Origin: Yinghuangia soli
GTDB taxonomy: Bacteria; Actinomycetota; Actinomycetes; Streptomycetales; Streptomycetaceae
Assembly: GCF_021502675.1 (NCBI RefSeq)
Contig: NZ_JAKFHA010000001.1
Coordinates: 348,317 to 396,844, forward strand
Direction of reading: 5' to 3'
Length of the DNA: 48,528 nucleotides
Every line of letters begins with the position of its first letter. Positions within the stretch are counted from its first letter, which is position 1. Below the pieces are notes generated by a model. That model made no database searches and was not told where the DNA came from. It was given only the letters and a program-made list of their open reading frames with translations. Below are positions 1 through 48,528 of this stretch, one piece after another. The translations under genes were made by a program, and so were the position numbers.

Positions 1-91
1 GGGGCGCGGGGCGGCCGCCCGGCCCCCCCCGGGGGGGGGCCCCGCCCCCCGCCCGTCCCGACCCGGCGCGAAGAGCACCGGCTGGACACGA
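1..91. other. G/C homopolymer-rich window edge, no gene
   Basis: The first 60 bases are almost pure runs of G and C, including C8, G9 and C6, followed by about 30 bases of ordinary sequence up to the P450 stop codon. The runs are self-complementary. They look like a contig-end or sequencing artefact rather than a biological element. No promoter, coding region or convincing terminator can be supported here. Confidence 0.6.
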
Positions 92-1438
92 TCAACGCAC
101 GCGCGGCTCCGCGACCATCGGCAGATGGTTGGGCCGCGGGACCACCGCCACGACGTCCCGTACCGGAGTCGGCGACTCCACCGGCCGGAGCTGCCACCGG
201 GACAGCACCGTGGCCAGCACGATCGACATCTGCATGCGGGCGTACCCCTCCCCGATGCACTTGCGCGGACCCGCCCCGAACGGGATGTAGTCGGCCCGCG
301 AGCGGCCTGCCTTGTTGTCGGGGAGCCAGCGGTCCGGGTCGAAGCGGGCCGGGTCGTCGTACACCCGGGCGTCCCGGTGCATCGCGTACGGGCTGAAGGC
401 GATCTCCGTCCCGACCGGCAACTCGACATCGCCGATCACCACGTCCTGCCGCGCCCGGCGCATGAGCAGCAGGAACGAGTGCAGCCGGGAGACCTCGTCC
501 ACGACCCGGTTCAGGTACTCCAGTTTGCCGATCTCCGGTATCCCGATGGGCCCGTCGCCGACGACCGCGTCGATCTCCTCGACGACCCGCGCCTCGACCT
601 CGGGGTGCCGCGCGAGCTCGTGGAAGGTCCAGGCCAGCGTCGAGGCGGTCGTCTCGGTGCCGCCGATGATGAACGTGACGATCTCGTCGCCGAGTTCCTC
701 ATCGGTCAGGCCGTCGCCCGTCTCGGCGTCGCGCAGCAGCACGAACGTCGAGAGCAGGTCGACCTGTTCCTCCGGGTCCCGGGTGCGCGCCAGCGCAATG
801 AGCTGCTGGACGGCCGCCCGTACCTTGACCACTGCCTTGTCGAAGCGGCGGTTCGCTGGGAACGGCATGCGGGTGAACGCCTCGGGAAGCGCCGTCTGCG
901 TCAGCGCCTCCTTGATGAGGACCGGTACGTAGCGCCGTACTTCCTCCGCCGCGCCCGGGTCCAGCTCGGTCGCGAACAGAGTCTCGGTGGCCGTGTTGAG
1001 CGTGTACTGGTAGATCTCCTGATCGAGCGCGAGCACACTCCCCGGCTGCCACGGCTCGATCATCTCGACGGCGAACTTGCCCATGATGTCGGCGTATCCG
1101 GCGATCCGCTCGTGATGGAACACCGGCTGCATGAGCCGACGGTTCCTGCGGTGCACTTCGCCGCTCGACGTGGTCAGCCCGTTGCCGATGAACGCCCGGG
1201 CCCGGTCGAACAATCGCCCCTTGTCGAAGTCCCGCGATTTGGCCACGAGGACTTCGTTGATCAATTCCGGTGTGGTGACGAAGTAGACCGGTGAGGTGCC
1301 GAGGTCGACACGTACGAATCCACCCGTGTCACCCAGCCCCTCCAGGAAACCGAACGGGCGCCTGGCCAGCGGAAGTACATGTCCCAACAGGGGTATTCGA
1401 CCAGGTGCACGCGGCACCGAGCGAAGCGTGACGGTCAT
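92..1438 (-). CDS. Cytochrome P450
   Basis: A 448-aa haem-thiolate monooxygenase of usual bacterial P450 length. The I-helix oxygen-activation motif GGTETT lies at about residues 259-264, the K-helix ExxR at E315-R318, a PERF-like FDPDRW near 366-371, and the haem loop FGAGPRKCIG has its cysteine ligand at C394. There is no fused reductase or ferredoxin and none is encoded nearby, so electrons must come from redox partners elsewhere. It begins 45 bases after the terpene cyclase stop on the same strand. The natural inference is that it oxidises the hydrocarbon made by that cyclase, as P450s beside terpene synthases commonly do in actinomycetes. The N-terminus starts with a proline-rich stretch and has no clear membrane anchor. 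The family is certain; the substrate is inferred only from context. Confidence 0.93.
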   Translation of the reverse strand: MTVTLRSVPRAPGRIPLLGHVLPLARRPFGFLEGLGDTGGFVRVDLGTSPVYFVTTPELINEVLVAKSRDFDKGRLFDRARAFIGNGLTTSSGEVHRRNRRLMQPVFHHERIAGYADIMGKFAVEMIEPWQPGSVLALDQEIYQYTLNTATETLFATELDPGAAEEVRRYVPVLIKEALTQTALPEAFTRMPFPANRRFDKAVVKVRAAVQQLIALARTRDPEEQVDLLSTFVLLRDAETGDGLTDEELGDEIVTFIIGGTETTASTLAWTFHELARHPEVEARVVEEIDAVVGDGPIGIPEIGKLEYLNRVVDEVSRLHSFLLLMRRARQDVVIGDVELPVGTEIAFSPYAMHRDARVYDDPARFDPDRWLPDNKAGRSRADYIPFGAGPRKCIGEGYARMQMSIVLATVLSRWQLRPVESPTPVRDVVAVVPRPNHLPMVAEPRVR

Positions 1439-1483
1439 CCCAGGATTCCTTTGCGCGAGAACGGACGGGCAGCCGGCACAACG

Positions 1484-2536
1484 TCAGACACGGACGTCGT
1501 CCCACCACCACGAAATCGAGGGAATAGGCAAGGGTTCGGCGCTCCCATCCGTCGGCACGTCGGTGAACACCTCGGGCAGGTCCGCCGGGTCGTCCGGACA
1601 CGTGTAGCGTCGCGACGAGATCCCCCAGTCCTGTGCGGCACGGATGAGCGTGCCGAGTCCGTCGACGTACCGCCGCAGTTCCGGGGACGCGCGCTCCAGC
1701 ACGGTCTCGCGCACCGCCAAAAACCGGATCAGCACGCGGTCCCGCTGCGCGATCGCCAGCGACAGCGCCTCCTCAGCGGTGATTCCGTACTCGTGCCGCA
1801 GGACCTTCACCGCGTTGAGCACATAGGCGTCTGCGCGGTTCTCCTTGTGGAACGAGAAGATGTCGTTGTCCCATGAGACGACGAAGCACGCCATCTCGGC
1901 CAACGCACGCGCCGCGGGCGCATCCCGCTCGTTCGGGTCGAGTTCGTAGCCGTACGCGAACTCGAGAATCGGCGCCACCGTCGCCGCGGCCCCGTCCCCG
2001 ATGCGGATCACCGTGTAGTCGTCGAGCCCCGGCACCGTGCCGCGGCTGCGATGCACGGCCTCCCACACCAACGCCATGAAGTACTCGCGGAGGTGCTCCA
2101 CCCACCGAGTCGCCTGCGCCGGCGTGGCGAACAGCGCCATACGCGCCCGCAGATCCCGCATGGACCGAGCCAGCGGATCGTCGGGCAGCAGCGCCGCACT
2201 CGGACTTTGCGCCACGCGCAGCAACCGCGACAGCACCGGCATCAGATCGTGCGGGTCGGCGCCTTCGACACCTTCCTCGCAGCACCCGTCATCGACTCCG
2301 AACAGCCACATGACAAAGTCCGACAGGACTTGTACGACGTCCGGCTGCGCATCCGGGAGGATCCGGGCAGCGAGCTGGCCTATGTCCTGGCGGACGAGTT
2401 GCGCGCGCAACGCGGCCGAGCCTATGCCGAACTTCTCCGCCCACTCTCCTGTCTGTCGATCGATCTCGGCGAATCGCGGGTGGATGGCTGGTTGGAAAGG
2501 CGAGTAAATGGGCGGGACAGCGAGTCTCTCGTCCAT
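1484..2536 (-). CDS. Class I sesquiterpene cyclase, selinadiene-synthase-like
   Basis: I place the start at the ATG at 2536 (350 aa), which has AAGGTGG 9 bases upstream; a longer frame to 2632 exists but lacks this site. The metal-binding acidic motif is DDGCCEE at residues 82-88. The NSE triad is N224, S228 and E232 in WDNDIFSFHKE. The pyrophosphate sensor is R178, exactly 46 residues before the NSE motif, with D181 and G182 in the effector/linker places. The C-terminal RY pair is R310-Y311. From memory these positions match selina-4(15),7(11)-diene synthase of Streptomyces pristinaespiralis, and the C-terminal region (GISS-RYT-PDDPA, FTDVPTD, SWWWD) looks the same. It should ionise farnesyl diphosphate and cyclise it to a sesquiterpene. 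The product is not proven, and C85 lies inside the acidic motif. It is followed 45 bases later by the P450. Confidence 0.92.
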   Translation of the reverse strand: MDERLAVPPIYSPFQPAIHPRFAEIDRQTGEWAEKFGIGSAALRAQLVRQDIGQLAARILPDAQPDVVQVLSDFVMWLFGVDDGCCEEGVEGADPHDLMPVLSRLLRVAQSPSAALLPDDPLARSMRDLRARMALFATPAQATRWVEHLREYFMALVWEAVHRSRGTVPGLDDYTVIRIGDGAAATVAPILEFAYGYELDPNERDAPAARALAEMACFVVSWDNDIFSFHKENRADAYVLNAVKVLRHEYGITAEEALSLAIAQRDRVLIRFLAVRETVLERASPELRRYVDGLGTLIRAAQDWGISSRRYTCPDDPADLPEVFTDVPTDGSAEPLPIPSISWWWDDVRV

Positions 2537-3084
2537 TGCTTGTGACCACCTTGGCTTACCGGGATGGAACGACACCGCCGTGACAGTAGTGGCCACCGCA
2601 CCTCTGCCGTGATCATCTTTTGCGGTGAGCACCGCCCCTTTTCAGTCAAAATCGATCACACAGCGCAGCCAACCCCCTTGATCCCTCACACACAGTAACC
2701 TCTCAATCGCCCCCCGCAGCCCCAAAGCCCAGAGTCCACCGACGTCGGGCATTCCCGGCCCCGGCGGGAGGGCGCTGATCGTCGCCCAGCGCAAGGAGCC
2801 GAATCCGGACGCGGCCCAGCGTTCCGTGCCCATCCGCATCGGCATCCGACCCCGCTGCCACCGATAAGCGACGGGTGCGCCTTCGTCTCCCCTCGCCGTC
2901 GCCCACCGATGGCCCTGGGCCGCGCGCTGCCGCCGGTGCCCGTGCCCGTGCCCCTTCGAGAGCATCCAGATACCGCGGGAGAGGTGGCGTGTTTGCGCAT
3001 GGGCCTCGTGGCGGAGCTGCGGCACACGTCACAGTGCGTCGACCCGTCGGCCTTGGCGTCGGGCGACCACGTTGCGGAGGATGC
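2537..3084. other. Divergent intergenic region, terpene operon / protease
   Basis: About 550 bases separate the divergently transcribed cyclase and protease. No coding region is supported. On the minus strand there is a TTGACT hexamer (plus-strand 2644-2649) about 108 bases upstream of the cyclase ATG, but no good -10 at the right distance, so I do not call a promoter. Several frames stay open through 2690-3080; they are arginine-rich G+C shadows with no family signature. Confidence 0.5.
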
Positions 3085-4509
3085 ATGAAGGTACCCCTGC
3101 CCGTTCGCGCGCTCGCGACCGGCGCGGTGGCTCTGTCGTTGATCGCTGCGTCGGCCGCTTCCGCGGTGGCCGCGGAGCCGGCCCAGGCGCTTGTCGAGGT
3201 GATCGACTTCGACCCGAACGCGGGTGCCACGCCGCCTGACTACCGGCTTGCCTATGCACTGCAGCAGGCCGAGGAGCGGGCGTTCGCCAAGCCTGACGTC
3301 TACGGCAAGCCGTACGTGAAGTGGAACACGCTGTACGTGCCGGTCATCCGTACGGACGCGCAGGCGGAGGCCTCCGCCCCCGTCGCCCTGCCGCCGGACC
3401 TGAGCCCGGCGGACGACGGCACCGATGACACCAGTGTCACGCCTCCCCCGGACAGCAAGGACGCCGACGGCACCGCGCTTTCACCTGCCGCGACGGCAGC
3501 GGCGAAGCAGGCGGCGCCCCAGCAGGCCACCGCGGTCGAGAACCCGTACATCATCACGCCGAAGGCTCCGCTGGTGAAGTACAGCCTGACCCGGCTCGCC
3601 GCGATCCAGGATGAGGTGCTCGGTCTGACCGCAACCGAACTACCCGACACCAACCGGCTTTTCACCGCGCAGATCATCGCGGACCGCGACCAGGTCCTCC
3701 TCGAGTCCAACGCCCCGACGGAGCCCATGCGCGCCGCTCTGGCCGCGCGCTACGGCGCGGACGCCGTCGTGATCCGGACCGTCACCGACGCAGCCCCGGC
3801 CGAGCCGAAGAGCCGCGACCGCGACTCGCCGAACGGCGGCTTCTGGGCCGGCGCGTGGATACGCACCAACGTCAAAGGCAAGTGCACCGACGCCTTCTCG
3901 TGGCGCTCCAACGGCGCGGCCTACATGCTCACTGCCGGACACTGCACCAGCTTGGGCGGCTGGGCCGGCACTCAGGTCACCGGCATGGGCAATGTCGTGA
4001 ACGACACATGGGCCAACGGCGTCGGCAGCGTCCGGGTGAACGGCGTGTACCGGGGCGACCTTTCGCTCATCAAGCTCGACGCGGGCCTGACCTCCGCGGC
4101 GACCATGTACGTCGGCGGCGTGACCTCCACGTCCGCCCGCCCGGTCGGCGCCATGTGGTCGCGGCGCTCCGCTGTCGGCGACAAGTACTGCACCGGCGGA
4201 GCCAGCACCGGCGAACACTGCGGCTGGACGGTGACCGCCGTGGGCATCACCGTCAAGTACGACTCCGGCACCATCGTCCGCAACACCGTCAAGGGTATGA
4301 AGCTCGGCCAGTGCCTCATAGGCGGCGACTCCGGCGGCCCCGTCTACACCGTCAACTCGGTCGGCAAGGTCGTCGCCAAGGGCGTCACCAGCGGCGGCGG
4401 AGGCGGCGGCAGCGACGACTGGGGCGGTGCCTGGGACCGCTGCGAGGGCTACTTCACCGACATCTGGGACGCCTACTACGGCTTGCCCGGCTACCTCGCC
4501 ACCCGCTGA
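3085..4509 (+). CDS. Secreted trypsin-fold (S1) serine protease
   Basis: A 474-aa exported peptidase starting at the ATG at 3085, just after GGAGG at 3076-3080. The frame is open upstream, but a classical signal peptide begins at this Met (KVPLPVR, hydrophobic core, ASAVA-AE cleavage). A roughly 220-residue N-terminal region follows, probably a propeptide, with an alanine/proline-rich stretch. The S1 catalytic domain fills the C-terminal half: TAGHC with H286, GDLSLIKLD with probable D325, and GDSGGP with S416. Paired cysteines flank the histidine and the serine. A glycine-rich loop (residues about 434-444) precedes the last strand. It stands alone, with no inhibitor or secretion partner next to it. 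Specificity cannot be read from the sequence. Expected place of action is outside the cell. Confidence 0.9.
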   Translation: MKVPLPVRALATGAVALSLIAASAASAVAAEPAQALVEVIDFDPNAGATPPDYRLAYALQQAEERAFAKPDVYGKPYVKWNTLYVPVIRTDAQAEASAPVALPPDLSPADDGTDDTSVTPPPDSKDADGTALSPAATAAAKQAAPQQATAVENPYIITPKAPLVKYSLTRLAAIQDEVLGLTATELPDTNRLFTAQIIADRDQVLLESNAPTEPMRAALAARYGADAVVIRTVTDAAPAEPKSRDRDSPNGGFWAGAWIRTNVKGKCTDAFSWRSNGAAYMLTAGHCTSLGGWAGTQVTGMGNVVNDTWANGVGSVRVNGVYRGDLSLIKLDAGLTSAATMYVGGVTSTSARPVGAMWSRRSAVGDKYCTGGASTGEHCGWTVTAVGITVKYDSGTIVRNTVKGMKLGQCLIGGDSGGPVYTVNSVGKVVAKGVTSGGGGGGSDDWGGAWDRCEGYFTDIWDAYYGLPGYLATR

Positions 4510-4785
<276 letters not shown>

Positions 4786-6213
4786 GTGGAGCGTCGGGAG
4801 TGGGTCGCCTGCGAGGACACCCTGCTGTTCGTCAACGCGGCCGTGACGTCGACCGGCCAGCGCGAGTTCCGGGACAGCGAGCAGGCCCAGCACATGTCGC
4901 TCGCGTTCCTGCACGAGTACATGCTCGGCAACTACCGTGAGCTGTATGCCGCGAGCCTTGCGCTCGACGTCAACGACCACAATGCCGCGCTGATCGTGCG
5001 CCACCTGCTCGTGTCCAGCCGCGATCTGGCACCCGCGGTACGCCGCCGCGAAGGGGCGTTGATCGCCCGCCGCCTCCAGGTGATGGCGCCGCAACGCGTG
5101 TACCGGCTGTTCCGCGAGTTGGCGCGGCTCGGCGTCAACAACCGCCGGACCCGGGCCATCATGCGCGAGTGGATCGCGCAGCGCCCGGACCCCGCGTTCG
5201 ACGCGGTCAAATACCGAGGCGCTGTGAAGGCGACCGTGCGGCACGCCCACCTGTCAGCCCAGGGCGAGACGGGACCGTTTTTGTTCGCCCCGCTGCGCAG
5301 GATGAAGGGATTCGACACGCCTCTGTTCGAGTCGTGGCGGCAGGCCCACTACGCGGCGAGCGCGCTGTACGACCTGCCGTACACCGTCGCCGAAGGCTTC
5401 GCGGCCCGGCACAGGGTGCCGCGGCCGGAGTTCCTGCGCCGCATCACCCCCAACCTCACCCGGGTGGAACGCCTGCGCCTGCAAGGCTCCGCGGAGCGGC
5501 TGAAGGTCGACGAGGTGCGCACCGACCTCGGCACGATGCCGCTGACCAGGCTGGCGTCGTACGTACTCGCGCTGCCTCGGGAGGTGCGCGCCCGCCGGCA
5601 CGACGAGCTGCACGCCGCGATGACGGCCGCGGCACGCCGCGTGGCCGGCGACGCCGTGGGCAGGTGGGGGCACGTGGTCGCGGTGCTCGACGACAGCTTC
5701 TCGTCGTTCGGGTCGACCGCCAAGCCGCAGCGCCCGCTGGCCGTTGCGCTCGCGTGCCACTACCTCCTGAAGGCACTTGCCGGTTCGTACGCGTCGTTCT
5801 GGACCTCCGGGGCGCCGGATCCGCTCATGGTCCGGCCCTCGGGCCCGACCGGGCTGGGCGACCGGCTGATCGACGCGCTGGAGCTGCGTCCCGAGCGGCT
5901 TGTCGTGGTCTCCGACGGCTGGGACAACGCACCGCCCGGGCTCGCCGCGGAAGTGCTGCGCGTGTGGCGGGCCCGGCTGGACCCGGCGGGCTCGACGTCG
6001 ATGGTCCATCTCAACCCGGTATACGACGCCGACGACTTCGGCGTGAAGCGGCTCGGTCCCGGCATCCCGACGGTCGGCGTCCGGGATGCGGAGGACGTGC
6101 CGACACTCGTCGAGTTGGCCCGGTTCGCCGAGGGCCGGTCCGGCTTCGACGAACTGAACCGCTACCTGGCCGCGCGGCAGGAGCAGTTCCTCGCGGAAGG
6201 AAAGGCATCGTGA
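4786..6213 (+). CDS. TROVE/Ro60-like RNA-binding vWA protein
   Basis: A 475-aa protein starting at GTG 4786 with GGGGAAGG 7 bases upstream. Residues about 10-290 are a helical-repeat solenoid; the opening (DTLLFVNAAVTSTG, HEYMLGNYREL, NDHNAALIVRHLL) resembles bacterial relatives of Ro60. Residues about 295-475 form a von Willebrand A domain with a complete MIDAS: D302-x-S304-x-S306, a threonine near T355, and D377-G378. Ro60 proteins are ring-shaped RNA chaperones that bind Y RNAs and misfolded RNAs and guide exonucleases; that role is known for the family and inferred here. The stop codon overlaps the next start (GTGA), so the two proteins are probably made in a fixed ratio. It is somewhat shorter than animal Ro60 (538 aa). 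No Y RNA gene was recognised beside it. Confidence 0.8.
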   Translation: MERREWVACEDTLLFVNAAVTSTGQREFRDSEQAQHMSLAFLHEYMLGNYRELYAASLALDVNDHNAALIVRHLLVSSRDLAPAVRRREGALIARRLQVMAPQRVYRLFRELARLGVNNRRTRAIMREWIAQRPDPAFDAVKYRGAVKATVRHAHLSAQGETGPFLFAPLRRMKGFDTPLFESWRQAHYAASALYDLPYTVAEGFAARHRVPRPEFLRRITPNLTRVERLRLQGSAERLKVDEVRTDLGTMPLTRLASYVLALPREVRARRHDELHAAMTAAARRVAGDAVGRWGHVVAVLDDSFSSFGSTAKPQRPLAVALACHYLLKALAGSYASFWTSGAPDPLMVRPSGPTGLGDRLIDALELRPERLVVVSDGWDNAPPGLAAEVLRVWRARLDPAGSTSMVHLNPVYDADDFGVKRLGPGIPTVGVRDAEDVPTLVELARFAEGRSGFDELNRYLAARQEQFLAEGKAS

Positions 6214-7403
6214 CCACCGGTGGTTTCGCGTTGACCGGGCTGTCCGTGCGCCCGTCCCAAGTCTGGGGCGCGGTCCGCCTGGTGCCGCTGGTGCGCGATC
6301 AGCCGATCGCCGGCCTGCGCCTGGACCGCCGGGTGTACGAGGCCGGAGACCCCTCGATCGTCGACGTGGGCGACGGCACGGTCTACCGCTCCTACATCCC
6401 GCACGCGTTCGTGGCCACGTGGAGCCAAGGCACGGAACCGTCGGCGGCGTTCGGCACCCAACTCCAGGAACGGCCGGCGACACCGCGCGGCGCGAAGGCG
6501 CAGACCGGGGCGCGGGCGATCCGCCGCATGGCGCGCCGGACCGCTCCGGGACGGCTGCGGTTCCTTCCCCTGCATCTGGCGATGGAGGGCTATCTCGCCC
6601 TGCACTTCGGCGGCCCCACGACAGTATGGGAAGAGTGGACGGACACCGCCGTCCGGCACGGCCTGTCGCCGCGTGTGGAAGAGGCCTACTGCGGTGCCCA
6701 GGTACGAGGACTCGCCGATGCGCTGCGCGCCTTCGAGATCCACCCGGGCCAGTGCGGTGTGGCGCTGTACGTCGCGGACGCGCTCGCAGGCGTCTTCGTG
6801 GTCCCCCATCCCGCCGACTACCGGGCGCTGCACACCACGCTGCTGGAGGACATGTACGGCGAGGTGCTGTTCCACTACACGACCTATGTCGCCGGTGTGC
6901 CCGACTACTCCGCCGCGATCGACGCCGACTGTGTCGCCTCGTTCGCGGACCTGCGGCGCGAGGCGGCCCGGCAGTCGCTCGACTGGGCGCACTTCCACGA
7001 CAGCGCCATGGCGGACGGCCTGCTCCACGAGGGCACGTACACCTACGAACACATCTACCGGATGGGTGAGTTCACCCTCTCGCGCATGCTCCCGTCGTTC
7101 CGCCTGAACGAGGAGAACCACATCGGCGAGCTGATCTCCGGCCCCGGCGGAGAGCTCGCGTACTGCAAGACCTTCCGGCTCTCGCCGACCCAGGCCAAGC
7201 GCGGATACCTGCTGTCGCGCCTGCACGAACACAGCTGGGACCTGCTCGCCACAGCCCAGGCCCTCGGCACCGAACCGTCCCAACTGACCCACCGAATCGA
7301 GGCCGCCGGCTTCACCGGTCTGCTGCGCCAGGACGTAGTGGACCGCCTCGCCCGCACGGGCCGCCGCGATGACGCCCCGCCGGGCGACGGCCGATCACGC
7401 TGA
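6210..7403 (+). CDS. ARPP-like protein with C-terminal HTH-like segment
   Basis: A 397-aa protein whose GTG start at 6210 overlaps the TROVE stop by four bases, with GGAAGGAAAG just upstream. The N-terminal LTGLSVRPSQVWGAVRLVPLV and the central QCGVALYVADALAGVFVV, followed by a helical segment, resemble the ARPP-1/ARPP-2 families described in RNA-repair and nucleotide-signalling neighbourhoods. I recognise the pattern, not a specific member. The last 80 residues (SPTQAKRGYLLSRLHEHSWD, ATAQALGT, LTHRIEAAGF) look like a Fis-type helix-turn-helix. No catalytic residues can be named. Translational coupling to a Ro60-like protein suggests a shared RNA-quality-control or repair role. No RtcB, 2H ligase or kinase-phosphatase is encoded nearby. 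Function is inferred from context only. Confidence 0.7.
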   Translation: MTTGGFALTGLSVRPSQVWGAVRLVPLVRDQPIAGLRLDRRVYEAGDPSIVDVGDGTVYRSYIPHAFVATWSQGTEPSAAFGTQLQERPATPRGAKAQTGARAIRRMARRTAPGRLRFLPLHLAMEGYLALHFGGPTTVWEEWTDTAVRHGLSPRVEEAYCGAQVRGLADALRAFEIHPGQCGVALYVADALAGVFVVPHPADYRALHTTLLEDMYGEVLFHYTTYVAGVPDYSAAIDADCVASFADLRREAARQSLDWAHFHDSAMADGLLHEGTYTYEHIYRMGEFTLSRMLPSFRLNEENHIGELISGPGGELAYCKTFRLSPTQAKRGYLLSRLHEHSWDLLATAQALGTEPSQLTHRIEAAGFTGLLRQDVVDRLARTGRRDDAPPGDGRSR

Positions 7404-7543
7404 CGGGCGCCCCCAATAGGCGCCACCCGGCGACTGGCGTCCCGACCGTGCGAATCCTCCAAAGTCGGCATCACCACAGGGCTGCAACAGCTACCGTCAC
7501 TGCGATACGGAGTCATCGCATCACTCAGCGTGGGGAGAGTCGA

Positions 7544-7996
7544 ATGGTGGCGGTGTTCGACGCGCTCGGGTACATGTTCATGCAGCAACACCGGGACGAG
7601 GTAAGCCCGTTCCGCATGCACGCCCTCCTCTACCTGGCGCACGGCGACTGCCTCGCCGCGCAGGAACGCCCGCTGGTGGACTCCGGGTTCGAGGCGTGGC
7701 TCGTCGCGCCGATCAACCGCGAGCTGTACGAGTCCCAGCGCGGCGGCGGCCGGTGGGAGCACGACGCCGAGCCGGACCACCTCGACACAGCCCAGAAGGG
7801 CGCGCTCGTCCAGGTACTCGACCGGTACGCGCGCACCCCGGACGGCGACCTGCGCCGCATCGTCCGCGATCCCGTATGGGCCAACACCCGCGACCGCGCC
7901 GGCGCCGGCCCGGACGACGGCTGCACGGCACACATGCCCGACACCGAGATCGCGGTGTACTTCCGCGCCGCAGGCCAGGCCGTGACGGCCTTCTGA
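7544..7996 (+). CDS. Panacea/SocA-type (DUF4065) protein
   Basis: A 150-aa soluble protein starting at the ATG at 7544 with GGGGAGAG 4 bases upstream. The pattern LGYMFMQQHRDEVSPFRMHALLYLAHG, then RPLVDSGFEAWLVAPINRELY, matches the Panacea/SocA domain, whose members include proteolytic-adaptor antitoxins (SocA of Caulobacter) and GepA-like proteins. In toxin-antitoxin pairs this domain neutralises a neighbouring small toxin. Here there is no small ORF of convincing quality on either side, so it is an orphan or works with the TROVE/ARPP pair that ends 140 bases upstream on the same strand. The domain call is good; the role is open. Confidence 0.75.
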   Translation: MVAVFDALGYMFMQQHRDEVSPFRMHALLYLAHGDCLAAQERPLVDSGFEAWLVAPINRELYESQRGGGRWEHDAEPDHLDTAQKGALVQVLDRYARTPDGDLRRIVRDPVWANTRDRAGAGPDDGCTAHMPDTEIAVYFRAAGQAVTAF

Positions 7997-8068
7997 CGCC
8001 GCCCGCAGCACCGCGCACACCGCCAAAAGGCCGCCGGGGCTCTCGACGGCCGCCAAGCTCTCGATCGT

Positions 8069-10822
8069 CTAGGCGCGCCTGCTCGATGAGCTCTCCGAGG
8101 CATCGCTGTGGACCGAGCGCGGCAAGGGCGGCTTCGGGCGGTCCGATGCTGCTTCGCGTGCGCCGGGGTTGCCGTAGCCGTAACCGTAGCCGCGAGCGCC
8201 GGAGAGTTGGGCCATGCTCAGCACCGTGCCGAGGATGGAAGCGCTCACACCTCGGAGCGCACCGATCGCGGCTTCCACACTGTCGGCGCGGGTGCGTCCG
8301 GCTCGTACGACGAGGATGGCGCCGTCCACGATCGGGGCGAGGCCCAGCGTGTCGGCGACCGGCAGGAGCGGGGCGCTGTCCACGATGACGATGTCGAAGT
8401 CCCGGCCGAGGTCTTCGAGGATCTGGCGCATGCGCATCGAGGCCAGGATTTCCGCGGGGTTGGGCGGGATGGGCCCCGAAGTCAGGACGACGAGGTTGTC
8501 GTCCGTGCCGCGCTGCAGCACGTCGTCCCGTTCCGCGTGGCCGATGAGCAACGTGGTCAGTCCGGCGCTCTGGACCAGGCCGAGGGTCTTCGCGACACAC
8601 GGGTTGCGCAGGTCCGCGTCGACCAGGCACACCCGCTGTCCGGCCTCGGCCAGCGAAAGCGCGAGGTTGACGGCGGTGTTCGTCTTGCCCTCGCCGGGCA
8701 GCGCGCTGGTCACCACGATCACCTGCTGCTGCCGGTCGACCTGGGCGAACCGCAGGTTGGTGCGGACCAGCCGGAAGGCCTCGGCGCGTCCGCTCAGCGC
8801 ACCGGGACGTACCGCCAGCGGGTCGGCTTGGGCGCGCTTGTCGAACGGGATGACCCCGAGCACCGGAAGGGCGGTGGCGCCCTTCAGTTCGTCCTCGGTG
8901 CGCACGCTGGTGTCGAGGTTGTGGCGCACCATGGCCAGGCAGATACCGGCGAGCAGACCGGCGAACAGGCCCAGCGCGGCGTTCAGGTACGGCCGTGGGC
9001 TCACGGGCTCGGCGGGGGGCGACGCGCTGCGGGTGACGCCGATGTGAACGGGAGCGCTGCCCCGGCCCGGCGTCGTTTCGAGGCCGACGATGAACTTGCC
9101 GGCCTCCGCGGCGGCCGCGTTCGCGATGCGCGCGGCGAGGACGGGGTCCGGGTCGGTGACGGTGATGTCGATGAGCACCGTGTCCGGCTTGGCTCTGGCG
9201 CCGATGCGCTGCGCCACGTACTCGGGTGAGAGCGGCAGCCCCAGAGCGTCCACGACCGCGGCGGCGACGCGGGGGCTGGAGACGACGTCGGCGTACGACT
9301 CCACGCGCGCCAAGGAGAAGCTGCTGCCCTGATTGAGCTGGGTGATGTCGGTCGTGGTCCGCGCGGAGACGAAGATCTGGGCGGTCGCCTGGTACTGGGG
9401 CGTTGCGGCCAGCGTGGCGGCGACGGCGCAGCCCAGGCCGGCCGACGTCATGAGCAGGATGGTCAGCCAACGCCGGGCGAGGGCTCGGAAATAGCAGCGC
9501 AGGTCCACGGTGTGCTTTCTCGGGTCGAGCCGTCGGCGGCCTGGGGACTGCCCGGTACCGGTTCGCGGGTCTCGAGGGGTGCGTGGCCGCGCGGGCGCCT
9601 CGTCGCGAATGTCGGCGCGGCCCATGCTGGTTCCGACGATGACCGCGATCGGGACCATGACGAAGGCGTAGACGAGCAGGTTGGAGGTGAGGATGTTGAG
9701 GCTCAGGCCGATCAGCGCGAGGAGGGCGGCCTGGTGGATCGCCCAGTCGGCCTGGTTCGCCGCGTGACGCCGCCGCCGGTACGCACCGATGCCCAGTGCC
9801 GCGAAGGCGGCCAGCCACAACGCGAGGCCCAGGAGCCCCAGGTCGTGCCACAGCCGCAGGTAGTCGTTGTGCGGATGGCCGAGGTCCGCCGGATTCGCGG
9901 GGTCGGCCAGCAGGTTGCCGGCGCTGCCGATGCCGTGGCCGATCCACGGGGACGTCTGGATCGACTCCCAGGTGGTGGCCCACAGGTCGCTGCGCCCCGA
10001 CGTTCCGACACGGACTCCGGCCATGGACGCGCCGTCGTTGTCGATGAACCGGTTCCGCAACGGCTCGTAGCGGGTGATCACGAGCCAGGCGGAGCAACCG
10101 ACCACCGCGCTGACCGCGAGGACTTTGCCCAGCTCCTTGCGGCTGCGCCCCTTGGCCACCAGGCCCAGGAACAGCAGGGCGCACACCGCGCTGGACGTGC
10201 GGGAGAGGCTGAACACGTCGGCGGCCAGCAGCACCAGAGGGACGGCGTATCCCCAGCGGGACTTGCGGTCGGTGAGCGGCACCGCGGCCACCATGCCGAT
10301 CCACACGCTCTCGCCGAGCAGGCGTGCGGGGATGACGACGTAGTTGCCCGGGCCGTAGACCAGCACCGACGCCAGGTAGACCAGCGCAAGAACCACGGCG
10401 ACGGCCCGCACCGCCCGCAGCACCAGCATCGGCGAACCGGCCGACGTCCAGGCCGCCGCGATCGCCAGCAGCGCCACGAAAGACAGGTACACCGCACCGT
10501 TCTGGACCGCGGCGTACGTGCGCATGGACAGCGCCGAGACGACCACCAATACAGCGAAGCCCCACAGCACCCACGGCAACCGGGCGCGCCAGGGGTTCGT
10601 GGGCTCCAACGTCCCGACGTTCCCGTCGGACCTGAAGTACAGCGCGGACGGCAGGACGAGCATCGCCGCGAGGAACACCAGTCCCGTGGCCGGAGCGTTG
10701 AGCCCGTACGTACCCAGGCTGCCGCCTGCGGCCACCCAGAAGGCCGCCAGCACGATCAGCGACAGACGCGGTCGTCTACCTCGTAACGCACGAGACGTTA
10801 CAACTAGTGACATGCCGGTCAC
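8069..10822 (-). CDS. O-antigen polymerase-like / Wzz-Wzc tyrosine autokinase fusion
   Basis: One open frame of 917 residues. Residues 1 to about 400 form a multi-pass membrane protein with the O-antigen ligase/polymerase signature (GHGIGSAGN, then HPHNDYLRLWHDLGLLG). A proline/arginine-rich linker at about 405-438 follows. Then comes a Wzz-type chain-length domain between two membrane helices (RCYFRALARRWLTILL, and RPYLNAALGLFAGLLAGICL) and a Wzc/CapB-type bacterial tyrosine kinase: Walker A ALPGEGKTNTA, Walker A' CLVDADLRNP, Walker B IVIVDSAP, and a C-terminal tyrosine cluster GYGYGYG. Polymerase and chain-length kinase normally come as separate genes that cooperate in exopolysaccharide export. 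A GTG at 9508 begins VDLRCYFRALARRW, a normal Wzz start, so two proteins from one frame are possible (479-aa kinase). The N-terminal start may be GTG 10822 or ATG 10813; neither has a strong ribosome site. Confidence 0.85.
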   Translation of the reverse strand: MTGMSLVVTSRALRGRRPRLSLIVLAAFWVAAGGSLGTYGLNAPATGLVFLAAMLVLPSALYFRSDGNVGTLEPTNPWRARLPWVLWGFAVLVVVSALSMRTYAAVQNGAVYLSFVALLAIAAAWTSAGSPMLVLRAVRAVAVVLALVYLASVLVYGPGNYVVIPARLLGESVWIGMVAAVPLTDRKSRWGYAVPLVLLAADVFSLSRTSSAVCALLFLGLVAKGRSRKELGKVLAVSAVVGCSAWLVITRYEPLRNRFIDNDGASMAGVRVGTSGRSDLWATTWESIQTSPWIGHGIGSAGNLLADPANPADLGHPHNDYLRLWHDLGLLGLALWLAAFAALGIGAYRRRRHAANQADWAIHQAALLALIGLSLNILTSNLLVYAFVMVPIAVIVGTSMGRADIRDEAPARPRTPRDPRTGTGQSPGRRRLDPRKHTVDLRCYFRALARRWLTILLMTSAGLGCAVAATLAATPQYQATAQIFVSARTTTDITQLNQGSSFSLARVESYADVVSSPRVAAAVVDALGLPLSPEYVAQRIGARAKPDTVLIDITVTDPDPVLAARIANAAAAEAGKFIVGLETTPGRGSAPVHIGVTRSASPPAEPVSPRPYLNAALGLFAGLLAGICLAMVRHNLDTSVRTEDELKGATALPVLGVIPFDKRAQADPLAVRPGALSGRAEAFRLVRTNLRFAQVDRQQQVIVVTSALPGEGKTNTAVNLALSLAEAGQRVCLVDADLRNPCVAKTLGLVQSAGLTTLLIGHAERDDVLQRGTDDNLVVLTSGPIPPNPAEILASMRMRQILEDLGRDFDIVIVDSAPLLPVADTLGLAPIVDGAILVVRAGRTRADSVEAAIGALRGVSASILGTVLSMAQLSGARGYGYGYGNPGAREAASDRPKPPLPRSVHSDASESSSSRRA

Positions 10823-11096
10823 AGTACATTTCGCCGGTCCCGAAGATCACCGCGCTCCAGGCGTGTCGGTCCAACCGACACCACCGTCACCACTCCCACT
10901 CCATCCACCGGAGTACCCATGCGCCAAACGAGGCACCGACCCTCGCGACCCGCATTGCAGTGCGCCGCACCGGTGACGCGCCCAGCATGCCGACCCCGAC
11001 GAGAGCACCGGTATCCGCCTAAGACCGCGTCCCACGAATCGCTCGGTCGCTTGGCGCGGGTGCTCACGGTGGCCTGAGCGCGGTCAATTCTTCAAT

Positions 11097-11137
11097 GTCA
11101 AAACACAAAAGGTGATGGTCGAAACTCGACCATCACC
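11097..11137 (-). terminator. Strong intrinsic terminator, probably of the former tRNA-Leu unit
   Basis: A perfect 12-bp stem, GGTGATGGTCGA paired with TCGACCATCACC around a 3-base loop (11111-11137), is followed on the minus strand by TTTTGTGTTTTGAC. The T-rich tail shows it acts on minus-strand transcription. It lies 20 bases beyond the distal att repeat. Before the island inserted it would have stood just after the 3' end of tRNA-Leu, so it is probably that gene's original terminator. Confidence 0.85.
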
Positions 11138-11156
11138 GACTGCGGGTCTACCGATT

Positions 11157-11174
11157 GTGTCCGAGGGGGACTTG
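11157..11174. repeat. Distal attachment-site repeat (relic tRNA-Leu 3' end)
   Basis: The 18 bases GTGTCCGAGGGGGACTTG repeat, in the same orientation and with one G fewer, the 3' end of the tRNA-Leu at 24919-24937. The bases beyond this copy do not continue as a tRNA. This is what a displaced chromosomal tRNA tail looks like after site-specific insertion. The single-base difference may be drift in a copy no longer under selection. Confidence 0.72.
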
Positions 11175-11193
11175 TTCCACACGCCAACCCCAT

Positions 11194-11210
11194 GGAGGCC
11201 TACGGCCTCC
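11194..11210. repeat. Short perfect hairpin
   Basis: GGAGGCC and GGCCTCC flank a three-base loop, 20 bases inside the left end of the island. There is no T tract on either side. It could be a weak terminator or part of the recombination site; the sequence alone does not decide. Confidence 0.45.
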
Positions 11211-11332
11211 TCGTGCTCTGATAGACACGATCCCACGCACCCGAGGCGTCGTCACCGGCACAGATAGCAGTTCACCCATCTGGGTGAGTGATGGATGTCC
11301 GCGGGCTACTCGGCCCTCGGGACTCGCAACCG

Positions 11333-11357
11333 CCTCACCGACTGGAAGCCGGTGAGG
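11333..11357 (-). terminator. Candidate terminator of the defence operon
   Basis: An 8-bp stem, CCTCACCG with CGGTGAGG around a 9-base loop, sits about 74 bases past the ATPase stop codon. It lacks a T tract, as many actinobacterial terminators do. It is the first clear hairpin after the operon. Confidence is moderate because the stem is short. Confidence 0.45.
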
Positions 11358-11430
11358 GAGTGAGGACATCACCGGGACCTCGCTGCCTTCCTCTCCATCG
11401 CTCCGGCGTTCGAGAGGACGTCGACGCCAC

Positions 11431-14400
11431 TCATTCGTCTTCGAAGCCGCTGTCCTCGAACTTCAGTTGGGCGGCGTTCTCCCGGACGGTGCGCACCTGC
11501 TGTTCGGAGAATCCTGCGCTTGCGGCTGCGGTGATTTCGATGCGGACCTCGAGCTCGATGCCATCAGCGGCCTCGAGGTGCGCGAGGATTTCCTGCTGGA
11601 TGTTGGCGAAGTCTGCGGCGGGGCGATTGGGGTTGAGCGTCTTGACGCCCCAGAACCTGCGGGCGACCTTGGTTGCCGCTGGAGCCGGGGGCTGGGCGTC
11701 AGGTCCTGCAAGCGAGGTCGTGGGGCTGGCGCTGGCGGGCGGGGTAGCCACTGAGCCGCTGTTGCCGCCGTCCTGAGCGGCACCCGGAGCATCCGGCGGG
11801 ATGTCGATGACTCGGGAGCGCTGGGCGACCGCGCGGCTCGGCTGAACGAGGAGAGTGTCGTCAGTGACGAAACCGGGTTCGGGTTTGTCGCCGTGGATCC
11901 AGAGGTTCAGGTATTCATCGGTGGCCTGGTCGTAGGCGTCAGCGAGTGCGAAGGCGTCCTGCTGCCACAGGAGGACTTCGGCAGCGCCGAGTACGGCTTG
12001 TTCCAGCACCTGACGGTTGGGCAGTCGCTTGAGGTAGGGGTACTGCGTGTACCACGACCACAGGTCGCCGAACCGTACGTGGCCTTTGTTCCATGCGTTG
12101 GCCAGCGCCCCTTCGAGGGCCATGCGCACGAGCGTTGCCCCAAGTACCGGGGTGACCCAGCCCTTGGCCTTGAGCGCCGCAGTGGCGCGTTCGGCCAGGG
12201 AGCCCCCGTCCTTGGCGACCCGGGTGAAGGAGATTGTCGGCTTCTGGCCGGGCAGTTCGGTCGGGACCAGTGCTGCGGTGAATGCCGTGCGGACGCGGTC
12301 GTCGACGGCCGCATCCAACTGGCGGGCACGGGTTACGGACTGCTTGCGCTGCTGGGGGCTGAGCTCCAGTTCCTCGGCCTCGTCGGCGATGGACCGCCAG
12401 GCCAGGTATTCGCGCGTCACACCTTCCAGTTCAGGGTAGGCCTCACGGTCGGCAGCGACCATGACCAGCATGTTGCGGCGCTGGCGTTGCCCGGTGCCCG
12501 ACTCCAGCAGCAGGCGCTCGGCGAACGATGTGGCCGCGGAGGCATCCTTGCCCCAGGCGTACTTCGGGTGCAGGACCACCAGCTTGAGGACCTCGGAGTC
12601 GGGCACGTCCCCGGTGTCCAGCGGGGCTGCGTGAACCGCGCCGAAAGAAGACTTCGGTTCCCTCTCGGCGGTCTTGACCCGAGCAACGATCGCGGCGTGT
12701 ACGTCAGCCTCGCTGTAGCCGGCGGCACGGTCGGCGGCCACGCGGGAGACTGAGGCCGCCAAGTCGTACCACGACCGGTCGCCATCCTCGTAGAAGTAGG
12801 TGGCGCGCTGACCGAGCAAGGCACGTGCGTCGCCGATGTGGTTGATGACGTCGCCAGGCACGGCTGTGCCCAAACGCAAATGCTGGATGTCCACGCCCTT
12901 GTGGGCCGAGCGCAAGGTCGGGACGGTGGCGATGAACACTGACCGGGCGATGCGCGTGGTCAGCGCGCGCTGGCCGAACGAAGGACGCTCTCGGTCGATC
13001 TGTTTCGGGGTGGAGCCCTCGCCGTCGACGTCCTTGTCCACGACGGGCTTCCAGTTGTCATCGAGGTACTTGGTGATCTCGCTGAACACCTGCGTGTCGT
13101 CGACGGGGACGGTGCCGGGAGTGATCAGCGGGGCTTGGTCGCCGGCGTCCCACAATGCGTTGATGACCACGCTCATCAGGCGAAGTACACCGCGGGTGCG
13201 CTGGAACTTCGGCAGCGTCGACCAGTCTTCGTAGAGCCGGTCGAACAGCTCGGGGTGGATCGGGTAGGCCGCCCGGACACGCTGCTCGTACGCGCCGGTC
13301 GTCGTCTCACGGGGGAAGAATCCCGTGTTCTCCTGGTAGTACTTCACGTACTGCTTGGCCACCGCGGCAATGTCCGCCAGTGCTGCCGCATCGGGCTCTT
13401 CGAACAGGCGTCGGCGCACGATCTCGAAGGACTCGATGTTGTTGGCCGGCCGCCAGTCGTCGGCGTTGCGGCCGATGACCTGCTGCAACGCCTCCAGGGC
13501 CACGTGCCCGTTGGGGCCACCGACCTCAAGCGCCGATCCGCCGCCCCCGTTGTCCAGCGAGTCCGAGGCGGGAATGGAGACGACGACCATGACGCCCGCG
13601 ACGGACTTCGCCATCTCGGTCAGATGCTGGGCGAAAGTGTGCTGCGTGGCGAACGTCCCGCCGGGCAAGTCGTCGCGGCCCACCAGTTGGCGGGCGTACG
13701 CCACCCACTCGTCGATCAGGATCAGCACACTCTCGCCGCCTGCGACGATGTCGCGTACAACGGCGTCCAGGGCATCGCCCGGATCTGTGCCAGTCCTGTC
13801 GGCCTCGGCGACGCGGTCGAATGCTGCCCGGCCGCCGAGCTGCCAGGCCAGCTCACCCCACACCGTGCGCACCTGTGTGCCGTCATCCTTGATGATGGGC
13901 TGGCTCGGGGAGAGCTTCGTGCCCACCAGGGTCACACGCTTGACTCGCAGGGAGCTCAGGGGGTTGCCCTCACTTGCCGGCATGCAGTCGTGCACGATGT
14001 CCTGCACTGCCGGAGGCAGGGAGCTCGTTGTCAGGCCCTCGGCGAACAGGTGGTACAGGGCCAGCATCGAGTGGGTCTTGCCGCCGCCGAACTGGGTCTG
14101 CAGGTTTATCACCGGGCTGGCCCCGGCGTCCCCGGAGATGCGCTTGAGCGCACGGGTCAGCAGGTCGGACAGGCCGCTGGTCAGATAGGTGCGCGCGAAG
14201 AACTCCGTCGGATTGAGGTACTCCGGCGCGGCAGTGAGGCCGTTGGCCACGGCGAAAAGGTCGGCGGCGAACTCCGCTGCCGAGAACTGCCCGCGGATCA
14301 CGTCGGCGTGTGGCTTGACGACCTCCCGCCACGGCTTGATCGCCGTACCGGCTTGCATGCCGGTCACCTTGACCGCCTGTGACTCACGGGCCACACGGTT

Positions 14401-14844
14401 GCGGGTCTGCTTCTCGAAGACCTCGCGCTGGTGCTCCATACGCACCTTCGCGACCGCATCGGCCTCATCCGTGGCTCCGATGACCGTCAACAGACGCTCG
14501 ATCGTGTCCAACGCACGGTACGTGTCGTTCGAGGAGAACTTCTCCCCGTGATGGGCCGCGTTCGCAGTCTCCCGCAACTCGGAAGCCAATGCGGATTGCG
14601 GACGGGACAGGTCCTTCTCGAAGACCTTCCACCTCTCGGTGACCAAGCGCAGCAAGAAGCGCACGTCGTCCCGCGAGTACGTCTTCGACGTGCCGAACTT
14701 CGCGGCGTCCTCGGCGGCGACCGATTCAACCCAGTCCTTGCCAGCCGGCGCCTGGGCGGACATGCGCATGTCAACCCAGGGACGCATGCCTCCCAACAGC
14801 TGGTCGAAGCCGCGCAGGACCTTCTCGTTGTTCGTCAGCGCCAT
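11431..14844 (-). CDS. DUF499 defence ATPase with N-terminal Swt1/HEPN-like domain
   Basis: A 1137-aa P-loop protein. Residues about 1-130 are helical and contain RETANAAHH, an R-x(6)-H spacing compatible with the HEPN RNase motif, in a Swt1-like arrangement. The DUF499 ATPase core follows: Walker A QFGGGKTHSM near residue 250 and Walker B SVLILIDEW near 375. The C-terminal third carries a lid-like helical region and a proline/alanine linker (about 1035-1075) leading to a small terminal domain with VARRFWGVKTLNP. Its ATG overlaps the methylase stop (TAATG), so the two are translationally coupled. DUF499 proteins occur in defence islands beside DUF1156 methylases and SNF2 helicases. The enzymatic role is not established; ATP-driven control of the complex plus HEPN RNA cleavage on infection is my inference. 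Confidence 0.85.
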   Translation of the reverse strand: MALTNNEKVLRGFDQLLGGMRPWVDMRMSAQAPAGKDWVESVAAEDAAKFGTSKTYSRDDVRFLLRLVTERWKVFEKDLSRPQSALASELRETANAAHHGEKFSSNDTYRALDTIERLLTVIGATDEADAVAKVRMEHQREVFEKQTRNRVARESQAVKVTGMQAGTAIKPWREVVKPHADVIRGQFSAAEFAADLFAVANGLTAAPEYLNPTEFFARTYLTSGLSDLLTRALKRISGDAGASPVINLQTQFGGGKTHSMLALYHLFAEGLTTSSLPPAVQDIVHDCMPASEGNPLSSLRVKRVTLVGTKLSPSQPIIKDDGTQVRTVWGELAWQLGGRAAFDRVAEADRTGTDPGDALDAVVRDIVAGGESVLILIDEWVAYARQLVGRDDLPGGTFATQHTFAQHLTEMAKSVAGVMVVVSIPASDSLDNGGGGSALEVGGPNGHVALEALQQVIGRNADDWRPANNIESFEIVRRRLFEEPDAAALADIAAVAKQYVKYYQENTGFFPRETTTGAYEQRVRAAYPIHPELFDRLYEDWSTLPKFQRTRGVLRLMSVVINALWDAGDQAPLITPGTVPVDDTQVFSEITKYLDDNWKPVVDKDVDGEGSTPKQIDRERPSFGQRALTTRIARSVFIATVPTLRSAHKGVDIQHLRLGTAVPGDVINHIGDARALLGQRATYFYEDGDRSWYDLAASVSRVAADRAAGYSEADVHAAIVARVKTAEREPKSSFGAVHAAPLDTGDVPDSEVLKLVVLHPKYAWGKDASAATSFAERLLLESGTGQRQRRNMLVMVAADREAYPELEGVTREYLAWRSIADEAEELELSPQQRKQSVTRARQLDAAVDDRVRTAFTAALVPTELPGQKPTISFTRVAKDGGSLAERATAALKAKGWVTPVLGATLVRMALEGALANAWNKGHVRFGDLWSWYTQYPYLKRLPNRQVLEQAVLGAAEVLLWQQDAFALADAYDQATDEYLNLWIHGDKPEPGFVTDDTLLVQPSRAVAQRSRVIDIPPDAPGAAQDGGNSGSVATPPASASPTTSLAGPDAQPPAPAATKVARRFWGVKTLNPNRPAADFANIQQEILAHLEAADGIELEVRIEITAAASAGFSEQQVRTVRENAAQLKFEDSGFEDE

Positions 14845-17699
14845 TAGTCGTCTCCCCCGAAGAGCGTCTCAGCCACCGCAACCGAACGGAGCGTAGCCGA
14901 CGTCGCCGACACATCCGCCCACGCGCCGCCCAGGCCATTGAACAGGCCAGCGGTCGGGGCGTCCTGGGATTCCATCAGCTCGTACAAACGGGTGGCCAAC
15001 CGGTTGACCTCGTCCAGACCCACCCGATCCTTCACAGCGGCCATGAGCCGGGCGGCAGTTTCGCGTCCCTCGGCCGCATACGCGCGGGCGAGGTGGCAGG
15101 TGACCTCCCACAACGACAGCCGGTCGTCGTTGGCCGGATCCCACTTCGGGTCGAGGTCCTGGGGCTTGATCAGTGTGACCTTGCCGCCGCCGGAAGTGAG
15201 GACCCCGCCGCGGGCGATCCCTTCCACCGACAGACCGAGCGGAACGGCCAGGGACTCGGCGTCGCCGTAGGGACGGGTGTTCCAGCCATAAGAGCGGTAC
15301 CAGTCCAGGCAGAAGCGGGTGTCGGCATCCAAATCGGCGTCGTGTTCGTTCTGGAGCGCATCGAAGGTCTGGTTGATCAATGCCAGTGCCGTCTTCACGC
15401 TCATGGGCGAACCATCGTCCTCCAGAACCCGCGAGTAGCGGGAAAACACTGCCATGCCAGGACCCAAGATTGTCTGGCGCAAGTCCGCAGGCGCGATCGC
15501 ACCCTCGCGGATCTTCGGAAGGGCTGCTTCCAACTCATTGTGCAGAGCATCAAGGAAACCGGTTCGGTCGGTTGCGGGGGCCGTCGCCTCTCGAGGCCGC
15601 AAAGCCAGCACGATGGATGAAGCGAGCGCATTCATCCCCACGGACATCATGCGATTTGGTAGTTCCGAACGAATAGGCCACGTTGCAGTGATGATCCAAC
15701 CGGACCGGATCATCCCGTCCAGGAAGGTCGACCACCCGGTACTAGCAATACCCTCCTTTTCAAGTTCCGACTGCTTGAAAGCATAGAAGACCGTAATTGG
15801 ATATTCAGGCAATGCGGCGCGCCGGGCCTGCGAGAAGACAAGCTCAAACCCCTTCTCGAAAAAAGATTCCGCTTCCCCCTTTCCACCGTGGCGATATGGG
15901 TTGGCGACGAGTTCCTCCGCCTTAGGCACAAGCATGGTCCCGAAAAGATTCGGGTGAATGTCGCGGAGAGATCGGCGGAGCCAAATATAGAAAAAGTCGG
16001 ACAGGTCAGAGTAGCCAATATTGTCGTAGTATGGGGGGTCAGTGGAGATCAGAGCCCCGTCGTAACTGCGACTCGCTGCGTCTGCCTGCAATGCCGAGCC
16101 GGCAAATCGGGTAATAGCCATACCATCAAGAACTTCAGCTTCCGATGCCACTACAGTGGTAAATCCACCGCCATATTCCTCAAGAGGGGGCGCTTCCGCA
16201 AAGTCCCAAGTCATAGGGATTGCCTGGCGCTGGAATGACCCACGAAGTCGGTCCATTCGAGCTTCCCAGGTGCACATTGTATTATTTCGCGCGGCCATCT
16301 TGCTCAGAGCAAATGAGAGATAAGTAGCGACTGCATCTGCGTAGGCTTCCGCCCCCATGCCACCGTTGTTTAGACGATCGCCGCGATCAATCCCTGCTGC
16401 AATAGCGTCGGCAACAATCCGCTCTCGAGCTTCGCAGATGAGGTCGCTGAAGGTGGTGAGCGCAACGAGCTGCCGATTCGTGAAAAGATCGGCAAAATCT
16501 GTCATTCCGTAAATCGGAGCCTTGATGTCGCGCGGATAATGCCCCAATTGTCCGGCGGGAACCTCTTCGGGACGCTCGACAGTGGCTGCGTCGACATCGT
16601 TATCGTTCGGCCGTAGGTAGACTCTACGCTTATCTTTCTCCGCGGCTATGGCGACCAACTGCTGGCCAATGAGCTTGGCGCGCCCCTCGGATCTGATGTA
16701 CTTCAGGTCAACTGCGCTGCCACACCCTACGCAGTGTGCGCCTTTGCGGCCGACGGTCCCATCATCGGTGCCATTAGGAGCACTCGCAGGATCATGCTCA
16801 ATGTCGAATTCGACCCGGCGCCCACCAGGCACACTTGCGTCATCGACCAGGTTCGGGACGACGTACGCCTCCTTGCCCTTTTTCTTGCCGAGCCACCAGG
16901 AGCCCGCCAAAGGCATCCTGATACCACATGCGGGATTCGGGCAGGTGACTGTGCGCGCCCAGATCCAGGCGATTACCGTAGCCTTTGTCGTTTTGCCAGT
17001 GGGCTTGCCGTCGGGGCCGAGTACCGGTGCAGCTGCACTTGGGTACAGATGCCCGATGCGCTCCTGCGCGTGATCGCGCATCCAGGCGCCGTACCGACGA
17101 ACGTCCTCCGCCAATCCCATGGCACGGGGCCATGGCCCCATCCGCGCCTCAGCGGCCCCGGGGAACACGGGAGGCTGTCCTGCAAACTTCGGCGGGATCT
17201 CGATGAGGGCCTTGTTAATCAACACTGGCACCGGGTTAAGGTCACTGGCATGAGCCTCAAGGCTCAGACGCTGAGCCTCCAAGGGGATCGTGCCGCCGCC
17301 CGCAAAAGGGTCCAAAATCTTCGGTGGTTTACCCCCGGTGCTCCTGAGAATCTCATCGTGAGCCTCTCGGTACAGAGTCTCATTTGAGATGTTTTCCCAC
17401 TTCACCAATCTGCGCATGATTCCATGCAAGCGCTCACGCTCTGCCTTCTGATCCTCCTCGGCGGGGAACAGTTCCGGGTGGCTCGAAGGGTCGTCGACGA
17501 GCTGCGCGAACAGCACCGCTCGGGCGGCAGCAAGAGGGCGACGCGCCCACCACAGGTGCAGCGTGGAAGGGTGACCGTGGCGGATCGACTTCTCGCGGGC
17601 GGACTCAGCGTTAATGTCCTCGAGCGGAAGCGAAACCTCGATCAGCTTGCGTCGAGGTACGGCACCTGATGTGGCTCCGGGCTGCACTGCGGGGTTCAC
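14844..17699 (-). CDS. DUF1156 adenine-specific DNA methylase
   Basis: A 951-aa protein starting at GTG 17699. The N-terminal DUF1156 block (KLIEVSLPLEDIN, HPSTLHLWWARRPLAAARAV) leads into methyltransferase motif I ILDPFAGGGTIPLEA (D130 to G136) and, much later near residue 550, catalytic motif IV DPPYYDNIGYSDLSDFFYIW. Between them lies a large insert with CPNPACGIRM and CVGCG, a likely zinc ribbon. The DPPY form indicates N6-adenine (or N4-cytosine) modification. In this setting it would mark self DNA for the helicase/ATPase system. It is the second gene of a three-gene operon, 84 bases after the helicase and coupled to the ATPase. Its central part is visibly poorer in G+C and richer in A/T-ending codons than its flanks. 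No separate specificity subunit is present. Confidence 0.9.
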   Translation of the reverse strand: MNPAVQPGATSGAVPRRKLIEVSLPLEDINAESAREKSIRHGHPSTLHLWWARRPLAAARAVLFAQLVDDPSSHPELFPAEEDQKAERERLHGIMRRLVKWENISNETLYREAHDEILRSTGGKPPKILDPFAGGGTIPLEAQRLSLEAHASDLNPVPVLINKALIEIPPKFAGQPPVFPGAAEARMGPWPRAMGLAEDVRRYGAWMRDHAQERIGHLYPSAAAPVLGPDGKPTGKTTKATVIAWIWARTVTCPNPACGIRMPLAGSWWLGKKKGKEAYVVPNLVDDASVPGGRRVEFDIEHDPASAPNGTDDGTVGRKGAHCVGCGSAVDLKYIRSEGRAKLIGQQLVAIAAEKDKRRVYLRPNDNDVDAATVERPEEVPAGQLGHYPRDIKAPIYGMTDFADLFTNRQLVALTTFSDLICEARERIVADAIAAGIDRGDRLNNGGMGAEAYADAVATYLSFALSKMAARNNTMCTWEARMDRLRGSFQRQAIPMTWDFAEAPPLEEYGGGFTTVVASEAEVLDGMAITRFAGSALQADAASRSYDGALISTDPPYYDNIGYSDLSDFFYIWLRRSLRDIHPNLFGTMLVPKAEELVANPYRHGGKGEAESFFEKGFELVFSQARRAALPEYPITVFYAFKQSELEKEGIASTGWSTFLDGMIRSGWIITATWPIRSELPNRMMSVGMNALASSIVLALRPREATAPATDRTGFLDALHNELEAALPKIREGAIAPADLRQTILGPGMAVFSRYSRVLEDDGSPMSVKTALALINQTFDALQNEHDADLDADTRFCLDWYRSYGWNTRPYGDAESLAVPLGLSVEGIARGGVLTSGGGKVTLIKPQDLDPKWDPANDDRLSLWEVTCHLARAYAAEGRETAARLMAAVKDRVGLDEVNRLATRLYELMESQDAPTAGLFNGLGGAWADVSATSATLRSVAVAETLFGGDD

Positions 17700-17783
17700 C
17701 TGCTCAGTCTCGTGTTCGATGTGGACTCGATCGTCGCGTCAGCAGGCGTTCGAGCAGATGAACAGTCTAGAGATTCCGAACGG

Positions 17784-20700
17784 TCAGACCGGGTCGATCC
17801 CTCGGTCCCATTCGAGCTGCCACTTGCGGCGCAGATCGTCCACGTACTTGTCCAGCACCAAGTCAGCGAACGGGTCGAGCACGTAACGAACATGGTCGTT
17901 GGACCCGTCCGGGGTGTCCAGGTCGACGGCCACCAACGCGAGCCGGTAATCAGGTTCGGCGTTCTTGGCGTACCCGACCTCGCTCGTCGTGACCGTGAAG
18001 GTGTCGGCACCCAGGACACGGCCCTTGACCTCGATGAAGACCAGGTGGCCGTCAGGCTTGCCTGAACGGATGTCGAAGCCCTTGTTGGAGTGGCTCATCT
18101 CCTCTGGATCCCGTCCGAGCCGGCGTTCCGCGGCCAAGACGGCATCGACGGCTCTGCGCTCGACGACGCTGGTGTCCACGGCGTAGCTGTCTGGGTTGGC
18201 TTGGTTATCCGCAGCGGCAGGGAGGACCGACGCAGGTAGCACCAGTACGGCGCTGATGATCTGTGGCGGGCGTACGCTGACCTGGGCATCGAGGATTAGC
18301 TCGGCCAGTCGGCGTTCGAGTCGGCTCTCCAGGGAGCGGGCACGCTCACGTGCGGTAGCCGGCGACACGCGGATCTTCTTGCCCGCGGCCTGCGCCTCGG
18401 CCAGCTTGATCGCCTCGCCATCCCAGAAATTCAGCTGCGCCTTCAGCCGCTGCTGCACCATCTTCTTGGTTCGCTCGTGAGCAGGGACGACACGCGCGAC
18501 GACATCCGCGCGGTGCTCGGGCAGACCGTGCTGGATCGCCCATGTCTGGGCGACCTGCTCGACGCCGTCCGTTAGCCAGGCGGACGACAGCTCTGCCTCC
18601 ACGGCGAGTTTCAGTGCGGCCTCCTGCTCCGCGTTCAGGTTTGCGGGCAACGACAGATCCAGATATGGCGCGGGGCCCGCAGGCTCTGCGTCTCCGTCCG
18701 GCAGGACGGAGACATACTGAAATCTCTTGCTGATCGGGGCGCCGCGCCCATCGGTGAGCTCCTCCAGCAAGGCGACGACGAGCCGGGGGGTAGTGGCAGC
18801 CCGATCCAGGAGCGTGGCACCGCGAGTCAAGGTGTCGCCGTACCTGTTCAGGATCTCGGTGACGATCGCGTCCATCAGCGGGTGCCCGGGCGCGATGAGC
18901 TCCGCGTCCGGTCGCCCGGGCACCACTGTTGCGGAGGGCTCGAAGGTGATACGCGCGTACCGTGGACTTATGGTGCGCCGAAGTTCGCGCAGTGCAGCTG
19001 GGACGTGAGTCAGCTCGAACCGGTCCTTCTCTCGCCTGGACGCCCGCCCGCCCAGTGCACGCAAGGACTCCATGACGAACGCCTGCACGAAGTGGGGCTG
19101 CATGCGCCGGGCGTGGGCCTCGTCCATCTGCCGGCGCAGCTCGGCGAGATCCTCCAGCCCGATCTCCGGGCTGGCCAGCGCTCGTTCTTTGATTAGCTCC
19201 TTCAGACCATCGGCCACGGACCTGTCGATGACCCGGTCAAGGTGCGCCCGAACTTCAGGCTGCTCGCCGTAGCGGATGGCGCGCATGAGCAGGTCACGCA
19301 GCGGCTCGTCTGCGAAGGCGTGCTCGCCGAGAACATCGAAGACCTTGCCGCCGTACGCGCGGCGCTGCTCCTCGATCTTGGTCAGCAGCCGCCGGAACAC
19401 TTGGCCCTCCCGAGTCTGGGAGGCCACGAGATTCCACAGCCGACAGACTTCCCGCTGGCCGATGCGGTGGATGCGCCCGAACCGCTGCTCGATCCGGTTG
19501 GGGTTCCACGGCAGGTCGTAGTTGACCATCAGGTGCGCAGCTTGCAGGTTCAGGCCCTCGCCAGCAGCGTCGGTGGCGATCAGGACGTGGCAGCGCGGGT
19601 CGTTGGTGAATCGGGTGCGAATGTCCCGACGCGCCTGGCGTGGGGTGCCGCCGTGGATGGTGACGACGGCATCCTCGTCACCACCCAGCAAGGTGGTGAT
19701 GCGGCTGGCGAGGTAGCCCAGGGTGTCGCGGTGCTCGGTGAATACGATGATCTTGTGGGGGGCCTGGTTGGCCCCGCCCAGACCGTTTTCGCGAGCCTTG
19801 AGAACAAGGGAGCGCAGCTCCTGCCACTTGCGGTCTTCGCCCGATGCACGCACCTGCTCGGCGATCTCCTCCAAACGCGCCAAGACGGCGAGCTCGGTAT
19901 CGAGTTCCACAGCCGTCCGTGCCGCGGTGGCAGAGTCCAGGACCTCTTCCTCGAACTGCTCACGCTGCCCGGCGTCCAACTCGTCCGAGTCGAAGTCTTC
20001 TGGCTCGAACGGCATCGTCGCCGCCGCGAGGGCTCCAGCCCCAGCCAGCACCTCATCCCGGTAGGTGCGCAGGCGAGCAGCACGGCGACGGATCGACTGG
20101 TAGATGGCCTCGGGACTGGATGCGAGGCGCCGCTGCATGACAGTGAGGGCGAACCCCACCGTGCGGCGTCGGCCATCGGACTGCTCGGCCCGGTTCATCT
20201 CCGTGCGCACGTACTCGGTGACGTCTTCGTAAAGCCGCATCTCCATCGGGGAGAGGGTGTACTCGACGGTTTCGGCCACCCTTTCGGGGAAGAGGGGCTT
20301 CCCTTCGAAGGTGAGCAGATCCTCCTTGATCATCCGGCGCATCAGACCGTTGGTGTCAGTGGAGTGCACGCCTTGGCGGTACTCGCCGGCGAACCGGTCG
20401 GGATCCAGCAAGGCCAGGAAGGTCTGGAAATTCGCTTCGGAACCCGCGTGTGGGGTGGCCGTCATCAGCAAGAGATGCCGGGTGATGCTGCCGAGCAGCT
20501 GACCCAGCTCGTAGCGGCGGGTGCGCTTGAGCTCGTTGCCGAACCATGAGGCACTCATCCGGTGAGCTTCGTCCACCACGATCAGGTCCCACTCGGTGTC
20601 CGCGAGCAGGTCCCGCCACTCTTCCTTGCGAGCCAGTTGATCCATTCGTGCGATCAGCATGGGATTGCGGCGGAACGGATCACCGTCGCGGTCCGCTTCC

Positions 20701-21269
20701 GCAAGGTCGCGCGTGAGGATCGTCATTTCGATCCCGAACTTCTCCGCCAGTTCAGACTGCCACTGGTCGACCAGCCCGCCAGGGGCGACGATCAGGCAGC
20801 GGCGCACGTCCCCACGCAGCATCAGTTCCTTGAGATACAGGCCGGCCATGATCGTCTTGCCGGCGCCCGGGTCGTCAGCAAGCAGGAAGCGTAGGGAGCC
20901 TGGCTGGCCCAACAGCGTGCCGTAGACGGCGCGAATTTGATGGGGCAGCGGGTCGATGCTGCTGGTCTCCACCGCCAGCATCGGATCCGACAGACCAGCG
21001 TGCCGCATGCGCAGCGCCTCGGCGGCCAGACGGAACTGCGCGGGGTCGGCATCGAACGACCATCGCGACTTCAAGACTTCCGGACGTAGCACGGCGATGT
21101 CGTCAGGGAACAACACCTGATCGGACAAGTGGCCAGCGTCGTTACGGAGCGTGACATGCAGCGCATCGCCGATCGGCGTGACAGCCACCACCGTGGCCTC
21201 CCCCGAAGTGAGGCCAGTCAGCCGAACCCCAGGCTGGACTTCATGGCTATGCAAGAGCCCTACTCCCAT
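17784..21269 (-). CDS. SNF2-family helicase with C-terminal DUF3883 (DrmD-like)
   Basis: A protein of about 1160 aa. The frame opens at TTG 21275, but I prefer the ATG two codons later (21269); neither has a strong ribosome site. The helicase core has Walker A LADDPGAGKT near residue 130-140, DEAH at about 233-236, motif III TATPHAG, and motif VI RFGRIHRIGQ. After a long linker the C-terminal domain has GFDIRSGKPDGHLVFIEVKGR, the DUF3883 pattern, which resembles a PD-(D/E)XK-like fold. The order helicase, methylase, ATPase recalls the set called Hma in PADLOC, and the helicase resembles DrmD of class 1 DISARM. No DrmA, DrmB or phospholipase D gene is present. It probably translocates on unmodified foreign DNA and recruits the other parts. 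It is first in the operon and divergent from the nuclease. Confidence 0.88.
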   Translation of the reverse strand: MGVGLLHSHEVQPGVRLTGLTSGEATVVAVTPIGDALHVTLRNDAGHLSDQVLFPDDIAVLRPEVLKSRWSFDADPAQFRLAAEALRMRHAGLSDPMLAVETSSIDPLPHQIRAVYGTLLGQPGSLRFLLADDPGAGKTIMAGLYLKELMLRGDVRRCLIVAPGGLVDQWQSELAEKFGIEMTILTRDLAEADRDGDPFRRNPMLIARMDQLARKEEWRDLLADTEWDLIVVDEAHRMSASWFGNELKRTRRYELGQLLGSITRHLLLMTATPHAGSEANFQTFLALLDPDRFAGEYRQGVHSTDTNGLMRRMIKEDLLTFEGKPLFPERVAETVEYTLSPMEMRLYEDVTEYVRTEMNRAEQSDGRRRTVGFALTVMQRRLASSPEAIYQSIRRRAARLRTYRDEVLAGAGALAAATMPFEPEDFDSDELDAGQREQFEEEVLDSATAARTAVELDTELAVLARLEEIAEQVRASGEDRKWQELRSLVLKARENGLGGANQAPHKIIVFTEHRDTLGYLASRITTLLGGDEDAVVTIHGGTPRQARRDIRTRFTNDPRCHVLIATDAAGEGLNLQAAHLMVNYDLPWNPNRIEQRFGRIHRIGQREVCRLWNLVASQTREGQVFRRLLTKIEEQRRAYGGKVFDVLGEHAFADEPLRDLLMRAIRYGEQPEVRAHLDRVIDRSVADGLKELIKERALASPEIGLEDLAELRRQMDEAHARRMQPHFVQAFVMESLRALGGRASRREKDRFELTHVPAALRELRRTISPRYARITFEPSATVVPGRPDAELIAPGHPLMDAIVTEILNRYGDTLTRGATLLDRAATTPRLVVALLEELTDGRGAPISKRFQYVSVLPDGDAEPAGPAPYLDLSLPANLNAEQEAALKLAVEAELSSAWLTDGVEQVAQTWAIQHGLPEHRADVVARVVPAHERTKKMVQQRLKAQLNFWDGEAIKLAEAQAAGKKIRVSPATARERARSLESRLERRLAELILDAQVSVRPPQIISAVLVLPASVLPAAADNQANPDSYAVDTSVVERRAVDAVLAAERRLGRDPEEMSHSNKGFDIRSGKPDGHLVFIEVKGRVLGADTFTVTTSEVGYAKNAEPDYRLALVAVDLDTPDGSNDHVRYVLDPFADLVLDKYVDDLRRKWQLEWDRGIDPV

Positions 21270-21752
21270 GGCCAAGCACCGAGAAGCCTCAGCGCTGCGC
21301 TCGATCGTATCGAGTAAGTGCTCTGTTCTGGTCGCAGACTCGGCTGCCGGCTCTGAGCTTGACGTGCTGTGCGGCCGACGGGCGCTCGCAGCGTAGTCCG
21401 CCGCGCCGTTGACGGCGTTGGATCCTGTCAGGCTGGGGCGGGAACGCGGTCACCTTTGATTCGTAGTCCGGGGCTCGCAGACGCGATCGTTCCTTGCCGG
21501 CCGTCGCCGTCGCGGACCAGGCGGGTGATCCGGTGTCCAGCGGTCTCGAGACCGGCCGCCAGGCCACACGCGACCTCTTGCCTCGTCTCCGCCGAGGGCA
21601 AGGACCGTTCCGTGATGACGCTCTGGCGACGGGCCCAGTCGGACGAAATGATCAGTAAAGTTCGGCTGCCGCTACGCACGGCCGCCGAGGGGCGCCGGCA
21701 CGACGGGCCGCGCCTATTAACTCGCGGCGAAACGATCTTAGGGGGCAGTGAA
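21270..21752. other. Divergent region between helicase and nuclease genes
   Basis: About 480 bases between the two divergent defence genes should contain both promoters. The nuclease frame is open upstream to 21369, but that extension is arginine-rich and has no domain character, so I do not include it. A TTGACG lies at 21360-21365 without a convincing -10. No long inverted repeat was seen that could act as an operator. Confidence 0.45.
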
Positions 21753-22799
21753 GTGGCCACTCGAGCGATGCTTCGGGGGTACCTCCTGGAGGAGGCGCTG
21801 GCCTGGCTGTTGCGCCACAGCGGCTACCGGCTGCTCGTGAACGCTGAGCAGGACCCCGAAGAGCTGGTCTCGGACGGGGGGAACCTTCGCGTACGTGGAC
21901 GTGGCGCGGTCCATCAGGTCGACGTGCTCGGCGAGTTCGCCTTCACTCCGGCTTTCTCGCTTCCGGTGCGACTGTTCCTGGAGGCGAAGTACTACCGAAC
22001 GCCGTGCCGGCTGGAGGTCGTGCGCAACGCGCACGGGGTGATCCACGATGTCAACGAGAACTTCATGAACCGACCCGGATCCCGGCCGCGGCGGCGCTAC
22101 CAGTACTCCTACGCCCTGTTCTCCGCGAACGGTTTCACGTCCGACGCACAGGAGTACGCCCTCGCGCACCAGATCTCCTTGATCGACCTTTCCGGGGAGT
22201 CCTTCACCTGGCTACTCGAGGCCATCAAGGAAGCAGCTCAGGACTTGTACACCGCCCAGGTGCAGCACCACGTCACGTCGTTCCCTGTGTCGTGGATGCG
22301 CGCGGAGCTGCGTCAACGCTTGGACACCGGACCCCTGGATCTGCTGCCCGTGGTGAATACCGGAGCACCGGGGTTCCGTGCCGCCGCCAAGTCCCGGCTC
22401 GCCGATTTCGTCGCGTCCCTGACCACCCACCACGAATCCGAGCTCCTGCTCGGCTTCCCCGCAGCGCCGTTCGTTCTCCCGCTGGCCGCGTCCGACGCAC
22501 AGCAGTTCATGAACTACGCGGACACCCATCCGGACCACGTCGTGAGACTGAGGCGGACCGGGCAGAACGGGGACGCCGAGTGGACCGTGTCTCCGCGAGA
22601 GCCGGGCGGAGGCTACTTGCTGACCTTCAAGCTGCCGGAGCAGATCGAGGACTGGATCAGCGACAACGCCGAGAAGGAACGTCAGAGGACGATGCAGATC
22701 AAGTCCGAGTTCCTCGCCGGCATCACGGTCTACCGCATGGTCGGTGCTGGAGTGCGGTCGTACCAGCTGCGGTACGAGCCGAGCGAGCTCCGGCGATAG
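21753..22799 (+). CDS. Mrr-like PD-(D/E)XK nuclease of the defence island
   Basis: I choose GTG 21753, preceded by GGGGG at 21741-21745, giving 348 aa; ATG 21768 is a possible alternative. The N-terminal domain reads as a restriction-endonuclease fold: helix RGYLLEEALAWLLRHSGY with E13/E14, then HQVDVLGEF with D57, then LFLEAKYYRTP with E77-x-K79, and a following helix with a VNENF segment. This is the D-x(n)-E-x-K set of Mrr-type nucleases. The C-terminal 200 residues are unfamiliar. It is divergent from the helicase operon and inside the island, so it is likely the nuclease arm of the system or an extra defence gene carried with it. I cannot assign it to a named family. Its G+C is like the flanking genes. 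Confidence 0.75.
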   Translation: MATRAMLRGYLLEEALAWLLRHSGYRLLVNAEQDPEELVSDGGNLRVRGRGAVHQVDVLGEFAFTPAFSLPVRLFLEAKYYRTPCRLEVVRNAHGVIHDVNENFMNRPGSRPRRRYQYSYALFSANGFTSDAQEYALAHQISLIDLSGESFTWLLEAIKEAAQDLYTAQVQHHVTSFPVSWMRAELRQRLDTGPLDLLPVVNTGAPGFRAAAKSRLADFVASLTTHHESELLLGFPAAPFVLPLAASDAQQFMNYADTHPDHVVRLRRTGQNGDAEWTVSPREPGGGYLLTFKLPEQIEDWISDNAEKERQRTMQIKSEFLAGITVYRMVGAGVRSYQLRYEPSELRR

Positions 22800-23210
22800 C
22801 AGCCTGCCACCAGCCGGATCCATCCGACAGAAGTCTGCGTGATGCACGACCAGCCCGAGTGCCATGGCTACCCGACCTTCGTGGTTCCGACCGCCGCCGC
22901 CGACACCCTCCGGACAGCCACGATCACAGATGGTGTCGGAGCTTGAAGGGGACATCGATGTGATCATCGACTGATTCGCCCGGTTGCGCCCCAACATCGT
23001 GTTCGCCGAACCCGAACCCGTCCTGGGCGAACGCCGCTCGCGCCCTGCTCCACCTGGTGACTCGTCTCCGCACCCGCGCAGCGGAACCATCGCACGCCGC
23101 GCAAGCACCCGAAGACGACCCTCCCGGCGCCGGGCCAAGCGCGGCACAATGGCTTCACGGCCGGACGGAACCGCCGCACCCACGCGAAGCCTGCGTCGAG
23201 GAGCCCCCGG
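22800..23210. other. Gap between nuclease and recombinase relic, no gene seen
   Basis: About 410 bases without a convincing gene. A 76-codon frame at 22984-23214 is mostly arginine, proline and serine and has no family pattern. A short palindromic stretch, GATGTGATCATCGAC, near 22956-22970 is the only structure noticed. The region may be eroded sequence of the mobile element. Confidence 0.5.
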
Positions 23211-24963
23211 ATGAGCCACTCCCAACTGCCCCTCACTCCTGAGTACGTACGCGCCCGGACGCATTCAGGCACGCATGAACACCACCTTCCGAAGCCGGAG
23301 TTGCAGTTCGCCTTCGCCGGGCGGGCCTCCACCGAGGACAACCAGGATCCGGAGTCCTCACGCTCCTGGCAGCTTGGTCGTGCCAAGGCCCTCGTGGGAC
23401 CGGTCGGCGGGGTGATCGTCGCCGAGTACTTCAACGTCGGCCAGACCCGCGCCCTGCCCTGGCCGCGCCGCCCGCGGTCCGCGGCGTTGCTCGACGAACT
23501 GCGCAACTCCGCCCGTGGTTTCGATGCGGTGGTGGTCGGGGAGCCGCAGCGCGCGTTCTACGGTGCGCAGTTCGCCAACACCTCCCGCTGTTCGAGCACT
23601 ACGGCGTGGCGCTGTGGGTGCCGGAGATCGGCGGGCGATCGACGGGGCCAACGAGGCCCACGATCTGATCATGAACATGTACGGCGGGTTTCCAAGGCGG
23701 CGCGCAACCGCGTCCGCATCCGGGTCCGCGCAGACCAGGATCGAGGGACGGTTGCTCAGCGGACGGCCACCGTACGGGTACATGCTCATCGACCTCGGCC
23801 CGCACTCCAACCCGGCCAAGGCCCCCGACGGCCGACGCCTGCACGGCCTCGCCGTCGACCCCCACACCGGCCGGGTCGTCCAGTGGATCTATCGCGAGTA
23901 CCTGGCTGGCCGCGGCCTGTACGCCATCGCCGAGGGCCTTACCCGCGACGGCATCCCGTGCCCGTCCGCCTACGACCCCGGCCGCAACCCGCACCGCACC
24001 AGCAACGCCTGGTCCAAGGGCGCCGTCCGCGGCATCCTCACTAACCCCCGCTACACCGGCCACCAGGCCTGGAACAAACAGCGCAAGGACGAGGTCCTCC
24101 TCGACGTCGACGAGGTCACCCTCGGGCACACCAACAAGCTCCGCTGGAACACCCCCGACCAGTGGATCTGGTCCGCCGCACCCGCCCACGAACCGCTGGT
24201 GTCGATGGAGGACTTCGACACCGTCCAGTCCGTCATGGCGGCCGGCGGGCGCGCCCGCACCACGCGTGACCGGGCCCGCACCGTCCACCCCTACGCGCTC
24301 AAGAGCCGCCTCCGCTGCGGGATCTGCACCCGCAAGATGCAGGGCAACTGGACGAACGACCAGGCGTACTACCCCTGCCGCTACCCCGAGGAATACGCCC
24401 TCGCCAACACGATCCACCACCCCCGCAACGTCCTGCTCCGCGAAGCCGTCCTCCTGCCCCCGCTGGATGCCTGGATCGCCCGGGTCTTCTCACCCGCACG
24501 CATCCGCGAAACCGTCGGCGCCCTCGCCGCGCACCAAGCCCCCGAGGCCCTCGCCGCGCAGACCGCCGCCACGCAGGCCCTGCTCGCCGACTGCGATCGC
24601 AAGCTCGACCGCTACCGCGCCGCCCTCGACACCGACAGCACGCCCGCCGCCAGCATCGGCACCGGATCGCCGAGACCGAAGCCGTCCGCGCCCAGGCCCA
24701 GCACCGCCTGCGCGCCCTCACCACCAAACGGCGGTTCACCCCTGCGGATCCGCCAGATCATCGAGGAACTCGGCGATATGACCACCGCGCTGGTGCGCGC
24801 CGAGCCCGCCGAGAAGGCCCCCGTCTACGCCGGCTTCGGGCTACGCCTCACATATCTTCCAGAACGCAAAGAAGTGCAGATCAGGAGTGATCCTGAACTG
24901 CACTTCATAGGTCAAGAAGTGTCCGAGGGGGGACTTGAACCCCCATGCCCTTGCGGGCACTAG
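23211..24963 (+). pseudogene. Large serine recombinase, multiply frameshifted
   Basis: The translated pieces in three frames together make a Streptomyces-type large serine recombinase. The N-terminal catalytic part has FAFAGRASTEDNQDP with the nucleophile S40 and continues to GFDAVVVGEPQRAFYGAQFANT. PLFEHYGVALWVPEIGG, IDGANEAHDLIMNMYGG and SKAARNRVRIRVR then each lie in a different frame, with changes near 23583, 23637, 23690 and 23730. The long recombinase domain (GRPPYGYM, RYTGHQAWNKQRKDEV) and the zinc-ribbon LRCGICTRKMQG follow in one frame. Two further changes occur near 24660 and 24745. At least six lesions within 1.2 kb mean it is dead unless the reads are poor here. Its frame runs into the adjacent tRNA gene (GGLEPPCPCGH). 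The start shown is the ATG at 23211; 23515 is only an internal frame. Confidence 0.85.
24919..24937. repeat. Proximal attachment-site repeat inside tRNA-Leu
   Basis: The 19 bases GTGTCCGAGGGGGGACTTG cover the T-arm 3' half and acceptor 3' strand of the tRNA. They match the repeat at 11157-11174 except for one extra G. This copy keeps the tRNA intact, the usual outcome when an element brings its own tRNA tail. Confidence 0.72.
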
Positions 24964-25003
24964 CACCTCAAGCTAGCGCGTCTGCCTATTCCGCCACCCG
25001 GAC
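24920..25003 (-). tRNA. tRNA-Leu (anticodon GAG)
   Basis: An 84-nt class II tRNA folds completely by eye. The acceptor GTCCGGG pairs with CTCGGAC (one G-T). The anticodon stem CTAGC/GCTAG closes the loop TTGAGGT, giving anticodon GAG for CUC and CUU codons. The long variable arm is TGCCC/GGGCA with loop GCAA. The T-arm is GGGGG, TTCAAGT, CCCCC. The discriminator is A and no CCA is encoded. Its 3' end is the insertion site of the neighbouring island, and the recombinase relic's frame overlaps it. Confidence 0.96.
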
Positions 25004-25248
25004 TGGACTGCGGCCTGGGGCCGCGCGTCTTGGGTCAACGATACCAAGGTTCGGGGGTGACCTGCGACGCGGTATCGGAGGTGAGGTCTGCGGGTGACGA
25101 CTTGGGAGGGGGTGGGGTGGATTTGGGGGTGGTGGGTGGTGATGGTTGGGGGTTTGGGGCTGGGGGGGGTTGGGGCTGTGGGGGGGCTTGGGGCTGTGGG
25201 GGGAATTTGGGGCTGTGGGGGGTGTGGGGCTGGTGGGGGTGGGGATGG
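25004..25248. other. G-tract-rich intergenic segment
   Basis: From about 25100 to 25240 the plus strand is an irregular array of GGGG to GGGGGGG runs separated by T, CT and TTT, with a loose unit of TTGGGGCTGTGGGG. It lies beyond the terminator of the LGFP gene. The plus strand could form G-quadruplexes. Frames reading through it give only glycine- and tryptophan-rich strings, so no gene is called. Confidence 0.6.
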
Positions 25249-25280
25249 CGAAGGGCCCGGTGGGGTGGCCGGGCCCTTCG
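25249..25280 (-). terminator. Terminator of first LGFP gene
   Basis: A perfect 12-bp stem, CGAAGGGCCCGG with CCGGGCCCTTCG and an 8-base loop, begins 9 bases past the TGA of the LGFP gene. No T tract follows. The same hairpin core occurs after the second paralogue, showing it was duplicated with the gene. Confidence 0.8.
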
Positions 25281-25288
25281 GGGTGGGG

Positions 25289-28200
25289 TCAGTAGGTTTT
25301 GCCGTTGTAGCACTTGGCGACGGTCTGGCCGGTGGCTGCGGACCAGGTGAGTGTGCCGTTGGCGAAGTACTGGGTGCGGGTTCCTGGGGTGCTGCCGTCG
25401 TACTCGCGGGTGTTGGGGAGGCCGAGGCAGCTGTTGTGGGTGCCGATGGACTGGTACTTGGCCCAGATGCCGCCGTGGATGGGGATTGTGTCCGTCTTCG
25501 AGGAGGCGGCGTAGTCGGTGTACGCGGCGCCGCGCTCGTAGAGGACGTATTGGGCCTGGCCGCCCGGGGTGGTCAGGACGTCGGTGGTTGCGACACCCAT
25601 GTTCGTTGGGGAGAAGACCTGGTTGAACGCGTGCGGCATCATGTGGGCGCCGGCGCTGGGGCCCCACGTGATGACGCCGCCTTCGAAGCGCTGGATGACT
25701 CCGCCGTTGACGGGCATCTCTTCCCAGGTCGAGAAGCCCAGCCAGCCGGAATCCCAGCCTTGGGTGGCCCACTTTTCGCCGACGGCGCCGCGGATGATCT
25801 GGGCGTCCGTCTGCGGGCTCCAGAAGATCGCGCCGTTCTGGAAGACCTGGTAGCTGCCGCGGCCGCTGCCGGCGGGCATTTCGTCGGTGAGCGGGAAGCC
25901 CAGCCAGAAGCCGTTGTGCATGCTGCCCTGCCAGCGGGAGCCGATGGCGCCGTGGACCTCGTGGACGCCGGTTTCCGGGCTCCAGACGAGGAGGCCGCGC
26001 TGGAAGCTGCTGTACCGGCCGCCCGCCGCGGTGCCCGCATAGGCGCGCTCGTAGTCTTCCGGGTAGCCGAGGAAGCCGGTGGGGCCGCCGAGCTGGAGCC
26101 AGCGCGTGCGGATGCCGCCGTGGACCTCGCCGACGCCGCTCTTGGGGCTCCAGTAGATCGAGCCCCGCTCGAATTCGGAGACGCGGCCGATGCCGTCGCC
26201 GACCGGCAGTTCGTCGGTCGTCGGCAGGCCCAGGAAGCCCGTCGGGCCGCCCAGCTCCTGCCAGCGTGCGTAGATGCCGCCGAAGACGAAGGTCGTGGCG
26301 CCGTTCGGTGTGCTGAGGATGGCGCCGTTCTGGAAGCGCTGCATCTGCCGGCCGCCGACGGCTTGCGGGAAGTCGACGGGGTAGCCGAGCCACTGTTTGA
26401 GGGAGTCCCAGCGGGTGCCGATCGCGCCGGAGACCGGGAACGCCTGGCCGGTGTCGCAGGACGATGCGTAGAGGCGTACGAGGGCGAACGTCTGCAGGCA
26501 GCCGGCACCGGACGGGTCTTTGACCGTGTCGCTGGTCGGGTAACCGAATTTTGCCGCGGGATTGCTGGTCCGACGCCATGTGCTCGATATCGTCCCGGTG
26601 AGCGTGCGGGCGCCGGTGGCGGCCGACCACACCAGGGTCTTGTTGCCGAGCGGCAATGCTCCGCCGCCGTCCGCATAGGTGGCCGCCGGTCCGGTCGGGG
26701 GGCCCAGCGGGCCGGTGATTCCGCCGAGGGCCTGGTAGGCCTGGGCCAGGGGGCCATGGATCAGGACGGTGCCGGTGCCGGCGTACGAGTAGTAGCCGAG
26801 GCCGGCGCTGAATTCCCGGACCCAGCCGGTGCCGACCAGGGTGGGGAGACCGAGCGGCGTGCCCATGACCGACGGGTCGGGGAGCAGGCTGACCGCTTTG
26901 ATGATCTCGTCCACGTACTGGATGGACGAGGTCCCGCCCGGGATCGGCGTGCCGTTCTTGTCGAGTGCCGTCACCGTGTAGACGACCGTGGTGGGCGCGA
27001 TCGGGGCCCGGAGCGTTGTCTCCAGGCCGGTGGCGGGGGCGGTCAGGACCGGTGTCAGGTGGTCCTTGTCGGGGCCTGCTGACACCCGCCAGGAGACGAG
27101 GTCGGTGGCGCCGTTCCAACTCGCGGAGATCGGGATCTTGCCCTCGTCGTACGAGGTGGATGCGCCGATGTCGACTGCGTCGAAGCCCGGGGCCGACCAC
27201 GCGGCGCGTTGCGCGCGGTCGATCTCGACGCCTGCCGGGACCTGGCTTTCGAAGACGACCTTGCCCGCGGGGGTGACCTCGGCGACCGCGCCCTTGCCGC
27301 CGAAGGTGACCAGCCGGCTCCCATTGGGGAGGATCTGGTTGCCGCCGGTCCGGACGTCGGAGAGCCCCTCTTCGGGCGCCCACTGCCAGACGAGCTTGGC
27401 GGTCTTGGCGGTCTCGTCGAGCACGTACGAGACCGAGCGGGCGGACGCGGCTGCGTCGTCGTCGAGGAAGGCCAGCCGTCCGGTGGACGGCTCACGGGAG
27501 GCGTCGATGGGTCGGCGCGGCGCGGCGTTGGTACCGGTGAATTCGAACTGGTTCCGTTCGCCGCCCAGGATCCACGTGAAAGCGGACGTGGCCTGGTCGA
27601 GCTTGTAGACCGAACCGGTGGACGAGGCGGAGAGCAGGATCTTCCCGTCGGTGTCGTACGCGGCGGCGTTCAGGCCCACGTAGTCGACATTGGCGATGAT
27701 CGGGACCTGGCTGTCGTCGAAGGGGATTTGAGCGGCACCGGCCGCAAGCGAGGACCACTGAAAGGTCGTCTTGCCGGTGGCCAGGTCGACCTCGTGGACG
27801 ACGCTTTCGAGGACCTTGGCGTCCTTGGCGCCGCCGTGCGGCGTCAAATCGACCGCGGCGAGGCGTTTCATCGTGACGAGCGCCTTGGTCCCGTCCGCAT
27901 TCGTCTGCAAGTGGGACTGGGCGAACGCCTGTTGCGGGATCTGCAACGACTTGAGTGACTGCCAATCGTTGCCCAGGATGTCCCAGTTGTAACCGGACCT
28001 GAAAGCCAGCGCGGGGCGGCCCAGATAGTTGATGACCGAAGGCGCGGAACCGTCCCCGCTGAGCGAGAGCAGTGTGCGGCCGTTGTTGTCGTGGATGAAC
28101 ATGTTCGACGGAACGGGGACGTTGCCGCCGTCCGCATTGCTGCCGAACAGCAGCCCCGGCGCGACGCCTTCGGTCACGCGAGTGGCTATCGGAGTCACCC

Positions 28201-28429
28201 AGATATGCGCTTCCGGATACTTGGGCGGCTGCGGCGGGGTGACGGCCTGGGGCAGGAACACCGGTGCGCCGGGCGAGGGCACGAACGCGGGCGCGGCAGC
28301 TGATGCTTCGACGGATCCGGTGGATGCGGGCGCTGCGGATACTGCTCCCGCCGTCCCGATGGCGACACAGGTCGAGAGGACCGCCGTCGAGCAGGCCCAG
28401 ACGAGGGCCCGTCTCATAGGTGTGGACAC
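25289..28429 (-). CDS. Exported arylsulfotransferase-like propeller with LGFP repeats (paralogue A)
   Basis: A 1046-aa exoprotein starting at GTG 28429, with GGGGAG 12 bases upstream. A signal peptide (MRRALVWACSTAVLSTCVAIG...AASA) is followed by a beta-propeller of the Arylsulfotran type: VHEVDLATGKTTFQWSSL, DYVGLNAAAYDTDG, SVYKLDQATSAFTWILGGER. The histidines expected in catalytic arylsulfotransferases of this family (D-x-x-H-x-N, and QHD-R) are replaced, with VGLN and APRRPID here. A linker with a fibronectin-like segment (SWRVSAGPDK, YTVTALDKNGTPIPGG) leads to about nine LGFP repeats of 50-55 residues (LGYP, LGLP, LGFP and variants). LGFP repeats bind the actinobacterial cell wall. The protein is probably a wall-bound, non-catalytic propeller. 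It is the downstream member of a tandem pair. Confidence 0.85.
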   Translation of the reverse strand: MSTPMRRALVWACSTAVLSTCVAIGTAGAVSAAPASTGSVEASAAAPAFVPSPGAPVFLPQAVTPPQPPKYPEAHIWVTPIATRVTEGVAPGLLFGSNADGGNVPVPSNMFIHDNNGRTLLSLSGDGSAPSVINYLGRPALAFRSGYNWDILGNDWQSLKSLQIPQQAFAQSHLQTNADGTKALVTMKRLAAVDLTPHGGAKDAKVLESVVHEVDLATGKTTFQWSSLAAGAAQIPFDDSQVPIIANVDYVGLNAAAYDTDGKILLSASSTGSVYKLDQATSAFTWILGGERNQFEFTGTNAAPRRPIDASREPSTGRLAFLDDDAAASARSVSYVLDETAKTAKLVWQWAPEEGLSDVRTGGNQILPNGSRLVTFGGKGAVAEVTPAGKVVFESQVPAGVEIDRAQRAAWSAPGFDAVDIGASTSYDEGKIPISASWNGATDLVSWRVSAGPDKDHLTPVLTAPATGLETTLRAPIAPTTVVYTVTALDKNGTPIPGGTSSIQYVDEIIKAVSLLPDPSVMGTPLGLPTLVGTGWVREFSAGLGYYSYAGTGTVLIHGPLAQAYQALGGITGPLGPPTGPAATYADGGGALPLGNKTLVWSAATGARTLTGTISSTWRRTSNPAAKFGYPTSDTVKDPSGAGCLQTFALVRLYASSCDTGQAFPVSGAIGTRWDSLKQWLGYPVDFPQAVGGRQMQRFQNGAILSTPNGATTFVFGGIYARWQELGGPTGFLGLPTTDELPVGDGIGRVSEFERGSIYWSPKSGVGEVHGGIRTRWLQLGGPTGFLGYPEDYERAYAGTAAGGRYSSFQRGLLVWSPETGVHEVHGAIGSRWQGSMHNGFWLGFPLTDEMPAGSGRGSYQVFQNGAIFWSPQTDAQIIRGAVGEKWATQGWDSGWLGFSTWEEMPVNGGVIQRFEGGVITWGPSAGAHMMPHAFNQVFSPTNMGVATTDVLTTPGGQAQYVLYERGAAYTDYAASSKTDTIPIHGGIWAKYQSIGTHNSCLGLPNTREYDGSTPGTRTQYFANGTLTWSAATGQTVAKCYNGKTY

Positions 28430-28464
28430 GATTGCGTACTACTCCCCGAAGAATGGAAAAGGCC

Positions 28465-28494
28465 ATTCAGCATCCTGCTGGTTGGCACCGTCAA
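28465..28494 (-). promoter_or_regulatory. Promoter of LGFP paralogue A
   Basis: On the minus strand TTGACG (28489-28494) is followed by an 18-base spacer and CTGAAT (28465-28470), about 36 bases before the GTG start. The same arrangement, with the same spacer, precedes the second paralogue. That conservation in otherwise diverged non-coding DNA is the main support. Confidence 0.6.
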
Positions 28495-28499
28495 GAAGG

Positions 28500-28537
28500 A
28501 ATTCCGACCGGCACGATGGCCTGACGCAGAGTCACCG
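28500..28537 (-). promoter_or_regulatory. Conserved block upstream of LGFP promoter A
   Basis: ATTCCGACCGGCACG and CTGACGCAGAGTCAC occur here and again at 31851-31887, at the same distance from the -35. Such identity just upstream of both promoters suggests a shared activator or regulator site. Confidence 0.5.
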
Positions 28538-28580
28538 GGTATTACCGAAAAGGGAATTCCGGAAGTGGGCGGAGGGCATG

Positions 28581-28612
28581 CCGAAGGGCCCGGCGCCGGC
28601 CGGGCCCTTCGG
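28581..28612 (-). terminator. Terminator of second LGFP gene
   Basis: A 14-bp stem, CCGAAGGGCCCGGC with GCCGGGCCCTTCGG around a 4-base loop, lies 18 bases beyond the stop of paralogue B. It shares the core GAAGGGCCCGG with the terminator of paralogue A. It separates the two genes, so each is probably its own transcript. Confidence 0.82.
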
Positions 28613-28630
28613 GTCGAGCATGGGTATCGC

Positions 28631-31600
28631 TCAGTAGGTCTTGCCGTTGTAGCACTTGGCGACGGTCTGGCCGGTGGCTGCGGACCAGGTGATGGTGCCG
28701 TTGGCGAACTGCTGGGAGCGGGTTCCCGGGGTGGTGCCGTCGTACTCGCCGGTGTTGGGGAGGCCGAGGCAGCTGTTGTGGGTGCCCATGGACTGGTACT
28801 TGGCCCAGATGCCCCCGTAGATGGCGATCGTGTACGTCTTCGAGGAAGAGGCGTAGTTGGTGTACGCGGCGCCCTGCTCGTAGAGGACGTATTGGGCCTG
28901 GCCGCCCGGGGCTGTCAGGACGTCCGTGGTCGGGAGGCCCATGTTCGGACGGAAGAAGGTGTGGTCGAACCACGACGGCATCATGTGGGCACCCGCGCTG
29001 GGTCCCCAGGTGATGGAACCGCCCTCGAAGCGCTGGACGACGCCGTTGGTGCCGGTGACAGGGAACTCGTCCCGGATCGGGAAGCCCAGCCAGCCGGAAT
29101 CCCAGCCCTGGGTGGCCCATTTTTCTCCGATGGCCCCGCGGATGATCGTGGCGTCCGTCTGGGGGCTCCAGAAGATGGCGCCGTTCTGGAACACCTGATA
29201 GCGGCCGCGACCGCTGCCGGCCGGCATCTCGTCGGTGAGCGGGAAGCCCAGCCAGAATCCGGAGAAGGTGGTGCCTCGCCAGCGGGCACCGATTCCGCCG
29301 TGTACTTCGTGGACGCCGGTGGCCGCGCTCCAGACGAGTTCGCCGCCCTGGAAGACGCTGGACCGGCCGCCGGCCGCGTTGCCCTCATAGGCGCGCTCGT
29401 ATTCGAACGGGTAGCCGAGGAAGCCGGTGGGGCCGCCGAGCTGGAGCCAGCGTGTGCGGATGCCGCCGTGGACTTCACCGGCGCCGGTCTTCGGGCTCCA
29501 GTAGATCGAGCCGCCCTGGAACTGGGAGACGCGGCCGATGCCGTCGCCGACCGGCAGTTCGTCGGTCGTCGGCAGGCCCAGGAAGCCGGCGGCGCCGCCT
29601 CGCTCCTGCCAGCGTGCGTAGATGGCGCCGAAGACGTACTTCGTGGTGCCGTCCGGCGAGCTGGTGATGGCGCCGTTCTGGAAGCGCTGGACCAGCGAGC
29701 CGTTGACGGCCTGGGCGCGGTCGACGGGGTAGCCGAGCCACTGCCGGATGGAGTCCCAGCGGGTGCCGATCGCGCCGGAGACGGGATAAGCACTGCCGGT
29801 GTCGCACGACTCCGCGTAGAGCCGGGCGATGGTGAAGGCCTGCAGGCAGCCCGCTCCGGCCGGGTCCTTCACGGCATCGCCGGTCGGGTAGCCGAATTCC
29901 GTCGCGGGAGCAGCGGAGGTCCGCCACGCGTTCGACATCGATCCGACGAGGGTGCGGGCTCCCGTGGCGGGCGACCACACCAGCGTCTTGTTGCCGAGCG
30001 GCAGCGCGCGGCCGCCGTCCGGGTACGAGACCATCTGCCCCGTGGGCGCTCCGAGCGGTCCGGTGGGTCCGCCGAGTGCCTTGTAAGCCTCGGCCAGCGG
30101 GCCATGCACAAGGAAGGTGCCGTAGCTCGGGTAGTTGTACCCCTGGTAGCCGAGTCCCGTGCCGAACTCGCGTACCAGACCATTGGGGACCGGTGTCGCA
30201 AGGCCGAGAGGTGTGCCCATCACCGACGGGTCGGGGAGCAGGCTCACCGCCTTGATGATGTCGTCGACGTACCGGAAGGACGAGACGCCGCCCGGGATCG
30301 GCGTGCCGTTCTTGTCGAGTGCGGTCACCGTGTAACCGACGGCGGCCGGTGGGATCGCCGCCTTGATGTCCGTCTGCAGGCTGGTGGCCGGGGCGGTGAG
30401 GACCGGCGTCAGATGGTCCTTGTCCGAGCCGGCCGACACCTGCCACGAGGCGAGGTCCGTGGCACCGTTCCAGGTCGCGTCGATCGCGATCTTGCCCTCT
30501 TGGGCGGTCGGCGAGCCGTAGATGACGGGCAGCCCGCGACCGGGGGCCGACCACTCGGCACGTTGCGCGCGTTCGATCGCGACGCCTGCCGGGACCTGGC
30601 TTTCGAAGACGACGGCACCGGCCGGCGTGACCTCTGCGACCGCGCCCTTGGCGCCGAAGGTGATCAGCCGGTTGCCGTTGGGGAGCACCTGGTTGCCGCC
30701 GGTCCGGACGTCCGACCACGCGTCCTCGGACGTCCAGTGCCAGTCGAGCTTGGCTGTCTTGGCGGTCTCGTCGAGCGTGTACGACACCGAGCGTGCGGGT
30801 GCCGACGCGTTGTCGTCGAGGAAGGCGAGGCGTCCGGTCCCGGGCTCGCGGGACGCATCGATCGGGCGGTGCGGCGTCGCGTCGGTACCGATGAAGCTGA
30901 ACTGGTTGCGCTCGCCGCCCAGGATCCAGGCGAAGCCGCCGGTGGTCCGGTCGAGCTTGTAGACCGAACCGGTCGAGGACGCGGAGACGAGGATGCCGCC
31001 GTCGGTGTCGTAGGCCGCGGCATTCAGGCCCACGTAGTCGACGTCGGCGGCGATGGGTACTCGGCTGTCGGCAAGAGGCACCTGCCCCGGGCCCGCCGAC
31101 AGGGACGACCACTCGAAGGTCGTCGTGCCGGTGGCCAAGTCGACCTCGCGGACGACGCCTTCGAGGATCTTGCCGACCTGCGGACCGCCGTAAGGCGTGA
31201 GGTCCACGGTGGCGACCCGTTTGAAGGTGACGAGCGCCTTGGTGCCGTCCTGGTTCGTACGCAAGTGGGATTCGGCGCTCGTCATGTCGGCGAACGGGAG
31301 AGTCTTGAGGGTCTTCCAGTCGTTGCCGACGATTCGCCAACTCGTCCCGACCCGGGCGGCCAATGCGGGGCGCCCGAGATAGTTGACGACGGAAAGCGCC
31401 GCCCCTTCGGCGGCCCGCGAGTCCAGCGTGCGGCCGCTGTTGTCGTGGATATACATATTGGGCGGAACCGGGATATCGCCACCGTTGGCATTACCGCCGA
31501 TCAGGAGCCCCGGCGCGACGCCGTCCGTCACACGCGTCGCGATCGGGGTCACCCACATACCCGCTTGCGGGTAGGTGGGCGGCTGCGGCGGGGTGATCGC

Positions 31601-31777
31601 CTGGGGCAGGAAGACCGGCGTACCGGATGACGGCGCAAATGCCGGTGCGGTGACGGGTGCTGCCGTCAGGCTGGTAGGTGCCGCGGCCGCGGTTCCCACT
31701 GCACCGATCGCGACGCAGGTCGACAGGACGGCAGTCGAGCAGGCCCATACGAGGGCCCGTCTCATGGGTGTGGACAT
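28631..31777 (-). CDS. Exported arylsulfotransferase-like propeller with LGFP repeats (paralogue B)
   Basis: A 1048-aa paralogue of the downstream gene, starting at ATG 31777 with GGGGGGAG at the same position relative to the start. Signal peptide, propeller (VREVDLATGTTTFEWSSL, SVYKLDRTTGGFAWILGGER), linker and LGFP array match paralogue A domain by domain. Differences are spread over the whole length, so this is an old duplication, not an assembly echo. The LGFP part is the most alike and the N-terminal 60 residues and linker the least. The propeller again has VGLN in place of the expected H-x-N, but here one histidine survives in ATPHRPID. Likely a surface protein held on the cell wall. 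Ligand or substrate unknown. Confidence 0.85.
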   Translation of the reverse strand: MSTPMRRALVWACSTAVLSTCVAIGAVGTAAAAPTSLTAAPVTAPAFAPSSGTPVFLPQAITPPQPPTYPQAGMWVTPIATRVTDGVAPGLLIGGNANGGDIPVPPNMYIHDNSGRTLDSRAAEGAALSVVNYLGRPALAARVGTSWRIVGNDWKTLKTLPFADMTSAESHLRTNQDGTKALVTFKRVATVDLTPYGGPQVGKILEGVVREVDLATGTTTFEWSSLSAGPGQVPLADSRVPIAADVDYVGLNAAAYDTDGGILVSASSTGSVYKLDRTTGGFAWILGGERNQFSFIGTDATPHRPIDASREPGTGRLAFLDDNASAPARSVSYTLDETAKTAKLDWHWTSEDAWSDVRTGGNQVLPNGNRLITFGAKGAVAEVTPAGAVVFESQVPAGVAIERAQRAEWSAPGRGLPVIYGSPTAQEGKIAIDATWNGATDLASWQVSAGSDKDHLTPVLTAPATSLQTDIKAAIPPAAVGYTVTALDKNGTPIPGGVSSFRYVDDIIKAVSLLPDPSVMGTPLGLATPVPNGLVREFGTGLGYQGYNYPSYGTFLVHGPLAEAYKALGGPTGPLGAPTGQMVSYPDGGRALPLGNKTLVWSPATGARTLVGSMSNAWRTSAAPATEFGYPTGDAVKDPAGAGCLQAFTIARLYAESCDTGSAYPVSGAIGTRWDSIRQWLGYPVDRAQAVNGSLVQRFQNGAITSSPDGTTKYVFGAIYARWQERGGAAGFLGLPTTDELPVGDGIGRVSQFQGGSIYWSPKTGAGEVHGGIRTRWLQLGGPTGFLGYPFEYERAYEGNAAGGRSSVFQGGELVWSAATGVHEVHGGIGARWRGTTFSGFWLGFPLTDEMPAGSGRGRYQVFQNGAIFWSPQTDATIIRGAIGEKWATQGWDSGWLGFPIRDEFPVTGTNGVVQRFEGGSITWGPSAGAHMMPSWFDHTFFRPNMGLPTTDVLTAPGGQAQYVLYEQGAAYTNYASSSKTYTIAIYGGIWAKYQSMGTHNSCLGLPNTGEYDGTTPGTRSQQFANGTITWSAATGQTVAKCYNGKTY

Positions 31778-31815
31778 AGTTGCGTACTACTCCCCCCGTG
31801 ACATGGAAATGCCTC

Positions 31816-31845
31816 ATTGAGCATCGCCCCGGTTGGCCTCGTCAA
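31816..31845 (-). promoter_or_regulatory. Promoter of LGFP paralogue B
   Basis: TTGACG (31840-31845), an 18-base spacer and CTCAAT (31816-31821) on the minus strand, about 39 bases before the ATG. It matches the promoter of paralogue A base for base at the -35 and in spacing, and the conserved block at 31851-31887 lies just upstream of it. Confidence 0.6.
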
Positions 31846-31955
31846 GCGAGAATTCCGACCGGCACGGTCGTCTGACGCAGAGTCACAATCCTTTGCAGGA
31901 AAGGGGTTTCCGGCCATTGGTATATCGACATGGCGAGGCTCCGCAGGAGACTCCT

Positions 31956-33083
31956 CTACCGGGGCGTGCCGAACACCTGGGTCCAGTAGATCCGGTAGCT
32001 GCCGCCGTACGCGATTCCGATGCCGATCTGGGTCAGTTCGGGCGTGAGGATGTTGGCGCGGTGGCCGGGGCTGTTCATCCAGCCGGTGACGACCTCGGCG
32101 GGCGTGGGCTGTCCCGCGGCGATGTTCTCGGCGCAGCGGCTGTAGACGTAGCCGGAGGCGGTGACCCGGTCGGCGGGTTGGCGGCCGTCGAGGCCGGTGT
32201 GGTCGAAGTAGTCGCGGGCTGCCATGTCGTCGCTGTGGACCTGGGCGGCCTGGGTGAGCCGGGGTTCGTACGCGAGGGCGCCCATGCCGTGCCGGGCGCG
32301 TTCGGCGTTGGTGAGGGCGATCACCTGGGTGCGGAGGTGGTCGAGTTCCGGGGTGGACGGCATGGCGGGCATGGGCGGGGGCGCCTGCGGCCGGGGCGGC
32401 GTCGACGGGGACTGGGCGGGCCGCGGGGCGAACGGGTTGTTGCCGTCGGGAGTCAAGTGCGGGCCGGCCGGCTGCGGGATATGCGGGGCCGGGGCACTGG
32501 GCGGGGCCACATGGCGGTTCGGCGCAGGGGCCCGTGCGGGAGTCGGAGCAGAAGGCGGAGCCGGGGTCCGCGCGGGCACCCGGGCCGGGGCCGGTGCGGG
32601 CTCGTCGATGACGTCCACGCCGAAGTCGCGCGCGATGCCGGCCAGGCCGTCGGCGTAGCCCTGCCCCAGGGCGCGGATCTTCCAGGTGCCGTTGCGGGCG
32701 TACAGCTCCGCGAGGAGGAGGACGGTCTCGTGGGTCACCGGGTGGGGCGTGAAGCGGGCGAGGACGGCGCCGGCGCGGTCGGTGACGGTGAGGGCCGGGG
32801 TGGGGAGCGAGCCCAGGCGGGCGGACGGGTCGGCGGGGCTGACGACGAGGGTGACACGGGTGGCGCCGCGGCGGAGGCTGCCGGGGTTCACCGAGGCGGA
32901 GTCGCGTTCGAGGCGGACCCCGGGGGCGGTGGTCTGGTTGAAGAAGACGAAGTCGGCGTCGCCGGAGACGCGGCCGTCGTCGCCGGTGACCAGGAGGGAC
33001 AGGTCGAACGGGCCGGGTACGCGGAGCGTCAGCGCCCCGTCGGGGAGCGGGCGGTTGGCGCCCGGGGCCAGCGTGGTGCTCAT
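31956..33083 (-). CDS. TerD-CAP domain fusion protein
   Basis: A 375-aa protein. Residues 1 to about 160 are a TerD domain (LVTGDDGRVSGDADFVFFNQ, then VTLVVSPAD and HETVLLLAELYARNGTWKIRALGQGYADGL), a calcium-binding fold linked to tellurite and stress resistance. Residues about 165-240 are a proline/alanine-rich linker. The last 125 residues are a CAP/SCP domain: NAERARHGMGALAYEPRLT, HSDDM, FDHTGLDG, CAENIA, and GWMNSPGHRANILT. CAP domains are usually secreted and TerD proteins cytoplasmic. No signal peptide precedes the TerD part, so the place of action is unclear. The ATG at 33083 has only a weak GGGCGGG upstream. It stands alone on its strand between the LGFP pair and the divergent signal peptidase. 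Confidence 0.9.
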   Translation of the reverse strand: MSTTLAPGANRPLPDGALTLRVPGPFDLSLLVTGDDGRVSGDADFVFFNQTTAPGVRLERDSASVNPGSLRRGATRVTLVVSPADPSARLGSLPTPALTVTDRAGAVLARFTPHPVTHETVLLLAELYARNGTWKIRALGQGYADGLAGIARDFGVDVIDEPAPAPARVPARTPAPPSAPTPARAPAPNRHVAPPSAPAPHIPQPAGPHLTPDGNNPFAPRPAQSPSTPPRPQAPPPMPAMPSTPELDHLRTQVIALTNAERARHGMGALAYEPRLTQAAQVHSDDMAARDYFDHTGLDGRQPADRVTASGYVYSRCAENIAAGQPTPAEVVTGWMNSPGHRANILTPELTQIGIGIAYGGSYRIYWTQVFGTPR

Positions 33084-33406
33084 CGTGCGTTCGTCCCGCC
33101 CTTGGTGTGGTGGTGGTCGTCGGGTGGCAGGGGTGGTCTCGCGGTGACTATGCAGGGGACAACGGACAAGCGGAAGCAGAGGTTCGCGCCGGAGCTGTGG
33201 GATGCGTTACGGGTGGGCGGCCGGCGATGGCCGGTGACGTGCCCGGCACCGCCGAAGTGGTGTCGCCCGGCGTGCCGGCCCCGCGGAAAATGATGCCGCC
33301 GGGGCGCCCCGGACCGCTTGTCGGGGCGGCCTCGCCGGGCAGAGGATGTCCCGCGGGCTCGTCGTATGCCCGCCTTCGGAATCGGTCGGAATCGGGGGGT
33401 CGACGC
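33084..33406. other. Divergent region, TerD-CAP / signal peptidase
   Basis: About 320 bases. The signal peptidase frame is open throughout, but it has no domain character before 33407, so it is treated as non-coding. It should hold both promoters. No consensus -35/-10 pair or clear operator was identified. Confidence 0.45.
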
Positions 33407-34231
33407 GTGGCGGTCGGTCGTCGCACGGCAACGTCGAAGGTCGTACGGATCGCCGCCCACATGCTCGGTGCCCTGCTCATCGCCGGGCCGTTCATCGCGT
33501 GCTTCTTCCTGTACGCGGCCTTCAAGGTCCCGTCGGGTTCGGTCTCGATGGAACCGACACTGCGCCCGGGCGACCGCATGCTGGTGCACAAGGCCGCGGA
33601 CGGCATCGGGCGCGGCGATGTGGTGATCTTCGGGCAGCCGGGCTGGGGCGTGACCCCCTCGGCGAAACTCGTCAAGCGCGTGGTCGCGGTCGGCGGCGAC
33701 ACTGTCGTCTGCTGCGACGCGGGACGCTTAGTCATCAACGGCAAGCCAGTTTCGGAGAGTTACCTCCCCGAAGGGGTAGCCGCCTCGGAGAAGCCGTTCA
33801 AAGTCACGGTTCCGGAGGGCAGGTTCTTCGTCCTCGGCGACAACCGGGCGAACTCGCTGGACTCGCGGAGCCACATGATGACAGCGGAGCACGGCACGAT
33901 CGCCGAATCGGACGTCATCGGCCGGGTCGAGCGCATTCTCGAGCCCTGGCCCGCGGAGGGCGGACTCGCAAAGGGGAACGGCGACTTCGTCGCTGCGGGG
34001 CTGCCCGGCAGTGGTGCTCCGGACAGCCCCGCGCTCCTGCTGGCCTGGCTGGTAGCGGCCGGCGTGCTGCTCAATGTGCTGGCGAGTGCGGTCGGCGTGA
34101 CCGCGCTGCTACGCCGTCGGCGCCACACGTCCCGCGGCGCCGGTCCTGCCGGAGGTCGCGGAGGGAACTCCGGCGTCCCGCCAGTGCCCCGCGGGGACCC
34201 CGACGAGCCCGTACAGCCACCGCACCGGTGA
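33407..34231 (+). CDS. lepB: Type I signal peptidase
   Basis: A 274-aa membrane peptidase starting at GTG 33407 with GGGGGG 7 bases before it. The N-terminal helix (HMLGALLIAGPFIACFFLYAAF) is followed by box B PSGSVSMEPTL with the nucleophile S47, box D LVKRVVAVGGD with the general base K90, and box E LGDNRANSLDSR. A second helix near the C-terminus (ALLLAWLVAAGVLLNVLASAVGVTALL) gives the two-helix topology seen in several Streptomyces Sip proteins. It removes signal peptides from exported proteins on the outer face of the membrane, which could include the LGFP proteins and the protease here, though it is probably one of several paralogues. The last 40 residues are Pro/Gly-rich. Its 3' end overlaps the convergent membrane-protein gene by about 120 bases. 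Confidence 0.93.
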   Translation: MAVGRRTATSKVVRIAAHMLGALLIAGPFIACFFLYAAFKVPSGSVSMEPTLRPGDRMLVHKAADGIGRGDVVIFGQPGWGVTPSAKLVKRVVAVGGDTVVCCDAGRLVINGKPVSESYLPEGVAASEKPFKVTVPEGRFFVLGDNRANSLDSRSHMMTAEHGTIAESDVIGRVERILEPWPAEGGLAKGNGDFVAAGLPGSGAPDSPALLLAWLVAAGVLLNVLASAVGVTALLRRRRHTSRGAGPAGGRGGNSGVPPVPRGDPDEPVQPPHR

Positions 34232-35050
34232 CCGCCGCAGCAGCAGGAGCGGGCCGACCGTGACCGCGAAGACGGCGAGCCCGATCCACCAGCCGGTTCC
34301 GTGCACGAGCAGACTCGCGTAGACGGCGCCCGCGAACGGCATGACGTGGACGCCCAAGGCAGCGATGCCGACCGCGAAGACGCGGCGCACTTTGCGCTCT
34401 TCGTCCGCGCCGGGCAGCCGCCAGCCTTCGAGGAGCCAGCTGATCTCGGTCATCAGCATGACCATGACCACCGGACCGGCCAGGAAGACGAGTGCGAGGA
34501 AGGTCCCGGACGTCGCGAACTCCGAGATGTTGTTGACCAGTTTGTCGTCCGGCCAGGTCTGGAATCCGTTCCGCGTCGGGCTGAGCACGCGCCGGTAGCC
34601 GCAGCCGTCCCAGCCGTGCACGAGCGTCCCGAACATCAGGAAGTACGCCGCGACCGCCTGCAGGAAGGCCCAGTACCCGGCGCCGACCAGCGCCAGGGCG
34701 CGCGAGATCCAGAATCCGAGCATCGCGGCGACCACCACGCCGCCTGCGTAGACCGCGACGAACCCGGCCCACAGGTCCTCGTGCCGCGCGACGACGTGCA
34801 TCGTGCCCCAGGACGGGTTCTGCCACAGCAGGAAGAGCCCTGGAGGTGCGACGAGCACCGCGGCGAACAGGACGGTGGCGACGAAGTGCGGATTGGCGGT
34901 CAATGCCCGCGCGCGCTGCGCCAGTTCGGGATGGGCATCGGCGTCCGGCAGCGGCCGCCGCTCCCAGGACTGGAGCTGGCGGGCGGCGGCGAGCGCGAAC
35001 GTGGCGCCCATCGCGTACGAGAAGAACAGCACGGCCTGGATCGGCAGCAT
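34109..35050 (-). CDS. Multi-pass membrane protein of unknown function
   Basis: A 313-aa protein with six or seven hydrophobic segments (for example IQAVLFFSYAMGATFALAAA, VATVLFAAVLVAPPGLFLLW, LWAGFVAVYAGGVVVAAML). It has a conserved-looking polar loop, GTLVHGWDGCGYRRVLSPTR, and a charged C-terminal tail. I do not recognise the family. It begins four bases after the stop of the DUF6114 gene (GGGGTGA overlapping the junction), so the two are translationally coupled and probably work together. The 3' end overlaps the signal peptidase gene in the opposite direction. Membrane topology is clear; function is unknown. Confidence 0.75.
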   Translation of the reverse strand: MLPIQAVLFFSYAMGATFALAAARQLQSWERRPLPDADAHPELAQRARALTANPHFVATVLFAAVLVAPPGLFLLWQNPSWGTMHVVARHEDLWAGFVAVYAGGVVVAAMLGFWISRALALVGAGYWAFLQAVAAYFLMFGTLVHGWDGCGYRRVLSPTRNGFQTWPDDKLVNNISEFATSGTFLALVFLAGPVVMVMLMTEISWLLEGWRLPGADEERKVRRVFAVGIAALGVHVMPFAGAVYASLLVHGTGWWIGLAVFAVTVGPLLLLRRSPVRWLYGLVGVPAGHWRDAGVPSATSGRTGAAGRVAPTA

Positions 35051-35054
35051 CGGG

Positions 35055-36254
35055 TCACCCCGTCTCGATCGCCAGGTTCTTGGCCCTGATGATGTCCGAA
35101 TCGACCAGCGCCTGACCGGCCTTCACGTCGGTCATGAACACGAACGGCGGGATGATCGGCGGCAGCGGCAGACCCTCCGCGGAGAAGGTGAAGCAGATCA
35201 GGCCCTCGATGCAGCCGTACAGCCACGTGACGTAGATGACGACGTCGCCGTTGAGATTGAGCTGGTCGGCGCCGATCCGGTAGGTCGGCGAACCGTCGTT
35301 GGTGGTCAGCCGGTAGTCCCCCAACTGCGCCGCGCCCATGCGGAGTTTGAGGACCCTGAGCGGTCCGTTCCGGGTCGGCAGGTCGGTGATCTCGACGAGG
35401 GCGAAGCCGATCGGCGCGAAGTAGGTCGCGGTGACGGTCGGGGGACGCTCGCCGACGGTCGCCGCGGCCGAGACGGCGTCGAGTGCCGGACGCAGGCACT
35501 CTCCGCCTCCCGCGCATCCGGCGGCGTGCGCCTTGGGGGCGGCCGTGCCGATCGTGGCGGCGATCAGCAGCAGGGGCAGGGCAAGTGCCGCGCCGGTCGG
35601 GCCGGTACGCCCGGTGCCCGGGGAGGGCCCGGCACCGGGCCCCGCGGTCCCCGCGGATCCTGCCCTCGCGGATCCGGCGGCCGTGGATCCGGCGGCCGCA
35701 GGAGGCCCCGCCGCATCCGGGGATCCCGCCGGGCCGGCCGGGACGGCCGGTCCGGGCGGCCCGGCGGGGGTTCCCGGGTCCGGACCGGCCGCAGCCGCCC
35801 CGGACTTCGTGCTGCCGGCGCCGTCGTCGTCCCCGCCGACGCCCGGCCCGGCTCCCTCGGCCGCGGTCGGCTTCCTCGGCTTCCAGCCGAAGCCCATCGA
35901 ACTCCCCAGCACGCCGAGCGCCATGCCCAGCAGGAAGCCGCCCAGGTTGGTCGCCGCGAAGGACACCACGGATGCGATGAGCGCCACCAGCGAGACGAAG
36001 TGCCTTTGCGCGGGCAGGAACCACAGGCACAGCCCCGCGATGACGAGCACCGATCCGATGGCCAGCGCGGCGAGGCCGCCGACGCCGAGGGTGATGAGGA
36101 TCGACAGCGGCGACATCGGGATCAGGATGATCTCGACGCCGCCCAGGATCAGGTAGAAGCCGCCCCAGAACGGCCGGGTACGCCGCCAGCGGCGGAAGTG
36201 CCGGCGTCCCCTGGGGAACGGCAAGTGCCGGTCGAGCCAACGTCCGGGGTGCAC
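35055..36254 (-). CDS. DUF6114 membrane protein
   Basis: A 399-aa protein starting at GTG 36254 with AAGGAG upstream. The opening RRWRRTRPFWGGFYLILGGVEI and the following four hydrophobic segments match the actinobacterial DUF6114 family. After the membrane part comes an unusually long proline/alanine/glycine-rich stretch (about residues 125-230). A further hydrophobic segment and an extracellular-looking domain with paired cysteines (CAGGGECLRPAL, and YGCIEGLICFTF) follow, which is longer than the DUF6114 core. It is coupled to the unknown membrane protein downstream. The DUF6230 gene lies upstream in the same direction, a pairing common in Streptomyces. Function is unknown. Confidence 0.75.
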   Translation of the reverse strand: MHPGRWLDRHLPFPRGRRHFRRWRRTRPFWGGFYLILGGVEIILIPMSPLSILITLGVGGLAALAIGSVLVIAGLCLWFLPAQRHFVSLVALIASVVSFAATNLGGFLLGMALGVLGSSMGFGWKPRKPTAAEGAGPGVGGDDDGAGSTKSGAAAAGPDPGTPAGPPGPAVPAGPAGSPDAAGPPAAAGSTAAGSARAGSAGTAGPGAGPSPGTGRTGPTGAALALPLLLIAATIGTAAPKAHAAGCAGGGECLRPALDAVSAAATVGERPPTVTATYFAPIGFALVEITDLPTRNGPLRVLKLRMGAAQLGDYRLTTNDGSPTYRIGADQLNLNGDVVIYVTWLYGCIEGLICFTFSAEGLPLPPIIPPFVFMTDVKAGQALVDSDIIRAKNLAIETG

Positions 36255-36365
36255 GGCGGGCTCAGCTCCTTCCGTACGGTACGCGTGGGCGCGTGCGGGC
36301 GGATCTCACCGGGATTCGGGCGTCCCGGCCCGGCGGGCGCTCCGGGCCGGGACGCCGCTACCGGC

Positions 36366-37022
36366 TCAGAAGCAGCCCTGGCCGCCGAGTTTCACGGACA
36401 AGTTGAGGCCCTTGAGCTTGAAGTCGCCGCCGGTGGCGGCCCAGGCGTTCGACTTCACGTTGCTCACCGTCACCTGACCGGCCTGCAGGCCGAACGCCCC
36501 CGGGTCGCCCTTGGCGCCGGCCACCTTGTCCAGGGTGGAGGCGTCGCGTCCGATCTCCACGGTGCCGAACTCCGCGTCGCCGTTGAGGTCTTCGGCATCG
36601 ATGATCAGGCTCTTGGCGGTCACCGGACCGGCCTGCCCGCCCGCCGTGAGCTTGAAGACGACGTCGCCGAGCGGGGTCTTGATGCGGGCCGCCTGGCAGA
36701 TGTCGCTCAGCGTCGCGTCGCCGATGTGCAGCAGCGCGACGGAGTGCCCGTCGCCCTTGATGTCCTTGTCGGTGCCGACGTACGAGCCGAGCCCGTTGCT
36801 GGTCAGTTTTCCGGAACTGACCTGGAAGTTCGTGCCCGAGACGGCGAACGACGCGGCGAGCGCGCCCTGGGCCATCGCGGCGGTCATGGCGCCGATCGCG
36901 ACGATCGCCGGCACGCCGACCGCCACGGAGCGCCGCCAACTGGTGCCGCCTTCGGGTGTTTCCTCGTCGATGCGCAGTCTGGCCGTGACCCGGCCGAACA
37001 CCGAGCCGCTGTCCCCGATCAC
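36366..37022 (-). CDS. DUF6230 protein
   Basis: A 218-aa protein. I place the start at GTG 37022, preceded by GGGAGGG 7 bases upstream, rather than at the longer frame to 37373. A short basic N-terminus is followed by a hydrophobic segment, RRSVAVGVPAIVAIGAMTAAMAQGALAASFAVSGTNFQV. That segment is a signal or anchor ahead of a beta-rich domain with KLTSNGLGSYVGT, LLHIGDATLSDICQA and a C-terminal GGQGCF. This is the DUF6230 pattern usually found beside DUF6114. It is expected to be exported or membrane-attached. Role unknown. Divergent from a TetR gene that may control it. Confidence 0.78.
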   Translation of the reverse strand: MIGDSGSVFGRVTARLRIDEETPEGGTSWRRSVAVGVPAIVAIGAMTAAMAQGALAASFAVSGTNFQVSSGKLTSNGLGSYVGTDKDIKGDGHSVALLHIGDATLSDICQAARIKTPLGDVVFKLTAGGQAGPVTAKSLIIDAEDLNGDAEFGTVEIGRDASTLDKVAGAKGDPGAFGLQAGQVTVSNVKSNAWAATGGDFKLKGLNLSVKLGGQGCF

Positions 37023-37354
37023 GTCTGGTCCCTCCCGTTGTTCCCGTAGGTCTGGCCTTGCCACGGGTTGCGCAGGGTGGTGCTGGATTTGTGCAGGGGT
37101 GGTGCTGGGGTGGTGCATGCCGGTGCGGCTGCCGCGTGGTCGCCGGCGCCGCACGACGGTGGAACGGGTCCTGCCGGACGGCCGTCCGCGAATCGCGGAA
37201 TACGGCGGTGCACCGGGAATTCCGGGCAGCGCGGAACAGTCTCCGTGAACGACCGCGGAATGACGCACGCGGCCTGTCGAAATACCCTGCCAATTGCTTC
37301 CGGCAGCAGCCGGAAACATGATCTCGCCGTTCCTGTGCCCGCTCCTCTGGCACA
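37023..37354. other. Divergent regulatory region, DUF6230 / TetR
   Basis: About 330 bases with no supported gene. They contain the inverted repeat TTCCGGC-AGCA-GCCGGAA (37298-37315) and a near-palindrome CCGGGAATTCCGGG (37213-37226). Both are plausible sites for the TetR protein encoded next to them. Confidence 0.5.
37298..37315. promoter_or_regulatory. Candidate TetR operator
   Basis: A perfect 7-bp inverted repeat, TTCCGGC and GCCGGAA with a 4-base centre, lies 40-80 bases upstream of the TetR start in the divergent region. Its size fits a TetR dimer. Binding is inferred. Confidence 0.45.
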
Positions 37355-37996
37355 ATGCAGGCGTCGCCTTCAAGCCGCAGAGTAGGGCCGGTTTTGAACA
37401 AAAGTCAACAGCGCCGCAGCGAGTTGATCGCGGTCGGCCGCCGCCTGTTCGCCCGCACCTCGTACGACGCCCTGTCGATCGACGACATCGCCTACCACGC
37501 GGGCGTGGCGAAAGGCTTGATCTACTACTACTTCGCCAACAAGCGCGGCTACTACATCGCCGTGGTGCAGGACGCGGTCGACGAATTGATCATGAATGCC
37601 GAACGTGATCCGGAACTGCCGCCGCGCGAACGCCTGCTGCGCACCCTGGACAGCTACCTGCTCTTCGCGCAGGGCCACGAGGCCGCGTACCGCACGGTGG
37701 TGAGCGGCGGCGTCGGCTTCGACGCCGAGGTCCTGGCGATCCGCGACCGGGTGCGCGGGCAGCTCGTGGCCACCATCGCCGAGGGCGCGTACGGCCGCAG
37801 CGACCTGTCCCCGACCGCCCGGGCCGCGCTGGCCGGCTGGCTGTCGTACTGCGAGGGCGTGACCCTGGACTGGCTGCACCACCAGGACCTGGACCGCGAC
37901 TTCGTGCGCACGCTGCTGGTCGCGATGCTGCTGCGGACGCTGCGCACGATCGAGGAATTCGACCCCGGCTTTCCGGCGCCCAGGCCCGCCGACTGA
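37355..37996 (+). CDS. TetR-family regulator
   Basis: A 213-aa regulator. The N-terminal helix-turn-helix is clear: RRLFARTSYDALSIDDIAYHAGVAKGLIYYYFANKRGYY. The C-terminal ligand domain includes AAYRTVVSGGVGFDAEV and a helical dimer surface. The start may be ATG 37355 or TTG 37394; the latter begins LNKSQQRRSELI, closer to the usual TetR N-terminus. It is divergent from DUF6230, and a palindrome lies between them, so it probably controls that gene and itself. The inducer is unknown. Confidence 0.88.
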   Translation: MQASPSSRRVGPVLNKSQQRRSELIAVGRRLFARTSYDALSIDDIAYHAGVAKGLIYYYFANKRGYYIAVVQDAVDELIMNAERDPELPPRERLLRTLDSYLLFAQGHEAAYRTVVSGGVGFDAEVLAIRDRVRGQLVATIAEGAYGRSDLSPTARAALAGWLSYCEGVTLDWLHHQDLDRDFVRTLLVAMLLRTLRTIEEFDPGFPAPRPAD

Positions 37997-38180
37997 CCCG
38001 CCCGGGCCCGGCCGGCTCCCCCGGTATCGGGCCGGGCGCGCGGACTTCGCGGGTGCGCAGCCGGCCCCGGGCACCGAATTGTGTACCGCCACACCGATTT
38101 CCGGGCGGCCGTTGACAGCCGGGAATCGCGCTGCGACGTTACTCGGGCGTCCCACTTTTCCGCGTACCCGGGGAGGAATC

Positions 38181-38396
38181 ATGGCGACAGCCGTGGAGAA
38201 ACTCGCTACGGAACTCGGTACGGCGCCGCCGGACGGATTCTCCGGACTCGCGGCGGACGATGTGGAATTCCTCGCCGAGGCGCTGCGCAAGGCCCGCGAA
38301 GATCAATCGGCGGGCCTGGACCAGGCCGCCGAGGACTCGTTGAAGATGGTCCCGGCGATCGCGCGCGGCCCGGTCCGGCGCATTCTCTTCAGGTGA
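38181..38396 (+). CDS. Small hypothetical protein, 71 aa
   Basis: A 71-aa protein with an excellent ribosome site, GGGGAGGAATC directly before ATG 38181. It is mostly helical and acidic in the first two thirds and ends with a basic ARGPVRRILFR. No family is recognised. It ends about 13 bases before the next gene on the same strand, so the two form an operon and may encode partners. Confidence 0.7.
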   Translation: MATAVEKLATELGTAPPDGFSGLAADDVEFLAEALRKAREDQSAGLDQAAEDSLKMVPAIARGPVRRILFR

Positions 38397-38409
38397 GGTG
38401 GACCCGCCC

Positions 38410-39573
38410 ATGGACACGCTCCGCACGCGCGCCGAGATAGAGAAGACCGCCCACTTCCTGGACGTCGGACCGGACCGCCTGGCGTTCCTCGCCGCGCTGC
38501 CCGCCGCCGACGTGCGCCGCTTCCGCGAGCAGGTCACCGCGTCCCTGTTCGACGACCAGCCGGACATGCTGGACCGCATCGCCAAGGCCACCAAGCTGGT
38601 GCCCACGTCGATCGCGGCGACCATCTCGCAGAAGGCGCTGGGCGCCAAGCTCGCCGCCCGGGTCGCCGGCCGCCTGGAACCGGCCCGCGCCGCGGACATC
38701 GTGGAGAAGCTGCCGATCGGCTTCACCGCCGAGTCGTGCGGCCACCTCGACCCGCGCCGCGTCCGCGACCTGGTCGAACGCCTGCCGGAGGATCTCGTCG
38801 TCAAGATCGGCGTGGTGCTGGCGACGCGCGCCGACTTCGTCACGATGGGCCGCTTCGTCGGGCACCTGTCCGACGCCGCGATCGGCCGCATCCTCGGCCA
38901 GGTCGGCGACGACGTGGTGCTGCGCGTCGGGTTCTTCGTCGACATGCCCGAACGCCTCGACCACATCGTCGGGTTGATGGACACCGAGAAGCTGGCATCG
39001 GTCATCCGGGCCGCCTCGACCGAGAGCCTGTGGGCCGAGGCCCTCGCGGTCGCCTCGATGGTCGGCGACGCCCGCCGCGCCGAGATCGCCCGGCTGACCG
39101 CACGTCAGGACGGCGAGCAGTTGGACGCGTTGGTCCGCGCGGTGCACCGCGAGCACCTGTGGGAGGCGCTGCTGCCGCTCGTCGCGCTGCTCGACGGCGA
39201 CGACCGCCGCGCGGTCGCGGTCCTGCCGTCACTCCAGTCGCCCGAGGTGCTGGGCGACGTGGTCCGCGCCGTCGTCGCGACCGGCCTGTGGTCCGACTTC
39301 CTGCCGCTGGTCGACGTACTCCCGGAGAAGTCGCGGCAGTTGGTCGCCGAGGCGGCCGGCACGCTGGACGACGCGGACCTGGACCGGATGGCCTCGGCCG
39401 TCCAGGAGCAGGACCTGTGGGAGGCGGTGATCCCGCTCGTCGAGCTGATGGACGACGCCGCGAAGGAACGGGTCTTCGCCCTGGAGGCCTTCCAGGACTT
39501 CGACGGTGACCCCGACAGCAACAACAGCGACGGCGACAGCGGCATCAGCAGCAAGGACGGCAGCGCGAAGTAG
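38410..39573 (+). CDS. Helical-repeat protein, MgtE-N-like
   Basis: About 387 aa from the ATG at 38410, with AGGTGAGGTGG just upstream; GTG 38398 is in frame but less well placed. The protein is an alpha-solenoid of repeats of about 35-40 residues (ARVAGRLEPARAADIVEKLP, HLDPRRVRDLVERLPEDLVV, HLSDAAIGRILGQVGDD), resembling the cytoplasmic N-domain of MgtE. No membrane domain follows, so it is not a magnesium channel. A later WEALLPLV / WSDFLPLV / WEAVIPLV pattern marks three copies of a second repeat type. The tail is Asp/Ser-rich. Soluble, probably a scaffold. Coupled to the 71-aa protein. Function unknown. Confidence 0.72.
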   Translation: MDTLRTRAEIEKTAHFLDVGPDRLAFLAALPAADVRRFREQVTASLFDDQPDMLDRIAKATKLVPTSIAATISQKALGAKLAARVAGRLEPARAADIVEKLPIGFTAESCGHLDPRRVRDLVERLPEDLVVKIGVVLATRADFVTMGRFVGHLSDAAIGRILGQVGDDVVLRVGFFVDMPERLDHIVGLMDTEKLASVIRAASTESLWAEALAVASMVGDARRAEIARLTARQDGEQLDALVRAVHREHLWEALLPLVALLDGDDRRAVAVLPSLQSPEVLGDVVRAVVATGLWSDFLPLVDVLPEKSRQLVAEAAGTLDDADLDRMASAVQEQDLWEAVIPLVELMDDAAKERVFALEAFQDFDGDPDSNNSDGDSGISSKDGSAK

Positions 39574-39605
39574 CCTGGCTCCACCCCGCTGCCGCAGGAG
39601 GACGC

Positions 39606-40397
39606 ATGCCCGCCGACCTGTCCGCGATCCTGGCCGACCTGCACGCCGAGGGCGACGACCTCGACGCCCTGGTCGCCGGGATCCCGGCCCGCTCATGGGC
39701 CGCGCCGACTCCCGCGGAAGGCTGGAGCATCGCGTACCAGATCGCGCATCTCGCGTGGACCGACGCACAAGCCCTCTTGGCCGCCGCCGACCCGGGTGCC
39801 TTCGCCGCACGGCTGAAGGAATTCGCCGCGATCGGACCGGGGTTCGTCGACCAGGCGGCGGCCGAGGGAGCCGCGCTGCCACCCGCAGCGCTCCTTGCGC
39901 ACTGGCGGGAGAGCCGGACGCGGCTGGCCGCGGCACTCGCCGCGTACCCGGGCGACGGGAAGCTGCCGTGGTTCGGCCCGCCGATGCGCCCCGCGTCGAT
40001 GGCCAGCGCCCGCCTGATGGAGACCTGGGCGCACGGCCAAGACGTCGCGGACGCCCTGGGCGTCCGGCGCGAACCCACCGCCCGGCTGCGCCCGATCGTG
40101 CATATCGGGGTGCGCACCTTCGGCTTCTCGTTCGCGATCCGCGGACTCCCGTCGCCCGCCGGGGAGCTGCGCGTCGAGCTGCGGGCGCCGGACGGCTCGC
40201 TCTGGGAGCAAGGCCCGCCCGACGCCGCGGACCGGGTCACCGGGTCGGCAGAGGACTTCTGCCTGCTGGTCACCCGGCGGCGGCATCCTGCCGACCTGGG
40301 CCTGACCGTGACGGGTGAGGACGCCGGCCGCTGGGCGGGCATCGCGCAGGCTTTCGCCGGAGCGCCCGGCCCCGAGCGGCCCGCCCGCACCGGCTGA
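39606..40397 (+). CDS. TIGR03084-family metal-binding protein
   Basis: A 263-aa protein with AGGAGGACGC directly before ATG 39606. The opening (LHAEGDDLDALVAGIPARSWAAPTPAEGWSIAYQIAHLAWTD) and the segment ASARLMETWAHGQDVADALG match the actinobacterial TIGR03084 family, a relative of DinB and mycothiol-dependent maleylpyruvate isomerase four-helix bundles. H47 in AHLAWTD and H143 in WAHGQD are the likely metal ligands. Members are thought to be thiol-dependent transferases or isomerases, often with mycothiol; the substrate is unknown. It follows the helical-repeat gene by 32 bases on the same strand. Confidence 0.88.
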   Translation: MPADLSAILADLHAEGDDLDALVAGIPARSWAAPTPAEGWSIAYQIAHLAWTDAQALLAAADPGAFAARLKEFAAIGPGFVDQAAAEGAALPPAALLAHWRESRTRLAAALAAYPGDGKLPWFGPPMRPASMASARLMETWAHGQDVADALGVRREPTARLRPIVHIGVRTFGFSFAIRGLPSPAGELRVELRAPDGSLWEQGPPDAADRVTGSAEDFCLLVTRRRHPADLGLTVTGEDAGRWAGIAQAFAGAPGPERPARTG

Positions 40398-40402
40398 ACC
40401 GG

Positions 40403-41278
40403 TCAGTCGGTCGGCTCGGTGGGACCCTCCGAAGGCACCGGCCCCCCGCCGCCCGGGCCCACGCCGCTCGGCCACTCGTCCATCATCTGCGCGAGCGCCG
40501 GGTGCACGGCCCACATCTCGTCCCGCGTCACCGGCCCCGGCTCGGCGGCGTGCTGACGGGCCCTCACGTACTCGTACAGGCGCCGGAACAGCGGGGTCCC
40601 GCCGGTCTCCCACAGCTCCTCGGCCGCCAGGGTCAGGTGGAAGAAGTACCAGGCGAAGTTGAACAGGCCGTTCTCCAGGGCCTGTTCCATGTCCGGGAGG
40701 CGCCGGAACCACATCGACTCGGCGGGCATGTCGTACACGACCGAGGTCAGGGCGTGCACCGCCGGAAGCATGTCCGGTTCCATCTCGGACAGGTAGCCGA
40801 TCATGCCCATGTTCGCGTGCAGTTCCACGAGCCACAGGTCGGGGTACGAGGCCCAGTCCTGCTGGTGGTACAGGTGCATCAGCTCGTGCACATGGATGGC
40901 CTCGTAGTACGGCAGCAGCGACCCGGGCTCGCCGAACTCCTCGCGGAGGTTGGCGCGGGTCGCCGTGCTGATGTGCGGTTCGTACGAGGCCAGCTGCTCG
41001 GCGAAGAACGGGGCGTCGCCAGGGGCGACGGCCACCTCTCCGTCCACCGTACGCGGCATGCCGTACAGCGGCATGTCGGTGATGCCGGACCAGTCCTCGG
41101 CGTCGGCCACGTTGAGCCGCAGGGTGGGGACGAAATGCAGCGCGTCGGTGGTCCAGGCCAGGACGCGTTCGGTGCGGGCGGCCAGCTCCTCGGCGCGTGC
41201 CTCGGTGCCGGAACTGGCTCGGACCGGGAAGGGGAATCCGGATATCGGAGTGAGTCGACGGACTTCGGTACGCGCCAT
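40403..41278 (-). CDS. HExxH zinc metallopeptidase-like protein
   Basis: A 291-aa protein starting at ATG 41278 with GGAGG 6 bases upstream; the frame opens further at 41323 but without a good site. The active-site motif is H131-E132-L-M-H135 in AIHVHELMHLYHQQDW. A likely third ligand is E152 in LWLVELHANMGMIGYL, about 17 residues after the second histidine, the spacing of gluzincin-type folds. No signal peptide is visible, so it is probably cytoplasmic. The family is not one I can name. Stop codons of this gene and the TIGR03084 gene face each other 5 bases apart, so they are convergent and not co-transcribed. Confidence 0.75.
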   Translation of the reverse strand: MARTEVRRLTPISGFPFPVRASSGTEARAEELAARTERVLAWTTDALHFVPTLRLNVADAEDWSGITDMPLYGMPRTVDGEVAVAPGDAPFFAEQLASYEPHISTATRANLREEFGEPGSLLPYYEAIHVHELMHLYHQQDWASYPDLWLVELHANMGMIGYLSEMEPDMLPAVHALTSVVYDMPAESMWFRRLPDMEQALENGLFNFAWYFFHLTLAAEELWETGGTPLFRRLYEYVRARQHAAEPGPVTRDEMWAVHPALAQMMDEWPSGVGPGGGGPVPSEGPTEPTD

Positions 41279-41375
41279 GCCGGACCTCCACGAACGATCG
41301 ATCAGATCCAGCGTAACGCGCACCGATTTGGCACTATCCGTTATGCGTTTGGGTATATCGGGCGTCGACTTTCGG

Positions 41376-42875
41376 TCACAGCCCGGCGTGCATCGGAGCT
41401 GCGTCCTCCGCGGTGTCCGCGGCCGGGTCGGGCTTCGGCAGCAGCTGCACGATCAGCGCGGTCGCCAGGCAGGCCCCGGCGAGCGGGATGAGCGCCCAGG
41501 TCATGGCGTGCGCATAGTCGTTCGGTACCGCGCCGCCGCCGAGCGCCTCGTAGAAGACGATGCCGATCAGCGCGACGCCGAGCGCGTTGCCGACCTGCTG
41601 CGCGGTGGTCAGCACGCCGGCCGCGGAGGCCGCGTGCCTGGAGGTGACGCCGGCCAGCACGATCGCGGACATCGGGGCCAGGGCGACGCCCATGCCGTAG
41701 CCGGACAGCACCAGGCCCGGGATGAGCCAGCCGACCGAACCGGTCACGCCGATCGCCGCGACCGTCTCGGCCAGCACGGCGAAGCCCGCTGCGGTCAGCA
41801 CGGCACCGAGCGTGAGCACCTGGCGGCCCAGCCGTGCCGCGATCTTCTCGGCCTGCGCGGCGCCCACGAAGTAGCCGGCGCCGAGCGCGACGAACAGCAG
41901 TCCGGACTCGAGTGCGGTCATGTGGTGGCCCATCTGCAGGTACAGCGCGAGGACCAGGAAGAACGACGCCATGGCCAGCTGGTACGCGAGCATCACGCCG
42001 AGGCCCGCGGAGAAGGAGCGCTCGCGGAAGAGCACCAGGTCGATGAGCGGGGCCTTGCCCGCGGCCGCACCGAGGCGGCGCTGGTGCCGCGCGAAGACGG
42101 CGAGGAGCAGCGGGGCGGCGGCCAGCGACAGCCAGGTCCACAGCGGCCAGCCCTGCTCGCGGCCCTGCACCAGCGGCAGCACGACGGCGACCATGGCGGC
42201 GGTCACCAGGACGACCCCGGCGAAGTCCAGACGCGTGCCCGCGGTGCCGCGCGATTCGGGCACCAGGCGCGGGGCGAGCAGCATTGCGGCGATGCCGACC
42301 GGGACGTTGATCCAGTAGATGCTGCGCCAGTCCAGGCCGAACAGGTCGACCTCGATCAGGCCGCCGCCGATCAGCTGCCCGAAGACGCCGGCGAAGCCGA
42401 TGGTCAGGCCGTAGGCCATGAACGCGCGGGCGCGGTGCTCTCCGGTGTAGACGGTGTTCACGATGCCGAGCACCTGGGGCATCAGCAGCGCCGCGGCCGC
42501 GCCCTGGGCGGCCCGGGCGGCGATCAGCACCTCGGGGTTCCCGGCCAGGCCGCAGGCCGCCGAGGCGAGCGTGAACAGGCCCATTCCGACCATGAACATC
42601 CGGCGCCGGCCGGCCATGTCGCCGAGCCGCCCGCCGGTGATCAGCAGCGCGGCCAGCGCCAGGCCGTACCCGGCCACCACCCACTGGATCGCGGCATCGC
42701 TCGCGCCGAGGTCGGCCTGCGTGGCCGGGATGGCGACGTTGACGATGAAGAAGTCGAGCGTGGTGATGAAGATGCCGGTCAGGAGGACGAGGAGGGTCCC
42801 CCACGACGGCCTGCCGCGGTCCTCGGCGGGAGCCGCGGAGGTACGCGCGGCGGGGGTGGTCGTGGTGGTGGCCAC
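41376..42875 (-). CDS. DHA2-type MFS drug efflux transporter
   Basis: A 499-aa transporter. I start it at GTG 42875 (GGAAGGAC 6-8 bases upstream), since the longer frame to 43097 is basic and featureless. It has about 14 hydrophobic helices, the first motif LDFFIVNVAIPATQADLGAS, the motif A loop GGRLGDMAGRRRMF, and motif C-like GLTIGFAGVFGQLIGG. These place it with QacA/EmrB/LfrA-type proton-drug antiporters. It is divergent from a LAL regulator and follows a SnoaL-like gene in the same direction, so it is probably one unit under that regulator. The drug or metabolite exported is unknown. Confidence 0.92.
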   Translation of the reverse strand: MATTTTTPAARTSAAPAEDRGRPSWGTLLVLLTGIFITTLDFFIVNVAIPATQADLGASDAAIQWVVAGYGLALAALLITGGRLGDMAGRRRMFMVGMGLFTLASAACGLAGNPEVLIAARAAQGAAAALLMPQVLGIVNTVYTGEHRARAFMAYGLTIGFAGVFGQLIGGGLIEVDLFGLDWRSIYWINVPVGIAAMLLAPRLVPESRGTAGTRLDFAGVVLVTAAMVAVVLPLVQGREQGWPLWTWLSLAAAPLLLAVFARHQRRLGAAAGKAPLIDLVLFRERSFSAGLGVMLAYQLAMASFFLVLALYLQMGHHMTALESGLLFVALGAGYFVGAAQAEKIAARLGRQVLTLGAVLTAAGFAVLAETVAAIGVTGSVGWLIPGLVLSGYGMGVALAPMSAIVLAGVTSRHAASAAGVLTTAQQVGNALGVALIGIVFYEALGGGAVPNDYAHAMTWALIPLAGACLATALIVQLLPKPDPAADTAEDAAPMHAGL

Positions 42876-43127
42876 GGTGAAGTCCTTCCGGATGCGGACC
42901 GTCGAACGGCCCAGGCAGATGGGGTGGAGGGAGTGGTGAAGATGGGCCGGGCGCGCGTGGGATGCGGCAGGCCGGGCCGGTGCGGCATCACGCGGGGCGG
43001 GCGCGGTGTTGCGTCGGGCGTTCCGCATACGTTGCGGGTGGGCGCGGGACAGGCCGGGTCGCGACGGAACTCCGGCCTGCCCCGCGGCTTCTGGCATGGC
43101 GTCAGGCTGCGCGGGTGGCGTCGGGCC

Positions 43128-43508
43128 TCAGGCGCCCGGGACCATGTCCAGGAAGCCGAGCACCGTCTCGACGCGGCCGTCCTCGGCGATGCGGGCCACG
43201 TCGAAGCCGATGGCCAGCGCCTCGCCGCCCTCGGGGCCGAGGTGCCAGGTGAAGCGCACGATGTCGTGGTGGCCGTCCACCGGGCCGCCCAGCGTGAACA
43301 CCAGGCCGGGGAACTGGCCCTGCACGGCGCCGATCACCATGTCGACCGCGTCGCGTCCGGCGACCGCGGCCAGCGGGTCGGTGTAGGTGGCCTCGGGGGT
43401 GAACGCGGCCTCGGCGAGCTTCTGGCGCTTCGCCGGGTCGGTCTCGTTCCACACCGCGAGGTAGCGCTCGACGATGGCGGTGTAGTCGGTGGCGGTGATG
43501 GTGGCCAT
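43128..43508 (-). CDS. SnoaL-like / NTF2-family protein
   Basis: A 126-aa protein of the cone-shaped NTF2/SnoaL fold: YTAIVERYLAVWNETDPAKRQKLAEAAFTPEATYTDPLA, then GRDAVDMVIGAVQGQFPGLVF and the closing VGFDVARIAEDGRVETVLGFLD. Relatives range from polyketide cyclases and isomerases to binding proteins; a specific activity cannot be read. The ATG at 43508 stands in an open region with GAGGACGG about 8 bases upstream. It is transcribed with the MFS gene (about 250 bases apart) and away from the LAL regulator. Confidence 0.88.
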   Translation of the reverse strand: MATITATDYTAIVERYLAVWNETDPAKRQKLAEAAFTPEATYTDPLAAVAGRDAVDMVIGAVQGQFPGLVFTLGGPVDGHHDIVRFTWHLGPEGGEALAIGFDVARIAEDGRVETVLGFLDMVPGA

Positions 43509-43678
43509 GGGGTCCGTCCTCGGTTCTCCGTAGGGGGCGGGGCGGGTCTTCCGCCTGCCGCTTCTTGCTCGTTCCTGCAGGTCAAGAAGCTACGGATGAT
43601 CGAGATCACAGGAATCGGTCACGTATAGGTACTTCCGCGGGCCGCCGCGTGCGGACATCGGTAGGTAACGTTCCGGGC

Positions 43679-46468
43679 ATGCTGCACGGGAGACTCGCGG
43701 AACGCTCCGCCCTCGAATCGCTGCTCGCCGAAGCCCGCTCCGGGAGCAGCGGCGTCCTCGTGGTGCGCGGCGAGCCGGGCATCGGCAAGAGCACCCTGCT
43801 CGACCATGCCGCGGCCGCCGCGGCGGCCGACGGGATCCCGGTGGTGCGCGGCACCGGCGTCGAGTTCGAGGCGGAACTGCCGTACGCCGGCCTCAGCCTG
43901 CTGCTGCGTCCCGCGCTCGCGCACCTCGACGCGCTCCCCGCACCGCAGCGCCAGGCGCTGGACGCCGCGCTCGGGCTGGCCGTCGGCACCGCGCCCGAGC
44001 CGATGTTCGTCGGCCTCGCGGTGCTGTCGCTGCTCTCCGAGTACGCGGGCGACGGGCCGCTGCTGTGCGTCGTGGACGATGCGCAGTGGCTGGACCGCGT
44101 CTCCTCCGACGCCCTGGTGTTCGCCGCGCGCCGCCTGCACGCCGAGGGTGTCGTCATCGTCTTCGGGGCCCGCGACGGCGAGGGGGCCTTCCCGGCGCCC
44201 GGCCTGCCGGAGCTGCGGCTGACCGGTCTGCCGCCCGCGGAGGCCGGGGCGCTGCTCGACAAGCAGGCCGCCGACCTGACTCCTGCCGCACGCTTCCGGG
44301 TGCTCGCCGAGGCGCACGGCAATCCGCTGGCGCTGCTCGAACTGCCGGTCGCGCTGGCCGCCGACAACGCCTCGACGGTGTTCCGCCCGGGTGCACTGCC
44401 GCTGACCAGCCGGCTCCAGCTGGCCTTCCACGGCCAGGTGAGCCGGCTGCCCGCGGCCACCCAGACGCTGCTCCTGCTGACCGCGCTGGACGACTCGGGC
44501 GATCTGGGTGTGGTGCTGCGCGCGGGCGCGGCGCTCGGTGCGGACGCGACCGATCTCGAACCCGCCCAGGCCGCGGACCTGGTCCGGCTGGGCGGCGAGA
44601 TGGTCGGCAGGGCGCCGCGGTTCCGGCACCCGCTGATCCGCGCCGCGGTGCATCAGCGGGCGCCGCTGGACCGCCGGATCGCGGCGCACCGGGCGCTCGC
44701 GGACGCGCTCGACGCCCCGGACCAGGCGGACCGCCGCGCGTGGCAGCTCGCCGCCGCGGCCACGGGCCCGGACGAGGCGGTCGCCGACGCGCTGGAGGTG
44801 ACCGCGGGCCGCGCCCGGGAGCGCGGCGGTTATGCGGCCGCGGCGCGGGCGTACGAGTTCGCGGCCCGGCTGACGGCCGATCAGGACCGCCGGATCCACC
44901 GTCTCGCACAGGCCGCGCAGTGGTCGTCGGAGGCCGGCGAGCTGGACCGGGCCCAGGACTTCGCGCTGCGCAGTGCGTCCGGCGCCACCGATCCGGTGGT
45001 GCGCGCCACGCTCGCGCACGTGCACGGGCTGGCGGACTTCTGGCACGGCAAGTTCCCCGGCGCGCACCGCACGCTGCTGACCGGCGCCGAGGACGCGGCC
45101 GCGGACGTGCCGGGTCTCGCCGCCCGGCTGCTGATCCAGGCCGCGCACACCGCGTGGTACATCGGCGAGGGCGAACTCCAGGACACCCTGGAGCGGTTGG
45201 CCGCCCTGGAGCTGCCGGCGGACGACCCGGTCACGCCCGTCGCGCGCTACCTCGTGGAGTGCCTCGGGCAGGAACTGCCGGGCTGGGCGGGCAGCACCGA
45301 CGGCACCGCGGCCGCATCCCGTCCCGCTCCCCCGCCGCTCGGCGATGCGGTCGCCGCGGCGCAGGCGCTGGGCGAGGTCGACGCCCGGGTGCTGCAGATG
45401 CTGTGCGGTGTCGCGTTGACGCAGGGCCAGGACGAGGAGGCGTTCCGGCTGACCGTCGACCTGGTCGCGGAGAGCCGCCGCCAGGGCGGCATCGGACGCC
45501 TGCCCACGCTGATGTTCTTCCAGGTCGAGGCGGAGATCTTCGGCAACCGGCATGCGGACGCGCTGGCCACCGCCACCGAGGCGCTGGGGTTCGCGCGCGA
45601 CACCGGGCAGCAGCAGTGGACCAGCCAGTTCCACAGCGTGGTGGCGCTCGTCCGGGCCTTCGAGGGCGACGAGGACGCCGCCCGCACGTCCGCGGACCTG
45701 GCGCTGGCGACGGGTGCGGGCGGGGCGATGGCCCCCGGCCTGCCGTGGACGTACTGGGCGCTCGGCCTGCTGGACTTGGGGCTCGGCCGCGCCGCCGCGG
45801 CGCTGACCCGGCTGGAGCACCTGACGCGTGAGCCGCTGCGGCATCACATCTGCACGACGCGCAGCACGTCCGACCTCGTCGAGGCGGCCGTGCGGATCGG
45901 CGAACCCGCTCGTGCGGAAGAGCAGTTCGCACGCTTCGCGGACTGGGCGGCCCGCGTGCGGCAGCCGTGGGCGGACGCCCTCGTCCTCCGCTGCCGGGCG
46001 CTGCTCGCCGACGATGTGGCGGCCGAGAAGATGTTCCTCGCGGCTCTCGACGAGCATGCCCGCGGCCAGCGGCCGATGGACCGGGCGCGCACCGCCCTGC
46101 TGTACGGCGAGTGGCTGCGGCGGATGCGCCGCAAGACGGATGCGCGCGAGCATCTGCGGGCCGCGCTGGAGGCGTTCGAGCGGCTGGGTGCCAAGCCGTG
46201 GGCGGACCGGGCGCGCACCGAACTGGACGCGACCGGCACCGGGGCGGCCCGCCCCGCGGCAGCGTCCCCGACCGGTGCGGCGGCCGTGCTGACCCCGCAG
46301 GAGCTCCAGATCACCCGGCTTGCGGCGCAGGGGCTGTCGAACAAGGACATCGCCGCGCAGCTGTTCCTGAGCCCGCGCACGGTGGGGCACCACCTGTACA
46401 AGGCGTACCCGAAGTTGGGGATCCTGTCGCGGACCGAACTGGCCGGCATTCCGGACCTGGCTTCTTGA
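43679..46468 (+). CDS. LAL-type LuxR transcriptional regulator
   Basis: A 929-aa large ATP-binding LuxR regulator. The start at ATG 43679 (MLHGRLAERSALESLL) is the normal LAL beginning, although its ribosome site is weak. Walker A is GEPGIGKST at 31-39 and Walker B LLCVVDDAQWLD near 128-139. A long TPR-like helical middle follows. The LuxR helix-turn-helix occupies about 865-929: LTPQELQITRLAAQGLSNKD, then FLSPRTVGHHLYKAYPKLGI. Such proteins sense a ligand and ATP state and activate neighbouring operons. Here the likely target is the divergent SnoaL-like and MFS pair. No fatal motif loss is visible. Confidence 0.93.
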   Translation: MLHGRLAERSALESLLAEARSGSSGVLVVRGEPGIGKSTLLDHAAAAAAADGIPVVRGTGVEFEAELPYAGLSLLLRPALAHLDALPAPQRQALDAALGLAVGTAPEPMFVGLAVLSLLSEYAGDGPLLCVVDDAQWLDRVSSDALVFAARRLHAEGVVIVFGARDGEGAFPAPGLPELRLTGLPPAEAGALLDKQAADLTPAARFRVLAEAHGNPLALLELPVALAADNASTVFRPGALPLTSRLQLAFHGQVSRLPAATQTLLLLTALDDSGDLGVVLRAGAALGADATDLEPAQAADLVRLGGEMVGRAPRFRHPLIRAAVHQRAPLDRRIAAHRALADALDAPDQADRRAWQLAAAATGPDEAVADALEVTAGRARERGGYAAAARAYEFAARLTADQDRRIHRLAQAAQWSSEAGELDRAQDFALRSASGATDPVVRATLAHVHGLADFWHGKFPGAHRTLLTGAEDAAADVPGLAARLLIQAAHTAWYIGEGELQDTLERLAALELPADDPVTPVARYLVECLGQELPGWAGSTDGTAAASRPAPPPLGDAVAAAQALGEVDARVLQMLCGVALTQGQDEEAFRLTVDLVAESRRQGGIGRLPTLMFFQVEAEIFGNRHADALATATEALGFARDTGQQQWTSQFHSVVALVRAFEGDEDAARTSADLALATGAGGAMAPGLPWTYWALGLLDLGLGRAAAALTRLEHLTREPLRHHICTTRSTSDLVEAAVRIGEPARAEEQFARFADWAARVRQPWADALVLRCRALLADDVAAEKMFLAALDEHARGQRPMDRARTALLYGEWLRRMRRKTDAREHLRAALEAFERLGAKPWADRARTELDATGTGAARPAAASPTGAAAVLTPQELQITRLAAQGLSNKDIAAQLFLSPRTVGHHLYKAYPKLGILSRTELAGIPDLAS

Positions 46469-46516
46469 CGGTTCGTCATCAGCCTATGACCGGAAGGCAG
46501 TCTGCCTCCTGGCTGT

Positions 46517-46530
46517 AACGAACGCTCGCT
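46517..46530. promoter_or_regulatory. Candidate TetR operator
   Basis: AACGAACGCTCGCT is an imperfect palindrome about 57 bases before the TetR start. It closely resembles the AACGAACG-type sites bound by TetR regulators of acyl-CoA and fatty-acid genes in actinobacteria. The match is by eye; autoregulation is inferred. Confidence 0.55.
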
Positions 46531-46586
46531 AGACTCTCCTCTCGAACCCCCGCGTTCGCGGGGGCCGGGAAAGCGAAGGACGTGCC

Positions 46587-47222
46587 ATGGCCGAGCTGGT
46601 GGCGGATCTGCGGGCCGACGGCCACGACGACTGGCGGGCGTACGGGCCCATCGTGCTGCCGCCGATCCTGTCGGCGTCGCTGGACGCCTTCGACGAACAC
46701 GGCTACCACGGCACGACGGTGCGCGACATCGCGCGCCGGGTCGGCGTGACGGTCCCGGCGCTCTACTACCACTACCAGAACAAGCAGGCGCTGCTGGTCG
46801 AGCTGCTGCTCGGTTCGATGAACGCGGTGCTGGGGCGCTGCCGCAGCGCGGTGGCCGAGGCCGGGGACCACCCGGTGGACCGGTTCTCCGCGATCGTGGA
46901 GTGCATCGTCCTCTACATGGCGAACCGGGCGCCGCTGGCGTTCCTGGACACCGAGACGCGCAGCCTCGAACCGGACAACCGGGCCCGCTACATCGGCATG
47001 CGCGACGAGTTGGAGGCGGTCGTGCAGACCGCGGTGCGCGATGCGGTGGAGCTGGGCGAGTTCACCACCCCGTACCCGGTGGACGCCGGGCGCGCGGTGC
47101 TGACGATGGCCCAGGCGGTGGCGCACTGGTACCGCCTGGACGGCCCGCTGTCGCCGAAGGAGATCGCGGACCGGTACGTGGAGATCGCGCTGGCGAGCGT
47201 GGGGCACCGGCCCAAGGGCTGA
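46587..47222 (+). CDS. TetR-family regulator, lipid-metabolism type
   Basis: A 211-aa regulator with GAAGGA about 6 bases before ATG 46587. The helix-turn-helix is typical (SLDAFDEHGYHGTTVRDIARRVGVTVPALYYHYQNKQALL). The C-terminal domain (RFSAIVECIVLYMANRAPLAFLDTETRSLEPDNRARYIGMRDEL) resembles TetR proteins near acyl-CoA dehydrogenase and nitronate monooxygenase genes. A palindrome upstream suggests autoregulation. The convergent flavoprotein gene next door may be a partner in metabolism but is not in its operon. Confidence 0.9.
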   Translation: MAELVADLRADGHDDWRAYGPIVLPPILSASLDAFDEHGYHGTTVRDIARRVGVTVPALYYHYQNKQALLVELLLGSMNAVLGRCRSAVAEAGDHPVDRFSAIVECIVLYMANRAPLAFLDTETRSLEPDNRARYIGMRDELEAVVQTAVRDAVELGEFTTPYPVDAGRAVLTMAQAVAHWYRLDGPLSPKEIADRYVEIALASVGHRPKG

Positions 47223-47265
47223 TGCCGCCCGGCGGCCCCTGTACCGCCCGGCCGCTCCGCCGGGG

Positions 47266-48411
47266 TCAGTCCTCGTCCAGCAGCGTGCCGAGGCGTTCGA
47301 CGGCCGCGGCGAATTCCTCGGCCATCGTGTAGACGACCTCGCGGGCCGGCCGGACCCGGTTCATCAGTCCGACGCCCTGGCCGACGAAGTACGTGGCCAG
47401 TTCGCGGGCGCCTTCGTGCCCGGACTCGGCGAGGCGGTCCACGCGGCGCAGCGCGGGTTCGCTGAGCAGGGACTGGACCGGCATCGGGAGCGCGGGCGGC
47501 GCGGCCGCGTCTTCCCATGCGTCGGTCCACGCCGAGCGCAACTGCCGCGACGGCTTGCCGGTCCGGCTGCGCGAGCGGACCGTGTCGCTCGAACCGGCGG
47601 CCACGAACTTGGCTTTCGTGGCGGGTGCGGTCTCGGCTTCCTCGCAGGTCAGCCAGACCGAGCCGGTCCACACGCCGGCCGCGCCGAGGGCCAGTGCGGC
47701 GGCCATCTGGGCACCGTTGACGATGCCGCCCGCGGCCAGCACGGGGACGGGCGGTCCGCCGGCCGACACCTGGCGTACCGCGTCCACGACCTCGGGCACC
47801 AGGACCATGGTCGACACTTCGCCGACGTGGCCGCCGGCTTCGCTGCCCTGCGCGACGATGATGTCGACGCCGGCCTCGACCTGCCGGACCGCGTGCGCCT
47901 TGGTGCCGACGAGAGCGGCCACCGCGACCCCTGCGGACTTGCCGCGTTCGACCATGTAGGCGGGCGGTACGCCGAGCGCGTTGGCGATCAGGCTGATCGG
48001 GTGGGCGAAGGCGATGTCCAGGCATTCGCGGGCGTGTTCCTCGGTCAGCCGGGGCCGGTGGCGCTGCCCCGCCGAGGGCGGATCGTGCGGTTCGACACCG
48101 TGCGCGGCCAGGAGTTCGTCGACGAACTTGCGGTGCCCGTCCGGGATCAGGTCCCACAGGCCGACCGTGTCGCGGCCCTCGCCCTTGCCCGCGTAGGTGG
48201 CGGGCGCGATGAGGTCGACGCCGTACGGCCGTCCGGCGACGTTGTCGTCGATCCAGCGCAGTTCGTGCTCGAGTTGCTCGGGGGTGTGCGAGGCGGCGCC
48301 GAGGACACCGAGCCCGCCGGCGTTGGTGACCGCGGCGACGACGTCGCGGCAGTGGCTGAAGGCGAGCAGCGGCAGTTCGATGCCGAGGAGTTCGCAGATC
48401 GGTGTGCGCAC
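47266..48411 (-). CDS. Nitronate monooxygenase-type flavoprotein
   Basis: A 381-aa TIM-barrel FMN enzyme starting at GTG 48411 with GGGAGAG 4 bases upstream. It begins MRTPICELLGIELPLLAF, with NAGGLGVLGAAS, VDIIVAQGSEAGGHVGEVSTM (H in the catalytic region), PVLAAGGIVNGAQMAAALALGA and WLTCEEAE. These fit the nitronate monooxygenase/2-nitropropane dioxygenase family, whose members oxidise alkyl nitronates or related substrates such as propionate 3-nitronate. The long frame to 48510 runs into the G/C-rich window edge and is not used. The TetR gene converges on it 43 bases away. Confidence 0.9.
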   Translation of the reverse strand: MRTPICELLGIELPLLAFSHCRDVVAAVTNAGGLGVLGAASHTPEQLEHELRWIDDNVAGRPYGVDLIAPATYAGKGEGRDTVGLWDLIPDGHRKFVDELLAAHGVEPHDPPSAGQRHRPRLTEEHARECLDIAFAHPISLIANALGVPPAYMVERGKSAGVAVAALVGTKAHAVRQVEAGVDIIVAQGSEAGGHVGEVSTMVLVPEVVDAVRQVSAGGPPVPVLAAGGIVNGAQMAAALALGAAGVWTGSVWLTCEEAETAPATKAKFVAAGSSDTVRSRSRTGKPSRQLRSAWTDAWEDAAAPPALPMPVQSLLSEPALRRVDRLAESGHEGARELATYFVGQGVGLMNRVRPAREVVYTMAEEFAAAVERLGTLLDED

Positions 48412-48479
48412 GGAGCTCTCCCTACGCCGAGGCCGATCGGTGGATGCGGATGTCGGTGCGCGTACGGGCGGGGTGAGCG

Positions 48480-48506
48480 GAGGGGTGGGGGGCCCCCGCC
48501 CCCCCA
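48480..48506. repeat. G/C inverted homopolymer at window end
   Basis: GGGTGGGGGGCCCCC is followed by GCCCCCCCACC, self-complementary runs close to the end of the window and outside any gene. Like the runs at the other end and near 4.6 kb, this is probably an assembly or sequencing artefact. Confidence 0.5.
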
Positions 48507-48528
48507 CCAACGCGGCGGCGTGCCCCAG

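What the first reader, a model, noticed from the sequence alone, without database searches (positions are those of the whole stretch)
11157..24937. Helicase-methylase-ATPase defence system packaged in a tRNA-Leu island
The sequence shows a SNF2/DUF3883 helicase, DUF1156 methylase and DUF499 ATPase in one operon, a divergent PD-(D/E)XK nuclease and a serine-recombinase relic, all between copies of a tRNA-Leu 3' end. The three core genes match what I recall as Hma in PADLOC and overlap with class 1 DISARM, but DrmA, DrmB and DrmC are absent. The specific four-gene form with this nuclease may be a new variant.
Basis: partly seen in the sequence, partly recalled or inferred. Interest (0 to 1): 0.85.

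Follow-up and report, generated by a model that had tools for sequence, protein, structure and literature searches.

The report
Known Hma defence system, unrelated nuclease
A Streptomyces-family bacterium carries a known three-gene anti-phage system (Hma) on a small island next to a transfer-RNA gene; the neighbouring nuclease looks like a separate defence gene, and close relatives of the three genes often differ mainly in the part of the methylase that should read the DNA target.

Summary
HmaA (17784-21275), HmaB (14844-17699) and HmaC (11431-14844) form one operon, followed by a PD-(D/E)XK nuclease (21753-22799), a frame-broken serine recombinase and tRNA-Leu; an 18-of-19 copy of the tRNA 3' end lies at 11157.

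The core is Hma, also described as the Type-1 DUF499 BREX-related system, here in its HEPN-fused form. The proposed four-gene variant is not supported: the nuclease was beside Hma in 0 of 25 named relatives and 0 of 19 other family genomes with a nuclease match, and 0 of 34 Hma loci hold it. Its commonest neighbour is an ARMADA type II-like system (15 of 25).

One result goes beyond annotation. In several groups of closely related Hma systems, HmaA and HmaC change little while the target-recognition insert of HmaB is replaced; in two E. coli, HmaB residues 1-450 are identical and the next block differs. A strict test passes in 49 of 89 pairs, and one group shows none. This suggests that HmaB alone sets the target.

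The parts
11157..11174 (+). Partial copy of the tRNA-Leu 3' end (att-like repeat, probable left end of the island)
   Evidence: 18 of 19 aligned positions, one gap, starts at the tRNA 3' end; 4 of 100 shuffled tRNAs scored as high or higher
11431..14844 (-). HmaC: DUF499 AAA+ ATPase with N-terminal Swt1-like HEPN domain, 1137 aa
   Evidence: PADLOC HmaC 809.5 bits; HEPN_Swt1 E 7.5e-27 and DUF499 E 2.5e-24
14476..14814 (-). HEPN_Swt1 domain of HmaC (residues 11-123), with an R-x6-H motif
   Evidence: Pfam PF18731; motif
14844..17699 (-). HmaB: DUF1156 DNA methyltransferase of the DPPY kind, 951 aa, DPFAGGGT at 130, DPPY at 554
   Evidence: PADLOC HmaB 1066.8 bits, DUF1156, motifs
16050..16799 (-). 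Hypervariable part of the HmaB target-recognition insert (residues 301-550). GC of the 300-base steps over it is 0.54-0.61; the lowest step of the gene (0.52, 15744-16043) lies just beside it
   Evidence: identity and GC profiles
17784..21275 (-). HmaA: SNF2 helicase with C-terminal NOV_C domain, up to 1163 aa
   Evidence: PADLOC HmaA 1283.5 bits; SNF2, Helicase_C, NOV_C
17910..18164 (-). NOV_C domain of HmaA (residues 1038-1122) with a PD-(D/E)XK-like FDIRS...EVK motif
   Evidence: Pfam PF13020 E 8.3e-18; motif
21753..22799 (+). Stand-alone PD-(D/E)XK (Mrr-like) nuclease, 348 aa; judged not to be part of Hma
   Evidence: linkage
23289..24973 (+). Frame-broken large serine recombinase (relic)
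   Evidence: matches to the 577-aa recombinase of congener G002 in three frames; Recombinase domain
24919..25003 (-). tRNA-Leu(gag), right end of the island and likely attachment site
   Evidence: ARAGORN; same tRNA with an uninterrupted recombinase in G002

Best explanation
The locus is a complete-looking, ordinary Hma system (Type-1 DUF499 BREX-related system, HEPN-fused form) on a roughly 13.8-kb island at tRNA-Leu(gag), probably brought in by a large serine recombinase that has since decayed. Proposed working: HmaB methylates adenines (inferred from DPPY) at a site chosen by its inserted target-recognition domain, marking self DNA. HmaC (AAA+ ATPase) assembles on unmodified sites, and HmaA (SNF2 translocase with a C-terminal PD-(D/E)XK-type domain) degrades unmodified DNA. 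The HEPN RNase domain on HmaC is a likely last-resort toxic effector. Specificity lies in HmaB alone, so exchanging the HmaB insert re-targets the whole machine. The stand-alone nuclease is an independent defence gene that landed in the same island. Shown here: gene content, domains, motifs, the linkage counts and the insert replacement in relatives. Inferred: every biochemical step, and that replacement changes specificity. The effector roles of HmaA and of the HEPN domain follow the published proposal.
For: PADLOC, Pfam and NCBIfam matches (the NCBIfam matches to its DUF499 and DUF1156 anti-phage models are far below their cut-offs). Published description of the same three genes with HEPN fusion, nested TRD and helicase-nuclease (PMC12839542). 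The two closest relatives keep exactly the three genes. Nuclease unlinked: 0 of 25, 0 of 34, and no same-place pair apart from the window itself among the family genomes. HmaB insert replacement: E. coli L171/L174 HmaA 0.987, HmaC 0.996, HmaB residues 1-450 1.00, then down to 0.36; Planktothrix L167/L168 HmaA 0.994, HmaC 0.987, HmaB down to 0.26 (0.71 over the whole mapped insert); Thermus L157/L159 HmaA 0.98, HmaC 1.00, insert 0.71 with third-position identity down to 0.23. Congener G002 has an uninterrupted recombinase running into the same tRNA.
Against: No activity, methylation or phage data. In one group (Streptomycetaceae-3, 6 members, 15 pairs) the insert is as conserved as the rest, so replacement is not universal. 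By the strict test (insert lower than every 250-residue window of HmaA and HmaC) 49 of 89 pairs pass, and 0 of 15 in that group. HmaA and HmaC also have variable stretches (window HmaA residues 401-450, HmaC 1001-1050), and Rhodococcus HmaA is mosaic too. The GC dip in the window's HmaB overlaps the insert but is deepest just beside it. The island's left boundary rests on one imperfect 18-base repeat, and no clean empty site was found: in the stretches held, the left flank differs in both congeners.
Confidence: 0.78

Rival explanations
1. A four-gene Hma variant: the divergent nuclease is a dedicated component, for example a backup effector acting with HmaA, HmaB and HmaC.
For: Adjacent and divergent, 477 bases apart, inside the same island; intact active-site pattern. 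Auxiliary PD-(D/E)XK nucleases beside BREX and BR systems, Type-1 BR included, are reported as a class.
Against: 0 of 25 named relatives have Hma in the flank held, up to 10 kb; 0 of 34 Hma loci hold it; the two closest Hma relatives lack it. HmaA already carries a nuclease-type domain.
Confidence: 0.06
2. The nuclease is primarily an accessory of ARMADA type II-like systems and this copy is a stray, perhaps still active alone as a restriction enzyme of the Mrr kind. (Compatible with the best explanation; it concerns the nuclease only.)
For: 15 of 25 named relatives and 7 of 18 family-genome loci sit beside ArmC- and ArmD-like genes (the sets overlap in genomes). Of the 7 family genomes with an ArmD-like match at 82% identity or more, 5 have the nuclease next to it.
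Against: 6 of 25 and 11 of 18 loci show none of ARMADA, Pgl or Hma in the stretch held at the cut-off used, and 3 of 25 sit beside PglW/PglX, so it is not bound to one partner. Two of the 11 (L101, L108) show a short ArmD-like remnant at a looser cut-off.
Confidence: 0.6
3. The variable HmaB block is just a fast-evolving region, not an exchanged cassette.
For: Gradual decline in some pairs (for example L078/L148).
Against: Sharp edges with low third-position identity next to identical or nearly identical flanks: E. coli L171/L174, Planktothrix L167/L168, Thermus L157/L159. Inserts and backgrounds disagree: L159/L161 insert 0.98 with HmaA 0.93, while L157/L159 have HmaA 0.98 and insert 0.71.
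Confidence: 0.1
4. The system is a class 1 DISARM or a BREX type 3 relic.
For: HmaA matches DrmD (382.5 bits) and BrxH (332.2 bits) profiles.
Against: HmaA scores 1283.5 bits to HmaA; no separate DrmA, DrmB, DrmC or PglZ gene among the ORFs scanned.
Confidence: 0.02

Closest known systems
Hma (PADLOC, PMC8565338)
   Same: Same three genes; long matches to all three PADLOC models.
   Different: HmaC here also carries an N-terminal HEPN domain outside the PADLOC HmaC match (residues 168-1135); a stand-alone nuclease lies beside the operon. The paper predicted HmaB as m5C; the DPPY motif here favours adenine.
Type-1 DUF499 BREX-related (BR) system, HEPN-fused form (PMC12839542)
   Same: HEPN-DUF499 ATPase, DUF1156 methylase with nested insert, SNF2 helicase with C-terminal PD-(D/E)XK-type domain.
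   Different: Nothing found in the core. The passages and sections read say nothing of insert replacement between near-identical systems.
ARMADA type II (PMC12458937)
   Same: Commonest neighbour of this nuclease family elsewhere: SNF2 (ArmA-like), type IIG/PglX-like methylase (ArmB-like), DruE/YprA-like helicase (ArmC-like), UvrD helicase (ArmD-like) (gene set as in passages).
   Different: Not among the window ORFs scanned. The Streptomyces-type loci also have the nuclease and, where read, mostly a kinase-sized gene, which the passages read do not mention.
BREX
   Same: The paper describes the BR ATPase, methylase and helicase as homologous to BrxC, BrxXI and BrxHII.
   Different: No PglZ, BrxA, BrxB or BrxL match among the ORFs scanned.

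Membership tests
Hma / Type-1 BR system | Three-gene operon of SNF2 helicase, DUF1156 methylase and DUF499 ATPase | tested here: met
Hma / Type-1 BR system | C-terminal PD-(D/E)XK-type domain on the helicase (79% of Type-1 taxa in the paper) | tested here: met
   NOV_C with FDIRS...EVK; activity not tested
Hma / Type-1 BR system | HEPN fused to the ATPase (1370 of 2446 Type-1 taxa in the paper) | tested here: met
   HEPN_Swt1, R-x6-H
Hma / Type-1 BR system | Anti-phage activity and methylation-based self marking | not testable with these tools
   needs phage assay and native-DNA sequencing
Four-gene Hma variant with this nuclease | Nuclease recurrently linked to the core | tested here: not met
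   0 of 25, 0 of 34
DISARM class 1 | drmA, drmB, drmC present | tested here: not met
   no such separate gene among 6 ORFs scanned with PADLOC
BREX | PglZ present | tested here: not met
   no match among the ORFs scanned
PD-(D/E)XK nuclease (21753-22799) | Conserved D ... (D/E)-x-K core | tested here: met
   invariant D57, E77, K79 in 24 sequences
PD-(D/E)XK nuclease (21753-22799) | Fold | tested here: inconclusive
   model pLDDT 67.9; best PDB match 1y88, E 5.1e-3, titled protein of unknown function
tRNA-borne genomic island | Direct repeat of the tRNA 3' end flanking the insert, plus recombinase | tested here: inconclusive
   18 of 19 repeat, 4 of 100 shuffles as good; broken recombinase here, uninterrupted one at the same tRNA in G002; no clean empty site

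The most novel reading that the evidence does not exclude
Hma is a re-targetable machine: the HmaB insert, possibly as two separately exchangeable halves, is the only specificity part and is swapped by recombination among otherwise near-identical systems, while HmaA and HmaC follow whatever HmaB reads. Extra nucleases (this PD-(D/E)XK gene here; an AAA ATPase plus HNH pair in E. coli; HsdR-N-like and Uma2 genes in Planktothrix) are interchangeable passengers.
Probability: 0.6. Interest if true: 0.55.

Novelty: new member of a known kind. Interest (0 to 1): 0.4.

Why it matters
The locus itself adds one more Hma system. The useful outcome is twofold. A tempting four-gene system is made unlikely by linkage counts. 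And natural insert replacement in HmaB gives a concrete clue to how Hma tells self from foreign DNA and which part carries specificity. Five E. coli loci with three uninterrupted core genes carry four distinguishable HmaB inserts, so the idea can be tested in laboratory strains.

Tried and rejected
Rejected: the four-gene Hma variant; class 1 DISARM; a link between HEPN fusion and insert replacement. The last was suggested (replacement in systems with the long HmaC, none in the short-HmaC group L082-L087) and dropped when Planktothrix and E. coli systems with short HmaC (957 and 947 aa, no HEPN-sized extension; not scanned with a HEPN profile) showed replacement.

Led nowhere: the nuclease profile against solved-structure sequences gave one match at E 0.45, judged irrelevant; the nuclease model is of low confidence, and the PDB fold search had no match at E 0.001 or below, best 1y88 at 5.1e-3. 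A plasmid search with the nuclease found one partial match. The paper search for 'HmaB' held 246 papers, and the 20 listed were off topic, nearly all on antibodies. Searches bearing on insert exchange in Hma: and passages of PMC12839542; no report of it was seen, in this open-licence library, and most listed papers were not opened.

Rows set aside: only loci with all three genes were paired (L088-L090 lacked an HmaA hit), and only pairs with HmaA identity above 0.60 or about 0.75 were listed; this dropped 2 of 28 Rhodococcus and 8 of 36 Thermus pairs. L081, L147, L166, L169 and L175 were not in the grouped count. One search fetched 18 of the 24 match rows; left out were the window's own, the second G087 copy, both G106 pieces, the G157:C1 fragment and the G046 fragment. 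One search fetched 15 of the 26 match rows (the window's own and the weaker matches were left out). Of 78 plasmid records with an HmaB match, 21 were fetched and a 22nd is a whole-chromosome-sized record; of 17 E. coli records, 6 were fetched.
Full report
What is there. The window lies on contig 1 of a 9.7-Mb genome in 91 contigs. On the minus strand, HmaA (17784-21275), HmaB (14844-17699) and HmaC (11431-14844) are adjacent and co-directional. PADLOC matches are 1283.5, 1066.8 and 809.5 bits. HmaA carries SNF2 and Helicase_C domains and a C-terminal NOV_C domain with a PD-(D/E)XK-like motif. HmaB carries DUF1156, DPFAGGGT at 130, two cysteine pairs (253, 323) and DPPY at 554. PADLOC names HmaB a DNA-adenine methylase, while the 2021 paper predicted m5C (passage); the DPPY motif favours adenine (established knowledge of the motif, not tested).

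Island. tRNA-Leu(gag) is at 24919-25003. A partial copy of its 3' end at 11157-11174 matches 18 of 19 aligned positions. Of 100 Markov-shuffled tRNAs, 4 scored as high or higher against the left part of the window, so the repeat alone is weak, though it starts exactly at the tRNA end. A serine recombinase lies against the tRNA but is broken: a 577-aa relative matches in three frames. That relative, an uninterrupted ORF, sits at the same tRNA in congener G002 and runs into it, while in congener G001 no recombinase-like ORF was seen next to it (the G001 neighbours were listed as ORFs, not scanned). In both congeners the sequence on the other side of the tRNA is conserved (window 31961 onward) and the island side is not, in the stretches held; in G001 the counterpart of window 176-2560 lies about 23 kb from the tRNA. 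A recombinase-borne island at this tRNA is therefore likely; its exact left end is not proven.

The nuclease. The ORF from 21753 (348 aa) is a PD-(D/E)XK protein by conserved pattern (24 sequences), with a sub-threshold Mrr_cat match, a low-confidence model (pLDDT 67.9) and a weak best match to 1y88. Is it part of Hma? Of 25 named relatives, 0 show HmaA, HmaB or HmaC in the flank held, up to 10 kb and shorter at contig ends. In the family, the nuclease is in 20 of 294 genomes and an HmaC match in 24 of 297. Three genomes besides the window's have both (G021, G087, G131). In G021 and G131 the HmaC match is weak and on another contig; in G087 the places are more than 2 Mb apart. A search of 396 phylum genomes found the nuclease in 2, one of them the window's. 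Of 34 Hma loci (15 from family genomes, three of these without an HmaA hit; 18 from plasmids; one further genome), 0 hold a relative by tblastn at E 1 or by profile. The two closest Hma loci align with the window only over the three genes, up to 21244. Instead, 15 of 25 named loci and 7 of 18 family-genome loci have the nuclease beside ArmC- and ArmD-like genes, 3 of 25 beside PglW/PglX, one beside an ArmD fragment, and 6 of 25 and 11 of 18 beside none of these at that cut-off (the two sets overlap in genomes; two of the 11 show a short ArmD-like remnant).

The partner operon. This fits the published ARMADA type II gene set ArmA-ArmD (passages of PMC12458937) plus a kinase. Of the 7 family genomes with an ArmD-like match at 82% identity or more, 5 have the nuclease next to it. 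I conclude that the nuclease is a mobile defence-island gene, not an Hma subunit.

Insert replacement in HmaB. The window and its two closest relatives have HmaA 0.82-0.92 and HmaC 0.85-0.92 alike, but HmaB residues 301-550 only 0.50-0.67. GC over that stretch is 0.54-0.61 in 300-base steps; the lowest step of the gene (0.52) lies just beside it, so the dip overlaps the insert without coinciding with it. I then collected further groups. In Thermus plasmids L157/L159, HmaA is 0.98, HmaC 1.00 and the insert 0.71, with third-position identity down to 0.23 and immediate flanks at 0.93-0.97. In Rhodococcus plasmids L149/L156 the values are 0.97, 0.95 and 0.54, but there much of HmaB besides the insert has low third-position identity, so a larger piece may have been exchanged. 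In Planktothrix L167/L168, HmaA is 0.994, HmaC 0.987 and HmaB falls to 0.26 at 451-500 while residues 1-350 are 1.00; over the whole mapped insert the value is 0.71. In E. coli, where 17 of 5,426 genomes hold an hmaB-like stretch by a search with the Aeromonas gene, L171 and L174 share HmaB residues 1-450 exactly, third positions included, then drop to 0.62 and 0.36 before recovering; HmaA is 0.987 and HmaC 0.996. Some E. coli pairs differ over both halves of the insert, others mainly over the second, which suggests two separately exchangeable blocks.

Control. I asked whether the insert is lower than every 250-residue window of HmaA and HmaC. 49 of 89 pairs pass: 3 of 3 and 5 of 6 in two Streptomycetaceae groups, 15 of 26 in Rhodococcus, 16 of 28 in Thermus, 1 of 1 in Planktothrix, 9 of 10 in E. 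coli, and 0 of 15 in the third Streptomycetaceae group. Pairs are not independent, some share the same insert (for example L149/L150 and L172/L173), and Rhodococcus HmaA and HmaC vary too. The claim is that replacement is common, not universal.

Meaning. If restriction specificity were held in HmaA or HmaC, replacing the HmaB insert alone should leave the cell's own DNA unprotected. That nearly unchanged HmaA and HmaC coexist with different inserts argues that they follow HmaB. This is inference; no motif was measured. The published model of a sensing, modifying and restricting complex (PMC12839542) is compatible, and variable target-recognition domains in BREX PglX are noted in print (passage of PMC9009780).

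Papers: PMC12839542 (abstract, passages, section 29 and the first part of section 35); PMC8565338, PMC12458937, PMC12255303, PMC10273834 and PMC9009780 (passages only). Verdict: a new member of a known kind, with a testable clue to its specificity.

Noticed in passing
In 4 of 5 loci read upstream a gene of 386-393 aa precedes the operon (a protein kinase in L109, the one scanned); in L111 only a 309-aa ORF stands at the methylase's place. The ARMADA passages read mention neither the nuclease nor a kinase.
   Followed up: partly
window 25289-31777: Two tandem genes, the first scanned with LGFP-repeat and arylsulfotransferase matches and the second 75% identical to it, sit between the tRNA and window 31961; in both congeners the tRNA and the counterpart of 31961 are less than 200 bases apart, so they look inserted in this lineage.
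   Followed up: no
L170-L175 (E. coli): L171 and L174 hold an AAA ATPase plus an HNH gene between hmaA and hmaB (Septu-like, my reading), L170, L172 and L173 only a short ATPase ORF there. L173 and L175 lie beside tRNA-Leu; L175 has a truncated hmaB.
   Followed up: partly
L157-L165 (Thermus plasmids): hmaA is on the opposite strand from hmaB and hmaC in 8 of 9, a Fic-family gene overlaps the start of hmaB in 7 of 9, and small toxin-antitoxin-like and helix-turn-helix genes lie between hmaB and hmaC.
   Followed up: no
L169 (Planktothrix): HsdR-N-like and Uma2-family endonuclease genes lie between the DUF1156 and DUF499 genes.
   Followed up: no
G047:C3, G272:C28, G275:C16: HmaA-like helicases (52-54% identity) whose match ends near residue 1015-1039, before the NOV_C part; G272 and G275 are not among the HmaC matches, so these may belong to another system.
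   Followed up: no
window 8069-10822: One ORF matches O-antigen ligase (Wzy_C), Wzz and ParA-like domains, left of the island.
   Followed up: no
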